Origin: SAR324 cluster bacterium
Lineage (GTDB): Bacteria; SAR324; NAC60-12
Length of the DNA: 64,000 bases
Assembly: GCA_015231825.1 (NCBI GenBank)
Contig: JADGAV010000016.1
Location: 1,609-65,608 of the forward strand
Direction of reading: 5' to 3'
Position 1 is the stretch's first letter. Each line of letters starts with the position of its first letter. Below are positions 1 through 64,000 of this stretch, piece after piece. Under the pieces are notes generated by a model. That model was not told the DNA's origin and did not search any database. It saw only the letters and a program-made list of their open reading frames with translations. A program made the translations under genes and the position numbers.

Positions 1-172
1 CGTGTCCCCTTATTTTGCGCTCCACAGACTCGTGTCCCCTTATTTTGCGCTCCACAGACTCGTGTCCCCTTATTTTGCGCTCCACAGACTCGTGTCCCCT
101 TATTTTGCGCTCCACAGACTCGTGTCCCCTTATTTTGCGCTCCACAGACTCGTGTCCCCTTATTTTGCGCTC
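1..172. repeat. Tandem repeat, 30-bp unit CGTGTCCCCTTATTTTGCGCTCCACAGACT, 5 full copies plus a partial sixth; may extend left of the window
   Basis: Identical 30-bp units at 1, 31, 61, 91, 121; sixth copy diverges after 'GCGCTC' near 172. Confidence 0.97.
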
Positions 173-290
173 ATCACAATTCCCCCACTCGCCATTCGAT
201 CCAAACCGCAGTTTAACGTTGGCCTGACCCCAATTGTGACCCCACTTTTGACATAGGGGTAGACATCAACCCATTCCTTTGTTATGGTGA

Positions 291-1169
291 ATGCCGTTTG
301 ACGAGGAAGCAGTATTCAGAAATAAAACGAGGAGCATCACGATGATAGGGACACTATTGAAATCAGTTTTAGGCAAGGGGGGAGTGGCAGGGATCGCCAC
401 TTCCATTGGGGTTTATTTTTTGAGCAGTGTGATTGCTAAAAGAGGAGTTCGTGCCAACCTTCAATTCTTAATTGATTCCTTATTCACTGATGAAACCGAA
501 AATCAGTTTTTATCAGAAAAATCAATGAAGGAAGCCAAGGCCATCGCTGAAATTTTCGTTAAAAATCGGGTTTTACCCGAAAAAATTGCGGTCGACGGAG
601 TCCCTGGCAGCGGAAAAACGACGCTGGCTAAAGCATTGGCGAGCGAACTGGGAATGGAAGCGGTTTGTCTGGACCACCAGGACATGGATGAACCGGTTGC
701 CTTTTCAAAGAATTTCGCGGTCTATGAACACCACCGCCTGCTGCGGACTCAAAACCTCGACAATTTTGATGCGATCATTTATCTGGATCAGCCGGTGGTT
801 CTTTCTAAAGAAAATATCTTGAAACGAAAAAGAGGGGCCTACCTGGTGGACTTGATGAACTTTGATCTTTTGAAACGCATTGGAGAAACCGCCTATTCTC
901 TGGCAGATGGCAGCAGTCATTCGCTCAAGGACAGCTTCGCCAAAGTAAAACTAAAGCCGGGAAAAGGATTTCAAGATTCTGAAAACCTCCTTCAAAAACT
1001 GGATGAGCGAGGATTCGATTCGGCCGCTTTGAACAAGGAAGAGAAACTATTTCTTTTTGTGGAAGGAAAACCAAAAAACGGATTTCTGGCCTATGTCAAC
1101 CCCCGCGCCTTTGAAGATGAATTTCTAGATGCCTTAATCAATGGGGTGATGGACAAACCGGCCCGATAA
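291..1169 (+). CDS. P-loop NTPase, kinase-like hypothetical protein with N-terminal hydrophobic segment
   Basis: ORF 292 aa; Walker A 'VDGVPGSGKTTLAKALASELG'; start may be internal (ATG at 342). Confidence 0.7.
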   Translation: MPFDEEAVFRNKTRSITMIGTLLKSVLGKGGVAGIATSIGVYFLSSVIAKRGVRANLQFLIDSLFTDETENQFLSEKSMKEAKAIAEIFVKNRVLPEKIAVDGVPGSGKTTLAKALASELGMEAVCLDHQDMDEPVAFSKNFAVYEHHRLLRTQNLDNFDAIIYLDQPVVLSKENILKRKRGAYLVDLMNFDLLKRIGETAYSLADGSSHSLKDSFAKVKLKPGKGFQDSENLLQKLDERGFDSAALNKEEKLFLFVEGKPKNGFLAYVNPRAFEDEFLDALINGVMDKPAR

Positions 1170-1345
1170 AAGCCTCCTGACAGGACCAACACGGGAGGAA
1201 CAAGTGTTTTAGAACAAGGATCAGAAATTGCGGTCTTTGATGCTCCCAGTCTCCGATCAAAACTGTTCGCGTCGCAGTAGGATGCAGCCGGGAACCGACC
1301 TGATGGTTCCCGGTCACTTGATTTGACCGTCTTCATTCTTTCACC

Positions 1346-1576
1346 TCAACCATCATCACCAATCGCTTGAGAAGGACAGGTGTCAATAGCTTCCTGAATC
1401 GAATCCTCTTCTTCCTCCGTTTCAGGTTGTTTTTTGACAAAGACATAATCTTCTTCCTCATGGTATGCCAAATTTTCTGGTGCGAATTCAACACAGACAT
1501 CACAAAAGGTGCAATCTTCGTCAACATAATATTTACCCGGGACGTTTTCAGGGAGTTTTGCTTCACTATTTGCCAT
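1346..1576 (-). CDS. Small ferredoxin (3Fe-4S/4Fe-4S type)
   Basis: 76 aa; 'DEDCTFCDVCVEFAPENL...CPSQAI' cysteine pattern. Confidence 0.85.
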   Translation of the reverse strand: MANSEAKLPENVPGKYYVDEDCTFCDVCVEFAPENLAYHEEEDYVFVKKQPETEEEEDSIQEAIDTCPSQAIGDDG

Positions 1577-1846
1577 CGCTGTTTTTTAAGTTTCGGGTTT
1601 TGTAAATACTCAAACGGTTCTTCTGGAACCGGATTGAAAGGTGAACTGGTTAAAATTAAATAGCACTGAATTAGTACTATTTCAAGCCGTAATCATCAGA
1701 AAAATTGCATATCAGATTGAGCATACATTTTTCAATACCGGTTCAGTAAAAAAAGACCACTCCTGGTATATCTGTTTTTTTCATACCCGTCGGCACCGCC
1801 CACTCTTCAAATTTTCCAAATGCGACAATTCATCGATAACAGCCCG

Positions 1847-2065
1847 CTAGCGCCGGGCAAGCGGCGGCGGATCAGCAGCCCAGGGCGCCTGCTCATCGCA
1901 GACTTTGCTGCACCCCTGACACGCTGAACTCTCCCCGGCGGATTCATGCTCTTTCCGAACAGTTTTCTTCCGAACCGAGGGACCTTTGCGGTTAATCACA
2001 AACAAGAGAACGAAAAATCCGACAGCGATAACGGGAATCAAAGTATCCAACATAATCATCGTCAC
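1847..2065 (-). CDS. Small single-TM protein with C-terminal CxxCxxxC motif
   Basis: 72 aa; N-terminal TM 'LIPVIAVGFFVLLFVI' then 'CQGCSKVC'; resembles FeoB-associated Cys-rich small membrane proteins in layout only. Confidence 0.5.
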   Translation of the reverse strand: MTMIMLDTLIPVIAVGFFVLLFVINRKGPSVRKKTVRKEHESAGESSACQGCSKVCDEQAPWAADPPPLARR

Positions 2066-2141
2066 CTATCAATAAAAGATTGGGAACATCCCCTTTTTGT
2101 TAGACTCAGAAAACATATTCCTCCACCAATTAAGAAAATTT

Positions 2142-2291
2142 CAGAAACATGGACTCTTTTTGTTTTAGCAAAATTCCGGGACATATCGGAAAATTCGGGG
2201 ACATGTACTTTTTTTGTTCCGTGCGGGCGGCGTTCCGCTACCCGAATTTTCCGCGTCCTGTATTTTTTTGCTACGTGCGAGCGGCGTTCCG
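2142..2291. repeat. Degenerate tandem repeats (about 54-bp period) carrying GGGGACATGTACTTTTTTTGTTCCGTGCGGGCGGCGTTCCG-like units
   Basis: Unit at about 2189-2237 and a related unit at about 2244-2291, with a weaker copy upstream; share '...TTTTTTTG(T/C)T(C/A)CGTGCG(G/A)GCGGCGTTCCG'. Confidence 0.75.
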
Positions 2292-3200
2292 TTCTTCGTA
2301 GCGCCCAGATAAACTTTGTGAAAGATTGATCAGTTCTTCCACAACAGAGGCTTTCTCATACGAAGGATGATATTCGATGAGACTCCCCAGGTTTTTTGTC
2401 GTGAGATAATCCTCCTGGGCACGCTTGATGATCTTTGCCTGTTGTTCCCGGTATTTGAAAATTTCTTTGTCCCGCTTTTTTTCAATCGTCTTCAAATGCG
2501 ACAATTCATTGCTCGCTTGATGATAATTTGCGCTAATTTGGGGGTCTTCACGCAATGCAGAAACCCTGACGGTTTTGAAAGCCTGCATGATGACGTTCAA
2601 TTCTTCTTTTCTTTCCTTCAAATCATAGCCCGCAAGAATTTCCAGATCTTTTTCGATTGATTCAAAATCACTGTAATAATGCTCCAGAGGAATCACCTCT
2701 GCCATATCCAGAAGAATTTGAAATTTTTCTGAAAAATCATCCACCGGGAGCTGACTTCCCTCTTCCAAAGAAACATGACTGATTTTGTAATAACGGACAA
2801 GGCGGACGACATTGATTCGGCGGAACCGAAATCCATCAAAATTGTGCTGCTGGCATTCTTCGTATGAAATCTTAGCCAGCTTTCCCAAAAAACTCAAACG
2901 GATCTCGTCAACAGGCAGCTCTTTTTCTTCTTCAATTCTTAGTGACTCATGAAAGATTCTCCTGACGATGATCAGCACGACAAAGAAAAATAGAGGAATC
3001 CCCCAGGTTTCACTGGCGCCCGAAGAAAATTCGGTCAATCCAGAGGGACCATAGCCCAATTTCGTCAGCAGGGATCCCAGCAAAAAAACAGACCCCACCA
3101 GCAGAACAATCAGCTCAAAAATAATTCCGAAAATCCTGGAGATGGGAAATCCCCAAAAATAGAGAGATACCATTAAAACAATGGCAAGTAGCCACATCAT
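2271..3200 (-). CDS. Hypothetical membrane protein with coiled-coil-rich C-terminus
   Basis: 309 aa ORF; N-terminal TM segments; C-terminal codons overlap the degenerate repeat. Confidence 0.6.
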   Translation of the reverse strand: MMWLLAIVLMVSLYFWGFPISRIFGIIFELIVLLVGSVFLLGSLLTKLGYGPSGLTEFSSGASETWGIPLFFFVVLIIVRRIFHESLRIEEEKELPVDEIRLSFLGKLAKISYEECQQHNFDGFRFRRINVVRLVRYYKISHVSLEEGSQLPVDDFSEKFQILLDMAEVIPLEHYYSDFESIEKDLEILAGYDLKERKEELNVIMQAFKTVRVSALREDPQISANYHQASNELSHLKTIEKKRDKEIFKYREQQAKIIKRAQEDYLTTKNLGSLIEYHPSYEKASVVEELINLSQSLSGRYEERNAART

Positions 3201-3490
3201 TGATCTCGTTTATGAAATTTAAAATCAAGCCGACCCTGATCTGCTTTGTCCGACTCTCAATCCGTTCTTCTTCAGGTATCGTATCATTTTCAAATTGACT
3301 TTTCCACGAGAACTTTTAAATATGCTGATAACAGTTCGCTGTTCCAATCCAAGTGCCTCTGGCGGGAGAATCAAACTGAGACAGGACGCCCTCCCTAAGG
3401 AATCGGACTCGCCTCTGCCTGTTCCTTCACGACTTGTCGTCTGCGCGATTGGGATTTTACCGCCACAATGGAGTTGTTTAGATCGAATTT

Positions 3491-3877
3491 ATGAAAAATT
3501 TTGGAACAAATTTCCTCTCTGCCTGCCTTTTTCTGTTTGCCGTCTTCGTGTCGGCCATGCTCTTTTTGGATGAGCTCGATTTAGCAGCCAGATTTCAATC
3601 GGCAACCCACAGCTTTCATGACTGGGAAGAAATCAGGGAGCCTCCTCCCAACATCACCGCTTCCATGAAGATGCCTCATCACTTTTGGGGAAAATGCCTG
3701 CGTTGTCATATCTTTTCGGATCAGCCCGAAGAAAACAAAAAATCCCCCTTTGGTCTTTTCTTGGGAGAAGTGTCCAAAGTTAAAAAAGTGGGAGCTACTA
3801 TCATTTTCGATGCCATCCGACCCCACCCTGAAGCAGGACGCTGCATCAAATGCCACAATATCATCGTACCCCACTAA
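3491..3877 (+). CDS. Membrane-anchored dihaem c-type cytochrome, magnetochrome-like motifs
   Basis: 128 aa; N-terminal TM; 'MPHHFWGKCLRCH' and 'RPHPEAGRCIKCH' (two CxxCH each preceded by PH). Confidence 0.7.
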   Translation: MKNFGTNFLSACLFLFAVFVSAMLFLDELDLAARFQSATHSFHDWEEIREPPPNITASMKMPHHFWGKCLRCHIFSDQPEENKKSPFGLFLGEVSKVKKVGATIIFDAIRPHPEAGRCIKCHNIIVPH

Positions 3878-3939
3878 GATCCCAAGTCATTATTCCGGGG
3901 ACATAATACTGATAAAAGAGAAAAGGTCAAACCATTAAA

Positions 3940-4074
3940 GTGGTGAGTCAACGTGAAGGCAAGTTGGTTTTTTGCCGGGTCTCTCCGGAAATTTCAAAAA
4001 TATTTTCCATTGTAAAACTGGACAAAATAATTGATTTTTTTCCCAGCAAAGAGGAGGCTATGGCTTACTTTTAA
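3940..4074 (+). pseudogene. C-terminal fragment of a STAS-domain (anti-sigma factor antagonist-like) protein
   Basis: Hand translation VVSQREGKLVFCRVSPEISKIFSIVKLDKIIDFFPSKEEAMAYF*, resembling STAS C-termini; in-frame stop just upstream; not in supplied ORF track. Confidence 0.6.
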
Positions 4075-4435
4075 TCCTGTATCAAGCAAAAATTCCGGAA
4101 AAAAATGTTCCTCAAATCCGGCCGGTTCGCTCAATTTTTTCCTGGAACTGCCGAAAAGAGTTTTAGCAGGAATTGATAGTACTGAATATCTCATCTTCTT
4201 TGCAGAGAGCCTGCCGCAGATAGAAAATGCTTTCTTGTCTCTGAACCCGAAGGATTTCCTACGATTGTTTCCGCGTGTTCAATCACTAGCAGCAGGGAAT
4301 TTTTATTTGCGTCTTTCTCTTGAATTGGTTAAGGAACGAGGAGAAAAGGAGGAGAAAATTCCGCTTTATTTTGATAAAAATCAGGTATTCTCCAGGGTTT
4401 TTTGGCCTGCTTGCCTGCTGAACCAATACATCTAG
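4031..4435 (+). CDS. Hypothetical protein
   Basis: 134 aa ORF directly upstream of the 438-aa ORF; start uncertain (TTG at 4031). Confidence 0.45.
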   Translation: MIFFPAKRRLWLTFNPVSSKNSGKKCSSNPAGSLNFFLELPKRVLAGIDSTEYLIFFAESLPQIENAFLSLNPKDFLRLFPRVQSLAAGNFYLRLSLELVKERGEKEEKIPLYFDKNQVFSRVFWPACLLNQYI

Positions 4436-4441
4436 AAAAAA

Positions 4442-5758
4442 ATGGCTAATAATTTAATTGACTTAAAACAATACAGAGATCCCTCTTCATCGCTGGACAG
4501 TGCGCTTGCCTTCCTGTCTTCCTGGGACTCCGCAAAATCTCCCAGTCAGTTGAATCTCGATCAATCCAGGTTAAAAAAACTTTTACCTGAGCTGTTTCGG
4601 GAACTGCTCAACAAGGAATCGGACTTAAAAACAAAAGTAATCGCGCTGCTGGAACGTGCCGGAATCCCGGAATCCGCCTTCTTTCTGCTGAGTTACCTGA
4701 ATGACTCTGAATTTGAGGTGAGGGAACGGACGATCCAGGCGTTGGGAAGCTTGGGAGATCACTCGGCCATTTTTCCCCTCAAGGATCTCTATGACAAAGG
4801 GTCTCCCCAGCACCATCCGCAGATTCTGCAATCCTTGACAAAACTGGTTGACGATCAGTTTATTTACAAATTTATCGGGAACGAATCGAATCTGGATCAA
4901 ATGACGATGGTCTTTGAGATCCTGGATATGCTTGTCACCGACAGCGAGTATCTGCTTTCTGCTAGTGCCTACAAAAAACTCTTCCTCCAGTTGGTTCCCA
5001 AACTTCGGCAAGCCAGAGAATCCGGATTTGACGTCACCAAACTCCAGCAGACCATCAATGGACTCCATGAGGGGATCAACGAGCATTTGGATAAAAATGG
5101 ACGTTCCCTGGAAAAACTGAAGTTCCAACTGAAAGTGCAGCATGATCAGCTCGAACGCTTTCTTGAAGTCAGCCCTCCCGAAGATCTGATTGGAAACGAT
5201 TTGGAGGAGGATCAAAAAGCGATAGAAAACTTGCCTGCTGAGCCCCTGGAGCCTGATGCCGCCGAATTGCCGGAACTTGAGAAAGAAGTTCCAGAAATCT
5301 CAAATGACGCCCGCATCGACTTGAAAGAACTGATTGTTCGCGCCAACCGAAATGCCTTCATTGCGGATCCTTCGCATAAAAAATTGACTAAAAAAATTAA
5401 ATACGAGGAATCCATCATGGTGCACCCCCATGATGAACAGAATATCTGTGATGTGCTGCAGTCATCGATATTCATTGCAAATTTTTTATCTGCCGCCGAT
5501 CAAATGGTGGGCATCGAGATCGAAAGCCTGGGAAAAGGCACCGCCATCTCTTTGCTCTTGCAGGGCGTCACTTCCAATCATGCAGAAGAGCCGAAGCAAA
5601 ATGAGGAGGCCTCCCCCGGTGACTTGACTAAAATCCCTGAGATTCAAACGCAGTTGAAAAACTTGAGTCATACATTGAAAACATTCAAGGGATCTTTTAA
5701 ACACCGACTGGGAAATAAAAAATTTTCGCTCAATTTACATCTATTTTTTGACGAATAA
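4442..5758 (+). CDS. HEAT-repeat-like hypothetical protein
   Basis: 438 aa; helical repeat with 'DSEFEVRERTIQALGSLGDHSAIFPLKDL'. Confidence 0.7.
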   Translation: MANNLIDLKQYRDPSSSLDSALAFLSSWDSAKSPSQLNLDQSRLKKLLPELFRELLNKESDLKTKVIALLERAGIPESAFFLLSYLNDSEFEVRERTIQALGSLGDHSAIFPLKDLYDKGSPQHHPQILQSLTKLVDDQFIYKFIGNESNLDQMTMVFEILDMLVTDSEYLLSASAYKKLFLQLVPKLRQARESGFDVTKLQQTINGLHEGINEHLDKNGRSLEKLKFQLKVQHDQLERFLEVSPPEDLIGNDLEEDQKAIENLPAEPLEPDAAELPELEKEVPEISNDARIDLKELIVRANRNAFIADPSHKKLTKKIKYEESIMVHPHDEQNICDVLQSSIFIANFLSAADQMVGIEIESLGKGTAISLLLQGVTSNHAEEPKQNEEASPGDLTKIPEIQTQLKNLSHTLKTFKGSFKHRLGNKKFSLNLHLFFDE

Positions 5759-5763
5759 ACAAT

Positions 5764-6237
5764 CCCCGCTGCAAGCAGACGGGGTATTTGCTTAGGGCCT
5801 CCGGCGGCAAACTTTAAAAAGCTTGACCAAACTTTTAATCAAGCCTGCGGCGCTATTTTTATACGCCGCAAGCAAGGGGTATTGGACCCTATACTTCGCA
5901 ATAAAATAGGTATTGTATCGGGGTCAGGCTTGTATAATTGATTATAAGAACTACCAGGATGTCTACTTCGTCTATAATGAGGGGGAATAGTGATAATTCG
6001 CAAAGCACGTATTCTCTGATTCAAAACCTTTTTTCATGTGAATCTGAACACTGATTGCTTTTTTTTACAGAAGACAAAGCAACCTTGCAGGAGTGGCGTA
6101 TTTCTTTCAATGAGAAATTTTTAAGAATAAGCCATCAAGTCTGCTTTCACTTGAAACTAAAGGAAGTCAATGAGTAGAAGAAACCAGAAATCTGAAAGAT
6201 CAAAATTGATTTATATACTAATATACAAGCCTGACCC
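5764..6237. repeat. Noncoding palindromic/inverted-repeat region, REP/MITE-like
   Basis: GGGTCAGGCTTGTAT (5921-5935) inverted as ATACAAGCCTGACCC (6223-6237); preceded by GCGGCG...CGCCGC and GCTTGA...TCAAGC hairpins around 5828-5875. Confidence 0.65.
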
Positions 6238-6274
6238 AAATGCCGAATTTTTCGGGATGCGTTAGTGATTGTTG

Positions 6275-8008
6275 TTAACCCTTGATGACTCTCGGTAGAA
6301 TCATCTGATGATGGGGGCAGATTGATTTGGGATTCTGATACGCAGACCCTGCGAACGCTTTCATATAGTCTCGTAAACGGTCCAATTGAACAACTTCATC
6401 AAGAAGTCCCTGCTTTGCGCAAAAAATCGGCCGGGAATTATCAAAATATTCCTTGACCATTTTGTTCATGTTGTCGATGACCGGATCAAGTGGATGGCCG
6501 GCATCCTTCTCCTTGACCAGTCTTCGTGAGTAACTGGCAACCGCAGCTGTTTCTCCATGCATGACATAAATTTCGGTCGTGGCAACACCCAAGGTGAATG
6601 CATTGTGATCATTGGCAGTAGGTCCGCCAAGGATATAGTGTGCTGCGGCAGCCCCTTTTTTGAGGACCGTCAACATCATCGGTACATCGGTTTGCTGGAT
6701 GGAGTAAATCAGGCTTTGTCCCAGAGCGAGCAGTTCTGCTTTTTCGGCATCATCTCCGACATCAATCCCGCTGGTGTCTTGAAACCAGATGATCGGCAAT
6801 CGATCTCGGCCGCAGAGCGTGACAAATTCGTTTAATTTTATTAGTCCTTGGCGATACAGTTTCCCGCCGATTCCTGGGTAGTCAGCATATTCCGGGTAGT
6901 CTTTTCCCAAATATCCTTGCCTATTTCCGATCACTGCCACTAAATAACCATCTATTTTGCAAAGGCCGGTGTACATTTCAGGGCCGTAATCAGGACGGAA
7001 CTCAGAATGTTCACTGCCGTCAACAAGTCTGGCCAGGATTTCATCGAAATTGTAGACTCTTTTTTCATTGACGGGAATCAAGCGATAAAGTTCTTCGGGC
7101 GAGAATTTCGGTTCTTTGGGATCGGCAACCCGATAAAATTTAGGATTATAGGCAGGAACATCCTTCATGTATTCTTTGAGACCATCTAAAACTCCGGTTT
7201 CTTCTTCATAGACATATTTGAAGAAACCGGTTTCATCGTAATGGGTGGAAACGGCGCCGGGGGGTTGGGCTTTGAACTGGCGGGTTTTATCAATCAATTC
7301 CTCTGCCATCTCCTGGTTAAAACTTCCTCGAGGAGCCATTCCACTGACAATACCGGCACCTCCCACGGCAATATTGCAGTCTTTATGAGCAAACAGAACA
7401 GTAGGGCTGATTCCTTGATAGCCTCCTCCCGCTGGATTGGTCCCATAGATCCCGGCCAGTACCGGAATTCCCAATTGCGCGAGTTCGGCATGACGGAAAA
7501 AAGTTGCACCGGAACCGCGTCTGCCAGCATAAAATTTTTCCTGTTCTGTCAGTTTGACGCCGCTGCAATTGACCAGCCAGACCAAAGGCAGATTTAAACG
7601 CTTTGCCAGGTCAGTCACTCTAAGGATGTTTTCTGATTGTCCGGGAATCCAGGCGCCGGCGAGGACTTTATTGTCAAATCCGATGATGACAGCCCATTTC
7701 CCAGAAATCTTTCCCAATCCATCGAAAACATTGGTGGTTTGCTCTTCGTTGTCCATCGGGTTGTAAAGCGTATGTAACGGATGCCAGCTGCCGGGATCAA
7801 GGAGATATTCAAGGCGTTGCCAAACGGTCAATTGTCCGCGGGCATTAATTTTTTCAGTAGGAAATCCGACATTCCTTATTTTCTCATGCTCCAAAGCCAA
7901 TTCCTTTTCTGCTTCTTTTAATGCAGTGAGATTCTCCTCGCTATTTTTGATTTGCCCCTTTCTCAATGCTTGGCCAATATCATCCATTTTTTCGAAATAA
8001 GGTCTCAT
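6275..8008 (-). CDS. gcdA: Glutaconyl-CoA decarboxylase alpha subunit (carboxyltransferase)
   Basis: 577 aa; extended resemblance to recalled GcdA: 'LAGAWIPGQSENILR','GIYGTNPAGGGYQGISPTV','GIGGKLYRQGLIKLNEFVTLCGRDRLPI','NPKSICPHHQMILPR'. Confidence 0.88.
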   Translation of the reverse strand: MRPYFEKMDDIGQALRKGQIKNSEENLTALKEAEKELALEHEKIRNVGFPTEKINARGQLTVWQRLEYLLDPGSWHPLHTLYNPMDNEEQTTNVFDGLGKISGKWAVIIGFDNKVLAGAWIPGQSENILRVTDLAKRLNLPLVWLVNCSGVKLTEQEKFYAGRRGSGATFFRHAELAQLGIPVLAGIYGTNPAGGGYQGISPTVLFAHKDCNIAVGGAGIVSGMAPRGSFNQEMAEELIDKTRQFKAQPPGAVSTHYDETGFFKYVYEEETGVLDGLKEYMKDVPAYNPKFYRVADPKEPKFSPEELYRLIPVNEKRVYNFDEILARLVDGSEHSEFRPDYGPEMYTGLCKIDGYLVAVIGNRQGYLGKDYPEYADYPGIGGKLYRQGLIKLNEFVTLCGRDRLPIIWFQDTSGIDVGDDAEKAELLALGQSLIYSIQQTDVPMMLTVLKKGAAAAHYILGGPTANDHNAFTLGVATTEIYVMHGETAAVASYSRRLVKEKDAGHPLDPVIDNMNKMVKEYFDNSRPIFCAKQGLLDEVVQLDRLRDYMKAFAGSAYQNPKSICPHHQMILPRVIKG

Positions 8009-8086
8009 TCTTGTTCTCCCAATCTAAGTGCGTTTTGAGCTCGGTTTTATCCTTTAAATAAAGATAGAATTTTCGAATGACCGTTC

Positions 8087-8308
8087 CTATTCCAAAATAG
8101 CCAGTACAGCATCTTCTTCAACAGAATCTCCTTCCTTCACGCTCAGGGATTTGATTTTGCCGTCACTGGGTGCGTAGATTGGAGTTTCCATTTTCATTGC
8201 TTCAAGAATAATAATCTCATCATCCTCTTCAATTTGATCGCCCTCTTTAACATTTATTTTCCATACGTTTCCTGCAAGAGGGGATAAAATTTCTTCAGTC
8301 ATCTTCAA
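8087..8308 (-). CDS. gcdC: Biotinyl carrier (biotin/lipoyl attachment) protein, minimal GcdC-like
   Basis: 73 aa; biotinylation motif 'ILEAMKMETPI'. Confidence 0.88.
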   Translation of the reverse strand: MKMTEEILSPLAGNVWKINVKEGDQIEEDDEIIILEAMKMETPIYAPSDGKIKSLSVKEGDSVEEDAVLAILE

Positions 8309-8494
8309 ATCCTTTAATAATTTTTAAAATTGATAACGATTCAGGGGTGAACCGAAGACAGAAGAGCCTTTGAAAAAATCATCTACAATTTAAAAACGAA
8401 GCGCCAATGAAGCTTTTGACTAACATACAATTTCATCAATTGCTCGTTTTTCGGATTATTAAATCCAAAAATCAGATGAGACAATTTCTCGATT

Positions 8495-8516
8495 CTGGAG
8501 GGGTACTCCCCTCCAG
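8495..8516. other. Perfect 9-bp stem hairpin CTGGAGGGG-TACT-CCCCTCCAG between gcdB and gcdC
   Basis: Direct inspection of inverted repeat. Confidence 0.85.
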
Positions 8517-8561
8517 TCTTCAGTCTATTCACTTAAATCGTTAAGATAAACGAACCTTCTT

Positions 8562-9686
8562 TCAACGAAGAATCGTTAGAAAAGTTCCCGCAGCGATCAC
8601 GGTTCCAATGACACCAGCCACATTGGGTCCCATAGCAAACATTAACAGGTAATTTTTTTTATCAGCTTCTGCACCAACTTTATGGACAACCCGGGCGGCC
8701 ATTGGAACCGCAGAAACTCCTGCAGCGCCCAGCAAAGGGTTGATTTTATCTTCTAAAAACAAGTTCATCAATTTGGCGAGCAACACCCCGGTAGCCGTGC
8801 TGACGACAAATGCCATCAAGCCCAACAAAAAGATAAAAATTGCCGAAGCTTGTAAAAATGACTCAGCATTCATTGTTGCTCCGATGGGGACGCCCAAAAA
8901 AATGGTCACGATGTTCATCAATTCATTTTGGGCAGCATTTTTTAAGCGCTCAACAACTTCTGATTCCCGAATGAGATTTCCGAGCATGAACATAGCCATC
9001 AGAGGGGCAGAAGCAGGAATAAGCAGAATTATTAGAACAACGGAGACAATTGGGAAAACAAGTTTTTCAAGTTTGGAAACCTTGCGTGATTTTTTCATCC
9101 GAATCATCCGTTCCTCTTTGCTCGTTAATAACTTCATGACGGGAGGTTGAATGATAGGGACCAAGGCCATATAAGAATAGGCTGCCACCGCAACAGTTCC
9201 CAGCAACTGAGGTGCGAGTTTTGCGGCAAGAAAAATGGTAGTAGGGCCATCCGCACCACCAATGATTCCTATGGTTGCGGCTTCTTCCAATGAAAATCCA
9301 AAATATTGCGCAATAAAAAAGGTGACATAAACCCCCGCCTGGGCCCCCGCTCCTAAGAAAATTAGTGACGGACGACTGAGCAAAGGCCCAAAATCTGTCA
9401 TTGCTCCCAAGCCAAGGAAAATGAGCGGAGGAATAATTTCCCATTGAATTCCATAGTGGTAAAAACGCCAAAGCAATCCCTCATTGACTTCCATTAATCC
9501 TGTCAATGGCAGGTTTGCGAGTAATATTCCAAAACCAATAGGCAGCAGCAGGAGAGGTTCATACTGTTTTGCAATCGCCAGGTAGGTCAAAAGCAAAGCG
9601 ATCCCCCACATGATTATCATTCCAGGGGTAACTGAAAAAAAACCAACGCTTTGAAGCAGAGCAGGCAAGTTACTCGAGATCTCCAT
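8562..9686 (-). CDS. gcdB: Sodium ion-translocating decarboxylase beta subunit (GcdB/OadB family)
   Basis: 374 aa; '[20 protein letters not shown]', '[13 protein letters not shown]', '[16 protein letters not shown]'. Confidence 0.93.
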
Positions 9687-9893
9687 TTAGACTTTCAATT
9701 TTTAATTGTTAGCAGATTGAACAAATCCATCTTTATTCTGATCTGGAAAACAGCAAAAGAAAAATTTTACCGGACCAGTTTGCTGTTCAATCTCAATTCT
9801 GAAATGTGACATGCTGTCGCAGGAATTGTATCAATCGGCTTCCAAAGTACCAAACAGGAATATCAGTTCAAAACGAACATGGATGGATGAAGG

Positions 9894-10010
9894 TTATTTA
9901 TTGATTCGATCGACGGTGATTGAGGTGATTTTTATGGCAATATAGAGAAGGGCCATTCCAAAAAACACGCCACCAATTCCAGCAAAAAAAATGATTAAAG
10001 ACTGATTCAT
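9894..10010 (-). CDS. Very short OadG/GcdD-like single-TM subunit
   Basis: Hand-translated 38 aa MNQSLIIFFAGIGGVFFGMALLYIAIKITSITVDRINK*, same strand, between gcdB and the acyl-CoA dehydrogenase; below the ORF-track length cutoff. Confidence 0.6.
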   Translation of the reverse strand: MNQSLIIFFAGIGGVFFGMALLYIAIKITSITVDRINK

Positions 10011-10037
10011 AATGATACAATTTATCGAATTTGTCTA

Positions 10038-11192
10038 TTAAGTGAACGCATTGACTCCCGTAATATGACGGCCGAGGGTCAAATGGTGGATATTGTCAGT
10101 TCCTTCTAATGTAAAAACAGATTCGATGTTCATCATATGTCGAGCTGCAGGAGCATCAATCATGGTTCCTGAATATTCGATCAAATCTCGGGCTTTTCGA
10201 GCAATATCAAGGGCTTCCCGACAAGCGTTCATTTTTGCCATTGATGCCATCACAAAACTGTCTTTGCCTTTTTCTTTCAACCTTCCTAATTGCAGATTGA
10301 ATGCTTGAGTTTTAACAATTTCGGTCAGCATATCTGCAAGGTCGGTTTGAACCAATTGCGACGCAGCCAGGGATTTTTCCCCATGTTTGCTTTGATGGAC
10401 ATACTGCAGGGCATTTTCATAACAGGCAATGGCTGCACCTACCATTCCCCAGGCGATTCCATATCGCGCCTGGGTTAAACAGCTCAGTGCCGAGGACAGA
10501 CCTCGACTGTTCGGCAGAATATTCTCCTCCGGTAAAAAACAGTCTTCAAAAATCAGTTCTCCCGTTGATGAAGATCGCAAAGACATTTTATTTTTCATCT
10601 CAATACGTTGAAAACCTTTCACTTCTTTTTCAACAATAAAGCCGCGTATTCCTTCTTCTGTTTTTGCCCAGACAATTGCTATATCGGCAAAAGGACCATT
10701 TGTAATCCACATTTTGGATCCATTCAAAATCCATCCCCCTGGCACTTTCCTGACATGAGTTCGCATGCTGCTCGGGTCTGACCCGGAATCTGGTTCTGTC
10801 AATCCAAAACATCCGATGATTTCTCCTCGGGCCATTCCGGGAAGAAGTTTCTTTTTTTGATCCTCAGAACCAAATTTATAAATAGGATACATGCAGAGGG
10901 AACTTTGCACTGAAGCAAAACTTCGCATGCTGCTATCACCGCGTTCAAGTTCTTGACAGATGATCCCGTATGTAACATACCCTTCTCCTCCGCATCCATA
11001 CTCTTTGGGAAGGGTGGATCCCAAACAACCGAGTTCAGCAATTTGTGGAATCAAATCTTCAAGAAATTTAGCATTCTCCCAGGCATCTGAAATCCGGGGG
11101 ATGACATACTCGTCAACAAAATGCCCCACTTTCTCCTGAAAATCCCGTTCTTCTGCAGTAAAAAGCTCCTTGGTCAATAAAAAATCTTCCAT
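10038..11192 (-). CDS. Glutaryl-CoA dehydrogenase-like acyl-CoA dehydrogenase
   Basis: 384 aa; 'GCFGLTEPDSGSDPSSM', 'SVQSSLCMYPIYKFGSEDQK', 'EGTDNIHHLTLGRHITG'. Confidence 0.88.
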   Translation of the reverse strand: MEDFLLTKELFTAEERDFQEKVGHFVDEYVIPRISDAWENAKFLEDLIPQIAELGCLGSTLPKEYGCGGEGYVTYGIICQELERGDSSMRSFASVQSSLCMYPIYKFGSEDQKKKLLPGMARGEIIGCFGLTEPDSGSDPSSMRTHVRKVPGGWILNGSKMWITNGPFADIAIVWAKTEEGIRGFIVEKEVKGFQRIEMKNKMSLRSSSTGELIFEDCFLPEENILPNSRGLSSALSCLTQARYGIAWGMVGAAIACYENALQYVHQSKHGEKSLAASQLVQTDLADMLTEIVKTQAFNLQLGRLKEKGKDSFVMASMAKMNACREALDIARKARDLIEYSGTMIDAPAARHMMNIESVFTLEGTDNIHHLTLGRHITGVNAFT

Positions 11193-11941
11193 CTTCTATT
11201 TCTCTTTCGTTCAACAAGTTTGCTGAATGCTTTGTTTCAACTGAATTTAATGAACACAGAATCGTTTCTCAAATTCAATTTTGGGATTTAAATTTTTCCT
11301 TTTTGAAGATAGTGTTGTATCAAAACAATGTTAATTCATAGTCAAATTATTCCAGCTTGGAGAATTGGATGAACCAGTTTGGCACCAGGCAGGAAAACTA
11401 TAAAAGATAACCTAGCAGATATCATTCTCATTTCCAACAATGTACTAATACTCCGTCAATTTTCTTTGGATGGTTATCTCGCATAAAAAATAGAGGAGGC
11501 AGCAAACAGGTCCCCCTACTCATTCGACCATCGATTCAAGTCTGACAAATTTTCATGCAAAAATGAGCAACTGAAAAAGATTTCTGGAATTGCATCGAAA
11601 ATAGATATTGAGAAACGAATGGGATCGGCTTGCAGTCTTCTTTTCAGTCGTTCGGATATTCCATTTTCACCTCATACAAAAAGGAGGCCCCTGTTTAATT
11701 GAGGATGGATTGCGGGAACCCGGAAAGATAATGTTCTCTTTCCCACTCTGAATCGCGCACATATTCCTACTGAAAATCCCGAATGTGTTTTTTTTAAGCA
11801 GATTGCGACAAAGTGAACGAAAGGTTTTGAACTTAAATTTAAGATATAATATCAGATAGAAAGTCATCTAAGGACCACGACAGGATCTGGACAATCCACG
11901 AAAGAATTTTTTCCAAAACAGGAGATTTTCGACCAACTGAT

Positions 11942-12526
11942 ATGGATACGAGTGATAGGTACCTATGCATTAAGCGATATTTTGAACAGATTGATTTGAC
12001 ACCCTTGCTGTTTTCACAAAATCAAAGCAGCAAGCTCGTCTTTTCTCAAAGTGAGTTTAATGACATAGAGAAAGGATTTGATGAAGCACTCAGCCGAGGG
12101 TATTTTGCCGGAAAGAAAAGATTTTGTGATGCGGGATGCGGGATCGGAATGGTTACAGTGATGTCCAATATCCTTTTCCATCTGGAATCTTATGGGGTTG
12201 AAATTCAAGAAAAATTATATTTGAGGGCGGCACAAACTGTCCGGGATTTGAAAGATCTTTTTGATTACCCCATAGAAATCATGCAGGGGGATTTCGGTTT
12301 GTCAGAAAGTTATACAGCGATCAGGTTTGACCAAATCGACATTTGGTTCAATTATTACAACAATTTTGATCCACTCGTTAGAAAAATTAGAAGGGAGTCT
12401 TCCCCGGGAACTCTTTTTCTATTGCTCAAAAGTTTTGACCAGGAAACAGAAGATATGCATGGGATGCAGGTTTTGCCTGCCATTGAACTTGGAGATATGC
12501 AAATCTTATCGTATAAAAAATTATGA
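11942..12526 (+). CDS. SAM-dependent methyltransferase-like protein
   Basis: 194 aa; motif I 'RFCDAGCGIGMVTVMSNIL', 'YGVEIQEKLYLRA'. Confidence 0.7.
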   Translation: MDTSDRYLCIKRYFEQIDLTPLLFSQNQSSKLVFSQSEFNDIEKGFDEALSRGYFAGKKRFCDAGCGIGMVTVMSNILFHLESYGVEIQEKLYLRAAQTVRDLKDLFDYPIEIMQGDFGLSESYTAIRFDQIDIWFNYYNNFDPLVRKIRRESSPGTLFLLLKSFDQETEDMHGMQVLPAIELGDMQILSYKKL

Positions 12527-12578
12527 GCAGATGACTTCATTCCTGGTAACCGAATGGCATAGTAATAAACACAGAAAC

Positions 12579-14360
12579 TCAGTGTCCCAGGTAATAAGTC
12601 AGTCCTTGCCGGAATTCGGCAAGCGGATAGCCATGATCTGCCGCTGATTGAAACCATTTTTCTGCGTTCGCGTAACTTTGGTCGACCCCGCGGCCGAAAT
12701 AATACAATTCCCCTAAATAGTATTGTGCTTCAGCAAATCGATGATCTGCTGCTTTTTGATACCATTTCACTGCGTTTTGGACGTTTTTCCTGATCCCATT
12801 GCCGTGTTCAAGCATTTTGGCAAATCTAAACATTCCTTTATTGTAGCCATTTTTGGCTGATTTTTCATACCAGTGTACTGCCAGAGGTAAATCTTGCTGT
12901 GTCCCTTTTCCCTCCTCATAAAGTGCACCAATACGTTCTTGTGCCGCAGCGTGTTCCTGCAGGGCAGCTTTCAGATACCAATCAAAAGCTTTTTTGTTTT
13001 CTATTTCAATACCTTTTCCCTGTTCATATATTAGGCCCAGACGAAACTGAGCTCTGACATGTGCCTGTTTTGCCGCTTTGAGAAACCAATGCTGTGCAAC
13101 TTGATAATCGTGGACTCTTCCCTGGGCTAAATCGGCCATCAAGCCCAAGTGAAATTGAGCATTTGAATGACTCTGGGCAGCTGCGGTTCGAAACCAATTG
13201 TCAGCTTTTGCATAGGCCTCAGTGTTGTAGTAAAATAATCCTAAACGAAACTGCGCTTCCGCCACTCCCTTATCGGCGGATTGATGAAACCAATGCTCTC
13301 CTTTGGCAGCATCGATTTTTGTTCCTTGTCCTGCCAAATACATGTTTCCCAAGTACAACTGAGCATGAGCATGCCCTTGTTCTGCCGATTTCTTAAACCA
13401 ATCAATTGCAGCATTAAAATCCTGCTGAACCCCTTGACCAAAAAGATATATGTGCCCAAGATAAAATTGGGCTCGCAAGTCGTTCTGTTCTGCCGATTTT
13501 CTAAACCAGGTGCGCGCTGCATCAATATCTTTTGAGACTCCCTGACCAAAAAAATGCATGTAAGCCAGATAGAATTGTGCGTCGACGTGCCCTTTTTGAG
13601 CGGCGTTCCTATACCATTTTACTGCTTCTGGAAAGTTACGATTCATTCCCAAGGGAAAATAGTAAAGGCTCCCCAGAAAAAACTGTGCTGCGACGTGATC
13701 CTGATCCGCAGCCTTTCGCAGCCATTTTTCCGCTTCTTTATAATCCTGAATCACGCCTTCTCCGAGAAAGTACATACTTCCTAAATAAAACTGTGCTTCT
13801 GCCTGGTTTTGTTCGGCTGCTTTCTGAAACCAAAATTGAGCTTCTCTGTTATCCCTCGGAACTCCATGCCCGAGAAATGACATCCTTCCCAGAAAAAATT
13901 GTGCTTCCGGCATCCACTGCCCGGCTGCTCTGCGGAACCATTTTTCCGCTTCCTGATAGTTTTGTTTTACCCCGTTTCCTAAAAAGTAAAGCCTGCCTAA
14001 GGCGAATTGACCATGAGCGCTGCCTTGTTCTGCTGCCCTTCGGAACCATTTTTCTGCTTCTTGTGTATCTCTTTTGATACTTTCCCCGAGCTGATACTCC
14101 TGTTTGTAGTAGGTCAGGGTACGGGGATAGGGAGGAAGTTCAGGCTGCTTGAGCAGCTCTGGGACAGAAAGAATCGGCAGTGTCAGCTCTTTCGATAGTT
14201 TTTTCTGTAGATTGATTAAACTCATCTCGGCGCTGTAAACAAGCGAATGAGTGAAAACGAAAACTGTGCTGACTATCAGGAAAATTTTGAACATAGGCCT
14301 CTTTCGGAGAATTGGACGATATTTAATTCTCAATATTGTTTTAGCCCTGCACCTCTGCAA
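12579..14360 (-). CDS. Secreted/periplasmic Sel1-repeat (TPR-like) protein
   Basis: 593 aa; N-terminal hydrophobic segment; more than 12 repeats of 36 aa such as 'EAEKWFRRAAEQGSAHGQFALGRLYFLGNGVKQNYQ'. Confidence 0.93.
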   Translation of the reverse strand: MQRCRAKTILRIKYRPILRKRPMFKIFLIVSTVFVFTHSLVYSAEMSLINLQKKLSKELTLPILSVPELLKQPELPPYPRTLTYYKQEYQLGESIKRDTQEAEKWFRRAAEQGSAHGQFALGRLYFLGNGVKQNYQEAEKWFRRAAGQWMPEAQFFLGRMSFLGHGVPRDNREAQFWFQKAAEQNQAEAQFYLGSMYFLGEGVIQDYKEAEKWLRKAADQDHVAAQFFLGSLYYFPLGMNRNFPEAVKWYRNAAQKGHVDAQFYLAYMHFFGQGVSKDIDAARTWFRKSAEQNDLRAQFYLGHIYLFGQGVQQDFNAAIDWFKKSAEQGHAHAQLYLGNMYLAGQGTKIDAAKGEHWFHQSADKGVAEAQFRLGLFYYNTEAYAKADNWFRTAAAQSHSNAQFHLGLMADLAQGRVHDYQVAQHWFLKAAKQAHVRAQFRLGLIYEQGKGIEIENKKAFDWYLKAALQEHAAAQERIGALYEEGKGTQQDLPLAVHWYEKSAKNGYNKGMFRFAKMLEHGNGIRKNVQNAVKWYQKAADHRFAEAQYYLGELYYFGRGVDQSYANAEKWFQSAADHGYPLAEFRQGLTYYLGH

Positions 14361-15346
14361 CTATTAGGACTCTTGATTAGTCCATATAAGATTTGGACAA
14401 AAGTTAGCAAGTAAAATTTTTTGTTACCTTGAAATGCTAATTGCTTGCAAGCCCTCTATATAAAAATAAGAATGAGAAAATTTTGCGAAAATAGAAGAAT
14501 CGAATAAGGAATGACAAGGGAAGTCAGAACCTTGGATATTTTGCTGAACACTCGACTGCATCCCCGAATGCGTTAAAGTACGGGATGATTGTCAGAACCG
14601 CTGCTTTATAGAAGACAAAAAGTTTATGAACAAATTCAGCACAGCTTTTCAGTTCTGATCAAATGTTCATTGAGTTCCTGAATTTGTTGTTTTTAGCGGT
14701 TTTTTATTCATTTGACATTGACCTGCAGGTATGTTTATTAGATATTTCAAAGCACGAACCGTCCTAACTTTAAACTTGATTTGAAAAGCTGTTCGCATCG
14801 TTATTATGCAGCAAATACGATAACCTCGTTCCTTCCTGTTTGCTTTTCTGAATTTGAGTTAGCCCTTTTTAGGGAAGAGTCTTTATCCAATGCATTTTTC
14901 GATTATGTTTTTCATTTTCTGAAGTTTCTCATTTTGAAAAACAGGCCAAGCACTTGAATTTTAAGCATAAATGATTATTTTTTATAAATTTTTGCATCAA
15001 ATGATTGTTCTCCATTCATCCCTATGGAATTCGCATTGGCAGGGAATCAAAGAAAACTTTATCCGGAAAAAGATCTGGTTCAATTTTTCCTGACTGCAGA
15101 GTCAGGATATTATTGAGGTGAAAAAGCAAATGAAAACTGATATGAGAAGAATTTCTTAGATCAAAATTTGATGAAAACTTTATTGTTGACATCCCAGAAA
15201 CAGGCTTGTATCGTCTCCCGTATCAGGTTTTTGATCTTGTAAAGAACTGATTTAAAGAAGTAAATTATGTATTTCCCTTCAATGAATTGAAAGAAAAGCT
15301 GAAGGGTGGTACCGACCAAGTCCCGTTAAAAGAAAGAAAAAACCAA

Positions 15347-17323
15347 ATGTCTGTATCAAATGCTCAGCCAGTCGGGATCAGGGAAAACAAATTGGATACA
15401 TTTCCAAAACTGCTGCTTGATAATGCCATTCATCTTGGTAAAAAAACCGCGATACGGGAAAAGTACCTCGGAATATGGCAGTCCTGGACCTGGAAAGAAA
15501 TGACCGATCAAATTCGCTCTCTGGCCCATGGATTAGCAGCAATAGGTTTCAAGCGTGGAGATAAGCTGGTTATCATCGGTGACAATCGGCCGCGCCTGTA
15601 TTGGGCCATGGCCGCGGTTCAATGTTTGGGCGGTGTACCGGTACCAGCCTACCAGGACTCGGCAGCGGAGGAATTCCAGTATTTGCTCGATCATGCTGAC
15701 GCCCGTTTTGTTCTCGCTGAAAATCAAGAACAAGTTGACAAGACTCTGGAAGTCAAAGATCGCTGCCCAAAACTTGAGGCGGTTATCTTTGACGAACCCC
15801 GCGGACTGCGTGATTACGAGCGGTCTCATCTTTATGATTACGACAACATTCAAGAGATGGGTCGCAAGTTTCAAGCAGAGAACCCCAACTTCCTTGATCA
15901 GGAAATTGCAAAGGGAAATGGGGAAGATATTGCGACAATTCTTTACACATCAGGAACGACGGGCAAACCCAAAGGTGTTGTGCTGAGTTACGATAACTTG
16001 CTGATTACTGCAAGAAATTCCATAAAGCGGGATAATCTCAAACAGGATGAGGAGATATTGGCCTACTTACCAATGGCCTGGGTTGGGGACAACATTTTTT
16101 CCTATGGACAGGCCTATGTGGCAGGTTTTTGTGTAAACTGTCCTGAAAACAGCGCAACCATTTTAGAAGATCTTCGCGAAATCGGCCCCACCTACTATTT
16201 TGCTCCACCTCGGGTATTCGAAAATATGCTGACCACCGTGATGATCCGAATGGAAGATGCCGGCTGGCTGAAACGAAAAATGTTTGATTATTTCATGGGA
16301 ATCGCTCGCAGGGCTGGAATAAATATTCTCGATCGGAAGGAAGTGCCAATTTCTGACCAAATTCTTTACGCAATAGGAAAAATTTTAGTGTATGGTCCTC
16401 TGAAAAACACGCTCGGTTTTTCACGCATCCGCCTTGCTTATACTGCAGGTGAAGCGATTGGCCCGGACATTTTTGATTTTTACCGATCCCTGGGAATCAA
16501 CATTAAACAGCTCTATGGACAAACCGAAGCAGCGGTATTTGTCACAATGCAGCCTGATGGGGAGGTGAAAGCAGATACGGTCGGCACTCCTGCACCGGAG
16601 GTTGAAATCAAAATTGCTGAAAACGGAGAAGTGCTTTATCGCGGACCCGGAGTTTTTCAGAGTTATTACAAAGATCCGAAGGCTACCGCCGAAACAAAAA
16701 CAGAAGACGGTTGGGTACTTACCGGTGATGCCGGTTTTTTCGCCGATGATGGGCATCTAAAGATTATCGATCGGGCCAAGGATGTTGGCAAGTTCAACAG
16801 CGGAGCCATATTTGCACCCAAATATCTTGAAAACAAGCTCAAGTTTTTTCCTCAAATTAAAGAAGCCGTCACATTCGGACATGAAAAAGACTTTAGTGTT
16901 GCTTTTATCAATATTGATCTGGAAGCCGTTGGCAGTTGGGCTGAAAGGAACAATATCCCCTACGCCAGCTATCAGGAGTTAGCAGGCCACAAACTGGTTT
17001 ATTCGATGATTCAGGAGTGTGTTGAGAAAGTCAACAGCGATTTGATTGCAGATGAAAAATTGTCGGGTTCACAAATAAGACGATTTTTGGTCCTGCACAA
17101 AGAACTCGATGCTGACGATGGGGAATTGACTCGCACCCGAAAAGTAAGAAGGCGCATCATTGCTGAGAAATATGGTGTATTGATCGATGCCCTTTATTCA
17201 GATAAAGATCGCTGTTTCATAGAAACAGAAGTCACCTTTGAAGATGGACAAAAAGGTTCCATCAGCGCAGATCTGCAGATCCGTGACGTAAAAACATTCT
17301 CTCCTCAAGCCTTGGCGAGTTGA
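15347..17323 (+). CDS. AMP-forming long-chain acyl-CoA synthetase
   Basis: 'ATILYTSGTTGKPKGVVLSYDNLL', 'QLYGQTEAAVFVTMQPDG', 'GWVLTGDAGFFADDGHLKIIDRAKD'; ORF opens at 15287, ATG at 15347 chosen. Confidence 0.92.
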   Translation: MSVSNAQPVGIRENKLDTFPKLLLDNAIHLGKKTAIREKYLGIWQSWTWKEMTDQIRSLAHGLAAIGFKRGDKLVIIGDNRPRLYWAMAAVQCLGGVPVPAYQDSAAEEFQYLLDHADARFVLAENQEQVDKTLEVKDRCPKLEAVIFDEPRGLRDYERSHLYDYDNIQEMGRKFQAENPNFLDQEIAKGNGEDIATILYTSGTTGKPKGVVLSYDNLLITARNSIKRDNLKQDEEILAYLPMAWVGDNIFSYGQAYVAGFCVNCPENSATILEDLREIGPTYYFAPPRVFENMLTTVMIRMEDAGWLKRKMFDYFMGIARRAGINILDRKEVPISDQILYAIGKILVYGPLKNTLGFSRIRLAYTAGEAIGPDIFDFYRSLGINIKQLYGQTEAAVFVTMQPDGEVKADTVGTPAPEVEIKIAENGEVLYRGPGVFQSYYKDPKATAETKTEDGWVLTGDAGFFADDGHLKIIDRAKDVGKFNSGAIFAPKYLENKLKFFPQIKEAVTFGHEKDFSVAFINIDLEAVGSWAERNNIPYASYQELAGHKLVYSMIQECVEKVNSDLIADEKLSGSQIRRFLVLHKELDADDGELTRTRKVRRRIIAEKYGVLIDALYSDKDRCFIETEVTFEDGQKGSISADLQIRDVKTFSPQALAS

Positions 17324-17350
17324 AGAACCGGAATAGAAAAATCACTGTTT

Positions 17351-18526
17351 ATGGACAAAAAAACGGTCAATAAAAGAATTAAATTTTATGATGACCTTGA
17401 GGTGATGGAAGTGGACTTTTCTGATCTCACCTTTACGGTCAATAAACACGTCGATGAGTTTTATGACGAAGTTGACCGACTCCTGGCGAGTTCTGACCGA
17501 CAGTGGTACTTTCTGGTGAACTACACCAATTGCAAAATCAAACCGGAAATTTGGAATCACTTTGCAGCCCGGGGAAAACAATCAAACACTTCGCACGGCC
17601 TCGGTTCCGTGCGCATTGGTACGACCGCAGAAATTCGTGAGACCATCCGTGAATATTCCAGAAAAGAAAATTTTCGTGCCAACCTTTATGAATCCCGCGA
17701 CGAGGCATTTTCAGCACTCAATACAATGCGCAGGCGTCGAAAAACATCTGGGTCTGAAGGTATAGAACCTTATCTCAGTGTTAAAAATATCCACCTGTCA
17801 TTCGGTGGTATTCGAGCAATCGGAGGGGTAGGCTTCGAGGTGCACCAGGGTGACATTTTTTCCATTATTGGCCCCAATGGCGCAGGTAAAACCTCGATGA
17901 TCAACGTCATCAGCGGATTTTACCGACCATCAGAAGGTCAAATTATTTTCAACGGCATCGACCGCACTCACTACCATCCAGCTGACGTCGCCAAACTTGG
18001 ATTCGCGCGGACTTTTCAAAACATCGCCCTGTTTAAAGGCATGACGACACTGGACAATATCATGACAGGTCGTTTGATCAAAATGAAGAGCAATTTCTTT
18101 CTGGAAGCCCTCTATTTCGGTCCGGCGAGACGACAGGAGATGGAAAACCGTGAATATGTGGAAAAAATTATTGATTTTCTGGAAATACAGTCCATTCGCA
18201 AAACTCCTGTCGGCCGCTTGCCGTATGGATTTCAAAAACGGGTAGAGTTGGCACGTGCACTGGCAATGGAACCCAAAGTGCTTCTCCTTGACGAGCCCAT
18301 GGCCGGAATGAACCTTGAAGAAAAAGAAGACATGGCTCGTTTCATTTTAGATGTGAGCGAGGAATGGGGGACAACCATCATGCTCATCGAACACGATATG
18401 GGAGTCGTTATGGATTTATCAACCATGGTGGTCGTGATGGATCATGGTGAAAAAATTGCGGAAGGCACACCCGACGACGTGCGTAAAGATCCGGTGGTGA
18501 TCCGGGCATACCTTGGTGAAGGCTAA
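17351..18526 (+). CDS. LivG-type ABC transporter ATPase with N-terminal SpoIIAA/STAS-like domain
   Basis: 391 aa; about 120-aa N-terminal extension, then 'GPNGAGKTSMINVISGFYRPSEG', 'PYGFQKRVELARALAMEPKVLLLDEPMAGMN'. Confidence 0.9.
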   Translation: MDKKTVNKRIKFYDDLEVMEVDFSDLTFTVNKHVDEFYDEVDRLLASSDRQWYFLVNYTNCKIKPEIWNHFAARGKQSNTSHGLGSVRIGTTAEIRETIREYSRKENFRANLYESRDEAFSALNTMRRRRKTSGSEGIEPYLSVKNIHLSFGGIRAIGGVGFEVHQGDIFSIIGPNGAGKTSMINVISGFYRPSEGQIIFNGIDRTHYHPADVAKLGFARTFQNIALFKGMTTLDNIMTGRLIKMKSNFFLEALYFGPARRQEMENREYVEKIIDFLEIQSIRKTPVGRLPYGFQKRVELARALAMEPKVLLLDEPMAGMNLEEKEDMARFILDVSEEWGTTIMLIEHDMGVVMDLSTMVVVMDHGEKIAEGTPDDVRKDPVVIRAYLGEG

Positions 18527-19745
18527 GTTTTGGAGTCAAAATACGATGTTTGATTTACTATTTTTTCTGGAAACACTTATTGGCGGTCTCCTCTCGGGCG
18601 TGATGTACTCCCTCGTAGCTCTCGGCTTTGTATTAATTTTCAAAGCATCCGGGGTATTTAATTTTGCCCAGGGGGCGATGGTATTGTTCGCAGCATTGAC
18701 ATTTGTCCTGATGCTGGAACTGGGAGGTGAATTCTGGGACTGGACCGGTTGGCTGGCGCTGCTCTTCGCTGCGGCATCGGGGGTATTGATTCTTTTAAAT
18801 CGTTATACTGATTATTTCAAACCCCAAATCATATCCAAACGCACGGCTTTGTTGTTTTCGCTTCTCACTGCACTGGTGCTGGTTCTGTTTTTCGACGGTG
18901 GACGCAACATGTGGAGGGCCGCATTCATATCCCTGATAATTTTTCTTGTTCTGACAGTTGGAGTTCGCAAACCGAAGTGGGCAGCCGCTGTTTTGCTGGG
19001 AGTGGCAGTCACTAGTTTTTTTGCAGGTGGTATCAATTTTTGGCGTTCTCTCGTTCTGACTCTTGTTGTGATGGTGATGTTGGCCATGGCAATTGAAAGG
19101 GTTGTATTGAGACATTTGGTCAACCAGGAGCCGATATTACTTTTTATGGCAACCATCGGTCTGAATTTTGTCCTTGAGGGAATTGCGCAGGGAGTCTGGG
19201 ATTCCGATGTGCACGGTCTGGATATCGGAATTGAAGATATGCCTTTTGATGTGTACGGAGTCTTTATCAGCAAGTTCGATATTTTTGCCGCAATATCCGC
19301 GGGATTGCTGGTCCTGGGAATTGGTGTGTTTTTTACAAAAACCCGTGTTGGTCGGGCATTGCGTGCTGTCGCTGACGATCACCAGGCTGCGATGGCTGTC
19401 GGGATTTCACTCAATGATATCTGGGCGATTGTTTGGTCCGCTTCCGGTATTGTGGCTCTCTTTGCGGGTTTGCTGTGGGGTTCAAAACTGGGGGTTCAAT
19501 TCAGTCTGGTGCTGCTGGCGTTCAAAGCACTCCCGGTGCTGATCCTCGGGGGTTTCACTTCAGTACCCGGTGCAATCATAGGCGGCTTGATCGTCGGTGC
19601 AACAGAGAAGGTCTTTGAAGTCTTTATTGGTATTGAATATCTGGGTGGAGGGACCGAGAGCTGGAGTCCATATATGTTGGCGATGATTTTTCTTTTGTTC
19701 CGGCCTCAGGGATTATTCGGAGAAAAAATAATCGAACGAGTCTAG
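18513..19745 (+). CDS. LivH-type ABC permease with enlarged TM region
   Basis: 410 aa; 'SGVMYSLVALGFVLIFKASGVFNFAQGAMV', 'FTSVPGAIIGGLIVGATE', 'LFRPQGLFGEK'. Confidence 0.92.
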   Translation: MVKAKFWSQNTMFDLLFFLETLIGGLLSGVMYSLVALGFVLIFKASGVFNFAQGAMVLFAALTFVLMLELGGEFWDWTGWLALLFAAASGVLILLNRYTDYFKPQIISKRTALLFSLLTALVLVLFFDGGRNMWRAAFISLIIFLVLTVGVRKPKWAAAVLLGVAVTSFFAGGINFWRSLVLTLVVMVMLAMAIERVVLRHLVNQEPILLFMATIGLNFVLEGIAQGVWDSDVHGLDIGIEDMPFDVYGVFISKFDIFAAISAGLLVLGIGVFFTKTRVGRALRAVADDHQAAMAVGISLNDIWAIVWSASGIVALFAGLLWGSKLGVQFSLVLLAFKALPVLILGGFTSVPGAIIGGLIVGATEKVFEVFIGIEYLGGGTESWSPYMLAMIFLLFRPQGLFGEKIIERV

Positions 19746-19791
19746 TAAGAATTTGCGTTTAGATAAAGATTGGTAGAGCAGTAAGGAAAGC

Positions 19792-20919
19792 ATGATTTAT
19801 AGAGAAACAGGCCAGTTTAAAACGACATACCCGGATGACCAGGCGATTTTTCCGATCCCTCAGGACCGATGGTTTCTTGGCGCAGGATTGCTGCTCGCGT
19901 TGGTCGTCGTCCCTTTGACAGCAAACCAATATTGGCTTGGCCCCATCTTTACCCAATTCCTGGTCTTTTCTCTGGCAGCGGTAGGATTAAACATATTAAC
20001 AGGGTACGCTGGGCAGGTATCTCTCGGTACAGGGGGCTTTATGGCAGTAGGGGCCTACATGTGCTACAACTTTGCCTTGAGGGTCCCGGAACTGCCTCTG
20101 TTCGTAGACTTCATTATCGGTGGCATTTTCGCGGCACTTGTGGGGGTTGTTTTCGGTCTCCCAAGTATGCGCATCAAGGGCTTTTATCTTGCTGTTGCAA
20201 CCTTGGCCGCCCAATTTTTCTTATTATGGGTGTTCGATCATGTCGGATGGTTCACCAACTATGATCCCGCCGGTGTTGCTTCTGCTCCATCTCGTACTCT
20301 ACTGGGTTCCTGGGCAACGGAAGGGGGTCCCCTTTCTTTTCTGGCGCCGATAAATATGATGGTTTCGGGGCCCGAAGCGACTCCAGAAACAAAATACATG
20401 ATAACGCTCGTCACCGTAATAGTGTTCGCAGTGCTGGCCAAAAACATGGTTCGCAGTTCCACGGGCAGAGCATGGATGGCAATCCGTGATATGGACATTG
20501 CTGCCGAGATCATTGGTATCAATCCCTTAAAGACAAAAATTTCCGCATTTGCCATCAGTTCCTTCTATTGCGGTGTGGCCGGTTCTCTTTACGTCTTCAC
20601 TTACGTCGGCAACGCCGATACTGAAGCATTTGATCTGGCACGTTCATTTCAGATTCTTTTTATGGTCATCATCGGAGGCTTAGGCAGCATCATGGGCTCT
20701 TTTTTGGGAGCCGCATTCATTGTCCTGCTGCCGGTTTTTTTAAACATCCTGGCGTCCACCCTTGGCGAGGGGACACTTCCCAGCGATACATTGGCCAATC
20801 TTGAACTGATCATTTTCGGCAGTTTTATAATCTTTTTTCTGATCATCGAACCACATGGTTTCGCCAGGCTTTGGCAGATCGGCAAAGAGAAACTGAGGAA
20901 ATGGCCATTTCCTTACTAG
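19792..20919 (+). CDS. LivM-type ABC permease
   Basis: 375 aa; 'AAVGLNILTGYAGQVSLGTGGFMAVGAY', 'GGLGSIMGSFLGAAFIVLLP'. Confidence 0.92.
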   Translation: MIYRETGQFKTTYPDDQAIFPIPQDRWFLGAGLLLALVVVPLTANQYWLGPIFTQFLVFSLAAVGLNILTGYAGQVSLGTGGFMAVGAYMCYNFALRVPELPLFVDFIIGGIFAALVGVVFGLPSMRIKGFYLAVATLAAQFFLLWVFDHVGWFTNYDPAGVASAPSRTLLGSWATEGGPLSFLAPINMMVSGPEATPETKYMITLVTVIVFAVLAKNMVRSSTGRAWMAIRDMDIAAEIIGINPLKTKISAFAISSFYCGVAGSLYVFTYVGNADTEAFDLARSFQILFMVIIGGLGSIMGSFLGAAFIVLLPVFLNILASTLGEGTLPSDTLANLELIIFGSFIIFFLIIEPHGFARLWQIGKEKLRKWPFPY

Positions 20920-21112
20920 AACATCTTCTATTATCTGACATCGGCCGGGTTTTGGGAATGTGCCTGGCAGTCAATCGTCTTTCAAGCACAAACATTCCCT
21001 GCAATTTTATCTGATATTGATTGTAAAAATTGGCGGAAATTTCTCTCCCAAGACATTTTCGGCAAAACTATCAGTATCTATTCCAAACGAGCACTAAAAG
21101 GAGGAATGAATC

Positions 21113-22456
21113 ATGAAAACAATAAAAAGATACTTTGGATCTGTCTTAACATTTCTTCTGCTTGTATTGCCCGTGGCGAGCGCCCAGGCGGTTGAGCAGT
21201 TTTTCCCAATGCTGATCTACCGAACCGGTCCGTATGCAGCTGGAGGTTCAGGCTTTGCAGGCGGTCAGGAAGATTATTATGAATTACTGAACACTCGGGA
21301 TGGCGGTGTTGGAGGAGTAAAACTGATTTGGGAAGAATGTGAAACAGCCTATAATTCTGATCGCGGAGTTGAGTGCTATGAACGTCTCAAGGGGAAAAAT
21401 GGAGGAGGAATCGTTGTTCAGCCGCTTTCGACCGGGATCACCTATCGACTGATCGAGCGTGCAACCAAAGATCAAATTCCGATCATGTCCATGGGTTACG
21501 GACGAACAGACGCGTCTGACGGCCGTGTGTTCCCCTATGTTTTTCCGATTGTCACCAACTACTGGAGCCAAAATACAGCCAAGATCAAGTATATTGGATC
21601 TAAAGTAGGAGGTATGGATAAGCTCAAAGGATTGAAGATTGCCAATCTCTATCATGAATCCAGTTACGGCAAGGAGACAATTCCCGTTATGGATCTTCAG
21701 GCTAAAAAATATGGATTCACTGTCAATCACTATCCGGTTCCGCATCCGGGTTTGGACCAAAAAGCTACCTGGCTTCAGATCGGTCGTCGCTTTAAGCCGG
21801 ATTGGGTGATTCTTCGAGGATGGGGAGTCATGAATCCTACGGCACTGAAAGAGGCGGCAAGAGTTGGTTTTCCCGCCAATAAAATCGTCGGCGTCTGGTG
21901 GAGTGGTGCAGAAGAAGATGTCATTCCTGCAGGAAAAGCCGCTGTTGGTTATGTGGCGGCCGGATTTCATCCCTCAGGAAATGATTTCCCGGTGATCCAG
22001 GAAATTCTGGATAAAGTACATGGTGCCGGCAAAGGAAACATCACCCCGCAAAGAGTAGGGACTATCTATTACAACCGTGGTTTGATCGGGGGAATTCTCA
22101 GTGTCGAAGCGATGCGGAACGCCCAGAAAAAGTTTGGTGTTCAAAGAGTCACCGGTGAACAAATGCGTTGGGGATTGGAAAATCTCAATATTACTGAAGC
22201 ACGCATCAAGGAATTGGGTGCGGAAGGGTTGATGTCACCCATAAAAATTTCATGCTTCGACCACGAAGGTGGTGGTAGTGTCAAATTTCAGGAATGGGAT
22301 GGTAAGCAATGGAAAGTCGTCACTGACTGGATTGAAACAGATCAATCCATCGTTCGACCGATGATTGAAGAATCTGCTGCAAAGTATGCCCAGGAAAAAG
22401 GAATCACTCCGCGTTCAGGTAAAGATTCGATGGGTTCTGACTGCAGCACGATGTAA
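21113..22456 (+). CDS. Liv-type ABC transporter substrate-binding protein
   Basis: 447 aa; signal peptide 'FLLLVLPVASAQA'; periplasmic binding fold 'GGVGGVKLIWEECETAYNSDRGVECYERL'. Confidence 0.88.
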   Translation: MKTIKRYFGSVLTFLLLVLPVASAQAVEQFFPMLIYRTGPYAAGGSGFAGGQEDYYELLNTRDGGVGGVKLIWEECETAYNSDRGVECYERLKGKNGGGIVVQPLSTGITYRLIERATKDQIPIMSMGYGRTDASDGRVFPYVFPIVTNYWSQNTAKIKYIGSKVGGMDKLKGLKIANLYHESSYGKETIPVMDLQAKKYGFTVNHYPVPHPGLDQKATWLQIGRRFKPDWVILRGWGVMNPTALKEAARVGFPANKIVGVWWSGAEEDVIPAGKAAVGYVAAGFHPSGNDFPVIQEILDKVHGAGKGNITPQRVGTIYYNRGLIGGILSVEAMRNAQKKFGVQRVTGEQMRWGLENLNITEARIKELGAEGLMSPIKISCFDHEGGGSVKFQEWDGKQWKVVTDWIETDQSIVRPMIEESAAKYAQEKGITPRSGKDSMGSDCSTM

Positions 22457-22478
22457 TCCATCCTGAAAGAGAAAATTC

Positions 22479-23303
22479 ATGGAACAGACTGCAAGTGAGA
22501 GTAATATCCTCCTAACAGTCAACAATATCGAAGTGATCTATGACCATGTGATTCTGGTCCTGAAGGGTGTTTCATTGGAAGTTCCCGAGGAGGGTATTGT
22601 TGCCCTCCTCGGCGCCAATGGGGCCGGTAAAACCACCACGCTCAAGGCAATTTCCAATTTGCTTCGGGCGGAACGTGGTGATGTGACCAAGGGTTCGATT
22701 GAATTTCGCGGAGACCGCGTCGACAAACTTTCCCCTTCCGAATTGGTTAAGCGTGGTGTGACGCAGGTGATGGAGGGCCGACATGTTTTTGAGCATCTGA
22801 CTGTTCAGGAAAATCTGCTGACCGGTGCTTATACGCGCACCGATGGTCGAAATGCCATCTCTCAAAGTCTTGAAATGGTCTACGGTTATTTTCCCCGACT
22901 TAAAGAACGCAGGAAAAGCCAGGCAGGGTATATCTCTGGTGGTGAGCAGCAAATGGTCGCTGTCGGGCGAGCACTAATGGCCAAGCCATCAGTGATTCTT
23001 TTGGATGAACCCTCGATGGGCCTTGCTCCATTGCTGGTTGAAGAGATCTTTGAAATTGTAAAACTACTCAATCAAAAAGAAAAAGTAACGATTCTCCTTG
23101 CAGAACAAAACACCATCATGGCCCTGAAATATGCAACTTACGGTTACATCATGGAGAATGGCCGTGTAGTGATGGACGGAGATGCCAAGGAACTGGCGAA
23201 TAATGAGGATGTCAAAGAGTTTTACCTTGGAATGAGCGGGGAAAATCGAAAGAGTTTTAAAAACGTTAAAAATTACCGCAGAAGAAAACGCTGGCTTTCC
23301 TGA
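22479..23303 (+). CDS. LivF-type ABC transporter ATPase
   Basis: 274 aa; 'LLGANGAGKTTTLKAISNLL', 'YISGGEQQMVAVGRALMAKPSVILLDEPSMGL'. Confidence 0.93.
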   Translation: MEQTASESNILLTVNNIEVIYDHVILVLKGVSLEVPEEGIVALLGANGAGKTTTLKAISNLLRAERGDVTKGSIEFRGDRVDKLSPSELVKRGVTQVMEGRHVFEHLTVQENLLTGAYTRTDGRNAISQSLEMVYGYFPRLKERRKSQAGYISGGEQQMVAVGRALMAKPSVILLDEPSMGLAPLLVEEIFEIVKLLNQKEKVTILLAEQNTIMALKYATYGYIMENGRVVMDGDAKELANNEDVKEFYLGMSGENRKSFKNVKNYRRRKRWLS

Positions 23304-23561
23304 ATCCGGTGTCGACACCAAAGTTTTTAATCGGTTTCAGCTTGGCCTCTTCGAACAAAATAAAAATTGACAAAACGGCAGGAGCACTGTAGAAATTTTT
23401 TCGATTGCCCCTGTGGATTAAGATTTGTTGATTTTTTAGTCACCCGAAAAGAATTGAGTGGCAACAAAATCAAAGCCACTTCTCTCTTTTGAATAAGTTC
23501 AAAAAGGTCAATCAAATTATAAAACCGAGCTTTAATTGTTTGGTGTATCCGTTGACGCTGC

Positions 23562-23751
23562 GAATTGCTGATCAGTGAGTCGTTCCTGAACTCCAGGAAC
23601 CACGATAACGCAATTCATAAAGGCCGCCTTGCTCGAAGCAGGGTGGATGCTGCGAATTGGAAAATTGGTCAATCCCTCCTCCTAAGGAGGACCTTCCAAT
23701 TCTGCTATTGATTTAAATTTTTTCAAATCAATAGCTCCGGTTCATAAAGGT
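23562..23751. other. Structured intergenic region: two GCTGCGAATTG...TTCATAAAGG modules with nested stem-loops, upstream of the ectoine cluster
   Basis: Module 1: GAATTGC 23562-23568 / GCAATTC 23610-23616 enclosing GTTCCTG 23582-23588 / CAGGAAC 23594-23600. Module 2: GAATTGGAA 23654-23662 / TTCCAATTC 23694-23702 enclosing GGTC/GACC and CTCCT/AGGAG; then GCTATTGATTT 23704-23714 / AAATCAATAGC 23725-23735. Confidence 0.7.
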
Positions 23752-24006
23752 CAACATCTGTATGATGAATTGTTGTATAGATGGAGATCTTGTGGATTTT
23801 TGAGCTCCCGTATTAAAATCCTATCCATTTCCTTTCAGGTTCACTGCCAAGCACTGATCAAAGATCTGTTTTTTGCGGATAGTTCTGAGATATTCAAAAT
23901 GCCTTTTTTTGAAAATCTCTCAGTCGCCGCTCAAAACCTATGGCAAAATCTGACCAGGGACCTGTATTCATCAAAAAATTTGAAAATCGAAACAAAAAAT
24001 TGAATT

Positions 24007-25377
24007 ATGACTGATATTAAAGAACTTGAAGCTTGGGATCGGCAGGCATTTTTTCACCCTTCAACGCACCTGGCAAGTTTTGCTCGAGGAAATGTTCCCA
24101 ACCGCGTGATCACCGGTGGGGAAGGGGTCTACATCCGAGATCTGGAGGGCAATAAACTCCTAGACGCATTTGCCGGTCTGTATTGCGTCAACGTCGGGTA
24201 CGGCCGTAAACAGGTGATAGATGCTATTTCTGAGCAAGCAAAGAAACTTGCTTATTACCACGCCTATGTGGGCCACGGAACAGAGGCGTCCATTACACTT
24301 TCTCATATGATCCTGGAACGTGCACCTGCGCACATGTCCAAAGTGTATTTCGGCCTCTCAGGCTCTGACGCCAATGAGACCAATATTAAAATTGTTTGGT
24401 ATTTCAACAACGTCCTGGGACGTCCTCAAAAAAAGAAAATCATTTCGCGGTGGCGTGGCTATCATGGATCGGGTCTGATGACAGGTTCCTTGACCGGGCT
24501 TGAACTGTTTCACAATCAATTTGATCTCCCCCTCCCTCAGGTCATCCACACAGAAGCCCCCTATTATTTCCGGCGCAAAGATGACGCGATGAGTGAAGAA
24601 CAATTCTCTGAATATTGTGCTTCAGAACTCGAAAAATTAATTGAAAGTGAAGGACCTGAAACAATTGCTGCGTTCATTGGCGAACCGGTTCTTGGGACCG
24701 GTGGTCTCGTACCTCCCCCCAAAGGCTATTGGCGATCCATCCAAGCCGTGTTGAAAAAATACGACATCCTTCTCATTGCCGACGAAGTGGTCACCGGTTT
24801 CGGCCGGCTTGGATCCATGTTCGGTTCCACTCATTACGGGATTGAACCCGATATCATCACTATTGCCAAGGGTCTGACCTCCGCCTACGCGCCCCTTTCC
24901 GGTTCAATTATTTCGGAAAAGGTCTGGAAAGTCCTGGAAGAAGGAACCGACAAACTGGGCGCCATCGGACATGGTTGGACTTATTCGGCACACCCCATCG
25001 GAGCAGCTGCTGGAGTCGCAAATCTCAAAGTTATCGACGAACTCAATCTTGTTGCGAATGCTGCCGAAATCGGCGGTTATTTTAACCAAAAAATGAGAGA
25101 TACACTGGGTGCTCATGATCATGTCGGTGAAGTGCGGGGAGAAGGCCTCATGTGCGGAATCGAATTTGTTGAAAACAAAAATGGACGAAAATTATACGAC
25201 CCACCCGGCAAAGTCTCAGGGCAAATTGCTGCTTCACTGCTCAAACGGGGTGTAATCAGCCGGGCGATGCCGCAAGGTGATATTCTGGGTTTTGCTCCAC
25301 CGTTATGCTTATCCCGAGAGGAGGCCGATACAATCATCAGTTCTACCGTGAGCACGGTCGAAGAAGTACTGAGTTAG
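24007..25377 (+). CDS. doeD: Class III aminotransferase (DoeD-like, diaminobutyrate/omega-amino acid)
   Basis: 456 aa; 'LLIADEVVTGFGRLGSMFGS', 'TIAKGLTSAYAPL'; context with ectoine genes. Confidence 0.85.
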   Translation: MTDIKELEAWDRQAFFHPSTHLASFARGNVPNRVITGGEGVYIRDLEGNKLLDAFAGLYCVNVGYGRKQVIDAISEQAKKLAYYHAYVGHGTEASITLSHMILERAPAHMSKVYFGLSGSDANETNIKIVWYFNNVLGRPQKKKIISRWRGYHGSGLMTGSLTGLELFHNQFDLPLPQVIHTEAPYYFRRKDDAMSEEQFSEYCASELEKLIESEGPETIAAFIGEPVLGTGGLVPPPKGYWRSIQAVLKKYDILLIADEVVTGFGRLGSMFGSTHYGIEPDIITIAKGLTSAYAPLSGSIISEKVWKVLEEGTDKLGAIGHGWTYSAHPIGAAAGVANLKVIDELNLVANAAEIGGYFNQKMRDTLGAHDHVGEVRGEGLMCGIEFVENKNGRKLYDPPGKVSGQIAASLLKRGVISRAMPQGDILGFAPPLCLSREEADTIISSTVSTVEEVLS

Positions 25378-25644
25378 TAAATCATCCGGTTGCCGCCCGG
25401 GCAGTTGAAAGATATATGACCTGATCGTGTTGGGAAGCAGAGGCCTGAGCGATACAGAGAAGTTTTTTTGGGAAGTGTCTCCCTCAAAGAAACCAGTCTC
25501 GCTCAATGCCCAGTACCGATTGTTTAGGCACTTTCCAGATGGCAAGGTTGGGGCCTGACCCTGCCCGGCTGGCGTAAAATTTTAGCGTTTTTGATGTTTC
25601 TATTGTATAAATTTTCATTCAAACAAACTTTTTAGGGACAGACT

Positions 25645-26646
25645 GTGAGCACAAATCCGATTTCTGCGACAATTGATTTTGAAAAAGATGGTATTCATCA
25701 TGGTTTTTTAAAGGTTCCATACTCCAGTAATGAATCGGCCTGGGGATCAATTATGATCCCATTGACCGTACTGAAGAATGGAGAGGGTCCCAGCGCCCTG
25801 ATCACTGGTGCCAATCACGGTGACGAGTATGAAGGGCCGATTGCTATTTTTGACTTTGCCCAATCTGCCAAATTGAGCGAGATCCGGGGACGAGTGATTC
25901 TCATTCCTGCTATGAATTTTCCGGCGTTCCAAGCCGGCAACCGTGTTTCACCCATTGATTCTCTCAACATGAATCGTGTTTTTCCGGGTGAACCGCGAGG
26001 TACTGTCACACAGATCATTGCAAATTACTTTTCGCAAACTTTGCTGCCCATGTCCGACTGGGTATTAGACATTCATTCCGGCGGTAAAACCCTTGAGTTC
26101 GTTCCATTTGCTGCATGTCATCGATTGCCTAAAAAAGAATTGGAAATACGCTGTGAAGAAGGCATGAAAGCCTTTGGAGCCCCTTACCAGTTGAAGCTCT
26201 TAGAGATTGATGCGAATGGAATGTATGACACACAGGCCGAATCTATGGAGCGGGTGTTTGTTACCACCGAACTGGGGGGTCGGGGAACAACAACCCCTCA
26301 TACAGTCGAGATCGCCAAACGCGGTCTAAAAAACTTTTTAATTCACGCCAATATCCTGACAGGAGAGCTTACTCCTTCGCCAACACCACCCGTTGTGCTG
26401 GACATGCCTGACGATCGTTCTTTTCTATTTTCTGAACACGTTGGGATACTTGAGCCCTTTGCTGCCCTAGGAGAAATTGTAAACAAAGGTGATTTACTGG
26501 TCCGCATTTACAGCATGGAACGAACCGGAATTCCACCTTATGAATACCATGCACCGCGCGATGGAATGGTGATTTCTCGACATGCTCCTTCAGTGGTTAG
26601 AATGGGAGATTGCCTCAACGTCATTGCCGAAGTCGTAGAATCTTAA
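25645..26646 (+). CDS. doeB: N-acetyl-diaminobutyrate deacetylase (EutE/DoeB; succinylglutamate desuccinylase/aspartoacylase family)
   Basis: 333 aa; 'ITGANHGDEYEGPIAIFDFA', 'LDIHSGGKTLEFVPFAACH', 'TELGGRGTTTPHTV'; cluster context. Confidence 0.88.
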   Translation: MSTNPISATIDFEKDGIHHGFLKVPYSSNESAWGSIMIPLTVLKNGEGPSALITGANHGDEYEGPIAIFDFAQSAKLSEIRGRVILIPAMNFPAFQAGNRVSPIDSLNMNRVFPGEPRGTVTQIIANYFSQTLLPMSDWVLDIHSGGKTLEFVPFAACHRLPKKELEIRCEEGMKAFGAPYQLKLLEIDANGMYDTQAESMERVFVTTELGGRGTTTPHTVEIAKRGLKNFLIHANILTGELTPSPTPPVVLDMPDDRSFLFSEHVGILEPFAALGEIVNKGDLLVRIYSMERTGIPPYEYHAPRDGMVISRHAPSVVRMGDCLNVIAEVVES

Positions 26647-26670
26647 ACTTTTCCGACTTTAGGAGAAAAA

Positions 26671-27450
26671 ATGCCATCAGTCTTTTCATCAGAACAAAAA
26701 GTTGAATTTGACAGCCCTGAATCCCTAAAACGCTTAGGGTTAATTGCCTTGGCAACAGATCTCACCAGTGAACGTGATTTTGCCCGCATGTTTCCTTTGG
26801 ATCAAGTAGGAATATTTGCGACACGAGTTGCCTACCAAAATCCAACTACTCCGGAAAACCTCCGTAAAATGGGGCCCCGTTTGAGTGCTGCCGCTGAACT
26901 GATTTTACCCGGCGAATCGCTTAACGCAATATGTTACAGCTGCACGGCGGCATCTTTTGTCATTGGAGACAGGGAAGTGGAAGAATCGATTCATGCTGCC
27001 CGACCGGGTATTCCCGTGGTCACGCCAACAAAGTCTGCGCGGCTCGCATTTTCCGCCCTTGGAGTTCAGCGCATAGCGGTACTGACGCCCTATCTCCCGG
27101 AAACCAGTGAGCCTCTGTTTGAGTTTTTTAGCAGATATGGATTTGAGATCACACGAATGGAGTGCTTTGGTCTTGAAGACGATCGTGAGATGGCGCGTGT
27201 CAGTATTTCAAGTATCGTGGACGCAGCTTGCCGTATCGACAGCCCCGAAACAGAGGCACTTTTTGTTTCATGCACCGCATTGCCGGCAGTTTGGGCCGTT
27301 GAGGAAATCGAACAGCGTATAGGAAAGCCCGTGGTAAGCTCCAATCAGGCAAGTGCCTGGGTCATGATGCACCATGCTGGTATTTCAAGCCTTGATGGAA
27401 ACTACGGGAAGCTCTTTGAAATGGGGATTCCAGAAAATTGGAGGGACTAA
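26671..27450 (+). CDS. eutA: Ectoine utilisation protein EutA (Asp/Glu racemase/arylmalonate decarboxylase superfamily)
   Basis: 259 aa; 'CYSCTAASFVIGD' and 'FVSCTALPAV'; cluster context. Confidence 0.87.
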   Translation: MPSVFSSEQKVEFDSPESLKRLGLIALATDLTSERDFARMFPLDQVGIFATRVAYQNPTTPENLRKMGPRLSAAAELILPGESLNAICYSCTAASFVIGDREVEESIHAARPGIPVVTPTKSARLAFSALGVQRIAVLTPYLPETSEPLFEFFSRYGFEITRMECFGLEDDREMARVSISSIVDAACRIDSPETEALFVSCTALPAVWAVEEIEQRIGKPVVSSNQASAWVMMHHAGISSLDGNYGKLFEMGIPENWRD

Positions 27451-27454
27451 CTGA

Positions 27455-28450
27455 ATGAATGAAACTTGGCCTGTTAATCTGAGTGATATAGAAAAAGCCC
27501 GCGAGACCATCAAAAATGTAATACGGACAACCATGGTTAACCCGTCGGCATTTTTGACTGAAATGAGCTCTGAACCAACTTTTCTGAAACTGGAACATCA
27601 GCAAGTGACAGGAAGCTTCAAATTACGGGGATCCAGCAATGCGGTCATGAGGCTCAGCAAAGAACAAAAGTCACGGGGTGTCGTTGGTGTTTCTACCGGG
27701 AATCATGGGCGGGGACTGGCTTACGCTGCGCGCCAAAATGGAGTACATTGTATCATATGCATGTCAAATTTAGTGCCGAAAAATAAAATTGCAGGCATTG
27801 AGGCGCAAGGAGCAGAGGTAAGAATCATCGGGAGTTCACAGGATGATGCTCAGATCGAAGTGGATCGCCTTGTTTCTGAAGAGGGAATGACCATGATTCC
27901 TCCTTTTGACCACCCCCATATCATCTCCGGACAGGGTACATTGGGATTGGAGCTGCTGGAGCAGCTGCCTGATATGAAAAACGTTTTGGTCCCTCTTTCC
28001 GGTGGAGGTTTGATCGTTGGGATGGCGCTTGCCTTGAAGGCGAAAAAGCCTGATATCCGGGTGATTGGAGTCTCTATGGAAAGAGGAGCCGCCATGTATG
28101 AATGCCTTAGAGCCGGAAAACCGATTGAAGTCAAAGAACTGCCGACTCTTGCCGATTCGCTGGGAGGCGGAATTGGTTTGGAAAACCAGTACACGTTCAA
28201 AATGGCAAAAGAATTGGTCGACGAAATCGTACTGGTGAGTGAAACAGAAATTGCAGAGGCAATCCGTCATATCTACTGGCAGGAACAGCAAATTGTCGAA
28301 GGATCGGGTTCGGTTGGCGTGGCAGCCCTGTTAGCCAACAAAGTGAAACTTTCAGGAATGACAGTGGCGCTGCTCAGCGGAGGGAATATCGATATGAATC
28401 TCCATCATCGTCTCATTTCAGGTGAAAATGTAAATTTAGAGGAGGAGTAG
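27455..28450 (+). CDS. eutB: Hydroxyectoine utilisation dehydratase EutB (PLP, threonine dehydratase-like)
   Basis: 331 aa; 'LEHQQVTGSFKLRGSSNAV', 'VGVSTGNHGRGLAYAAR', 'PLSGGGLIVGMALALK'. Confidence 0.88.
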   Translation: MNETWPVNLSDIEKARETIKNVIRTTMVNPSAFLTEMSSEPTFLKLEHQQVTGSFKLRGSSNAVMRLSKEQKSRGVVGVSTGNHGRGLAYAARQNGVHCIICMSNLVPKNKIAGIEAQGAEVRIIGSSQDDAQIEVDRLVSEEGMTMIPPFDHPHIISGQGTLGLELLEQLPDMKNVLVPLSGGGLIVGMALALKAKKPDIRVIGVSMERGAAMYECLRAGKPIEVKELPTLADSLGGGIGLENQYTFKMAKELVDEIVLVSETEIAEAIRHIYWQEQQIVEGSGSVGVAALLANKVKLSGMTVALLSGGNIDMNLHHRLISGENVNLEEE

Positions 28451-28457
28451 AGAAAGT

Positions 28458-29450
28458 ATGCCAACAATCAAAATACTCACAGAAACAGAACTCAGAAAAA
28501 TTGTAAAATTAGATCTGGATGCAGTGGACTGTATTGAATCCGCATTCAGAAAACTGGCAGAAGGAAGCGTCGTGATGCCTCCTATCCTCTCGATGGCAAT
28601 CGAGGAGCATCATGGCGAAGTTGATGTGAAAACCGCCTATGTGCCAGGAATCGAAAATTTTGCCATCAAGATTTCGCCTGGCTTTTTCAACAATCCAAAA
28701 ATTGGTCTTCCCAGTACTTCTGGACTGATGGTGCTGTTTTCTGTCCGTACCGGTATGTTGGAAGCCTTGCTGCTCGACAATGGCTACCTTACCGATGTCC
28801 GTACTGCTGCTGCCGGAGCGGTCGCTGCAAATCATCTTTCCCGTAAAGAGTCCGAATCTGCCTGCATCGTCGGCGCTGGCAACCAGGCTCGCCTGCAGCT
28901 GCAGGCACTTTGCCTGGTCCGGCCCATTCAAAAAGCGACTGTATGGTCACCTGAAGAAGATGAGGCAAAGGAAACAGCCAAAGAATTAACAGAACGCCTG
29001 GGAATTCCGGTGCGAGCGTCGCTTGACATTGCAGCGATTGTCAGTGAAGCCGATATTGTGGTGACCACTACTCCGTCCACAAACCCATTGGTCTATGCTG
29101 AATGGCTGCGACCTGGGCAGCATATCACTTCGATGGGATCGGACCAGCCTAACAAAAATGAGTTGGAACCCGCCTGCTTGAAACGTGCTGACATTTACAT
29201 TGCAGATCGCATCTCGCAAACTTCTGTTCTCGGCGAACTGCACCACGCGATTCTTTCAGGTACAATTGAGGCAACTGAAGAATTCCCTGAACTGGGTGAA
29301 ATTGTCGCCAAAAAAAAGCAGGGCCGCATCAACAGCGAACAAATTACTATTTGTGATCTGACCGGCACAGGAGTCCAGGATACTGCAATTGCCACTTTCG
29401 CCAAGCAACGTGCAGAAATCGATGGCACCGGGAACAATTTTGTCAACTGA
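28458..29450 (+). CDS. eutC: Ectoine utilisation protein EutC (ornithine cyclodeaminase family)
   Basis: 330 aa; 'TDVRTAAAGAVAANHLSRKESESACIVGAGNQARLQLQAL', 'TTTPSTNPLV'. Confidence 0.88.
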   Translation: MPTIKILTETELRKIVKLDLDAVDCIESAFRKLAEGSVVMPPILSMAIEEHHGEVDVKTAYVPGIENFAIKISPGFFNNPKIGLPSTSGLMVLFSVRTGMLEALLLDNGYLTDVRTAAAGAVAANHLSRKESESACIVGAGNQARLQLQALCLVRPIQKATVWSPEEDEAKETAKELTERLGIPVRASLDIAAIVSEADIVVTTTPSTNPLVYAEWLRPGQHITSMGSDQPNKNELEPACLKRADIYIADRISQTSVLGELHHAILSGTIEATEEFPELGEIVAKKKQGRINSEQITICDLTGTGVQDTAIATFAKQRAEIDGTGNNFVN

Positions 29451-29461
29451 AAACGGATTCT

Positions 29462-30649
29462 ATGAAAACACCAACACTTTTTTTCTCATTGCCCGAATAT
29501 CGGGAACGTATCGAAAAGACCCGTCAAGCGATGGTCGCCAGTGAGCTGGATTTGATCATTGTTTCTGATCCTTCCAATATGAATTGGCTGACAGGTTATA
29601 ACGGCTGGTCTTTTTATGTTCATCAATGCGTAATACTGACGCTGGATGGTGAGCCTCTGTGGTACGGACGGGGCCAGGATACCAACGGAGCTAAAAGAAC
29701 CTGCTTCATGAGTGAAGAGCATTTGATCGGTTATGCAGATCATTTCGTGCAGTCTTCGCAACGACATCCAATGGACTATCTCGCAGAAATTTTTAAGCAG
29801 CGAGCCTGGGACAAGCTGCGGATTGGCGTGGAAATGGACAATTACTGGTTTTCTGCTGCGGCACTGGCCTCACTGCAGAATCATCTGCCTCATTCATCAT
29901 GGGGTGATGCAACCGGACTGGTCAATTGGCAGAGGGCTGTAAAATCGACTCAGGAGCTTGAATACATGCGCGTTGCTGCACGAAGAGTTGAATTGATGCA
30001 CAAACGAATTTTTGAAAAAGTGGAACCCGGCATTCGCAAGTGCGATTTGGTTGCCGAAATCTATGATGCCGCGCTTCGATTCGATGAAGCGAGCCAAACT
30101 GGTGGCGACTATCCCGCTATCGTTCCTCTGTTGCCTTCCGGTGAAGATGCATCAGCTCCGCACCTCACCTGGGATGACCAGCCGATGCAGGTTGGAGAAG
30201 GCACTTTTTTTGAAATTGCCGGGGTGTATCGTCGCTATCATTGTCCACTTTCCCGAACGGTATTTCTGGGCAAGCCAAGCCAAACTTTTATTGATGCCGA
30301 AAAAGCTGTGCTGGAAGGAATGGAAGCCGGATTGCTGGTCGCTAAAGCGGGCAATTTGTGCGAAGATATCGCCCTTGCATTTTTCAAAGTCCTCGAAAAA
30401 TACGGGATCGTAAAGGACAGCCGTACAGGTTATCCAATCGGCGTATCATTTCCTCCAGACTGGGGGGAAAGGACCATGTCATTGAGGCCCGGTGACAAAA
30501 CTGTTTTGCAGAAAAACATGACCTTTCATTTTATGACGGGATTGTGGATGGAGGACTGGGGATTCGAGATTACAGAAAGTATCATTATCGGAGAAAATGG
30601 GCCCGCTTGTCTTGCCAATGTACCCCGAAAATTATTCGTCAAACAATAA
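29462..30649 (+). CDS. doeA: Ectoine hydrolase EutD/DoeA (M24 peptidase family)
   Basis: 395 aa; creatinase/M24 layout 'DPSNMNWLTGYNGWSFYVHQCVIL', 'GIRKCDLVAEIYDAAL', 'FPPDWGERTMSLRPGD'; cluster context. Confidence 0.88.
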   Translation: MKTPTLFFSLPEYRERIEKTRQAMVASELDLIIVSDPSNMNWLTGYNGWSFYVHQCVILTLDGEPLWYGRGQDTNGAKRTCFMSEEHLIGYADHFVQSSQRHPMDYLAEIFKQRAWDKLRIGVEMDNYWFSAAALASLQNHLPHSSWGDATGLVNWQRAVKSTQELEYMRVAARRVELMHKRIFEKVEPGIRKCDLVAEIYDAALRFDEASQTGGDYPAIVPLLPSGEDASAPHLTWDDQPMQVGEGTFFEIAGVYRRYHCPLSRTVFLGKPSQTFIDAEKAVLEGMEAGLLVAKAGNLCEDIALAFFKVLEKYGIVKDSRTGYPIGVSFPPDWGERTMSLRPGDKTVLQKNMTFHFMTGLWMEDWGFEITESIIIGENGPACLANVPRKLFVKQ

Positions 30650-30717
30650 CGCAAGGCGATTGGCGGAAGGTTTGCCTAAATGAAAAGGTGCATTCTTTAA
30701 AAAAGTTATCGTGCCTG

Positions 30718-31929
30718 CTATTTCCCTGTCTGAACCAGGTTGATAAATTTTTTGATTTTAATCCGGACCAGATCACGGATATTCAAGAATTGAGAGTGCA
30801 GCTGGTAGCCATCTTCATCATCAATAATTCTTGTAATGCGGACCACCAGATCATCCCTTAATTCGGCACCATGGAGTTCAAAAAGGAGTAAATTTTTTTC
30901 ACTCAGATCCGTGGGAAGTTCCGTGGCAGTTATCTTTACACCTCCTGCACTGATATCAGTAATTTCCCCTTTAAATTGAGGGAGCACCATTTCCAGGCGC
31001 AGATATTGGTGCTTGCTCGAATGACTCGAAAACAGATCCTCTGACAGCATGTAAAAAGTGCTGGGAATAGAAACAGGGATTCGGGGGTTTTCCCGGATTA
31101 CCAGTTTTCTAATTTTTTCAGTATGTTTCAGTACAACCGGATTGAAATTGCTTTTGAGTTGATCAATAATTTGCAATTTGAATTGATAAACCAGCAATCC
31201 TTCTCGTTTAATGCGACAGCGTATATACGGAAATTTTCGTAAATCAACGGGTTTCCCCTTATAAGAGGGTGGTTTTATCAAAATGTGGTCTTCTTCTACG
31301 GCCAGAATCGGTACAGAAAAGATAGCGGATTTATCAGTGCCAGGCAAGATACACTGCAATTTCAAGGAAGGAGCTAACATCCGGGTGCTGGCAAAAGGAA
31401 TGCTGAAATTAGAAAATTCAAAGCCCAATTTTTTTCTCAAATTAAAGATTTGAGAAAGGATGCCGGAATCCGGATTTTGACTTTTGAAAGCCTTAACTTT
31501 TTTTTCAAAATTTTTAATCGATTCGACTGTTGAAAGAATATTTTTCGGTTCCGTAGACCCCGCCACCTTTTCCAGAGTTTGACGCAATTCCCTGGAAATC
31601 CGCTGCTTCGAGAGAAACGAATTCAGATGAAATACCGCTTCCTGATCCCTTGCAGACTTGATCTTTTTCCCAAATTCAAATTTTTTATAAATGACAATGA
31701 AGGCAATCACTACGAGAAGAAATCCGAAAACCCAGGAATAATAGAAATATTCAGCAATTTGAGTGGCAAGGGATTGGGGCTGGTCGAATTTGAACATTTC
31801 AAGATCCAGCTCCGCTGGTTTGACTTTCTCTCTCCCGCGGAAAAGATCCTGCCCGGTTAAAAAGAGAAAACAAAACAGAATAACGAGCCCGGTTCCAAAT
31901 TTCTGCAATCTGTTTTGAAAAGATTTCAT
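30718..31929 (-). CDS. PilZ-domain membrane protein (putative c-di-GMP effector)
   Basis: 403 aa; 'RENPRIPVSIPSTF...GEITDISAGGVKI' RxxxR-like/D-SAGG PilZ signature; TM segments near N-terminus. Confidence 0.75.
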   Translation of the reverse strand: MKSFQNRLQKFGTGLVILFCFLFLTGQDLFRGREKVKPAELDLEMFKFDQPQSLATQIAEYFYYSWVFGFLLVVIAFIVIYKKFEFGKKIKSARDQEAVFHLNSFLSKQRISRELRQTLEKVAGSTEPKNILSTVESIKNFEKKVKAFKSQNPDSGILSQIFNLRKKLGFEFSNFSIPFASTRMLAPSLKLQCILPGTDKSAIFSVPILAVEEDHILIKPPSYKGKPVDLRKFPYIRCRIKREGLLVYQFKLQIIDQLKSNFNPVVLKHTEKIRKLVIRENPRIPVSIPSTFYMLSEDLFSSHSSKHQYLRLEMVLPQFKGEITDISAGGVKITATELPTDLSEKNLLLFELHGAELRDDLVVRITRIIDDEDGYQLHSQFLNIRDLVRIKIKKFINLVQTGK

Positions 31930-31941
31930 GAAGCTGCTTGT

Positions 31942-32421
31942 TCAGAAAAGTGATGTCACTCTCACTTTTCGATAGGTGACTTTCTTGTTGATCAATTTTT
32001 CCGCAGATTTAAAAAGGCCCAACATGGAACTGACCCATTCCTTCAGGTTTTTAACATGGGCAGCATCGAAACCGAAATCACGGGCCAGCGACTCGATAAA
32101 TCTACTTTGATTGAGATGAAAATTACCATTTGAGAAGGCAACTTCAATCAATTCAATAAGGCAAATGTTTTTTGAAGCAGAGTCATCAAATTTTTCATAC
32201 AGTTTGTCAAAATCATAGGCCATATCATCGACCTCATGGACAGCAATTTCCATTTCTTTTGACATCAACGACAATGTTTCCATTTCAAAAGAATCGATTT
32301 TTGCGTCATCAACTCTTGCAACATGTTTTGCCAATTTTAAAAAAGCGAGTTTTTGAGAATGGTTGAATTGGTTTAAGAACATTTTTCCTCCTTGTTGATT
32401 TTCATCAATAAAATTATTCAA
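31942..32421 (-). CDS. TerB-like small helical protein
   Basis: 159 aa; 'FNHSQKLAFLKLAKHVARVDDAKIDSFEMETL...LIELIEVAFSNGNFHLNQSRFIESLARDFG'. Confidence 0.6.
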   Translation of the reverse strand: MNNFIDENQQGGKMFLNQFNHSQKLAFLKLAKHVARVDDAKIDSFEMETLSLMSKEMEIAVHEVDDMAYDFDKLYEKFDDSASKNICLIELIEVAFSNGNFHLNQSRFIESLARDFGFDAAHVKNLKEWVSSMLGLFKSAEKLINKKVTYRKVRVTSLF

Positions 32422-32822
32422 AGCCGAAATTTGCCGGCTTTTGGAAAGGACGAGATCCTCTTTGGATTTGCTTTAAAAATGTTTTTAAAAATGCCATTGA
32501 TCAAAATAAGCAATATCTCAAAGAGCAGATGAAGCTTATATAAAACTGACCAGGCACGAGAGAAGAAAGTTCAAAGGTCTGTATGATCCATTGCCGGAAT
32601 GTTCTTTCAATGCCAGGCATTCGGCTCATCAATTATAAAGACGAAGTAAATCAAATACTATCCGTAAAACTACGTACAGGCTGGTTCAGTGTCTCAGGAA
32701 CTGACGAATCCTCATCGGTCAAATTGTTTTTAGATCTATGATTCTCTTGAAATGCGGCAGAAGAATTGCTTCACTTTACGTCTTTTTTTCGGTATTGCTT
32801 ATCAGGTGTGCTGAACCATGCC

Positions 32823-33056
32823 ATGAAAGGATATTATTTGAAGGCTGTAATATTAATAGTTCTCCTGACGTCGACCATTTTGTGCGCCTCATGCACTCAA
32901 ACCTGCGAAACACTTCATGACAAGGGAACTCCAAACTACACGGGGTGTTTAAAGAATTCCTATCGTTCCGAAAAATGCGACAGTCGGCTGCGCAATCGAA
33001 AATTTGATTTTCAGGGTTCACATTTTGTCAATCACTTGAAGATCGTCTGCGAGTGA
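32823..33056 (+). CDS. Small Cys-rich putative lipoprotein
   Basis: Internal ATG in ORF 32766-33056; 'MKGYYLKAVILIVLLTSTILCASCTQTCETL' signal/lipobox-like. Confidence 0.4.
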   Translation: MKGYYLKAVILIVLLTSTILCASCTQTCETLHDKGTPNYTGCLKNSYRSEKCDSRLRNRKFDFQGSHFVNHLKIVCE

Positions 33057-33238
33057 ATTCACCGCACTGATATCGGTCTTACACTTTTTTTGAATCTCCT
33101 CTTTCAACGCTTTTTGGCTTAGTAATGTTTCCCCTCTGCCAGACAAGAAGTGCTTGCGAGTATCATAAATTTAAAGTATTTTACTGCCCGAAAATAGTAA
33201 AAATCCACACTCGTTTTACAAGTTTAAAGAGGCATTTT

Positions 33239-34123
33239 ATGCGATTTATTTTCCCGTTTTCGTTGTTTGTTTGCCTGCTTTTTGGATCAGGCTGCAAGCC
33301 CGCAAAGGATATTTCAGAACATGGACCACCAAAAAACTTTATTCGGATAAAACCTGATCAGTTTGAAATGGGGAACAAGAAAGGACACGAAGATGAACAA
33401 CCAGTTCGATTGGTCCATATTACGAAACCTTTTTATATTTCGGATCACGAAGTTACCGTTCTGGAATTTGCCGAATTTGTAGAATCCACTGGCTACAAAA
33501 CAGAAGTGGAGCAAAGAGAGGGTTGCTATTTTTGGACTGGGAAAAAGTTTGTACAAGAAAAAGATAAAAACTGGAAAAACCCTGGTTTTTCGCAGCAGGA
33601 CGATCACCCGGTGGTTTGTGTCAGTTGGAACGATACCCAGGCTTTTATTGAATGGAAAAATCAATTGCATTCAAACTACCAGGTCCGACTTTGTCGTGAA
33701 GCAGAGTGGGAATACGCGGCAAAGGGAAAATCAGAAACACCATATTTTTGGGGAGATGAAACCAGCAAGACTTGTGAGTATGCCAATGGAGGAGACCTCG
33801 AGTACCGTGAAAAATACCCTCTTTTTCTCGCAATAAAATGCAATGATGGATTTGCAAATACAGGACCTGTGAAGAGTTTTCAAAAAAACCCTTTTGGATT
33901 GTATGACATGAGCGGAAATGTTTTAGAGTGGGTCCAAGATTGGTATGGCAAGTATCCAGATGGAGAAATTGATGACCCCAAGGGCCCCTTCAAGGGAAGC
34001 CGACGAGTCGGGCGTGGTGGGAGCTGGTACAATAGCGCGGACAGTTTAAGGTCTACTCATCGCGTGAGCAATCTTCCGCATGTAGGGGGGAGTATTTTTG
34101 GATTTCGTTTGTGTGCTGACTGA
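33239..34123 (+). CDS. SUMF1/FGE-sulfatase-domain lipoprotein
   Basis: Lipobox 'LLFGSGC'; 'MGNKKGHEDEQPVRLVHITKPFYISDHEVTVLEFAEFV', 'NPFGLYDMSGNVLEWVQDWYG', 'GRGGSWYNS'. Confidence 0.88.
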   Translation: MRFIFPFSLFVCLLFGSGCKPAKDISEHGPPKNFIRIKPDQFEMGNKKGHEDEQPVRLVHITKPFYISDHEVTVLEFAEFVESTGYKTEVEQREGCYFWTGKKFVQEKDKNWKNPGFSQQDDHPVVCVSWNDTQAFIEWKNQLHSNYQVRLCREAEWEYAAKGKSETPYFWGDETSKTCEYANGGDLEYREKYPLFLAIKCNDGFANTGPVKSFQKNPFGLYDMSGNVLEWVQDWYGKYPDGEIDDPKGPFKGSRRVGRGGSWYNSADSLRSTHRVSNLPHVGGSIFGFRLCAD

Positions 34124-34259
34124 TTTCCATATCGTTTTACATTTTAAAAATAGTTTGTAGATCGGCCTCTGAAACACTATAAATTTGGACAAGCAAACGA
34201 CTCCGTTCGTAACACCAGATAATCTTTGCTTATTTTAATTTCACAATCGAGGAAACATT

Positions 34260-35171
34260 ATGTCAGAAATAAGTTTTTTAGGAAGAGTAGCAGTGGTCAC
34301 TGGTTCGGGTGGCGGACTTGGTAAAACATACGCAATAGAACTGGCCCGTCGGGGATGTGCAGTAGTGGTTAACGATCTGGGTGGAGACCGTCATGGAAAA
34401 GGAGGATCGACATCTTTAGCCGACGAGACCGTTGCCGAAATAAAGGGTTTTCAAGGGGAGGCTGTCGCCAATTATGACAGTGTCAGCACCTTTGAAGGAG
34501 GTGAGGCGATCATCAAAACAGCCCTTGAAAAATACGGAAAAATTGACATCCTGATTCACAACGCAGGGATCTTGCGGGACCGCAGTTTTGCCAACATGAG
34601 CGCTGAAGAATGGCATGGCGTGATCAATGTCCATTTGGATGGTGCCTTCAATGTGGCCAAACCGGCATGGCTTGCCATGAGAGAAAAAAATTATGGAAGA
34701 ATTGTTTTCACGAGTTCTGTTTCAGGATTGTTCGGAAATTTTGGGCAAGCCAACTATGGTGCTGCAAAAACCGGACAAGTAGGCTTGATGCATGTTCTTG
34801 CGATTGAAGGACAGAAATATGGAATCAAAGTCAACACCATTTCACCTGCGGCATTGACCCGGATGACAGAGGATCTGCAGCGTCCTGAAGATCGCCCTGA
34901 TGTGGATGAGAGCCCTACCCACATTACACCGGCCGTCGTCTTTTTGGCTTCAGAGCAATGTCAGGCTACATCTCACATCATTCATGCCGGCAATGGTTTC
35001 TTCGGCAGAATTCAGGTGGCTTACAATCCTGGAGTTTTTTTGGGAAAAACACCAGTCAGCGTAGAAACTTTTGCAGAAAACTGGGATCCCATCACCGATA
35101 CGACGGAAATGGCAATTCAAAGCCCTGAAGAACGGTATATGCAGTATGTCTTGAAAAAAGCAGCAAGGTGA
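34260..35171 (+). CDS. SDR family 3-hydroxyacyl-CoA dehydrogenase (MFE-2/HSD17B4-like)
   Basis: 303 aa; 'VTGSGGGLGKTYAIELARRGCAVVVNDLGGDRHGKG', 'NYGAAKTGQVGLM'. Confidence 0.9.
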   Translation: MSEISFLGRVAVVTGSGGGLGKTYAIELARRGCAVVVNDLGGDRHGKGGSTSLADETVAEIKGFQGEAVANYDSVSTFEGGEAIIKTALEKYGKIDILIHNAGILRDRSFANMSAEEWHGVINVHLDGAFNVAKPAWLAMREKNYGRIVFTSSVSGLFGNFGQANYGAAKTGQVGLMHVLAIEGQKYGIKVNTISPAALTRMTEDLQRPEDRPDVDESPTHITPAVVFLASEQCQATSHIIHAGNGFFGRIQVAYNPGVFLGKTPVSVETFAENWDPITDTTEMAIQSPEERYMQYVLKKAAR

Positions 35172-35391
35172 CTACTTTATTGCGAAGGGTGAGTCTGAGC
35201 CTCTCCAAATGGCCTATAATTAATGTCATCGAATGCCGTTTCCTTTCCAGTGAGCAAATTCCAGTGCATGAAAACCGGTTTTTCAGGGTGAAAGGGGGGT
35301 GCTCATGAATTCCCCAACCTTTTCAGATAGAACGGCTCAAATTTAGCTGAAGAAATTCTTCTGCCCCCTCAAACCCCCTAAAAAGGAAGAT

Positions 35392-36345
35392 ATGAAAATT
35401 GTATTTTTGGACGAGGCCAGTATTTCTCTTAAAAATGATATGAATTATTCTGCTTTGAGAGATTTGGGGGAATTAGTCTGTTTTGACCATTCCAGTCCCG
35501 ATGAAATATTAGAAAGAGCCAAAGATGCTGAAGTGATTATTGTCAACAAAGTTGTCATGCCACAGAAAGTGATTCAAGGACTGCCGAATTTGAAACACAT
35601 TACGGTCATCGCGACCGGTTACAACAATATAGACCTCGACGCTGCCTCTATGGCCGGGGTCCACGTTTCCAATGTCAGAGCTTATGCACGCCACACAGTG
35701 CCGCAGAACACCTTTGCCTTTATTTTAAACCTGGCTACGAGAGTCCCGGACTATCATCAAGATGTTCTCAAAGGTCAGTGGCAGCGGGCGAACACTTTCA
35801 ATTTATTGAATTATTCGACTTTTGAATTAGCGGGAAAAAGTATTGGCATTGTCGGATTTGGTGCAATTGGGCAAGGAGTGGCCAGGATTGCAGAAGGTTT
35901 TGGGATGAAGATCCTCGTCCATGACCCAATGCTTTCAACTGCCGCGGATTTCCCGAACACTGCATTGGAGGAATTGTTTAGGGAGTCCGATATTGTATCA
36001 CTGCATTGCCCGCTCACCTCTGAAAACCGGCAGATGATCAATGCCCGCAGTTTGAGTTTAATGAAACCTTCTGCATTCTTGATCAATACCGCACGCGGGG
36101 AATTGGTCGACGAAAACGCTTTGTTTAGCGCACTCAACAACGAACAGATTGCAGGGGCAGGACTGGATGTCCTCAGTGAAGAACCTCCGAAGGAAAATCC
36201 TTTGCTCGGCAAGGTAAAAAATCTTATTCTCACTCCGCATTGTTCTTGGTCGGCATTTGAGGCTCGTCAAAGACTGGTGGACGAGGTAACGGAGAATATT
36301 CGTGCTTTTGCCGGAGGAAATAGACGGAATGCAGTAACAAAATAG
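35392..36345 (+). CDS. D-isomer-specific 2-hydroxyacid dehydrogenase (hydroxypyruvate/glycerate reductase-like)
   Basis: 317 aa; 'AGKSIGIVGFGAIGQGVARIAEGFGMKIL', 'LINTARGELVDENAL', 'AGAGLDVLSEEPP'. Confidence 0.9.
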   Translation: MKIVFLDEASISLKNDMNYSALRDLGELVCFDHSSPDEILERAKDAEVIIVNKVVMPQKVIQGLPNLKHITVIATGYNNIDLDAASMAGVHVSNVRAYARHTVPQNTFAFILNLATRVPDYHQDVLKGQWQRANTFNLLNYSTFELAGKSIGIVGFGAIGQGVARIAEGFGMKILVHDPMLSTAADFPNTALEELFRESDIVSLHCPLTSENRQMINARSLSLMKPSAFLINTARGELVDENALFSALNNEQIAGAGLDVLSEEPPKENPLLGKVKNLILTPHCSWSAFEARQRLVDEVTENIRAFAGGNRRNAVTK

Positions 36346-36346
36346 T

Positions 36347-37402
36347 GTGCAACGAGCCCAAATGGAAAAACCAGAAAGCCTTGAACCGCGAATAGACATA
36401 GAGAACCCCGCAATTCTGGAGGCCTATCTGAAACGCACCAAGCGGGTGAACCCTGATGAAGTTTTAGCGATTCGCACTTTAGCGGGAGGGGTTTCAAACC
36501 GAACAGTATGGGTTGATATGGGATCTGGTGAAAGTTGGGTCATCAAACAGGCATTAGAAAAATTGCGGGTCCCCACAGACTGGTTCAGTGATCCCGCAAG
36601 AATCCATCTGGAAGCAGAAGGTCTGCGCTGGCTTTCTCAACTGGCTCCTGAAGGATCGCTGCCTGAATTTGTTTTTGAAGATCACTCTCAACATATTTTT
36701 GCAATGAGCGCTATTCCCCAGCCTCACGAAAACTGGAAAACAATGCTGCTACGGGGAATCGTAGATTTGAATCATTTTTCTCAATTCGGAATCTTGCTGG
36801 GGATGATTCATCGGAAAGCTTCTCTACGCTGTCAAGATCTTTCGATCCATTTTCACAACAGATCGTTTTTTGATTCTCTCCGTTTGGAACCTTTTTATAT
36901 TTATACGGCACAGCAAATCCCGGAGATGAAAAGCTTTATTTCAGATTTGGTCGCTCAAACCTGGGCAACTCAAGTGACTTTGGTCCATGGGGATTATAGT
37001 CCAAAAAATATTTTAGTGTACCAGGATCGGCTGATTTTGCTCGACCATGAAGTGGTTCACTATGGAGACCCTGCATTTGATTTGGGTTTCTCCTTGGCTC
37101 ACTTGCTGAGCAAGGCCCACCATCTTCGACATCTTTCAGAAAATCTAATTGAGGCAGTTCTGCTTTACTGGCGGAGTTATCTCGCAAGTTTAGGAGAACT
37201 CACGTGGAGAGACACGTTGGAAGAAAGAGCCATCCGCCACACCCTGGCTTGTCTCCTGGCTCGAGTTGCAGGTCGTTCTCAAGTGGAATATTTAACGGAG
37301 ACAAAAAAGAAAAAACAAAGAACAATCTGCCTCAATTTGATGGCCAACCTGCCGACTGTATTTGAAGATTTCGTTCACCAGTTTCATCAGGAAATTTCTT
37401 AG
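36347..37402 (+). CDS. APH-fold small-molecule kinase
   Basis: 351 aa; 'TLVHGDYSPKNILVYQDRLILLDHEVVHYGDPAFDLGF' catalytic loop. Confidence 0.85.
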   Translation: MQRAQMEKPESLEPRIDIENPAILEAYLKRTKRVNPDEVLAIRTLAGGVSNRTVWVDMGSGESWVIKQALEKLRVPTDWFSDPARIHLEAEGLRWLSQLAPEGSLPEFVFEDHSQHIFAMSAIPQPHENWKTMLLRGIVDLNHFSQFGILLGMIHRKASLRCQDLSIHFHNRSFFDSLRLEPFYIYTAQQIPEMKSFISDLVAQTWATQVTLVHGDYSPKNILVYQDRLILLDHEVVHYGDPAFDLGFSLAHLLSKAHHLRHLSENLIEAVLLYWRSYLASLGELTWRDTLEERAIRHTLACLLARVAGRSQVEYLTETKKKKQRTICLNLMANLPTVFEDFVHQFHQEIS

Positions 37403-37404
37403 TC

Positions 37405-38664
37405 ATGCCAACCATTCTAAAACTGTCCGCACTGGAAATTCTCGATAGCCGCGGAAATCCCACCGTAGAAACAAGCTGCCAACTGCAAAGTGGTGTTCAA
37501 GGATGCGCCTCAGTTCCTTCAGGTGCTTCCACGGGAAGCGCTGAAGCACTCGAGTTAAGAGATCAAGACTTGTCGCGTTATCGGGGAAAGGGCTGTTTGA
37601 AAGCAGTCCGCCATGTCAATCAGCAGATTGCTGAGGCACTTACTAATCAAACGTTTGAGAATCAGGCCGCACTGGATCAGCGACTGCTGGAATTGGATGG
37701 AACAATAAATAAATCCGCTTTGGGGGCCAATGCCTTGCTTTCTGTTTCACTGGCGTTTGCCAAAGCAGCCGCTCAAGAAAATCATGAACCGCTCTACCAA
37801 TATTTTGCCGCTTTGACCGGCAATACTCCCAACTGTTTGCCTCGTCCGATGATCAATCTTTTTAGTGGTGGTCGACATGCAGGGGGACAGGTTGCTCTTC
37901 AGGATATTCAGTTAATGCCTCTTTCAGTGAAGACCATGTCCGGCGTCCTGGAAATGGTTCATGAAATATACTATTGTGCTGCGGATCTTCTCAAAGAAAA
38001 CTACCAGATGCGTTTGCTCAGAGCAGACGAAGGAGGTCTGGCCCCAGACTTTGCCGATGCTGACGCGATGCTGACCTTATCGGTTGAAGCGATTCGCAAG
38101 TCTGGATTCTTGCCGGGCAAAGAGGTAGCCTTGACGGTGGATGTGGCGGCCAGTGAATTTTTTGAAGAGGAAAAATATGTTTTGGGAGAAAACAAACTCA
38201 CTAGCCCGCAAATGCTCAAGCAACTCGAAAAATGGATCCATACCTACCCGATTGTCAGTCTGGAAGATGGATTATCAGAAGACGATTGGGAACATTGGCG
38301 TCTTCTCTTTCAAATGATTTCTGAACAATGTCTGGTACTGGGAGACGATTTATTATGTACCAATCCTAAGCGAATCCGAAAGGCGATAAAACAGCAGGCG
38401 GCCAATGCCCTGCTGTTGAAAGTCAATCAGATTGGTACCTTAACTGAGGCTGCAGAATCATTTATGCTGGCAAGATCCGCCGATTGGAAAGTCGTTGTCA
38501 GTGCCCGTAGTGGAGAGACCGAAGACTCCTGGCTGGCGGACTTGGCGGTGGGCTGGTCAGCAGATCATATCAAAGTGGGAGCCATTACCCAATCAGAACG
38601 ATTGGCCAAATACAACCGTTTGCTTGCCATCGAAAAAGAAACCGGTTTTCAAGTAGTCTCCTGA
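37405..38664 (+). CDS. Enolase-family protein, atypical paralogue
   Basis: 419 aa; 'LSALEILDSRGNPTVE','VPSGASTGSAEALELRD','DEGGLAPDF','LKVNQIGTLTEA','SARSGETED'; canonical SHRSGETED His replaced by Ala. Confidence 0.9.
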   Translation: MPTILKLSALEILDSRGNPTVETSCQLQSGVQGCASVPSGASTGSAEALELRDQDLSRYRGKGCLKAVRHVNQQIAEALTNQTFENQAALDQRLLELDGTINKSALGANALLSVSLAFAKAAAQENHEPLYQYFAALTGNTPNCLPRPMINLFSGGRHAGGQVALQDIQLMPLSVKTMSGVLEMVHEIYYCAADLLKENYQMRLLRADEGGLAPDFADADAMLTLSVEAIRKSGFLPGKEVALTVDVAASEFFEEEKYVLGENKLTSPQMLKQLEKWIHTYPIVSLEDGLSEDDWEHWRLLFQMISEQCLVLGDDLLCTNPKRIRKAIKQQAANALLLKVNQIGTLTEAAESFMLARSADWKVVVSARSGETEDSWLADLAVGWSADHIKVGAITQSERLAKYNRLLAIEKETGFQVVS

Positions 38665-38743
38665 TGTTAAAGCTCAATAAACAGGCCGCCTTCAGTCGCT
38701 CTGAAGAAATATTTCGTGAGTGATAGAATTTGAATTTTATTTC

Positions 38744-39487
38744 CTAGACAAGCTTCTCTTTGAAGCCGGTCTCATCGCCGTTGCCTCCTAAATATGCTTT
38801 TTGAACTGCTGGATCATCGACTAATATTGATGCCAAATCTTCTTTGATGATTCGGCTATTTTCCAGAAGATAGGCACGGTCGGCAATAGCAAGGCTTTGT
38901 TTTGCATTTTGTTCAACGAGCAAAATGCCGAGGCCGGCTTCACGCACCTTCATTAAATTTTGAAAAACCTCTTTGCACAGCAATGGAGAAAGCCCAAGAG
39001 AAGGTTCATCCAGCATGAGAATGTATGGAGACGACATGATTGCCCTTCCTATCGCTACCATTTGCTGCTCGCCACCACTCATCGTTCGGACAATTTGTCC
39101 TTTTCGTTCAGCAAGTTTCGGGAAGAGCTTCAGGACTCGTTTCAAGTTTTCCGACTGCTTTTTTCGTGCTCTCAGTGGATTTGCCCCCAAAGCCAGATTC
39201 TCCTTCACTGTTAAATCTGAAAATATTCCCCGTCCCTCGGGAACAAAAGCAATTCCAGCTTCAACAATTTCATGGGGGGGAAGGTGAGAAATATCGTTTC
39301 CTTCAATTGAAACGAAACCTCCCCTGGCATAGGGAGTAATGCCCGCAATGGCACGTAAAAAGGTGCTCTTACCCGCACCATTGGCACCAAGAATGACGAC
39401 GATTTCTCCCTGAGATACAGTAATGGAGAGATCTTCTGCTGCACGATGGCGTCCATAAAAAACTGATAGATTTTTTATCTCAAGCAC
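38744..39487 (-). CDS. LivF-type ABC transporter ATPase
   Basis: 247 aa; 'ILGANGAGKSTFLRAIAGI', 'TMSGGEQQMVAIGRAIMSSPYILMLDEPSLGLSPLL'. Confidence 0.93.
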   Translation of the reverse strand: MLEIKNLSVFYGRHRAAEDLSITVSQGEIVVILGANGAGKSTFLRAIAGITPYARGGFVSIEGNDISHLPPHEIVEAGIAFVPEGRGIFSDLTVKENLALGANPLRARKKQSENLKRVLKLFPKLAERKGQIVRTMSGGEQQMVAIGRAIMSSPYILMLDEPSLGLSPLLCKEVFQNLMKVREAGLGILLVEQNAKQSLAIADRAYLLENSRIIKEDLASILVDDPAVQKAYLGGNGDETGFKEKLV

Positions 39488-40223
39488 CTGAATCTCCTAA
39501 ATAGGCACGAATTACTTCCGCATCTGCCAAAACTTCGCTGGGGGTGCCTTCCGCTATTTTCATCCCGCTATTCATTACGACGCACCGATCGCACAAACTG
39601 CGAATCGCATCCATAACGTGCTCCACAATGATGATTGTTCGTCCTTCCTTTCTCAGTTCCTTGATCAGCGAAATTCCAATTTCCAGTTCCGTAAGATTCA
39701 GTCCAGCAAGCCATTCATCCAGAAGCAATATTTTGGGATCAGATGCGAGAGCACGAGCCAGTTCAAGTCTTTTTTGATCAATATAGGTCAGCGCATCCAC
39801 GGCTGTGTTTTCCATTTCTGCAAGACCTACTCGTTTTAACAAAGTCCTTGAGTATTCTTCCAAATCACTTCCCCAACGCCGACTGAAACCGAAGGCGCCA
39901 CCTGCTGCAACATTTTCCAGAACCGACAAAGTGGGCAGCATCCGAACAAGTTGGTAGGTCCGTGCTACTCCCTTCCTTGCGATGAGGTGAGAAGAACTTC
40001 CCGAAATATCTTCACCGTTCAGGTAGATTCGGCCAGAGCTTAATTTCGAGACTCCGGAAATCATATTCATCATGGTCGTTTTCCCCGATCCGTTTGGCCC
40101 AATCAAACCAAGTACCTCATGCTCGGCCAGGTCAAATGACAGTTTGGAAACAGCAACAAGGCCACCAAAATTTTTAACGGCATCCCGGATCCTTAAAATG
40201 TTTTTTCTAGTTGAACTGCTCAC
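39480..40223 (-). CDS. LivG-type ABC transporter ATPase
   Basis: 'IGPNGSGKTTMMNMISG', 'LDEWLAGLNLTELE'; GTG start at 40223 preferred over ORF start at 40271, which overlaps livM more. Confidence 0.9.
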   Translation of the reverse strand: MSSSTRKNILRIRDAVKNFGGLVAVSKLSFDLAEHEVLGLIGPNGSGKTTMMNMISGVSKLSSGRIYLNGEDISGSSSHLIARKGVARTYQLVRMLPTLSVLENVAAGGAFGFSRRWGSDLEEYSRTLLKRVGLAEMENTAVDALTYIDQKRLELARALASDPKILLLDEWLAGLNLTELEIGISLIKELRKEGRTIIIVEHVMDAIRSLCDRCVVMNSGMKIAEGTPSEVLADAEVIRAYLGDSGA

Positions 40224-41148
40224 GATTTCCTGAAATCCAGTTACTATAAATTTTTTCAACCAAACCAACAATACCGTTCGGGATTAAATAAACAATCAAG
40301 AGAAAAGAAATACCCAGCAAAAGAGTGGTTTGATTAGGGAAAAAAGTTGAGATCACGTCCCACAGCAAAGTGAAAGGGATCACTCCTAAAAGAGGTCCCC
40401 ACAGTCGGTGAGTCCCCCCCAGTAGCGCCATAATAACCACTTGAAAAGAAATCATGGGACTGAAAGCAATGCCCGGTTCCACATAGGTCCAGCGAGGTGA
40501 AAGCAATGCTCCTGTGACTGAAGCAATAGACCCGGAAACAATAAACAATACTATTTTCGCCCGGGCGGTATTGATGCCGCAATGTGCTGCGACTATTTCA
40601 TCGTTTCCTATGATTCTCAGTGCGAAACCAAGTCGAGATCGACCAATCCACCAGCCGAGACCGAAAACAAGCATGGCAAGAGCGAGCAATTCCCAAAAAA
40701 TGATGGATTCGGTAATATCGGTAAGAACGTAAAGGCCGCTGCTGGTTCCCATCGTCGTCTGAACCCAGGTGAAGATCTGGCGGATGAATTCAGCGAGACC
40801 AAGGGTGAATATTACAAAATAGACTCCAGACAATCGAAGCGTCGCCAGACCAATCACTGCCGCCAGGATAGCGCCAATAATTCCTGCCAGGAAAACGAGA
40901 AATGGAAAGGGTAAAAGCTCCAGACCACCCGCAACCGTATACATTCCAATTCCGAAAAATGCTGCTGTAGCAAGTGAAATGTAATGGGTTGGTCCCGAAA
41001 AGAGCGTCCAGGAAGTTGCCAGTACAGTATACATGACAACAGAAATGCTGATTGACAGCCAGTATCCTGTATCCACGAGTGGAATGAGAGCCGCACTGGC
41101 AAATATTAAAAAAACCGGAATAATGCTGCGTTTTTCCCGTTTGGTCAA
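40207..41148 (-). CDS. LivM-type ABC permease
   Basis: 313 aa multi-TM; 'GGTHRLWGPLLGVIPFTLL'; position in Liv operon. Confidence 0.9.
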   Translation of the reverse strand: MTKREKRSIIPVFLIFASAALIPLVDTGYWLSISISVVMYTVLATSWTLFSGPTHYISLATAAFFGIGMYTVAGGLELLPFPFLVFLAGIIGAILAAVIGLATLRLSGVYFVIFTLGLAEFIRQIFTWVQTTMGTSSGLYVLTDITESIIFWELLALAMLVFGLGWWIGRSRLGFALRIIGNDEIVAAHCGINTARAKIVLFIVSGSIASVTGALLSPRWTYVEPGIAFSPMISFQVVIMALLGGTHRLWGPLLGVIPFTLLWDVISTFFPNQTTLLLGISFLLIVYLIPNGIVGLVEKIYSNWISGNREQFN

Positions 41149-42011
41149 GATGCATGCCCTCCGAAAAGACCTTGCGGTTTGAATAAGAGGATAAAAATAA
41201 ACAGCAAATAGGCCGCTGCCAGGGTCAATCCTGGATCAATCAACGTTGCGACAGCGGTTTCTACAAAACCAAGTATAAATGCGGAGATGATTACCCCATT
41301 GATCGCTCTCACTCCCCCCATGATGACAATGATGAGAGCTTTCATTGTAAATATGACCCCCACTGAAGCATCAAAGGTCAGAAACATGCTGAGCGATGCT
41401 CCCCCAGCGGCGGTGACAGCTCCTCCTAATGCAAAGGCTAGCGCCAGGGTATTGGGTACATTTATTCCGACTAAACCCGCGGATTCTGGTGCGACTGCAA
41501 CAGCCCTGAGCGTGAGGCCTGTTTGGGTCCTGTTGATCCAGATGTAGAGGGCCACACAAAATACGACCGATACCAGAAATGCCGCAATCCGGTTTAGTCC
41601 GTAGGATTGATTGAGAAGATTAAATGGCTGTTCAAGGTAGGAATAACTGAAATACTCGCCACCAAATATTGCGGTCATCAGTCCTACAAAGATGAAACTC
41701 AAACCGAATGTGGCCAGAATACTGTCGACTTCCAGCTGACCTCGGTTCTTGGCGCGTCGTACGAGAGGCCGGATCAAATACTGATAAATCAGCCAGTTGA
41801 ATACAAATGCCAGAGGAGTAACAATAAACAGGGAAAGCAAAGGACTTAACTGCGCACTTGAGAAAAACCAAAAAGCACCAAATGATCCGGCTACCAGAAG
41901 TTCTCCATTGGCGAGATTCATGATCCGCGCTACCCCATATTGCAGTTGGAGTCCAATCGCAATCAGGGCATAAGTACCTCCCAGCAGCAGACCAATTACA
42001 ACAATATCCAT
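41145..42011 (-). CDS. LivH-type ABC permease
   Basis: 288 aa; 'LLLGGTYALIAIGLQLQYGVARIMNLANGELL', 'KPQGLFGG'. Confidence 0.92.
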   Translation of the reverse strand: MDIVVIGLLLGGTYALIAIGLQLQYGVARIMNLANGELLVAGSFGAFWFFSSAQLSPLLSLFIVTPLAFVFNWLIYQYLIRPLVRRAKNRGQLEVDSILATFGLSFIFVGLMTAIFGGEYFSYSYLEQPFNLLNQSYGLNRIAAFLVSVVFCVALYIWINRTQTGLTLRAVAVAPESAGLVGINVPNTLALAFALGGAVTAAGGASLSMFLTFDASVGVIFTMKALIIVIMGGVRAINGVIISAFILGFVETAVATLIDPGLTLAAAYLLFIFILLFKPQGLFGGHAS

Positions 42012-42108
42012 GATCGAAAGTTAGGCGAATAAAAGAATTTCGGTGCTGAAAGGGGAAGTTCTGCACCGAATTCAAAGTAGACTGCAATCTTGTCAGGCTA
42101 ATGACAAT

Positions 42109-43398
42109 TTACCATCCCGATTTAGCTTTAACCGGTTTGGCACCTGGGCGGCCTGTTGAACTGACCCCATAAAATTTTCCGTTCTGCCACTGCCCCACAG
42201 TCCAAAATGCCTCGTTGTTTTGATTGTTGAACTTGATAGGACCGATTACGGTATCAAATGAATTCTCTTTGAGAAAGGCCGATACTGCAGCACGATCCTT
42301 GTTTCCCACTCCTTCAATTGCTTGTTGAAGAACCTGCAGACTCGCATAAACAACCGGACTGGCCCAATAGTCAGGAGCTTTACCCGTCACTTCATTGTGT
42401 GCTTTTATAAAGGCCATCATCTCAGGAGTATCCGGGTTGACCCCGCCTGCCCCCAAGACCCCTTCAGCCGCGCTTTGAAACTTGGCCTGATAGGCAGGAA
42501 AAGCGGTCGCCACGGCGGTATAAAATGCCTTGACGTTGAGATTTTCTATTTTGGCCAGGGCTGTCAAACCGAACGTATCGGGTGGATAGGACCAGGCAAC
42601 AAAGGCATCAGGATTTGATGCCTTTGCGCCTTTGACAACGGGTGAAAGATCCTGAGTGCCAAGGGGGTAAGATTTATCATAAACAATCTCAAATCCTGCA
42701 CTTTTAAAGATTGGACGAGCGGCATTGGCCAGTTCGATCCCAAATGCATCAGCAACGTTGACCATAGCAACCCGATTGCCGATGGTGCCGTCATCTCTCA
42801 TTTTTGACAAGATTTCAGCAACCGATTTAGTAAACGCAGTCGTGTCTCCCAAAGTAAAAAAAATGTTGGGATAGCGTTTGGTCAGCTCAGGAATTTTATC
42901 GGTGATCGCCGTTGTTGTAATCTGAGGATATCCGTATTTTGCAAAAATCGGGGCCGTCGCCAGATTAAATCCTGTTCCGTAGGGAGCAATGATAAAATCT
43001 ACTTTATCCTGAGTTGCTAAACGCTGAACCGCCTTGATCGTTTCCCCCGGATTGGTACGATCATCATATTCGATCAACTCGATCTTTGCGGGTCCACTTT
43101 TTAATTTCAATCCTCCTTGAGCATTGACTTGGTTTACCCAAAGTTGGATACTTGGCCAATGCGTGACTGTTGAGCCACCCGCTAAAGGACCCGTTTTTGG
43201 AGCCACTGCTCCAATTTTTATCGTTTCCGAAGCTGCAGGGTTGGCCATCAATATTGCGCCAATTGCCAAGGCAGGAATTAAGAGTTTTCTGAATTTACTT
43301 TTTAACATTTTCTTTTCCTCCCAATTGATTCGTTTTTTCCTATTCCACGAAGATGATCCGAATGACTGCTGGACTTTGCCATTTCTGCAAAATAGCAA
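42109..43398 (-). CDS. Liv-type ABC transporter substrate-binding protein
   Basis: 429 aa ORF; signal peptide in 'LKSKFRKLLIPALAIGAILMANPAASETIKIGAVAPKTGPLAGG'; true start probably the internal ATG before LKSKF. Confidence 0.9.
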   Translation of the reverse strand: MLFCRNGKVQQSFGSSSWNRKKRINWEEKKMLKSKFRKLLIPALAIGAILMANPAASETIKIGAVAPKTGPLAGGSTVTHWPSIQLWVNQVNAQGGLKLKSGPAKIELIEYDDRTNPGETIKAVQRLATQDKVDFIIAPYGTGFNLATAPIFAKYGYPQITTTAITDKIPELTKRYPNIFFTLGDTTAFTKSVAEILSKMRDDGTIGNRVAMVNVADAFGIELANAARPIFKSAGFEIVYDKSYPLGTQDLSPVVKGAKASNPDAFVAWSYPPDTFGLTALAKIENLNVKAFYTAVATAFPAYQAKFQSAAEGVLGAGGVNPDTPEMMAFIKAHNEVTGKAPDYWASPVVYASLQVLQQAIEGVGNKDRAAVSAFLKENSFDTVIGPIKFNNQNNEAFWTVGQWQNGKFYGVSSTGRPGAKPVKAKSGW

Positions 43399-43574
43399 CT
43401 CTTTTCAAATCCTGCATGGCACCAGGAGGCATCGGGAAAAAAATTTGCTTTTTAGCAATTTTTAAAAAGGTGGACTTTAACCAAATCCCTTTGGGAAGTC
43501 AAAACGTTTTAAACAATATTTAACAACTCGATCGTTTCCCAATAAAGGATCGTATTTATCGGTGTTATTCTTAT

Positions 43575-45113
43575 ATGGCACAGAAATTTCCCTGCTTTTC
43601 CCTTTCTTCAAGCCAATGTGCATTGCTGCTGCTGATATTGTTTTTTGGACTTCGACTGTTTCACCTCCAAAGTCCTCTGGTAGACCATCATAGCTGGAAC
43701 CAGGTGTCGGCAGCAGCAATGGCCCGGCATATCTATTATGACTGGAAAACCATTTTCTATCCCACTGTCGATTTGTACAACAATACTTATGAAGATTTGA
43801 CCGTTTCAGCCACCATCCCTCTGAATCGAATCTATGCTCAGGAATTTCCTCTCTATCATCTACCGATTGCATTTCTTTACCACTGGTTCGGAGTAGAGGA
43901 ATGGCCTGGACGGATTGTCAGCATTCTCTACGGAATTATGGGATTGTGGTATTTATTTTTACTGACTCGTCTGGTCTGGGGGAACAAAATAGCCCTTCTG
44001 ACACTCCTCATTGCAGGATTTTCCCCGCTTGCCTGGTATTTCCAGCGCGCCATCATGAGTGATACCAGCATGGTCTCAGCAATGACTGCCGGATTTTACT
44101 ACTTTTATCGCTGGCTGGAAGAACGGGAGCGCAAAAAGTTTTTCTGGTACTCTTTACTTTGGACCACGGCAGCCGGAATTTTCAAAACGTTTGGTTTGGT
44201 GATCGGGGTGGCCTATCTGGTTCTGATTCTGCTAAGAAAAGAATATCGCCTGCTGAAACGTCCGGAACTATACTTGTTTGCACTCCTGGCCTGGATCCCC
44301 ACTTTGATCTGGATCTACCACGTACTGGGACTGGAAACCGGGAGGAGCGAGTTTTCCAAATTGGACAAAATGCTTTCCTGGGAATTGTGGTGGGACTGGC
44401 AGTTTTACAAAAGAATGATTTTTGCCCGTTTGATCGATCAGGTGCTCACCCCCTGGATGGCGGTCTTCGCATTGATCGGGATCTGGTATAGCCGTTTATC
44501 TGACAGACGGTATCACCTTCCCTTGGCCTGGACAGCCGCGTGTCTTTTTTATCTTTTTTTAGTTCAGAAAGCGAATTTTGTTCATGATTACTACCAGCTT
44601 CCCTTCATACCTGGTTTAAGTATTTTTGCAGCTATTGGAATTCAAAAAATGCTGAATTTTAATTTCAATCGCCGGCTTCGTCAACTCTGGTTATCCGTGT
44701 TTCTCCTTCTTTTTATCACCCAGGGTGGAATTTATTTCAGCAATCACTTGCGCATGAATCTGGGTTCTTATCAAACAGGGAAAAAAATTGCCGATCTCAG
44801 TCAGGATCCCGAGGACCGGGTTCTGGCATTGGACCCGGGGGCAGACAAGCGCAATCAGCTCATTTACTATTCAAATCACAATGGTTGGTTTGTCGAGGAA
44901 TTGAATTTAGAAAAGCTGGAGATCTTTCGTGTTTACGGTGCAAAATGGCTGGGGGTGAATTTGCGGATAAGCCCGCATTTCGATCAATATCGATCAAATC
45001 TTCAGGAAATTGCAGAAAAATATAAAAAAATATGGGAATACCGGGATGGCAAGGACCGTTATGGGAGACCCATGCTTTCTCAAATTTATGATCTGCGTCA
45101 GGCCACAAAATGA
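43575..45113 (+). CDS. ArnT/PMT-like (GT39-type) membrane glycosyltransferase
   Basis: 512 aa multi-TM; 'LQSPLVDHHSWNQVSAAAMARHIY...EFPLYHLPIAFLYHWFGVEEWPGRIVS'. Confidence 0.75.
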   Translation: MAQKFPCFSLSSSQCALLLLILFFGLRLFHLQSPLVDHHSWNQVSAAAMARHIYYDWKTIFYPTVDLYNNTYEDLTVSATIPLNRIYAQEFPLYHLPIAFLYHWFGVEEWPGRIVSILYGIMGLWYLFLLTRLVWGNKIALLTLLIAGFSPLAWYFQRAIMSDTSMVSAMTAGFYYFYRWLEERERKKFFWYSLLWTTAAGIFKTFGLVIGVAYLVLILLRKEYRLLKRPELYLFALLAWIPTLIWIYHVLGLETGRSEFSKLDKMLSWELWWDWQFYKRMIFARLIDQVLTPWMAVFALIGIWYSRLSDRRYHLPLAWTAACLFYLFLVQKANFVHDYYQLPFIPGLSIFAAIGIQKMLNFNFNRRLRQLWLSVFLLLFITQGGIYFSNHLRMNLGSYQTGKKIADLSQDPEDRVLALDPGADKRNQLIYYSNHNGWFVEELNLEKLEIFRVYGAKWLGVNLRISPHFDQYRSNLQEIAEKYKKIWEYRDGKDRYGRPMLSQIYDLRQATK

Positions 45114-45121
45114 TCGGTAAA

Positions 45122-46861
45122 TTATTTTCCCCCGACAAAACCGCGAATCCATCGGTAAATTTTAAAAGGAGTAACTCCCACTCCTAAAAATATCCCTGCA
45201 AAAAATGTCCATCCCAACCATGTTGAAGTGTGAGTGCTGAAATGAAATTGGAGGGACTCGAACAAACTGTCCAGCGAAAAACCGGCTTCGGGTTCGGTTT
45301 CCCCGGTCAATTGCATCAGATACTCTGTCAACCCTTCAATCTGTGCATCGGATAGATTGAGATTGGATTTTTGGGAACCTGGAAAATCGAATCGCGGTTC
45401 TTTCAAATGAGACCGAATCCACAGTTTGACTTTCTCCAGGCCTTTTGACTCCCGCAACTGCCGGCGTATTTTTTTGAATTGGCGCAAACGAGGATCCCTT
45501 TCCTGATCAACTTGTTCAAGCTGCTCTTCATAATCAGAATGGTTGAGTCGTTTCTGCAGACGCGTGATCAGTCCATCCAACTTAGGACCTGCCCCCCCAC
45601 CTTTGCCGAGAATGCTGTGGCAGGCGGCACATTCCTGACGTGCATACCAGCCAACTCCGCTGAGATCTGGAATGGGAGCGTCTTTTTGAGAAAGAGGGAC
45701 AATTTTCATTATATGCGTTTCCCCATCAGATTGAGGCATAAAACCTGAAAAGTATATGCCGTCAGGACCCGAAGCAACAGGAACCAGATATTGCGTTTCT
45801 TTCAGGTCACCGGCAAAGGTCAGGAAAGGAACAGGAGGCTTTCTAATCTCCTGCTTCTCATCAACCCATACGGCCTGAATCTGTGCCCAGAAAGTGGCGG
45901 TCACGAGCAAACGTTGATTCCACTGGGGGAACAATGGATGTTCATCCAAATAAATCATACTGGCAGGACCGATGGGAGGAGTCCAGGTGACCAGTCCGTT
46001 GAGAAACATCACGTCGTCTTTTCCCTCCCACAAATAATTTTGTCCCGGCTTGACCTCAATCAATCGATCCACCGCTTTTCCATTTTCTGCAATATAAATT
46101 CGACTCGCCGGACCTTCAGCAATAGCAAAAGGATTTCGGAGTCCAGAAGCGTATATATAGCTAGCGACGCTCCATGGGGCCTGTGTATTATAAAATGGAT
46201 TGTCAGAAGGAGCCGAACCGTCCAGATTGATGCGCAGCAACTTGCCGTTGGTATGTTCAAGCCTTTGCGTATTTTCCGGTTTATGCGCGTCTCCAACCCC
46301 CACGTACAATTTGCGATCTGAGCCAATGAAACAATTTCCGATTTGATGTGCAATACCGGACGGATCCTTTTCAAAAAACCGGTCCATTTCCCAAACTTTC
46401 TTTCCCTTCAAACCAAAATTGCCGTCTTCGCTGGCGAACCGCATGATTTTATTGAAGAGCAGTCCCCCTTTTCGATAGACAGTAGTCGCGTAAAGATGAG
46501 CTTTTTCAGCATCGAGACAAAGTCCGGTCAAACCGAATTGTCCCTTAAAATCAGGAAGTTCTTTGGTCGGCCGTAAATTTTCAATTTCATCCGCGAAAAC
46601 AAATACACTCCGATCCTGTGTGACGACTTTGATCTTGCCACGCAGTTCCGTCACATAATATAAAGGTGCTTTAGAATCACTTTTCGGATTGGGAACAAAC
46701 TTGATGTCCACTGGAAAAGCCCACCCTGAGGAATCGATCTCAATTTTATAACCATCAGGAGCCTTCCAGTTACTGCTTCCGGTAGCAAAAATAAAAGCTG
46801 GTGAAAACAGGCACCAGTAAAAAACGATGATCGAAAGGCGTCTTTTCAACTTCAATTTCAT
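45122..46861 (-). CDS. PQQ-dependent sugar dehydrogenase fused to c-type cytochrome and C-terminal TM
   Basis: 579 aa; 'YASGLRNPFAIAEGPASRIYIAENG', 'GKDDVMFLNGLVTWTPPIGPASMIYL', haem motif 'CAACHS', C-terminal TM. Confidence 0.82.
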   Translation of the reverse strand: MKLKLKRRLSIIVFYWCLFSPAFIFATGSSNWKAPDGYKIEIDSSGWAFPVDIKFVPNPKSDSKAPLYYVTELRGKIKVVTQDRSVFVFADEIENLRPTKELPDFKGQFGLTGLCLDAEKAHLYATTVYRKGGLLFNKIMRFASEDGNFGLKGKKVWEMDRFFEKDPSGIAHQIGNCFIGSDRKLYVGVGDAHKPENTQRLEHTNGKLLRINLDGSAPSDNPFYNTQAPWSVASYIYASGLRNPFAIAEGPASRIYIAENGKAVDRLIEVKPGQNYLWEGKDDVMFLNGLVTWTPPIGPASMIYLDEHPLFPQWNQRLLVTATFWAQIQAVWVDEKQEIRKPPVPFLTFAGDLKETQYLVPVASGPDGIYFSGFMPQSDGETHIMKIVPLSQKDAPIPDLSGVGWYARQECAACHSILGKGGGAGPKLDGLITRLQKRLNHSDYEEQLEQVDQERDPRLRQFKKIRRQLRESKGLEKVKLWIRSHLKEPRFDFPGSQKSNLNLSDAQIEGLTEYLMQLTGETEPEAGFSLDSLFESLQFHFSTHTSTWLGWTFFAGIFLGVGVTPFKIYRWIRGFVGGK

Positions 46862-47064
46862 AAGAGAGTCAATACGAAGGTATTCAGGATTGATTTGCAG
46901 ATATTCGAAAAAATCGCAACTGGATCATCCTATCATCAAACCTTTCGGAATTAGTAGTGCAAATTTGTCTCAAACCTGATAAGAAGTCGGCTTGTTTTGA
47001 TCCAGGCTCTGCAGCCGGTAGTCAGAAAATGATTATTTTACTCAATTTTTAAATCACAAAACCA

Positions 47065-47583
47065 ATGATAAAACAACCTTCTTATACTCATGAAGAGCTT
47101 ATAAAATGCGGGTACGGTGAAATCTTCGGTGATGGCAATGCCCGTTTGCCGATTCCTCCTATGCTCATGATGGACCGCATTGTAAAAATTACAGAGGACA
47201 CCGGACATTACAACAACGGTGAGATGATTGCCGAACTCGACATCACCCCGGATATGTGGTTCTTTGATTGTCACTTCCCAACCGATCCAGTAATGCCTGG
47301 ATGTCTGGGGCTGGATGCCATGTGGCAACTTGTTGGATTCTTTCTTGGCTGGAAGGGCCTGCCCGGCAGGGGACGTGCCTTGGGAGTGGGAGAAGTCTCA
47401 TTTCGGGGACAAGTGCTTCGGACCAACAAAAAAGTGGTTTATGAAGTCCATATGAAGCGCGTCTTTGTCAGATCAACTTTTTCGATGGGCTTAGCGGACG
47501 CGACTATGTCCGTGGATGACCGGGTGATCTATACTGCAAAAGGACTTCGGGTGGGCAGCTACGTCTCGTTGACTGACTTTTAA
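47065..47583 (+). CDS. fabA: 3-hydroxydecanoyl-ACP dehydratase/isomerase
   Basis: 172 aa; '[15 protein letters not shown]', '[32 protein letters not shown]'. Confidence 0.93.
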
Positions 47584-47620
47584 AAAATTATCAAACAGGA
47601 AATTCAGAAAAAAAGAGTTT

Positions 47621-47654
47621 ATCTCCGGCAATCTCACTATTGCCGGAGATTTTT
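47621..47654 (+). terminator. Rho-independent terminator downstream of fabA
   Basis: Perfect 11-bp stem ATCTCCGGCAA (47621-47631) / TTGCCGGAGAT (47640-47650) followed by TTTT. Confidence 0.85.
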
Positions 47655-47670
47655 CAGTAAAAAGTGAATT

Positions 47671-48705
47671 TTACTCTCTTATATCTTCATAGTTTGCGCC
47701 ATCATCCCTTCTGGCTTCTTTGTAGTTTGATCCTCGCAAATGAGCTCTTTTAAAATTCACCTTGCGTATGTCAGCGGATCTGAAATTAGCCTTCGTCAGA
47801 TCAGCATCTTTGAAATTGACTTCTCGCAAATCACTTTTCGTAAAATCTGCCTGAGCACATTTTGCCCGAACAAAAGAAGCGTCTTCCAAATGCGAATGTG
47901 AAAAATCGGTTTTATAACATTTGGCTTCATTGAACATCGCATTTTTCAGCTTTGCTTTTTTAAATGAAACTCCACTGATATCGGCACCTTTGAAATTGCT
48001 GCGAGCCAGATCTTTGTCGGCAAAATCACAGTGGCGCAGGTCTTTATCTTCTCCGGGCTCGCAATCCGGTTCCGCTGCTTTCGGTTCCTCGACTTCTTCC
48101 TTTTTCTGTTCCACTTTTGCTGCAGGGGCCGCTGCGCTAGCAGTTTCCTGCTTGGGTTCCGATTTTGCGACTGCTGCTGGAGCGGGTTCCAGCGCTGCCA
48201 TCACATCAGTAACTTTGAGCAAAACCCAGTGGTCGGAATTGGCTCTCGGCGTAGCGGAAGCCTCCCCTTCTATATTGTTTTCAAAATGTTCGCGATATTC
48301 CCCGATAACTTTTGCAGTACCGTTTTTTCTTAACTCGTAGAGTTCCAAAAAATTGAGGTCCGACGCGTCCTTCGAATAATGATGAATTCCGACCATGTAG
48401 TTGGAAAGTGCCTGAGGGGCAACCAGAGTGATACATTCCTGATCGGTGGGGCTGGTTTTGTCATGTATCGCCGCGACGCTGTTCCCTATCTTTAAAGTCG
48501 TGTTATTTGGTGGAAACAGCACACGTTCTCTCCCCAATACCAGGGTAATGTCAAAATCCGGAACCTCCTTGCCCTGAGGGACTTCCCATTCCAAGCATAT
48601 TGTGGTGGCAGCCTGCACCCAGGAAACCATCAGAAGGAAGATCAAAAAGGGAAATAAAAGTTTTCTTGCAGATTGCATACGTTGTCCTTTCCGAAAGATG
48701 AGCAT
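47671..48705 (-). CDS. Secreted pentapeptide-repeat protein
   Basis: 344 aa; signal peptide; 'LRHCDFADKDLARSNFKGADISGVSFKKAKLKNAMFNEAKCYKTDF...'; Ala/Glu/Lys linker. Confidence 0.9.
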   Translation of the reverse strand: MLIFRKGQRMQSARKLLFPFLIFLLMVSWVQAATTICLEWEVPQGKEVPDFDITLVLGRERVLFPPNNTTLKIGNSVAAIHDKTSPTDQECITLVAPQALSNYMVGIHHYSKDASDLNFLELYELRKNGTAKVIGEYREHFENNIEGEASATPRANSDHWVLLKVTDVMAALEPAPAAVAKSEPKQETASAAAPAAKVEQKKEEVEEPKAAEPDCEPGEDKDLRHCDFADKDLARSNFKGADISGVSFKKAKLKNAMFNEAKCYKTDFSHSHLEDASFVRAKCAQADFTKSDLREVNFKDADLTKANFRSADIRKVNFKRAHLRGSNYKEARRDDGANYEDIRE

Positions 48706-48881
48706 TTACGACAATGAAAAGATAAATACTAAGAGATAAAAAAAAATAAATGACTTGTCAAGCAGAATAGTATTTAATAAATTATAGCGATCCAAAAAAT
48801 ACTGCGGCTATTCCCAATCCCGGATACGGGCTATGTCTGTCCCGGGATCCTATCTTTGCGACACTTTTCCCGAAAAGTACT

Positions 48882-50234
48882 ATGAAACAGATATTATTCT
48901 TTTTGCTCATCAGTTTTTTTCTTTCGACTTTTTCCTGGGCAGTTGATGTAAATTCTCTGGAGGATGGACTCTATGCAGAAGTGAAAACCAGCAAAGGAAC
49001 CATTGTTTTGCAGTTATTTCATGACAAAACCCCCAATACCGTTGCGAATTTTGTCGGTCTGGCAGAGGGTCTCAAGGAGTGGACAGACCCGATCACAAAA
49101 CAGGCAAAGAAAAGTCCTTTTTATGATGGTTTGACGTTTCATCGTGTCATCAAGGACTTCATGATTCAGGGAGGCGACCCTTTAGGAACCGGAACCGGCG
49201 GTCCGGGTTTTCAGTTCGCCGATGAATTCCATCCTTCTTTAAAACATGATAAAGCCGGGACTTTATCAATGGCCAATGCGGGCAAAGACACCAATGGCAG
49301 TCAATTTTTTATCACCCATAAAGCGACTCCCTGGCTAGACAACAAACATTCTGTTTTTGGCCAGGTGATCGAAGGAATGGAGGTCGTCAATCTGATTGCC
49401 AACGGCGATACAATGGAAACGGTCACTTTCATCCGCAAAGGGAAAGAGGCTGAAGCGTTTGATGTTGTCAGAATCGTCGAAGAGGCAGAAAAAACGGCGA
49501 TGGAACTGGCAAAAAAAGAGGCAGAAAAATCTAAAAAAATTGTCCCGGAAGCCCAGGGAAAAATCGATCCTGCCCGGGTTCCGGCCCCCGACCAAAAAGC
49601 GTCTGAAGAAGTCGCTGCCAACTTGTTATTGATCGGATACAAAGGATCTCAATTGAAAAACGCCAAATTTTACTATGAAAAAGATGAAGCTCTTAAAGTC
49701 GCCCAGCAAATTGTTGATTTGGCACGCAGAGAAGGATCTGATTTTTCAAAACTGATCAAGGAATTCACTGATGTTCCTCAAACCACAAAAATTCCTCAGA
49801 TCGACGATGGGCCACGAACTCCACCATTTTTCAAATCCGCATTGAAGCTCAAAATCGGGCAGATCAGTGATCCGGTGGAATCGCCGTTCGGATATTTTAT
49901 TTTTGAACGATATGAAGCAGAATTCGCCGAAGCACGTCATATTCTCATTGCTTACAAAGGAGCAGCACGATCAACCCAGGAACGCAGTAAGGAAGAGGCC
50001 GAGAAGAGGGCGGCCGAAGTATTAGAAGAGCTCAAATCGGGAAAAGATTTTGCAGAAATGGCAAAATCTCATTCTGACGGTCCTTCGAAGACAAAAGGAG
50101 GACACCTTGGCCGTTTTTCAAGAGGGCAAATGGTGCCGGCATTCGACAAAGCTTTATTTGCAATGAAACCCGGGGAACTGAGCGAGATTGTCGAAACCGA
50201 ATTCGGATTTCATCTGATAAAGCGCGAAAAATAG
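48882..50234 (+). CDS. Secreted dual-family PPIase: cyclophilin domain followed by parvulin domain(s)
   Basis: 450 aa; cyclophilin '[33 protein letters not shown]', parvulin '[10 protein letters not shown]...[44 protein letters not shown]...FGFHLIKRE'. Confidence 0.93.
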
Positions 50235-51883
50235 TGAATTCCATGACGGTAAAACAATTAGCTGAATATTTTCATGGCAGAAGTCCCCTCATTCACGTGG
50301 TATTAGATGGGTGGGGGATTGCGCCGGCGAGTGATTACAATGCAATTTCCCAGGCAAAAACTCCTGCAATGGATCGCCTGCTGCGCAGTTTTCCCCACAC
50401 CCAACTGCTTGCTCACGGTCTACACGTCGGACTGCCCAATAAAAAAGACATGGGGGGATCAGAAGTCGGTCATATGACCATGGGTTCCGGCATCATTATG
50501 GAACAGGGCCCGACATACATCAAACGCCTGATCGACACTGGAGAATTTCAGAAGGGTCCGGTGCTGGCAAAAGTTCTTAAAAATTGTCTGGATCAGCAAA
50601 CTCCTCTTCATTTGATCGGCTTACTTTCCGATGGCAATATTCATAGCCATCTCGATCACTTTATTGCGATCATTCGACATGCCTACAAAGTCGGAGTGAA
50701 GCAGCTTTACGTTCATGCATTGCTCGATGGTCGAGATACCGCCATTCAATCTGCACAAGTCTATATCGACATTCTGGAAAATTTATTTGAGGAACTGAAG
50801 CAGCAGAGACCGGGGATCGATTATGCTTTCGCCAGTGGAGGGGGGCGGGAGGTCATTACAATGGACCGGGACAACAACTGGCCGAAAGTAGAAGCTGGAT
50901 GGAACGTCCATGTTCGTGGAGAAAGCCCCAATCGTTTTGAATCGATCACACAGGCAGTTGAACATTTTCGTCAGGAACAAAAAGGAATTGTTGATCAGGA
51001 CCTTCCGGGCTTTGTGCTTGTGAGGAAAGGAAACTCTATTGCGCCAATTCGAGATCAGCACTCAGTGATCTTTATGAACTTTCGTGCCGATCGAGCCATC
51101 GAATTCACACAAGCGATGCTTGAAGAAGATTTTCCCCATTTTGACCGCAGTCCCCTGCCAAAGGTGGTCTATGCGGGAATGATGGTTTATGATCAGGAAA
51201 CTCAATTCCCGGAAAATCATCTGGTCGGGGCCACGGTGGTAGACAATCCTTTCGGCAAGAGAATTTTGGAAAAAGGCTTGACACAGTTCCGGCTGACGGA
51301 AACTCAAAAATTTGCCCATGTCACTTTTTTTTACAATGGAGGGTATCGTAACCCTTTGGACCCTAAAGCCGAAATCTATCAATTGATTGCATCGGACAAA
51401 GTCCTTTCTTTTGATCTGGCACCCGAAATGAAAGCTGATGAAATCCAACGCAAAGCCGTGGAGTTCATCTCCTCACGAAAATTTGATTACGGCCTGATCA
51501 ATTTTGCCAATGCCGACATGGTCGGACACACCGGAAATTTGAAAGCCGCCATCGCTGCAGTCGAAGCAACAGACCGCGCATTAGGTAAAATTATCGAAAA
51601 AATCAAGGAAGTTTCCGGATTGCTTGTTGTCACCGCAGATCACGGCAATGCCGATCAAATGCTTTCTTTCAACAAGAAAAAGAACCTGTGGGAACCGGAT
51701 ACCAAACATTCTCTCAATCCTGTCCCCTTTGTCATCTACGATCCGCTTTTTGACAATAATTATCAGCTTAAACCGCACACGGATTCAGACCCACTCAACC
51801 TGAGCCAGATAGCGGCAACCAATTTTATTTTACTGGGACAAGCTGTCCCGTCTGATATCAATGATTCGCTCTTCCTGATATAA
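50234..51883 (+). CDS. gpmI: 2,3-bisphosphoglycerate-independent phosphoglycerate mutase
   Basis: 549 aa; 'HVVLDGWGIAP', 'MGGSEVGHMTMGSG', 'HALLDGRDTAIQSA', 'VTADHGNADQM'; GTG 50234 or ATG 50243 start. Confidence 0.93.
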   Translation: MNSMTVKQLAEYFHGRSPLIHVVLDGWGIAPASDYNAISQAKTPAMDRLLRSFPHTQLLAHGLHVGLPNKKDMGGSEVGHMTMGSGIIMEQGPTYIKRLIDTGEFQKGPVLAKVLKNCLDQQTPLHLIGLLSDGNIHSHLDHFIAIIRHAYKVGVKQLYVHALLDGRDTAIQSAQVYIDILENLFEELKQQRPGIDYAFASGGGREVITMDRDNNWPKVEAGWNVHVRGESPNRFESITQAVEHFRQEQKGIVDQDLPGFVLVRKGNSIAPIRDQHSVIFMNFRADRAIEFTQAMLEEDFPHFDRSPLPKVVYAGMMVYDQETQFPENHLVGATVVDNPFGKRILEKGLTQFRLTETQKFAHVTFFYNGGYRNPLDPKAEIYQLIASDKVLSFDLAPEMKADEIQRKAVEFISSRKFDYGLINFANADMVGHTGNLKAAIAAVEATDRALGKIIEKIKEVSGLLVVTADHGNADQMLSFNKKKNLWEPDTKHSLNPVPFVIYDPLFDNNYQLKPHTDSDPLNLSQIAATNFILLGQAVPSDINDSLFLI

Positions 51884-51998
51884 TTGAAAAGTTGAGTGCT
51901 GAAAATCGAAATACCGGTTCAGTCAGAGGCTCGAACAGGATGCGGCGAGTAAAAATTGATCTAACCGATTTGTGATCTGAAGAAGGAGTATTCGTTAT

Positions 51999-53372
51999 AT
52001 GGCAAATATTTTGTGTATTGGTGCCGGATATGTTGGAGGCCCGACAATGGCTATGATCGCCAAACACTGTCCCGAACATCGAATCACCGTCGTCGACGTC
52101 AGCGCGAAACGTATTGAACAATGGAACTCTGAAAATCTGCCGATATATGAACCCGGTTTGCTTGAAGTCGTCCAGGAAGTGAGAGGACGGAATATGTTTT
52201 TCAGCACCGAAATTGCTCTGGGAATTGAAGAAGCCGATATGATTTTTGTCTCCATCAATACCCCTACCAAAACTTATGGAGAAGGGGCGGGACGTGGAAC
52301 GGATTTGCAATATTGGGAACAAGTGGCACGGGCTATTCTCAGCAACAGCAAGAAGAAAAACGTGATTGTTGTCGAGAAAAGCACGCTTCCTGTGAGAGCA
52401 GCGGCGGCTATGGCCAGAATTCTGCACTCTGAAAGCAACGGCGTTCATTTTGAAGTGATTTCCAACCCGGAATTTCTTGCGGAAGGAACGGCAATCAAAG
52501 ATTTGACGGAACCGGATCGGGTGCTTATTGGAGGGAGGAGCAATGAATCCGGTCACAAAGCATGCAAAACATTGGCGGACCTGTACGCTCACTGGGTGCC
52601 GCGGGAAAAAATTCTGTTGGCCAATGTCTGGAGCAGTGAACTGTCCAAGTTGTTTGCCAACGCGATGCTTGCCCAACGCATTTCTTCTATCAACAGTATC
52701 ACGGCTTTGTGTGAAAAAACGGGTGCTGATATTTCTGAGGTCAGTCACGCGATCGGAATGGACAAGCGAATCGGCCCCCACTTCCTTCAGGCCAGTGTCG
52801 GTTTCGGCGGATCATGCTTCCGCAAAGATATTCTCCATCTCGCCTATTTGTGCGAACATTATGGATTGCCTGAAGTCGCCGAATATTGGGACAGCGTCGT
52901 CAGCATGAATGACTATCAAATAAACCGCTTTTTCAAAAACATCCTGACCAGTCAGTTCAGTACTCTCGCCAATAAAAAAATGGCAATTTTAGGATTTGCG
53001 TTCAAACCCGATACCGGTGACACGCGTGACACCCCTGCCCTGCCAATCTGTCGTAAGCTCCTTGAAGAACGCGCCTCAATCAGCATCAGTGACCCTCAGG
53101 CACTGGACAATGCCCGGTTTGAACTGGAAGGAGTTGAAGGGGAAATCCACTATGAGCAAGATCCCTACCTAGCATGCCAAGGTGCCCACTCTCTGCTCCT
53201 GATCACCCATTGGCAGGAATTTCGTCAATTGGACTATCAACGCATTTTCGACTCAATGGCAAAACCTGCATTCATTTTTGATGGCCGAAATTTTCTGGAC
53301 CATCAACATCTATTTGAAATCGGATTCAATGTCTTTCCACTCGGGAAACCCGCATTGAGTCATTTACAGTAA
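51999..53372 (+). CDS. ugd: UDP-glucose 6-dehydrogenase, animal-type
   Basis: 457 aa; 'ILCIGAGYVGGPTMAMIAKHCPEHRITVVDVS','YEPGLLEVV','NTPTKTYGEGAGRGTDLQYWE','ASVGFGGSCFRKDILHLAYLCE'. Confidence 0.95.
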   Translation: MANILCIGAGYVGGPTMAMIAKHCPEHRITVVDVSAKRIEQWNSENLPIYEPGLLEVVQEVRGRNMFFSTEIALGIEEADMIFVSINTPTKTYGEGAGRGTDLQYWEQVARAILSNSKKKNVIVVEKSTLPVRAAAAMARILHSESNGVHFEVISNPEFLAEGTAIKDLTEPDRVLIGGRSNESGHKACKTLADLYAHWVPREKILLANVWSSELSKLFANAMLAQRISSINSITALCEKTGADISEVSHAIGMDKRIGPHFLQASVGFGGSCFRKDILHLAYLCEHYGLPEVAEYWDSVVSMNDYQINRFFKNILTSQFSTLANKKMAILGFAFKPDTGDTRDTPALPICRKLLEERASISISDPQALDNARFELEGVEGEIHYEQDPYLACQGAHSLLLITHWQEFRQLDYQRIFDSMAKPAFIFDGRNFLDHQHLFEIGFNVFPLGKPALSHLQ

Positions 53373-53541
53373 CAGAGTTTTGCCAGGCACTCGCAAGAAC
53401 GAACAAAAACGGGACTGTTTTTGTTTCAGCGTTTGAATTCGAATGAGAATTAAGTAGTTTTCTACCTGATCAAATTCTCTTGTAATTCCTCGCGGGTTTT
53501 TGGTAAAACGGATTCATTCTTTGCATGCTGGAGAAAATAAC

Positions 53542-54669
53542 ATGAGCGAATTCCAAGAAAATTTAAAAAACCTTGATCCTGTCGACAAACTGGTCCTGGC
53601 ACGGGTTTATGATGAACAAGGTCAGCTTGTTTCTGTGATTCCCAATTTACCGGGAAAGCAAGGATCATTGAAGGTCATCAATCATGTCGTCTCAGAGAAC
53701 GGTGAATTCAGTGAAGAACAGGCGAGAGGAGCAATTCAACTATTTGGGGAACATGTTGAAGATGCGAAACAAAATCCGGGAAAGCATCCAAACCTGGACC
53801 TGATAATGAGTCTTGGTTCCTCCAGGTTAAAAATCCAACGGGTGACATCACCGGTTTCCGGGCTGCTGGAAACCATTTCAAAACGGGCGGCATCTCAGGA
53901 AGAATGTGATGTTTTCATCAGACTCCTCGATCAGGGGGAAGTCAGGGCTGCCGAAAAAGTTGAAGGAGTCTGGCAACCGCAGACGTATGTGATTGATGGA
54001 ATTCTCAATTATTTTGCCAGCCATGGCAATGAGCGGATTGCTGATACTTTTTGGGATAAAATTCCTTTGAAAACTTCTAATTTTACAGACGAGGACTTTG
54101 AAAAAGGAGGAGTACGCTATGCGCCAGGGTCCGTAGTGCGAACCGGTGCCTACATTGGCCCGCAAACGGTAATTATGAACCTCGGGTTTGTCAATATTGG
54201 CGCCTATATTGCCGGAGATGGCGTGATGATAGATGGCGGAGCACGTGTTGCCTCCTGCGCCCAGATAGGCAGGGGAGTCAAGTTTGGAGCCGGATCAGGT
54301 ATCGAGGGAATCCTCGAACCAGCGGGCCGACTGCCATCAATTGTTGAAGATCATGTGAAAATTGGAGCAATGTGTGAAGTCTCCGGAATCGTGGGCGAAG
54401 GATCAGTCCTGGCCAGTGGAGTGGTGATGGCTTCCGGAAAGAAAATTTATGACGAAGCCACCGGAGAAATTGTTCCTCCTCTGGAATGTCCCATTGGTGA
54501 GCACACATTTTTGCTACCCGTGATCCCACCACACCGATTGGCAGTTGGCGGATCCCTGATGAGTGAAAACGGTCGTTTCGCAACAGATGCGATTATACTC
54601 AAACCAGGCGATCTCCGAGATACGAGCACCCTCCAACGTTTTGAAAAGCAAGGCATGCTCTACAATTGA
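53542..54669 (+). CDS. dapD: 2,3,4,5-tetrahydropyridine-2,6-dicarboxylate N-succinyltransferase
   Basis: 'GVRYAPGSVVRTGAYIGPQTVIMN-LGFVNIGAYIAGDGVMIDGGARVASCAQIG'; left-handed beta-helix hexapeptides. Confidence 0.9.
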   Translation: MSEFQENLKNLDPVDKLVLARVYDEQGQLVSVIPNLPGKQGSLKVINHVVSENGEFSEEQARGAIQLFGEHVEDAKQNPGKHPNLDLIMSLGSSRLKIQRVTSPVSGLLETISKRAASQEECDVFIRLLDQGEVRAAEKVEGVWQPQTYVIDGILNYFASHGNERIADTFWDKIPLKTSNFTDEDFEKGGVRYAPGSVVRTGAYIGPQTVIMNLGFVNIGAYIAGDGVMIDGGARVASCAQIGRGVKFGAGSGIEGILEPAGRLPSIVEDHVKIGAMCEVSGIVGEGSVLASGVVMASGKKIYDEATGEIVPPLECPIGEHTFLLPVIPPHRLAVGGSLMSENGRFATDAIILKPGDLRDTSTLQRFEKQGMLYN

Positions 54670-54794
54670 GCCCACCTCAATTCCTCCCTAAATTTTTTGC
54701 TGGGGAGGAATCCAATTTTTCACCTCCTCACGAAAATTCTGCTCGGCTTCTTGAAATTCAATTCCATATTTCAACCATAAGACAGTTCTCGGGA

Positions 54795-56804
54795 ATGACG
54801 ACCATTTCTCTCCACATTCCATCAGAAGCGACCAAAATTGCTGAAGCCATTGCCCAGAAAGGAGGACAGGCATTTCTGGTAGGAGGAACAGTCAGAGATC
54901 ATTTCCTCTCAGGGAATCGGCCCAAAGATCTGGATATCGAAGTATTTCATCTTGCCTCAGAAACCCTCGAATCTTTGCTGGCAAACTTCGGCAGTGTCCA
55001 TCTCGTGGGGAAACAGTTTGGGGTGTTCAAATTGACAAGCCCCAAAGAAAATTACGATATTAGTCTACCAAGAAGGGAAAACAAAACAGGAAAGGGGCAC
55101 AGAGGTTTTTTTGTGGAAGCGGACCCGGAAATGAATTTTGAAGAAGCCGCGCTGAGAAGAGATTTTACGATCAACGCGATGGGCTATGATATTTTGGGAA
55201 AAACTTTTATTGATCCGTTTCATGGGCAAGAAGATCTTGAAAATAAAATTCTCCGGCATGTCGGTCCCCGATTTATAGAAGATCCATTGCGCGTGCTGAG
55301 GGCAATGCAGTTTGCCGGGCGTTTTTCATTCCAAATTGCTCCTGAAACCGTGGAACTTTGCCGCGGTCTTGATCTGAATGAACTCCCCAAAGAACGCCTC
55401 TTTGAAGAATTCAAAAAACTCCTTCTCAAAGCAGACCGTCCATCGCTTGGTTTAGAAGCGGCGAAGATGCTCGGGGTATTGGAATACTTTCCCGAGCTTG
55501 AGGCACTGATCAACGTTCCCCAGGATCCGCAGTGGCATCCGGAAGGTGATGTCTGGACCCACAATGGGATGGTGATTGATGAGGCGGCAAAACTCCGTGA
55601 TGGCAACGAACAGCAAGATCTATGTCTCATGTTTGGAGCTCTCTGCCATGATTTTGGCAAACCTCCAACAACTGAATTGAAAGAAGGACGTTGGCGCAGC
55701 ATTGGACACTGTGAAGCAGGAATTGCACCCGCAGAACAGTTTTTAAGAAGGATGACTGAAGAAAACGCACTGATCGAGACTGTCAAAACATTAGTCGCTG
55801 AACACCTCAGACCGGCTTATCTCTATGGAGACCGCGGTCAGATCACTGAAGGAGCAATACGTCGACTCTCACTGCGTGTTTCTATTCCATTGCTGGTAAA
55901 AGTAGCTCAAGCCGATCATTTTGGCAGAACTACTCCTGATGCAATTGCACGTGAATTTCCTGCAGGTGAATGGTTGCTCGAACAGGCTGAAGTTCTTAAA
56001 GTTCGAGATCGACAACCCGCGCCGATTTTGATGGGTCGTCACCTGATTTCATTGGGGATGAAGCCAGGACCAGAAATGGGTCAAATTCTCAAAATCGCTT
56101 TTGAATTACAGCTGGATGGCAAAATTGCTGCTCTTGATCAGGCACTGACGTGGGCAGAGCAGAAATTGTTTGAAGGGCCTGTCAACAATTCAATGGAAAA
56201 TTCGGAGAATCTAAAAGGGCGCTTTTCAGCGCCTGCTCGTCCAGAAGAAATGAATACGGACAGCAGCCATGAAATCGGTTCACCTGGCTTAAAATACGCC
56301 TGTCGGAATTGCGGACAGTCCATAGAAAATGTACCGTATTGCATGTTTTGCGGAACAAAGCAGGACAATCTCATTCCTCAAAATGATTTTACAGCATTGC
56401 AGGTTCCCTGGCACGGGGATGATTCAGAATCCCTGCGACGAATCCCATTTGGCGATCAAATTGAGCAAAAAATTGAAAGAAAATCAAAGTGGATGAAGTT
56501 TGTCGCCTTTGTTCATTATTTTGTTGCTGCAGGCTTGGGAATGACCGCATTGATCGGAGGAATCAGCGGAGAAATATTGTTTCGAATAATATTTTTGATC
56601 ATTGCAGGAATATTATTTTACGAAGGCCGTGTCCTGTGGAAAGCCTCGAACTATTTTCGTTTGGTAGCCGTCACTGATGAAGCCGATCAGATCTATATCG
56701 CCGAGGGAGCAGAGCAGCTCAAGGCATTTTTTCTCTTGGACAGCATCTTTTATGGCGTCATTTTAATTTTGGTCTTTTTTCTAGAAAGACTCGGAAACGG
56801 GTAG
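54795..56804 (+). CDS. cca: CCA-adding tRNA nucleotidyltransferase/HD protein with C-terminal zinc ribbon and TM domain
   Basis: 'AFLVGGTVRDHFLSGNRPKDLDIEVF','RRDFTINAMGYD','DPLRVLRAMQFAGRF','ALCHDFGKPPTT'; C-terminus 'CRNCGQSIENVPYCMFCG' plus TMs; ATG at 54795 chosen. Confidence 0.88.
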   Translation: MTTISLHIPSEATKIAEAIAQKGGQAFLVGGTVRDHFLSGNRPKDLDIEVFHLASETLESLLANFGSVHLVGKQFGVFKLTSPKENYDISLPRRENKTGKGHRGFFVEADPEMNFEEAALRRDFTINAMGYDILGKTFIDPFHGQEDLENKILRHVGPRFIEDPLRVLRAMQFAGRFSFQIAPETVELCRGLDLNELPKERLFEEFKKLLLKADRPSLGLEAAKMLGVLEYFPELEALINVPQDPQWHPEGDVWTHNGMVIDEAAKLRDGNEQQDLCLMFGALCHDFGKPPTTELKEGRWRSIGHCEAGIAPAEQFLRRMTEENALIETVKTLVAEHLRPAYLYGDRGQITEGAIRRLSLRVSIPLLVKVAQADHFGRTTPDAIAREFPAGEWLLEQAEVLKVRDRQPAPILMGRHLISLGMKPGPEMGQILKIAFELQLDGKIAALDQALTWAEQKLFEGPVNNSMENSENLKGRFSAPARPEEMNTDSSHEIGSPGLKYACRNCGQSIENVPYCMFCGTKQDNLIPQNDFTALQVPWHGDDSESLRRIPFGDQIEQKIERKSKWMKFVAFVHYFVAAGLGMTALIGGISGEILFRIIFLIIAGILFYEGRVLWKASNYFRLVAVTDEADQIYIAEGAEQLKAFFLLDSIFYGVILILVFFLERLGNG

Positions 56805-56810
56805 CTTCCT

Positions 56811-57146
56811 ATGAGTCAAAACCGTATTTCATTGAAACGAATTCCCTTCAACTTCAAGGAAGAACAGCAAATCAGCGGATTGGCTTTCTGGTTGAGGTTC
56901 GTCTCCGTGATCAGTGTCATGATCGGCATTCTCCAACTTGTTTTAGAGAACCCCCTCCTTGCCGCCATTCAATTGATTGGAGCCTGGTTTTTATGGAATG
57001 GGGCAAATAAGCTGATCCTTGTGATTGAAACCGACAGTGCAGACCAGGATCACCTGGTTGATGCCATTTTAAATTTGGGAAATTATTTTGCCTTCAAAGG
57101 AGTCCTGATCATTATTGGTGCGATTGGACTGTTTCTATGGAATTGA
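56811..57146 (+). CDS. Small multi-TM hypothetical protein
   Basis: 111 aa hydrophobic ORF between cca and prsW-like genes. Confidence 0.65.
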   Translation: MSQNRISLKRIPFNFKEEQQISGLAFWLRFVSVISVMIGILQLVLENPLLAAIQLIGAWFLWNGANKLILVIETDSADQDHLVDAILNLGNYFAFKGVLIIIGAIGLFLWN

Positions 57147-57991
57147 TCATCATATTCTGCACAGTCGGCATCAGCGGAGCGATCTGGCTCTGGTTTCTGA
57201 TCCGCTATGACCGAAACAGACCTGAACCCTTAAAATGGGTTTTGTTTGTGGGCGTAGGCGGGGGTTTGCTCAGCGCATTTGCTGCGGGAACGATGAATGA
57301 ATGGTTTTCTGCATGGTCTGGAATCACCTTCTATCCGCAGTCACCCCTGCAGGCTTTGGTTCTGTCGATTTTTGTGGGAATCAATGAAGAAAGCTGCAAA
57401 CTACTGGCCACTCTTTTGCTGGCCTGGAGGATCAAAGAGTTTGATGAGCCGATTGATGCACTGATTTACGCTATGAGTGCTTCCCTCGGGTTTGCTGTCT
57501 TTGAAAACTTATTTTACGCCTTTCAACACGATTGGACTATTGTCCCTTTGCGAACAATCACAGCAGTACCGGGACATCTTGCTTTTGCAGCCATCTGGGG
57601 ATTCGGCATTGCAAAAATCAAATTCATCAGGCAGAAAGGCGCCTATATCTCTACTATTCTACCCTATCTGGGCTACTCCGCGCTGATTCACGGATTTTAT
57701 GATTTCGTGCTGTTCTTGAATACCTGGACCGTTTTTCTGATTTTTCCGATCCTCATTTTTTTAGTCACGAATGCTCATAAACACTTAATTTACCTGACAG
57801 GACAAACTCCCTTTCTGCGGGTTGGAGAATGTCACGAATGCCGAACCATTAATCCTTCTGTTGCCAGGTTTTGTCAAATGTGCGGGACTTCTTTGGCTCA
57901 GGAATTCTTTAGAGTCTGTAACCGCTGCAACATAAGAGTGCTGTCGAAAACATCAAACTGTTTTCGATGCAATACCAGGCTTGCAGAATAA
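57137..57991 (+). CDS. PrsW-family intramembrane metalloprotease-like protein with C-terminal zinc ribbons
   Basis: 284 aa; 'NEESCKLLATLLLAW', 'GFAVFENLFYAF', 'VPGHLAFAAIWG', 'HGFYDF'; C-terminal CxxC pairs. Confidence 0.87.
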   Translation: MELIIIFCTVGISGAIWLWFLIRYDRNRPEPLKWVLFVGVGGGLLSAFAAGTMNEWFSAWSGITFYPQSPLQALVLSIFVGINEESCKLLATLLLAWRIKEFDEPIDALIYAMSASLGFAVFENLFYAFQHDWTIVPLRTITAVPGHLAFAAIWGFGIAKIKFIRQKGAYISTILPYLGYSALIHGFYDFVLFLNTWTVFLIFPILIFLVTNAHKHLIYLTGQTPFLRVGECHECRTINPSVARFCQMCGTSLAQEFFRVCNRCNIRVLSKTSNCFRCNTRLAE

Positions 57992-58008
57992 ATTCCATCG
58001 TACTTGAA

Positions 58009-59187
58009 TCATAACATCCCGTATATCAAACCAGCCAGAACGGCACCTGCAAAACCCAGCAGTACATAGGCAGCAAAAACTGGACGTCGCACCAAGGGGA
58101 AAACTGCCGTCATTGCAGGAATGCTGCTCACCGCGCCTGCCACGACAAAAGCCATACCGGACCCCACCGACATCCCCTGACTGATCAACCCTGCAACCAG
58201 CGCAGGTGCAATATAAGAATTCAGATAAGCAGGAACGCCAACGAGAGCACTGATCATAACCGGCAGGATACCGTTTCCTCCTACCACCGAGGCAATGGAT
58301 TCTGCAGGGATGTAGTGAATCATCAGACTTTCCAGTGTGTAGGCAAACAGCATCCACTTCAATAAAAACAATGCATTTTCAAACAATTCTGATCGAAAGA
58401 TGTCCCGTCTTTTTGTTTCTGTCCAGAAGCGCCAGACCGGTTTTTTGTCTGAGAGACTGCTTGATCCGCAGGATCCGCTTGTCGAACAACTGTCAGCGCT
58501 ATCAGAACAACTGGAACTCGATTTCTTTTTACGCGCCTGGTATGGATTTTTGAAATAGCCTGCAGAACTGCACAATTTGATAGCAAATCCTCCCATTAAA
58601 CCGAGAGCAACAGCGATGAATGCTTTTGCAATGGCGAACTTCCAACCCAGTGCAGCAGCAGTTATCAGCAAAGTCGGTGGATCGATTAGAGGAGAAGAAA
58701 GCCAAAATGCCATGATTGCCGAAAGTGGCGTCCCCAGAGCCAGCAAGCCGGCGATAAAAGGAATGACCTCACAAGAGCAAAAAGGCGCCAATCCTCCCAG
58801 CAAAGCCGCAAAAACAATCATCCGCTTTTCGCGTCCCTTGAAGGCATTGGCAATTAAAGCTTCAGATCCTGTCGCTTTCAGTCCAGCAATTAGCAGGACA
58901 GCAAAAACCATATAAGGAGCAGTCTGTGCTAAATTTGTCAGTGTCAGCATTCCCAACGGAAAAAGCTGATCAGGATCAAAAACAGCTAGAATTCCAAAAA
59001 TCGCAATAATCAGGAGATAAACCCGTTCAAAGGAGTTGTATACCTTTGAAACAAGTCCATTGCCATTTTGCAATTGCTTCAGGCTAAATTTTTGCCGGAA
59101 ATTGTTCAAGAGTTCCCTTTTTATCTGATTTTCCGGGGGATTTTCACTAAAAACCGGTTTTTGATTTTCATGGGTGACACTATCCAT
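58009..59187 (-). CDS. ArsP/YraQ-like permease (DUF318 family)
   Basis: 392 aa multi-TM; 'GLAPFCSCEVIPFIAGLLALGTPLSAIMAFWLSSPLIDP'; Cys/Ser-rich loop. Confidence 0.85.
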   Translation of the reverse strand: MDSVTHENQKPVFSENPPENQIKRELLNNFRQKFSLKQLQNGNGLVSKVYNSFERVYLLIIAIFGILAVFDPDQLFPLGMLTLTNLAQTAPYMVFAVLLIAGLKATGSEALIANAFKGREKRMIVFAALLGGLAPFCSCEVIPFIAGLLALGTPLSAIMAFWLSSPLIDPPTLLITAAALGWKFAIAKAFIAVALGLMGGFAIKLCSSAGYFKNPYQARKKKSSSSCSDSADSCSTSGSCGSSSLSDKKPVWRFWTETKRRDIFRSELFENALFLLKWMLFAYTLESLMIHYIPAESIASVVGGNGILPVMISALVGVPAYLNSYIAPALVAGLISQGMSVGSGMAFVVAGAVSSIPAMTAVFPLVRRPVFAAYVLLGFAGAVLAGLIYGML

Positions 59188-59527
59188 ATACTTCTTCTTT
59201 TCGGGTTAAATTATCGTGTTTCTGTTCCTCTGACGCTTGACTGTCCTGGCAACATTCCTCCAGCAAGTAATCCGCCAGAAATTTAATTCTCTGATAGTTT
59301 GCCCGACTGATCACTTCCCTGCCGCGTTTTTCCTGCAGAACCAAATCAGCCGCAGCGAGAAAACGTAGATGATGAGCCAGTGTTGAAGCAGGCATTTTAA
59401 GCTTTTCCTGTATCTCTCCGATGCTCAATCCCTCAGGGCAAGCTCGCACCAAAATCAACAATACTGTGAGGCGAGGTTCCGAACCCACCGCAGCAAATCC
59501 TTGAGCCGCCTCCTCCAAAACTAACAT
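59180..59527 (-). CDS. ArsR/SmtB-family regulator
   Basis: 115 aa; 'EIQEKLKMPASTLAHHLRFLAAADLVLQEKRGREVIS'; C-terminal 'EECC'; overlaps permease start. Confidence 0.88.
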   Translation of the reverse strand: MLVLEEAAQGFAAVGSEPRLTVLLILVRACPEGLSIGEIQEKLKMPASTLAHHLRFLAAADLVLQEKRGREVISRANYQRIKFLADYLLEECCQDSQASEEQKHDNLTRKEEVYG

Positions 59528-60005
59528 AAAGCACCTCTCTTAATATTTGGGGACATAATACTTATTAAAACTTTCTCATATTTTCAAGGGTCAAAACTTT
59601 TTAAAATTTGCACTCTCTCTGATCATTCTGCAAAGAAGGAGTAACCGGGAGAATGAAAATTATATCCTGCCAACCATTCTTTCATACGATCCACAAAATG
59701 GAATATTATGAATAGTTGTGAATGAGCTGACTTAAAATTTAATATAACTATAAAACTGGTTATATAGAGATAACAAGTATTTTTTATCAATGCAAGGTTT
59801 TTATTTGAAATTGCGAAATGATTTCAGATGAGACCAATTCCTCTTTTTACTTTAAACACTATTCTCTTTTGTGCTGCCAATGACAATCCCGACTGAAAAG
59901 CAAAATACAAATGACTTGACACAATAATATTTGCTAATTTAGCATTGCCGCTCAGCATTATTTCCCACTCATAGAACAGACATTAAACCTCCGGACTGAA
60001 TATAC

Positions 60006-60383
60006 ATGCCTCATCTGATTATCGAATGCTCGGCCAATCTGGAGGGAGATCTCGACATCCAGGCCTTTTGCGAGCATCTGAGACAAACCGCCACAGAGAT
60101 CGATGCATTTCCCCTTGCCGGAGTCCGGGTCCGTGCTTTCGTCACCCGTTACTACAGCATCGCAGATGGCAATCCGAAACATTGCTTCATCGATATATCT
60201 GTACGTCTACGTGCAGGTCGCCCCATGGATGTCCGCAAAGCAGCCGCAGAAAAGATCTTTGAAGCGGCAAAAACCTATTTAAACCCACTGATGACAACCC
60301 GTTCCATTGCTCTTTCTCTGGAAATGCGTGACATTGATCCTGAACTTTCTCCTAAAACCAGCACAATTCGAGAACATCTATAG
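60006..60383 (+). CDS. hpaF: 5-carboxymethyl-2-hydroxymuconate delta-isomerase
   Basis: 125 aa; 'MPHLIIECSANLEG', 'GVRVRAFVTRYYSIADGNPKHCFIDISVRLRAGR'. Confidence 0.9.
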   Translation: MPHLIIECSANLEGDLDIQAFCEHLRQTATEIDAFPLAGVRVRAFVTRYYSIADGNPKHCFIDISVRLRAGRPMDVRKAAAEKIFEAAKTYLNPLMTTRSIALSLEMRDIDPELSPKTSTIREHL

Positions 60384-60395
60384 GCTAACTGCAGT

Positions 60396-61907
60396 ATGTC
60401 GGACCTGGATCAGAATCTTGCCAAGCTGAACCAATATCTTGCCCGGTTTCGCGGTCAGGGCATTGAGAACCATATCGGGGGCAAGAACCTGCCTGCCATC
60501 TCAGGAGCTACGTTCAATACCCATTCTCCCGTAGATGAGAGTCTGATCTGTTCCGTCGCAAAAAGCGGTAAAAAGGATATCGACGCAGCCGCACAAGCAG
60601 CCCGAAATGCATTTCCAGCCTGGCAGGATCTGCAAGCCACGGAACGCAGAGGAATTCTGCACAGCATGGCCGATGGTATCGAAGCCAGGGCAGAAGAAAT
60701 TGCTCTTTGCGAATGCTGGGACACGGGACAAGCAGTGCGTTTCATGTCCAAAGCGGCATTGCGAGGAGCTGAAAATTTTCGTTTTTTTGCTGACCGCGCG
60801 CTAAGTGCCCGTGACGGCCAGGTTTTGCCGTCGGCGACACTGATGAATGTGACCACGCGTAAGCCAATAGGACCTGTGGGCGTGATCACACCCTGGAATA
60901 CTCCATTCATGCTGTCCACCTGGAAAATTGCTCCTGCGCTGGCTGCCGGATGCACTGTAGTACACAAACCCGCCGAATTTTCTCCTGTGACAGCACGTAT
61001 TCTGATGGAAATTGCAGAGGATAGTGGTCTGCCAAAAGGAGTCTTAAACCTGGTAAACGGCTTTGGCGATGAGGCCGGTAAAGCACTGACAGAACACCCG
61101 GACATCAAAGCAATCGCCTTTGTCGGGGAAAGCAAAACGGGTTCGATGATCATGAAACAAGGGGCTGACACACTGAAACGTGTGCATTTCGAACTGGGGG
61201 GCAAAAATCCGGTCATCGTTTTTGAAGACGCCGATCTGGAGCGGGCATTGGATGCTGCCGTCTTTATGATCTATTCTCTCAATGGAGAACGATGTACTTC
61301 ATCTTCACGACTTTTGTTGCAGGACAGCATCGCTGCAGAATTCGAAGGAAGATTGATCGAGCGTGTAAACAAGATCAAGGTCGGGCATCCACTGGATCCC
61401 GCAACCGAGCTGGGACCTCTGATTCACAAAACCCATTTCGATAAAGTTACCGGATATTTCGAAACTGCCCTCAAAGAAGGAGCGACCATTTCAGCAGGAG
61501 GAAAACAGATTGGAGAATCAGGCTATTTTGTCGCCCCAACCCTGTTTACCAATGCAAGCAATGACATGAAAATTGCGCAGGAAGAGATCTTCGGCCCCGT
61601 CCTCACGGCTCTGCGCTTTTCCGATGAATGGGATGCACTCGAGATTGCAAACGAAATCAAATATGGTTTGACCGGTTATATCTGGACCAACGATCTGACC
61701 CGTGCTCTTCGCATTTCAGATCGTCTTGAAGCCGGCATGATTTGGGTGAACTCAGAAAACGTCCGTCATCTGCCTACTCCATTTGGAGGAATCAAAGCCA
61801 GCGGTATTGGCCGTGACGGAGGAGACTGGTCTTTTGACTTTTACATGGAACAAAAGCACATCGGTTTTGCAACGGGCAGCCACAAAATTCCAAAACTGGG
61901 GATTTGA
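60396..61907 (+). CDS. hpaE: 5-carboxymethyl-2-hydroxymuconate semialdehyde dehydrogenase
   Basis: 503 aa ALDH; 'VITPWNTPFMLSTWKIAPALAAGCTVVHKPAEFSP', 'FELGGKNPVIVFEDADL', 'NGERCTSSSRLL'; cluster context. Confidence 0.9.
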   Translation: MSDLDQNLAKLNQYLARFRGQGIENHIGGKNLPAISGATFNTHSPVDESLICSVAKSGKKDIDAAAQAARNAFPAWQDLQATERRGILHSMADGIEARAEEIALCECWDTGQAVRFMSKAALRGAENFRFFADRALSARDGQVLPSATLMNVTTRKPIGPVGVITPWNTPFMLSTWKIAPALAAGCTVVHKPAEFSPVTARILMEIAEDSGLPKGVLNLVNGFGDEAGKALTEHPDIKAIAFVGESKTGSMIMKQGADTLKRVHFELGGKNPVIVFEDADLERALDAAVFMIYSLNGERCTSSSRLLLQDSIAAEFEGRLIERVNKIKVGHPLDPATELGPLIHKTHFDKVTGYFETALKEGATISAGGKQIGESGYFVAPTLFTNASNDMKIAQEEIFGPVLTALRFSDEWDALEIANEIKYGLTGYIWTNDLTRALRISDRLEAGMIWVNSENVRHLPTPFGGIKASGIGRDGGDWSFDFYMEQKHIGFATGSHKIPKLGI

Positions 61908-61960
61908 AAATCAGTTTCTCGAAATTTCAGCACCAAATATCCTGAGAACGGAGATTGTCT

Positions 61961-62818
61961 ATGCGTTTTGCGACCTTTTCTGCCGACAATCAATTATTTT
62001 ATGGAGCAGCCACTGAAGAAGGCATGATTGCCTTGTCAATGGAATTTCCCAAATGGCAGAGCCTGCGGGAAGTAATCGAAAATCAAGCCCTATCCGAATT
62101 GGAAAATGCCGCTGCGGGGAGGGGAATCACGCACCCCAGAGGAAAATTCGACTTTGAGATTCCAATTCCTGCTCCTGAAAAAATCATTTGTGTTGGTGTA
62201 AATTTTCCCGACCGAAACGCAGAATATAAGGATGGGCAAGAAGCACCGGCAAACATGTCACTATTTGTCCGCTTTCCCCGTTCATTTACCGGACACGGGC
62301 GCCCTCTGATCAAACCTCACGTATCGGACCAGTTGGACTATGAAGGAGAGATTGCCGTCATCATCGGAAAAACTGGTCGTTATATTTCGCAAAATGAGGC
62401 CTACCACCATATTGCAGCGATTACCCTCTGCAACGAAGGGACTCTGAGAGATTGGGTCCGACATGCCAAGTTTAACGTAACCCAGGGTAAAAACTTTGAC
62501 AATTCCGGTGCTATGGGTCCTTACCTGATTCCATTCACTTCTGGAGATCAGCTGAATGATATCCGGCTTTGCACGAAGGTCAATGGAGAACTTCGCCAGG
62601 ACGACCGCACAAGCCGGATGATTTTTCCGATCCGTCGTCAAATCGAATATATTTCTACGTTCACCACCCTGGTTCCCGGCGACATCATCGTTACAGGCAC
62701 TCCCACCGGAGCCGGAGCACGATTGGATCCTCCAGTGTATTTAAAGCACGGAGATGTCGTTGAGATTGAAGCCGAAGGCATTGGAACACTCATCAACAGA
62801 GTTGAAAACGAGACATGA
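61961..62818 (+). CDS. Fumarylacetoacetate hydrolase-family protein (HpaG-like)
   Basis: Single FAH domain; 'ICVGVNFPDRNAEYKDGQEAPANMSLFVRFPRSFTGHGRPLIKP', 'DYEGEIAVIIGK', 'VTGTPTGAGA'; MRFATFS start chosen. Confidence 0.87.
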   Translation: MRFATFSADNQLFYGAATEEGMIALSMEFPKWQSLREVIENQALSELENAAAGRGITHPRGKFDFEIPIPAPEKIICVGVNFPDRNAEYKDGQEAPANMSLFVRFPRSFTGHGRPLIKPHVSDQLDYEGEIAVIIGKTGRYISQNEAYHHIAAITLCNEGTLRDWVRHAKFNVTQGKNFDNSGAMGPYLIPFTSGDQLNDIRLCTKVNGELRQDDRTSRMIFPIRRQIEYISTFTTLVPGDIIVTGTPTGAGARLDPPVYLKHGDVVEIEAEGIGTLINRVENET

Positions 62819-63621
62819 CGCTCTCCAAGGCAAAGATAAATCAAATCGCTAAAGATTTATTTCAGGCAGAGGCTGATGCCCGGCAAATCGGACTGCCGTC
62901 GCAACGCTATTCCGACATGACCATGGATGATGCCTATGAAATACAAACCGCTTTTACCAAACTTAAATCGGCGACAGGACTCAAGATCATCGGATGGAAG
63001 ATAGGGCTGACCTCCAAAGCGATGCAGTCTGCATTGAACATCAACATTCCGGACAGCGGTGTTTTATTCGAAAATATGAAATTCAACTCGGGTGAGATTA
63101 TTCCCGGGAGTCGATTCATTGAGCCCAGAATCGAAGCCGAAATCGCTTTTGTGATGAAAGCTCCCTTGGCCGGTGCTGACGTCACTCGTAACGAAGTACT
63201 GGCAGCAACAGATTATCTTGCTCCCAGCCTGGAAATCCTCGATACCCGAATCCTGCGCATAGATCCCGAAACTGGAGAAAGTCGAAAAATTGTTGATACC
63301 ATCTCAGACAATGCGGCAAACGCAGGTATTGTGTTGGGAAATTTTCGTCATGATGTTGATGACCATGATTTGCGTTGGGTGGGTGCCCTTGTGTCTCGCA
63401 ACGGCGAAATCGAAGAAACAGGACTGGGTGCCGGTGTATTAAATGATCCCGTGGAAAGCGTAGTTTGGCTGGCTCGCCGGATGGCCCAATATGGTCAGCA
63501 GATTGAAAGCGGTCATATCGTTCTTTCAGGCTCTTTCATCCGACCCATCGAATGCCCTCCAGGGACTGCAATCAACGCAGACTTTGGTTCTTTTGGTCAC
63601 GTTGACATTTGCTTTGAATAG
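62815..63621 (+). CDS. hpaH: 2-oxo-hept-4-ene-1,7-dioate hydratase
   Basis: 268 aa; 'IIGWKIGLTSKAMQSALNINIPDSGVLFENM', 'FIEPRIEAEIAFVM', 'DTISDNAANAGIVLG'. Confidence 0.9.
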   Translation: MTLSKAKINQIAKDLFQAEADARQIGLPSQRYSDMTMDDAYEIQTAFTKLKSATGLKIIGWKIGLTSKAMQSALNINIPDSGVLFENMKFNSGEIIPGSRFIEPRIEAEIAFVMKAPLAGADVTRNEVLAATDYLAPSLEILDTRILRIDPETGESRKIVDTISDNAANAGIVLGNFRHDVDDHDLRWVGALVSRNGEIEETGLGAGVLNDPVESVVWLARRMAQYGQQIESGHIVLSGSFIRPIECPPGTAINADFGSFGHVDICFE

Positions 63622-63671
63622 GATTTTCAGCATCAGCGAAGCACCAACAAATATCCGAGAAAAAACCAACC

Positions 63672-64000
63672 ATGAGTCTCTATTATGTACAAAAGCTGAT
63701 TTACCAAATCAATCGTGATGAAAACATTCGCAGGCGTTTTGATGAAAATTTTAATGACTTGCTGGTTGACTATGAACTGAGCGATGAAGAAATTCATGCA
63801 CTTAAAAAACCGGACATTGGTTTGCTTTATGTATTAGGAGTCAACGGTCAGCTTCTTATGCATTATGCCCCTCTATTTGGCATCGAATGGTTTGATTATC
63901 TTGCGGCTATGAAACAGGGGATTGAGGAACATGGGCCGGTGCGGGCCGGTTTATACGCAATGACCGGCGGCGGGAAAAGTTTTGCAAAGGAGAATGAGTG
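63672..64000 (+). CDS. LigA-like extradiol dioxygenase small subunit/domain, truncated by window end
   Basis: Hand translation MSLYYVQKLIYQINRDENIRRRFDENFNDLLVDYELSDEEIHALKKPDIGLLYVLGVNGQLLMHYAPLFGIEWFDYLAAMKQG...; open at 64000. Confidence 0.75.
   Translation, partial: MSLYYVQKLIYQINRDENIRRRFDENFNDLLVDYELSDEEIHALKKPDIGLLYVLGVNGQLLMHYAPLFGIEWFDYLAAMKQGIEEHGPVRAGLYAMTGGGKSFAKENE

Follow-up and report, generated by a model that had tools for sequence, protein, structure and literature searches.

A single-copy, two-unit structured block between liv-type transporter and ectoine catabolic genes of a SAR324 cluster bacterium, and its possible role as a cis-acting RNA

Genomic context of the structured block

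Within the window analysed here (the whole stretch of 64,000 nt), a gene set for a liv-type ABC transporter is followed on the same strand by a cluster that, judged by its sequence matches, is one of ectoine catabolism (doeD, doeB, eutA, eutB, eutC and doeA). The two are separated by a non-coding gap of 703 nt between livF and doeD, in which every ORF is shorter than 90 aa and in the middle of which sits a two-unit structured block, ending approximately 250 nt 5′ of doeD (Table 1). The original prediction had placed such an element upstream of an ectoine cluster; the position between livF and that cluster stands, with the refinement that the cluster is catabolic by NCBIfam cut-offs. No intrinsic terminator is present in the gap, there being no GC-rich stem with a T-run, and the sole candidate between 23200 and 24100 lies within doeD. 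Likewise, no promoter excess was found on the plus strand of the gap. The suggestion of a 3′ UTR or terminator region of livF thus fails as regards an intrinsic terminator, for want of a T-run, but a non-terminating intercistronic structure is possible, and the arrangement, in which no intrinsic terminator separates the two same-strand gene sets, is compatible with an intercistronic structure that stabilises mRNA.

Table 1. Features of the structured block and its neighbourhood (window coordinates; pair probabilities and z-scores are from predicted folds)
Feature	Position	Strand	Remarks
liv-type ABC transporter set	15287-23303	+	doe cluster on same strand, 3′ of set
livF-like ABC transporter ATPase	22479-23303	+	gene upstream of structured block
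Near-copy of the end of unit 2	23497-23512	+	GTTCAAAAAGGTCAA vs GTTCATAAAGGTCAA, 93 %; contains GTCAAT able to pair with GTTGAC 23551-23556
Whole two-unit block, 205 bases	23551-23755	+	predicted four-way junction if folded alone; z -6.6 over 23550-23755
Helix A, 5′ strand GTTGAC	23551-23556	+	pair probability 0.99 in isolated block, ~0 with flanks; GTCAAT 23507-23512 competes
Helix A, 3′ strand GTCAAC	23750-23755	+	
Unit 1: GCTGC, helix M1 around inner hairpin, ATAAAGG	23557-23623	+	alone z -3.3
Helix M1, GAATTGC/GCAATTC	23562-23568/23610-23616	+	pair probability 0.99-1.0, all contexts
Linker hairpin B, 9 bp, CCGCCTTGC/GCAGGGTGG, joins units	23624-23646	+	pair probability 0.99-1.0; z -4.1
Unit 2: GCTGC, M2 or M2alt, two inner hairpins, ATAAAGG	23649-23750	+	alone z -4.9
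Helix M2, GAATTGGA/TCCGGTTC	23654-23661/23736-23743	+	pair probability 0.66 in isolated block
Helix M2alt, GAATTGGAA/TTCCAATTC	23654-23662/23694-23702	+	pair probability 0.32 isolated; 0.97-0.98 in 300- and 500-nt contexts
11-bp perfect hairpin, GCTATTGATTT...AAATCAATAGC	23704-23735 (arms 23704-23714/23725-23735)	+	
Downstream 12-bp hairpin with wobble pairs	23755-23783	+	edge of structured zone; z -2.1, weak
doeD-like aminotransferase (PRK07482)	24007-25377	+	opens ectoine catabolic cluster; no Shine-Dalgarno sequence
doeB, eutA, eutB, eutC, doeA	25645-30649	+	NCBIfam equivalog matches over curated cut-offs
Starts of these genes	DoeB 25645; EutA 26671; EutB 27455; EutC 28458; DoeA 29462	+	

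Architecture of the two units

The two units share their borders, in line with the original prediction of two stretches with a common start and end: both begin with GCTGCGAATTG and both finish with TTCATAAAGG. The 64-kb window contains just two exact copies of GCTGCGAATTG, at 23557 and at 23649, and TTCATAAAGG is found at 23614 and 23741, with one extra copy within livG on the minus strand. A longer pair of repeats, GTTGACGCTGCGAATTG and GTGGATGCTGCGAATTG, is identical at 15 of 17 positions. The best direct repeat was equalled in 13 of 150 shuffled sequences and the second best in none of the 150; by themselves, the direct repeats are weaker than the structural signal, and not overwhelming.

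Parts common to both units are located at the junction, with the unshared parts found in the arms. The joining strands of the predicted four-way junction read GCTGC, ATAAAGG, (AT)GCTGC and ATAAAGG, a pseudo-symmetric arrangement closed by GTTGAC/GTCAAC. Helix M2 uses the shared end of unit 2 as M1 does in unit 1, and encloses two hairpins; M2alt, the closure of unit 2 that was first proposed, makes no use of the shared end TTCATAAAGG. Stems opened by GAATTG with different complementary partners (GAATTGC/GCAATTC and GAATTGGAA/TTCCAATTC) are both present as originally described, as is the 11-bp perfect stem, and the limits first given for the element, 23562–23751, proved too narrow, given that 23551–23556 pairs with 23750–23755 and that hairpins run to approximately 23810. 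The argument from compensating differences between the copies survives in part: pairing is indeed kept, but the case is thin, as GAATTG/CAATTC is the same in both units, leaving a single informative swap (C-G/G-C). M1 is better compared with M2 (GAATTGGA/TCCGGTTC), which reveals one compensatory and two one-sided changes, all of them preserving pairing, and such differences would mildly favour selection.

Unit 2 also harbours TAAGGAGG (23683–23690), the sole perfect Shine–Dalgarno sequence on either strand of the window, which is one arm of a hairpin whose other arm is CCTCCT; it is not followed at the right distance by a start codon (ATG, GTG or TTG).

Stability of the predicted fold

Folding of 23550–23755 gave a predicted energy of -78.6 kcal/mol, compared with a mean of -49.6 kcal/mol for shuffled sequences, and none of 200 shuffles was as stable. 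Of the 852 sliding windows spanning the 64 kb, the three most structured start at 23551, 23626 and 23701, and the stretch 23551–23850 is the most structured of the entire window, which confirms the structured intergenic region of the original prediction. Among 615 non-coding windows drawn from approximately 460 kb of the same genome, a single place scored more strongly, this being a cluster of REP-type palindromes built of GTGTCCCC...GGGGACA. The dense GTGTCCCCTAA...TTGGGGGACATG palindromic repeats at L209:10051–10425 of the same genome (contig C76:30051–30425) fold with a z of approximately -12, have no Rfam match and adjoin, on the upstream side, a reading frame resembling a response regulator. 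The minus strand of the block is also strongly structured (z -5.2, vs -6.6 on the plus strand), and this asymmetry in the modelled folds mildly favours a plus-strand RNA. The GC content of the block is 45 %, compared with 36 % in the flanking intergenic DNA.

The global arrangement of the helices is sensitive to the context in which they are folded. In the isolated block, M2 is preferred over M2alt by 0.4 kcal/mol, whilst in 300–500 nt of natural sequence the symmetric arrangement has a predicted energy 5–10 kcal/mol worse than that of an alternative that joins GTTGAC to the upstream GTCAAT and closes unit 2 locally through M2alt. The upstream GTCAAT hairpin has a probability of 0.86–0.89 in the 300- and 500-nt contexts and of 0.02 in the whole intergenic region; in this fold of all 703 nt, both the outer helix and the upstream hairpin are unfavoured, and M2 and M2alt are approximately equal. 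M1 and linker hairpin B are stable in every context folded. Due to the energetic advantage of the alternative with natural flanks, both it and the four-way junction are to be taken as predictions only, and the global fold adopted would depend on the transcript start.

Search for homologues

The core is absent elsewhere in the 5.8-Mb genome that carries the block, such that the notion of a structured repeat, if taken to mean a dispersed element, does not hold. A BLAST analysis of the element against this genome and 57 relatives returned short chance matches only, and pattern pairs in the relatives gave a match count no higher than that of a reversed control. Covariance models were built for the junction (R1) and for a single unit (R2). 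In the block's own genome, the sole additional match of R1 was the antisense of the same locus, and in the 57 relatives its matches reached approximately 20 bits or less, all without the core. Covariance searches found nothing with the core in the 51 genomes searched of the phylum (that of G041) and were empty over 291 genomes of another phylum, negatives that are limited by the strict filters applied when more than 40 genomes are searched and by long arms, which can hide copies. R2 recovered unit 1 in addition to a 5′ portion of unit 2, with nothing else convincing; the true end of unit 2 is missed because its long arm defeats the model.

An exact three-part pattern produced 51 stretches across 84,980 species, none of which pairs properly (as assessed by helix, linker hairpin and covariance score), meaning that these are chance occurrences; a Shewanella series amongst the pattern matches represents a single conserved sequence that lacks the helix. 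In viral contigs the exact pattern gave 57 stretches, for which a check of helix and linker hairpin found no real example, and no counterpart of the element was seen in plasmids, phages or E. coli. Comparison with Rfam 15 yielded no match in the window at the gathering threshold, and raising E to as much as 10 gave chance-level matches far below gathering scores.

Good homologues of doeD (57–68 % identity) are present in nine genomes of the family. Conservation of the element was not seen amongst these relatives, as the motif and any comparable or notable structure are absent from the 800 nt (approximately 510 in one) 5′ of doeD in all nine; gene order there differs too, with no livF homologue directly adjoining doeD. 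In one relative (L066), an AsnC/Lrp-type, DoeX-like regulator is encoded upstream of doeD (870–1352), and similar sequence can be seen upstream of doeD in several others, as judged by eye. A homologue of this regulator was not detectable in the block's own genome, in a search that had no positive control there. The published regulators of ectoine catabolism are the proteins EnuR, AsnC/DoeX and NtrYX, and a review describes protein regulators of this pathway with no mention of riboswitches (PMC5924519). The lack of a detectable AsnC-type regulator makes its replacement by an RNA conceivable, yet does not in itself count as evidence for such a replacement.

Discussion

The two-unit block is a real and striking feature of a single locus, and in our models might control the adjacent genes. 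The reading that we prefer, to which we assign a probability of a little under 0.4, is that of an RNA structure specific to the lineage and acting in cis, situated in the intercistronic or leader region between liv and doe, on the plus strand. The block would have arisen by local duplication, with junction and pairing retained as the arms diverged; it would be transcribed on the plus strand, and the RNA structure would determine how much doe mRNA is present in relation to liv mRNA, most simply by blocking 3′–5′ decay or by guiding processing. It may also act as a switch, with the four-way junction as one state and, as the other, the fold in which GTTGAC is held by the upstream GTCAAT and unit 2 is folded locally. 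This cis-acting reading is favoured by the strength of the fold, at the top of 852 windows, with M1 and the linker hairpin stable everywhere; by shared parts at the junction and unshared parts in the arms, with helix differences that keep pairing; by a non-coding gap between same-strand genes with no intrinsic terminator; by the better folding of the plus strand; and by the fact that the AsnC/Lrp-type regulator of L066 is undetected in this genome. It is weakened because a homologue was found nowhere searched, so that conservation cannot support function; because the symmetric fold loses by 5–10 kcal/mol with natural flanks; because the block stops approximately 250 nt short of doeD with no evident expression platform; and because the minus strand is structured too, as would be expected of palindrome-rich DNA.

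Nearly as likely, if itself tentative, is that the block is a relic palindromic element, i.e. hairpin DNA left over from a sequence that was mobile or had been duplicated locally, and without a function in regulation. Such an origin would suit the structure of both strands, the presence of a GC-richer island within AT-rich intergenic DNA, the 6-bp inverted repeat GTTGAC/GTCAAC that bounds the block, the existence of a palindromic repeat cluster elsewhere in the same genome, and the lack of conservation in relatives. It sits less easily, however, with a single genomic copy and no evident target-site duplication, with shared parts that are confined to helix junctions instead of spanning the whole repeat, and with sequence changes that preserve pairing. 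REP and MITE repeats have palindrome-rich intergenic DNA in common with the block, but dispersed elements of this kind require multiple genome copies, whereas the block is single copy with only a 6-bp terminal inverted repeat; the terminal signatures of integron attC sites and MITEs are also absent.

It seems unlikely that the block is a riboswitch-like aptamer, tandem and pseudo-symmetric and belonging to a class not yet described, that senses salt or a metabolite related to ectoine and controls the doe genes. The layout of conserved junction and variable arms in both units (a four-way junction with two GCTGC/ATAAAGG cores), the bistability by which GTTGAC and GAATTGGA each have alternative partners, and the position 5′ of a catabolic operon would all agree with it; against this, there is no second example amongst the 51 exact-core matches, covariance models are empty in the phylum and in the 291 genomes of another, and no Rfam match exists. 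Furthermore, neither of the usual riboswitch platforms is present, as the gap has no terminator and doeD no Shine–Dalgarno sequence to be hidden. On these grounds, the riboswitch or attenuator originally put forward is unsupported. A T-box leader was rejected, since the T-box sequence AGGGUGGNACCGCG is missing (a partial AGGGUGGA at 23640–23647 is followed by UGCUGCG) and no Rfam T-box match was obtained. It is similarly doubtful that the gap holds a free-standing small RNA gene, or a pair of sRNA genes, acting in trans: a compact structured block in a non-coding gap would fit this, but there is neither promoter excess nor plus-strand terminator in the gap, nor any conservation. That a new, very rare pseudo-symmetric tandem regulatory RNA, with two GCUGC/AUAAAGG cores, has replaced AsnC-type control of ectoine catabolism we regard as highly improbable.

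With regard to known systems, intercistronic mRNA-stabilising hairpins include the malE–malF REP and those of the puf operon. The block resembles these in placing strong hairpins between same-strand genes with no terminator T-run, but differs in that it is not dispersed, is far larger, comprises two related units and is known here as a prediction. Tandem or pseudo-symmetric riboswitches are exemplified by the NiCo four-way junction and the tandem glycine riboswitch; the predicted four-way junction of the block, whose arms vary and whose two joining strands are alike, is comparable, although the block has neither an Rfam match nor a second example, and this fold is not the minimum with natural flanks. 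The Na+-I riboswitch (DUF1646 motif) is partly linked to osmolyte genes and is described as having two substructures, P1 and P2, each of extended pairing (PMC9337991). It was considered for its osmolyte link and rejected, as no Rfam match was obtained at E up to 10 and the layout differs. EnuR, AsnC/DoeX and NtrYX target the same pathway as that encoded beside the block, but are proteins.

If functional, the block would, as far as we know, be the first reported case of RNA-level control of ectoine catabolism, there being none of which we are aware, and would show that a regulatory RNA may be strong and symmetric yet limited to a single lineage, where comparative searches do not see it. If a relic, it serves as a caution against calling a riboswitch from nothing more than a striking fold with a duplicated border.

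Beyond the block itself, the LivG-like ATPase (17351–18526) possesses an additional N-terminal region of approximately 140 residues ahead of its ABC domain, and the doeD–doeB gap (25378–25644) measures 267 bp in an operon that is tight elsewhere. A second ABC transporter set of the branched-chain-amino-acid type is encoded past the doe cluster, on the minus strand (38744–43398).
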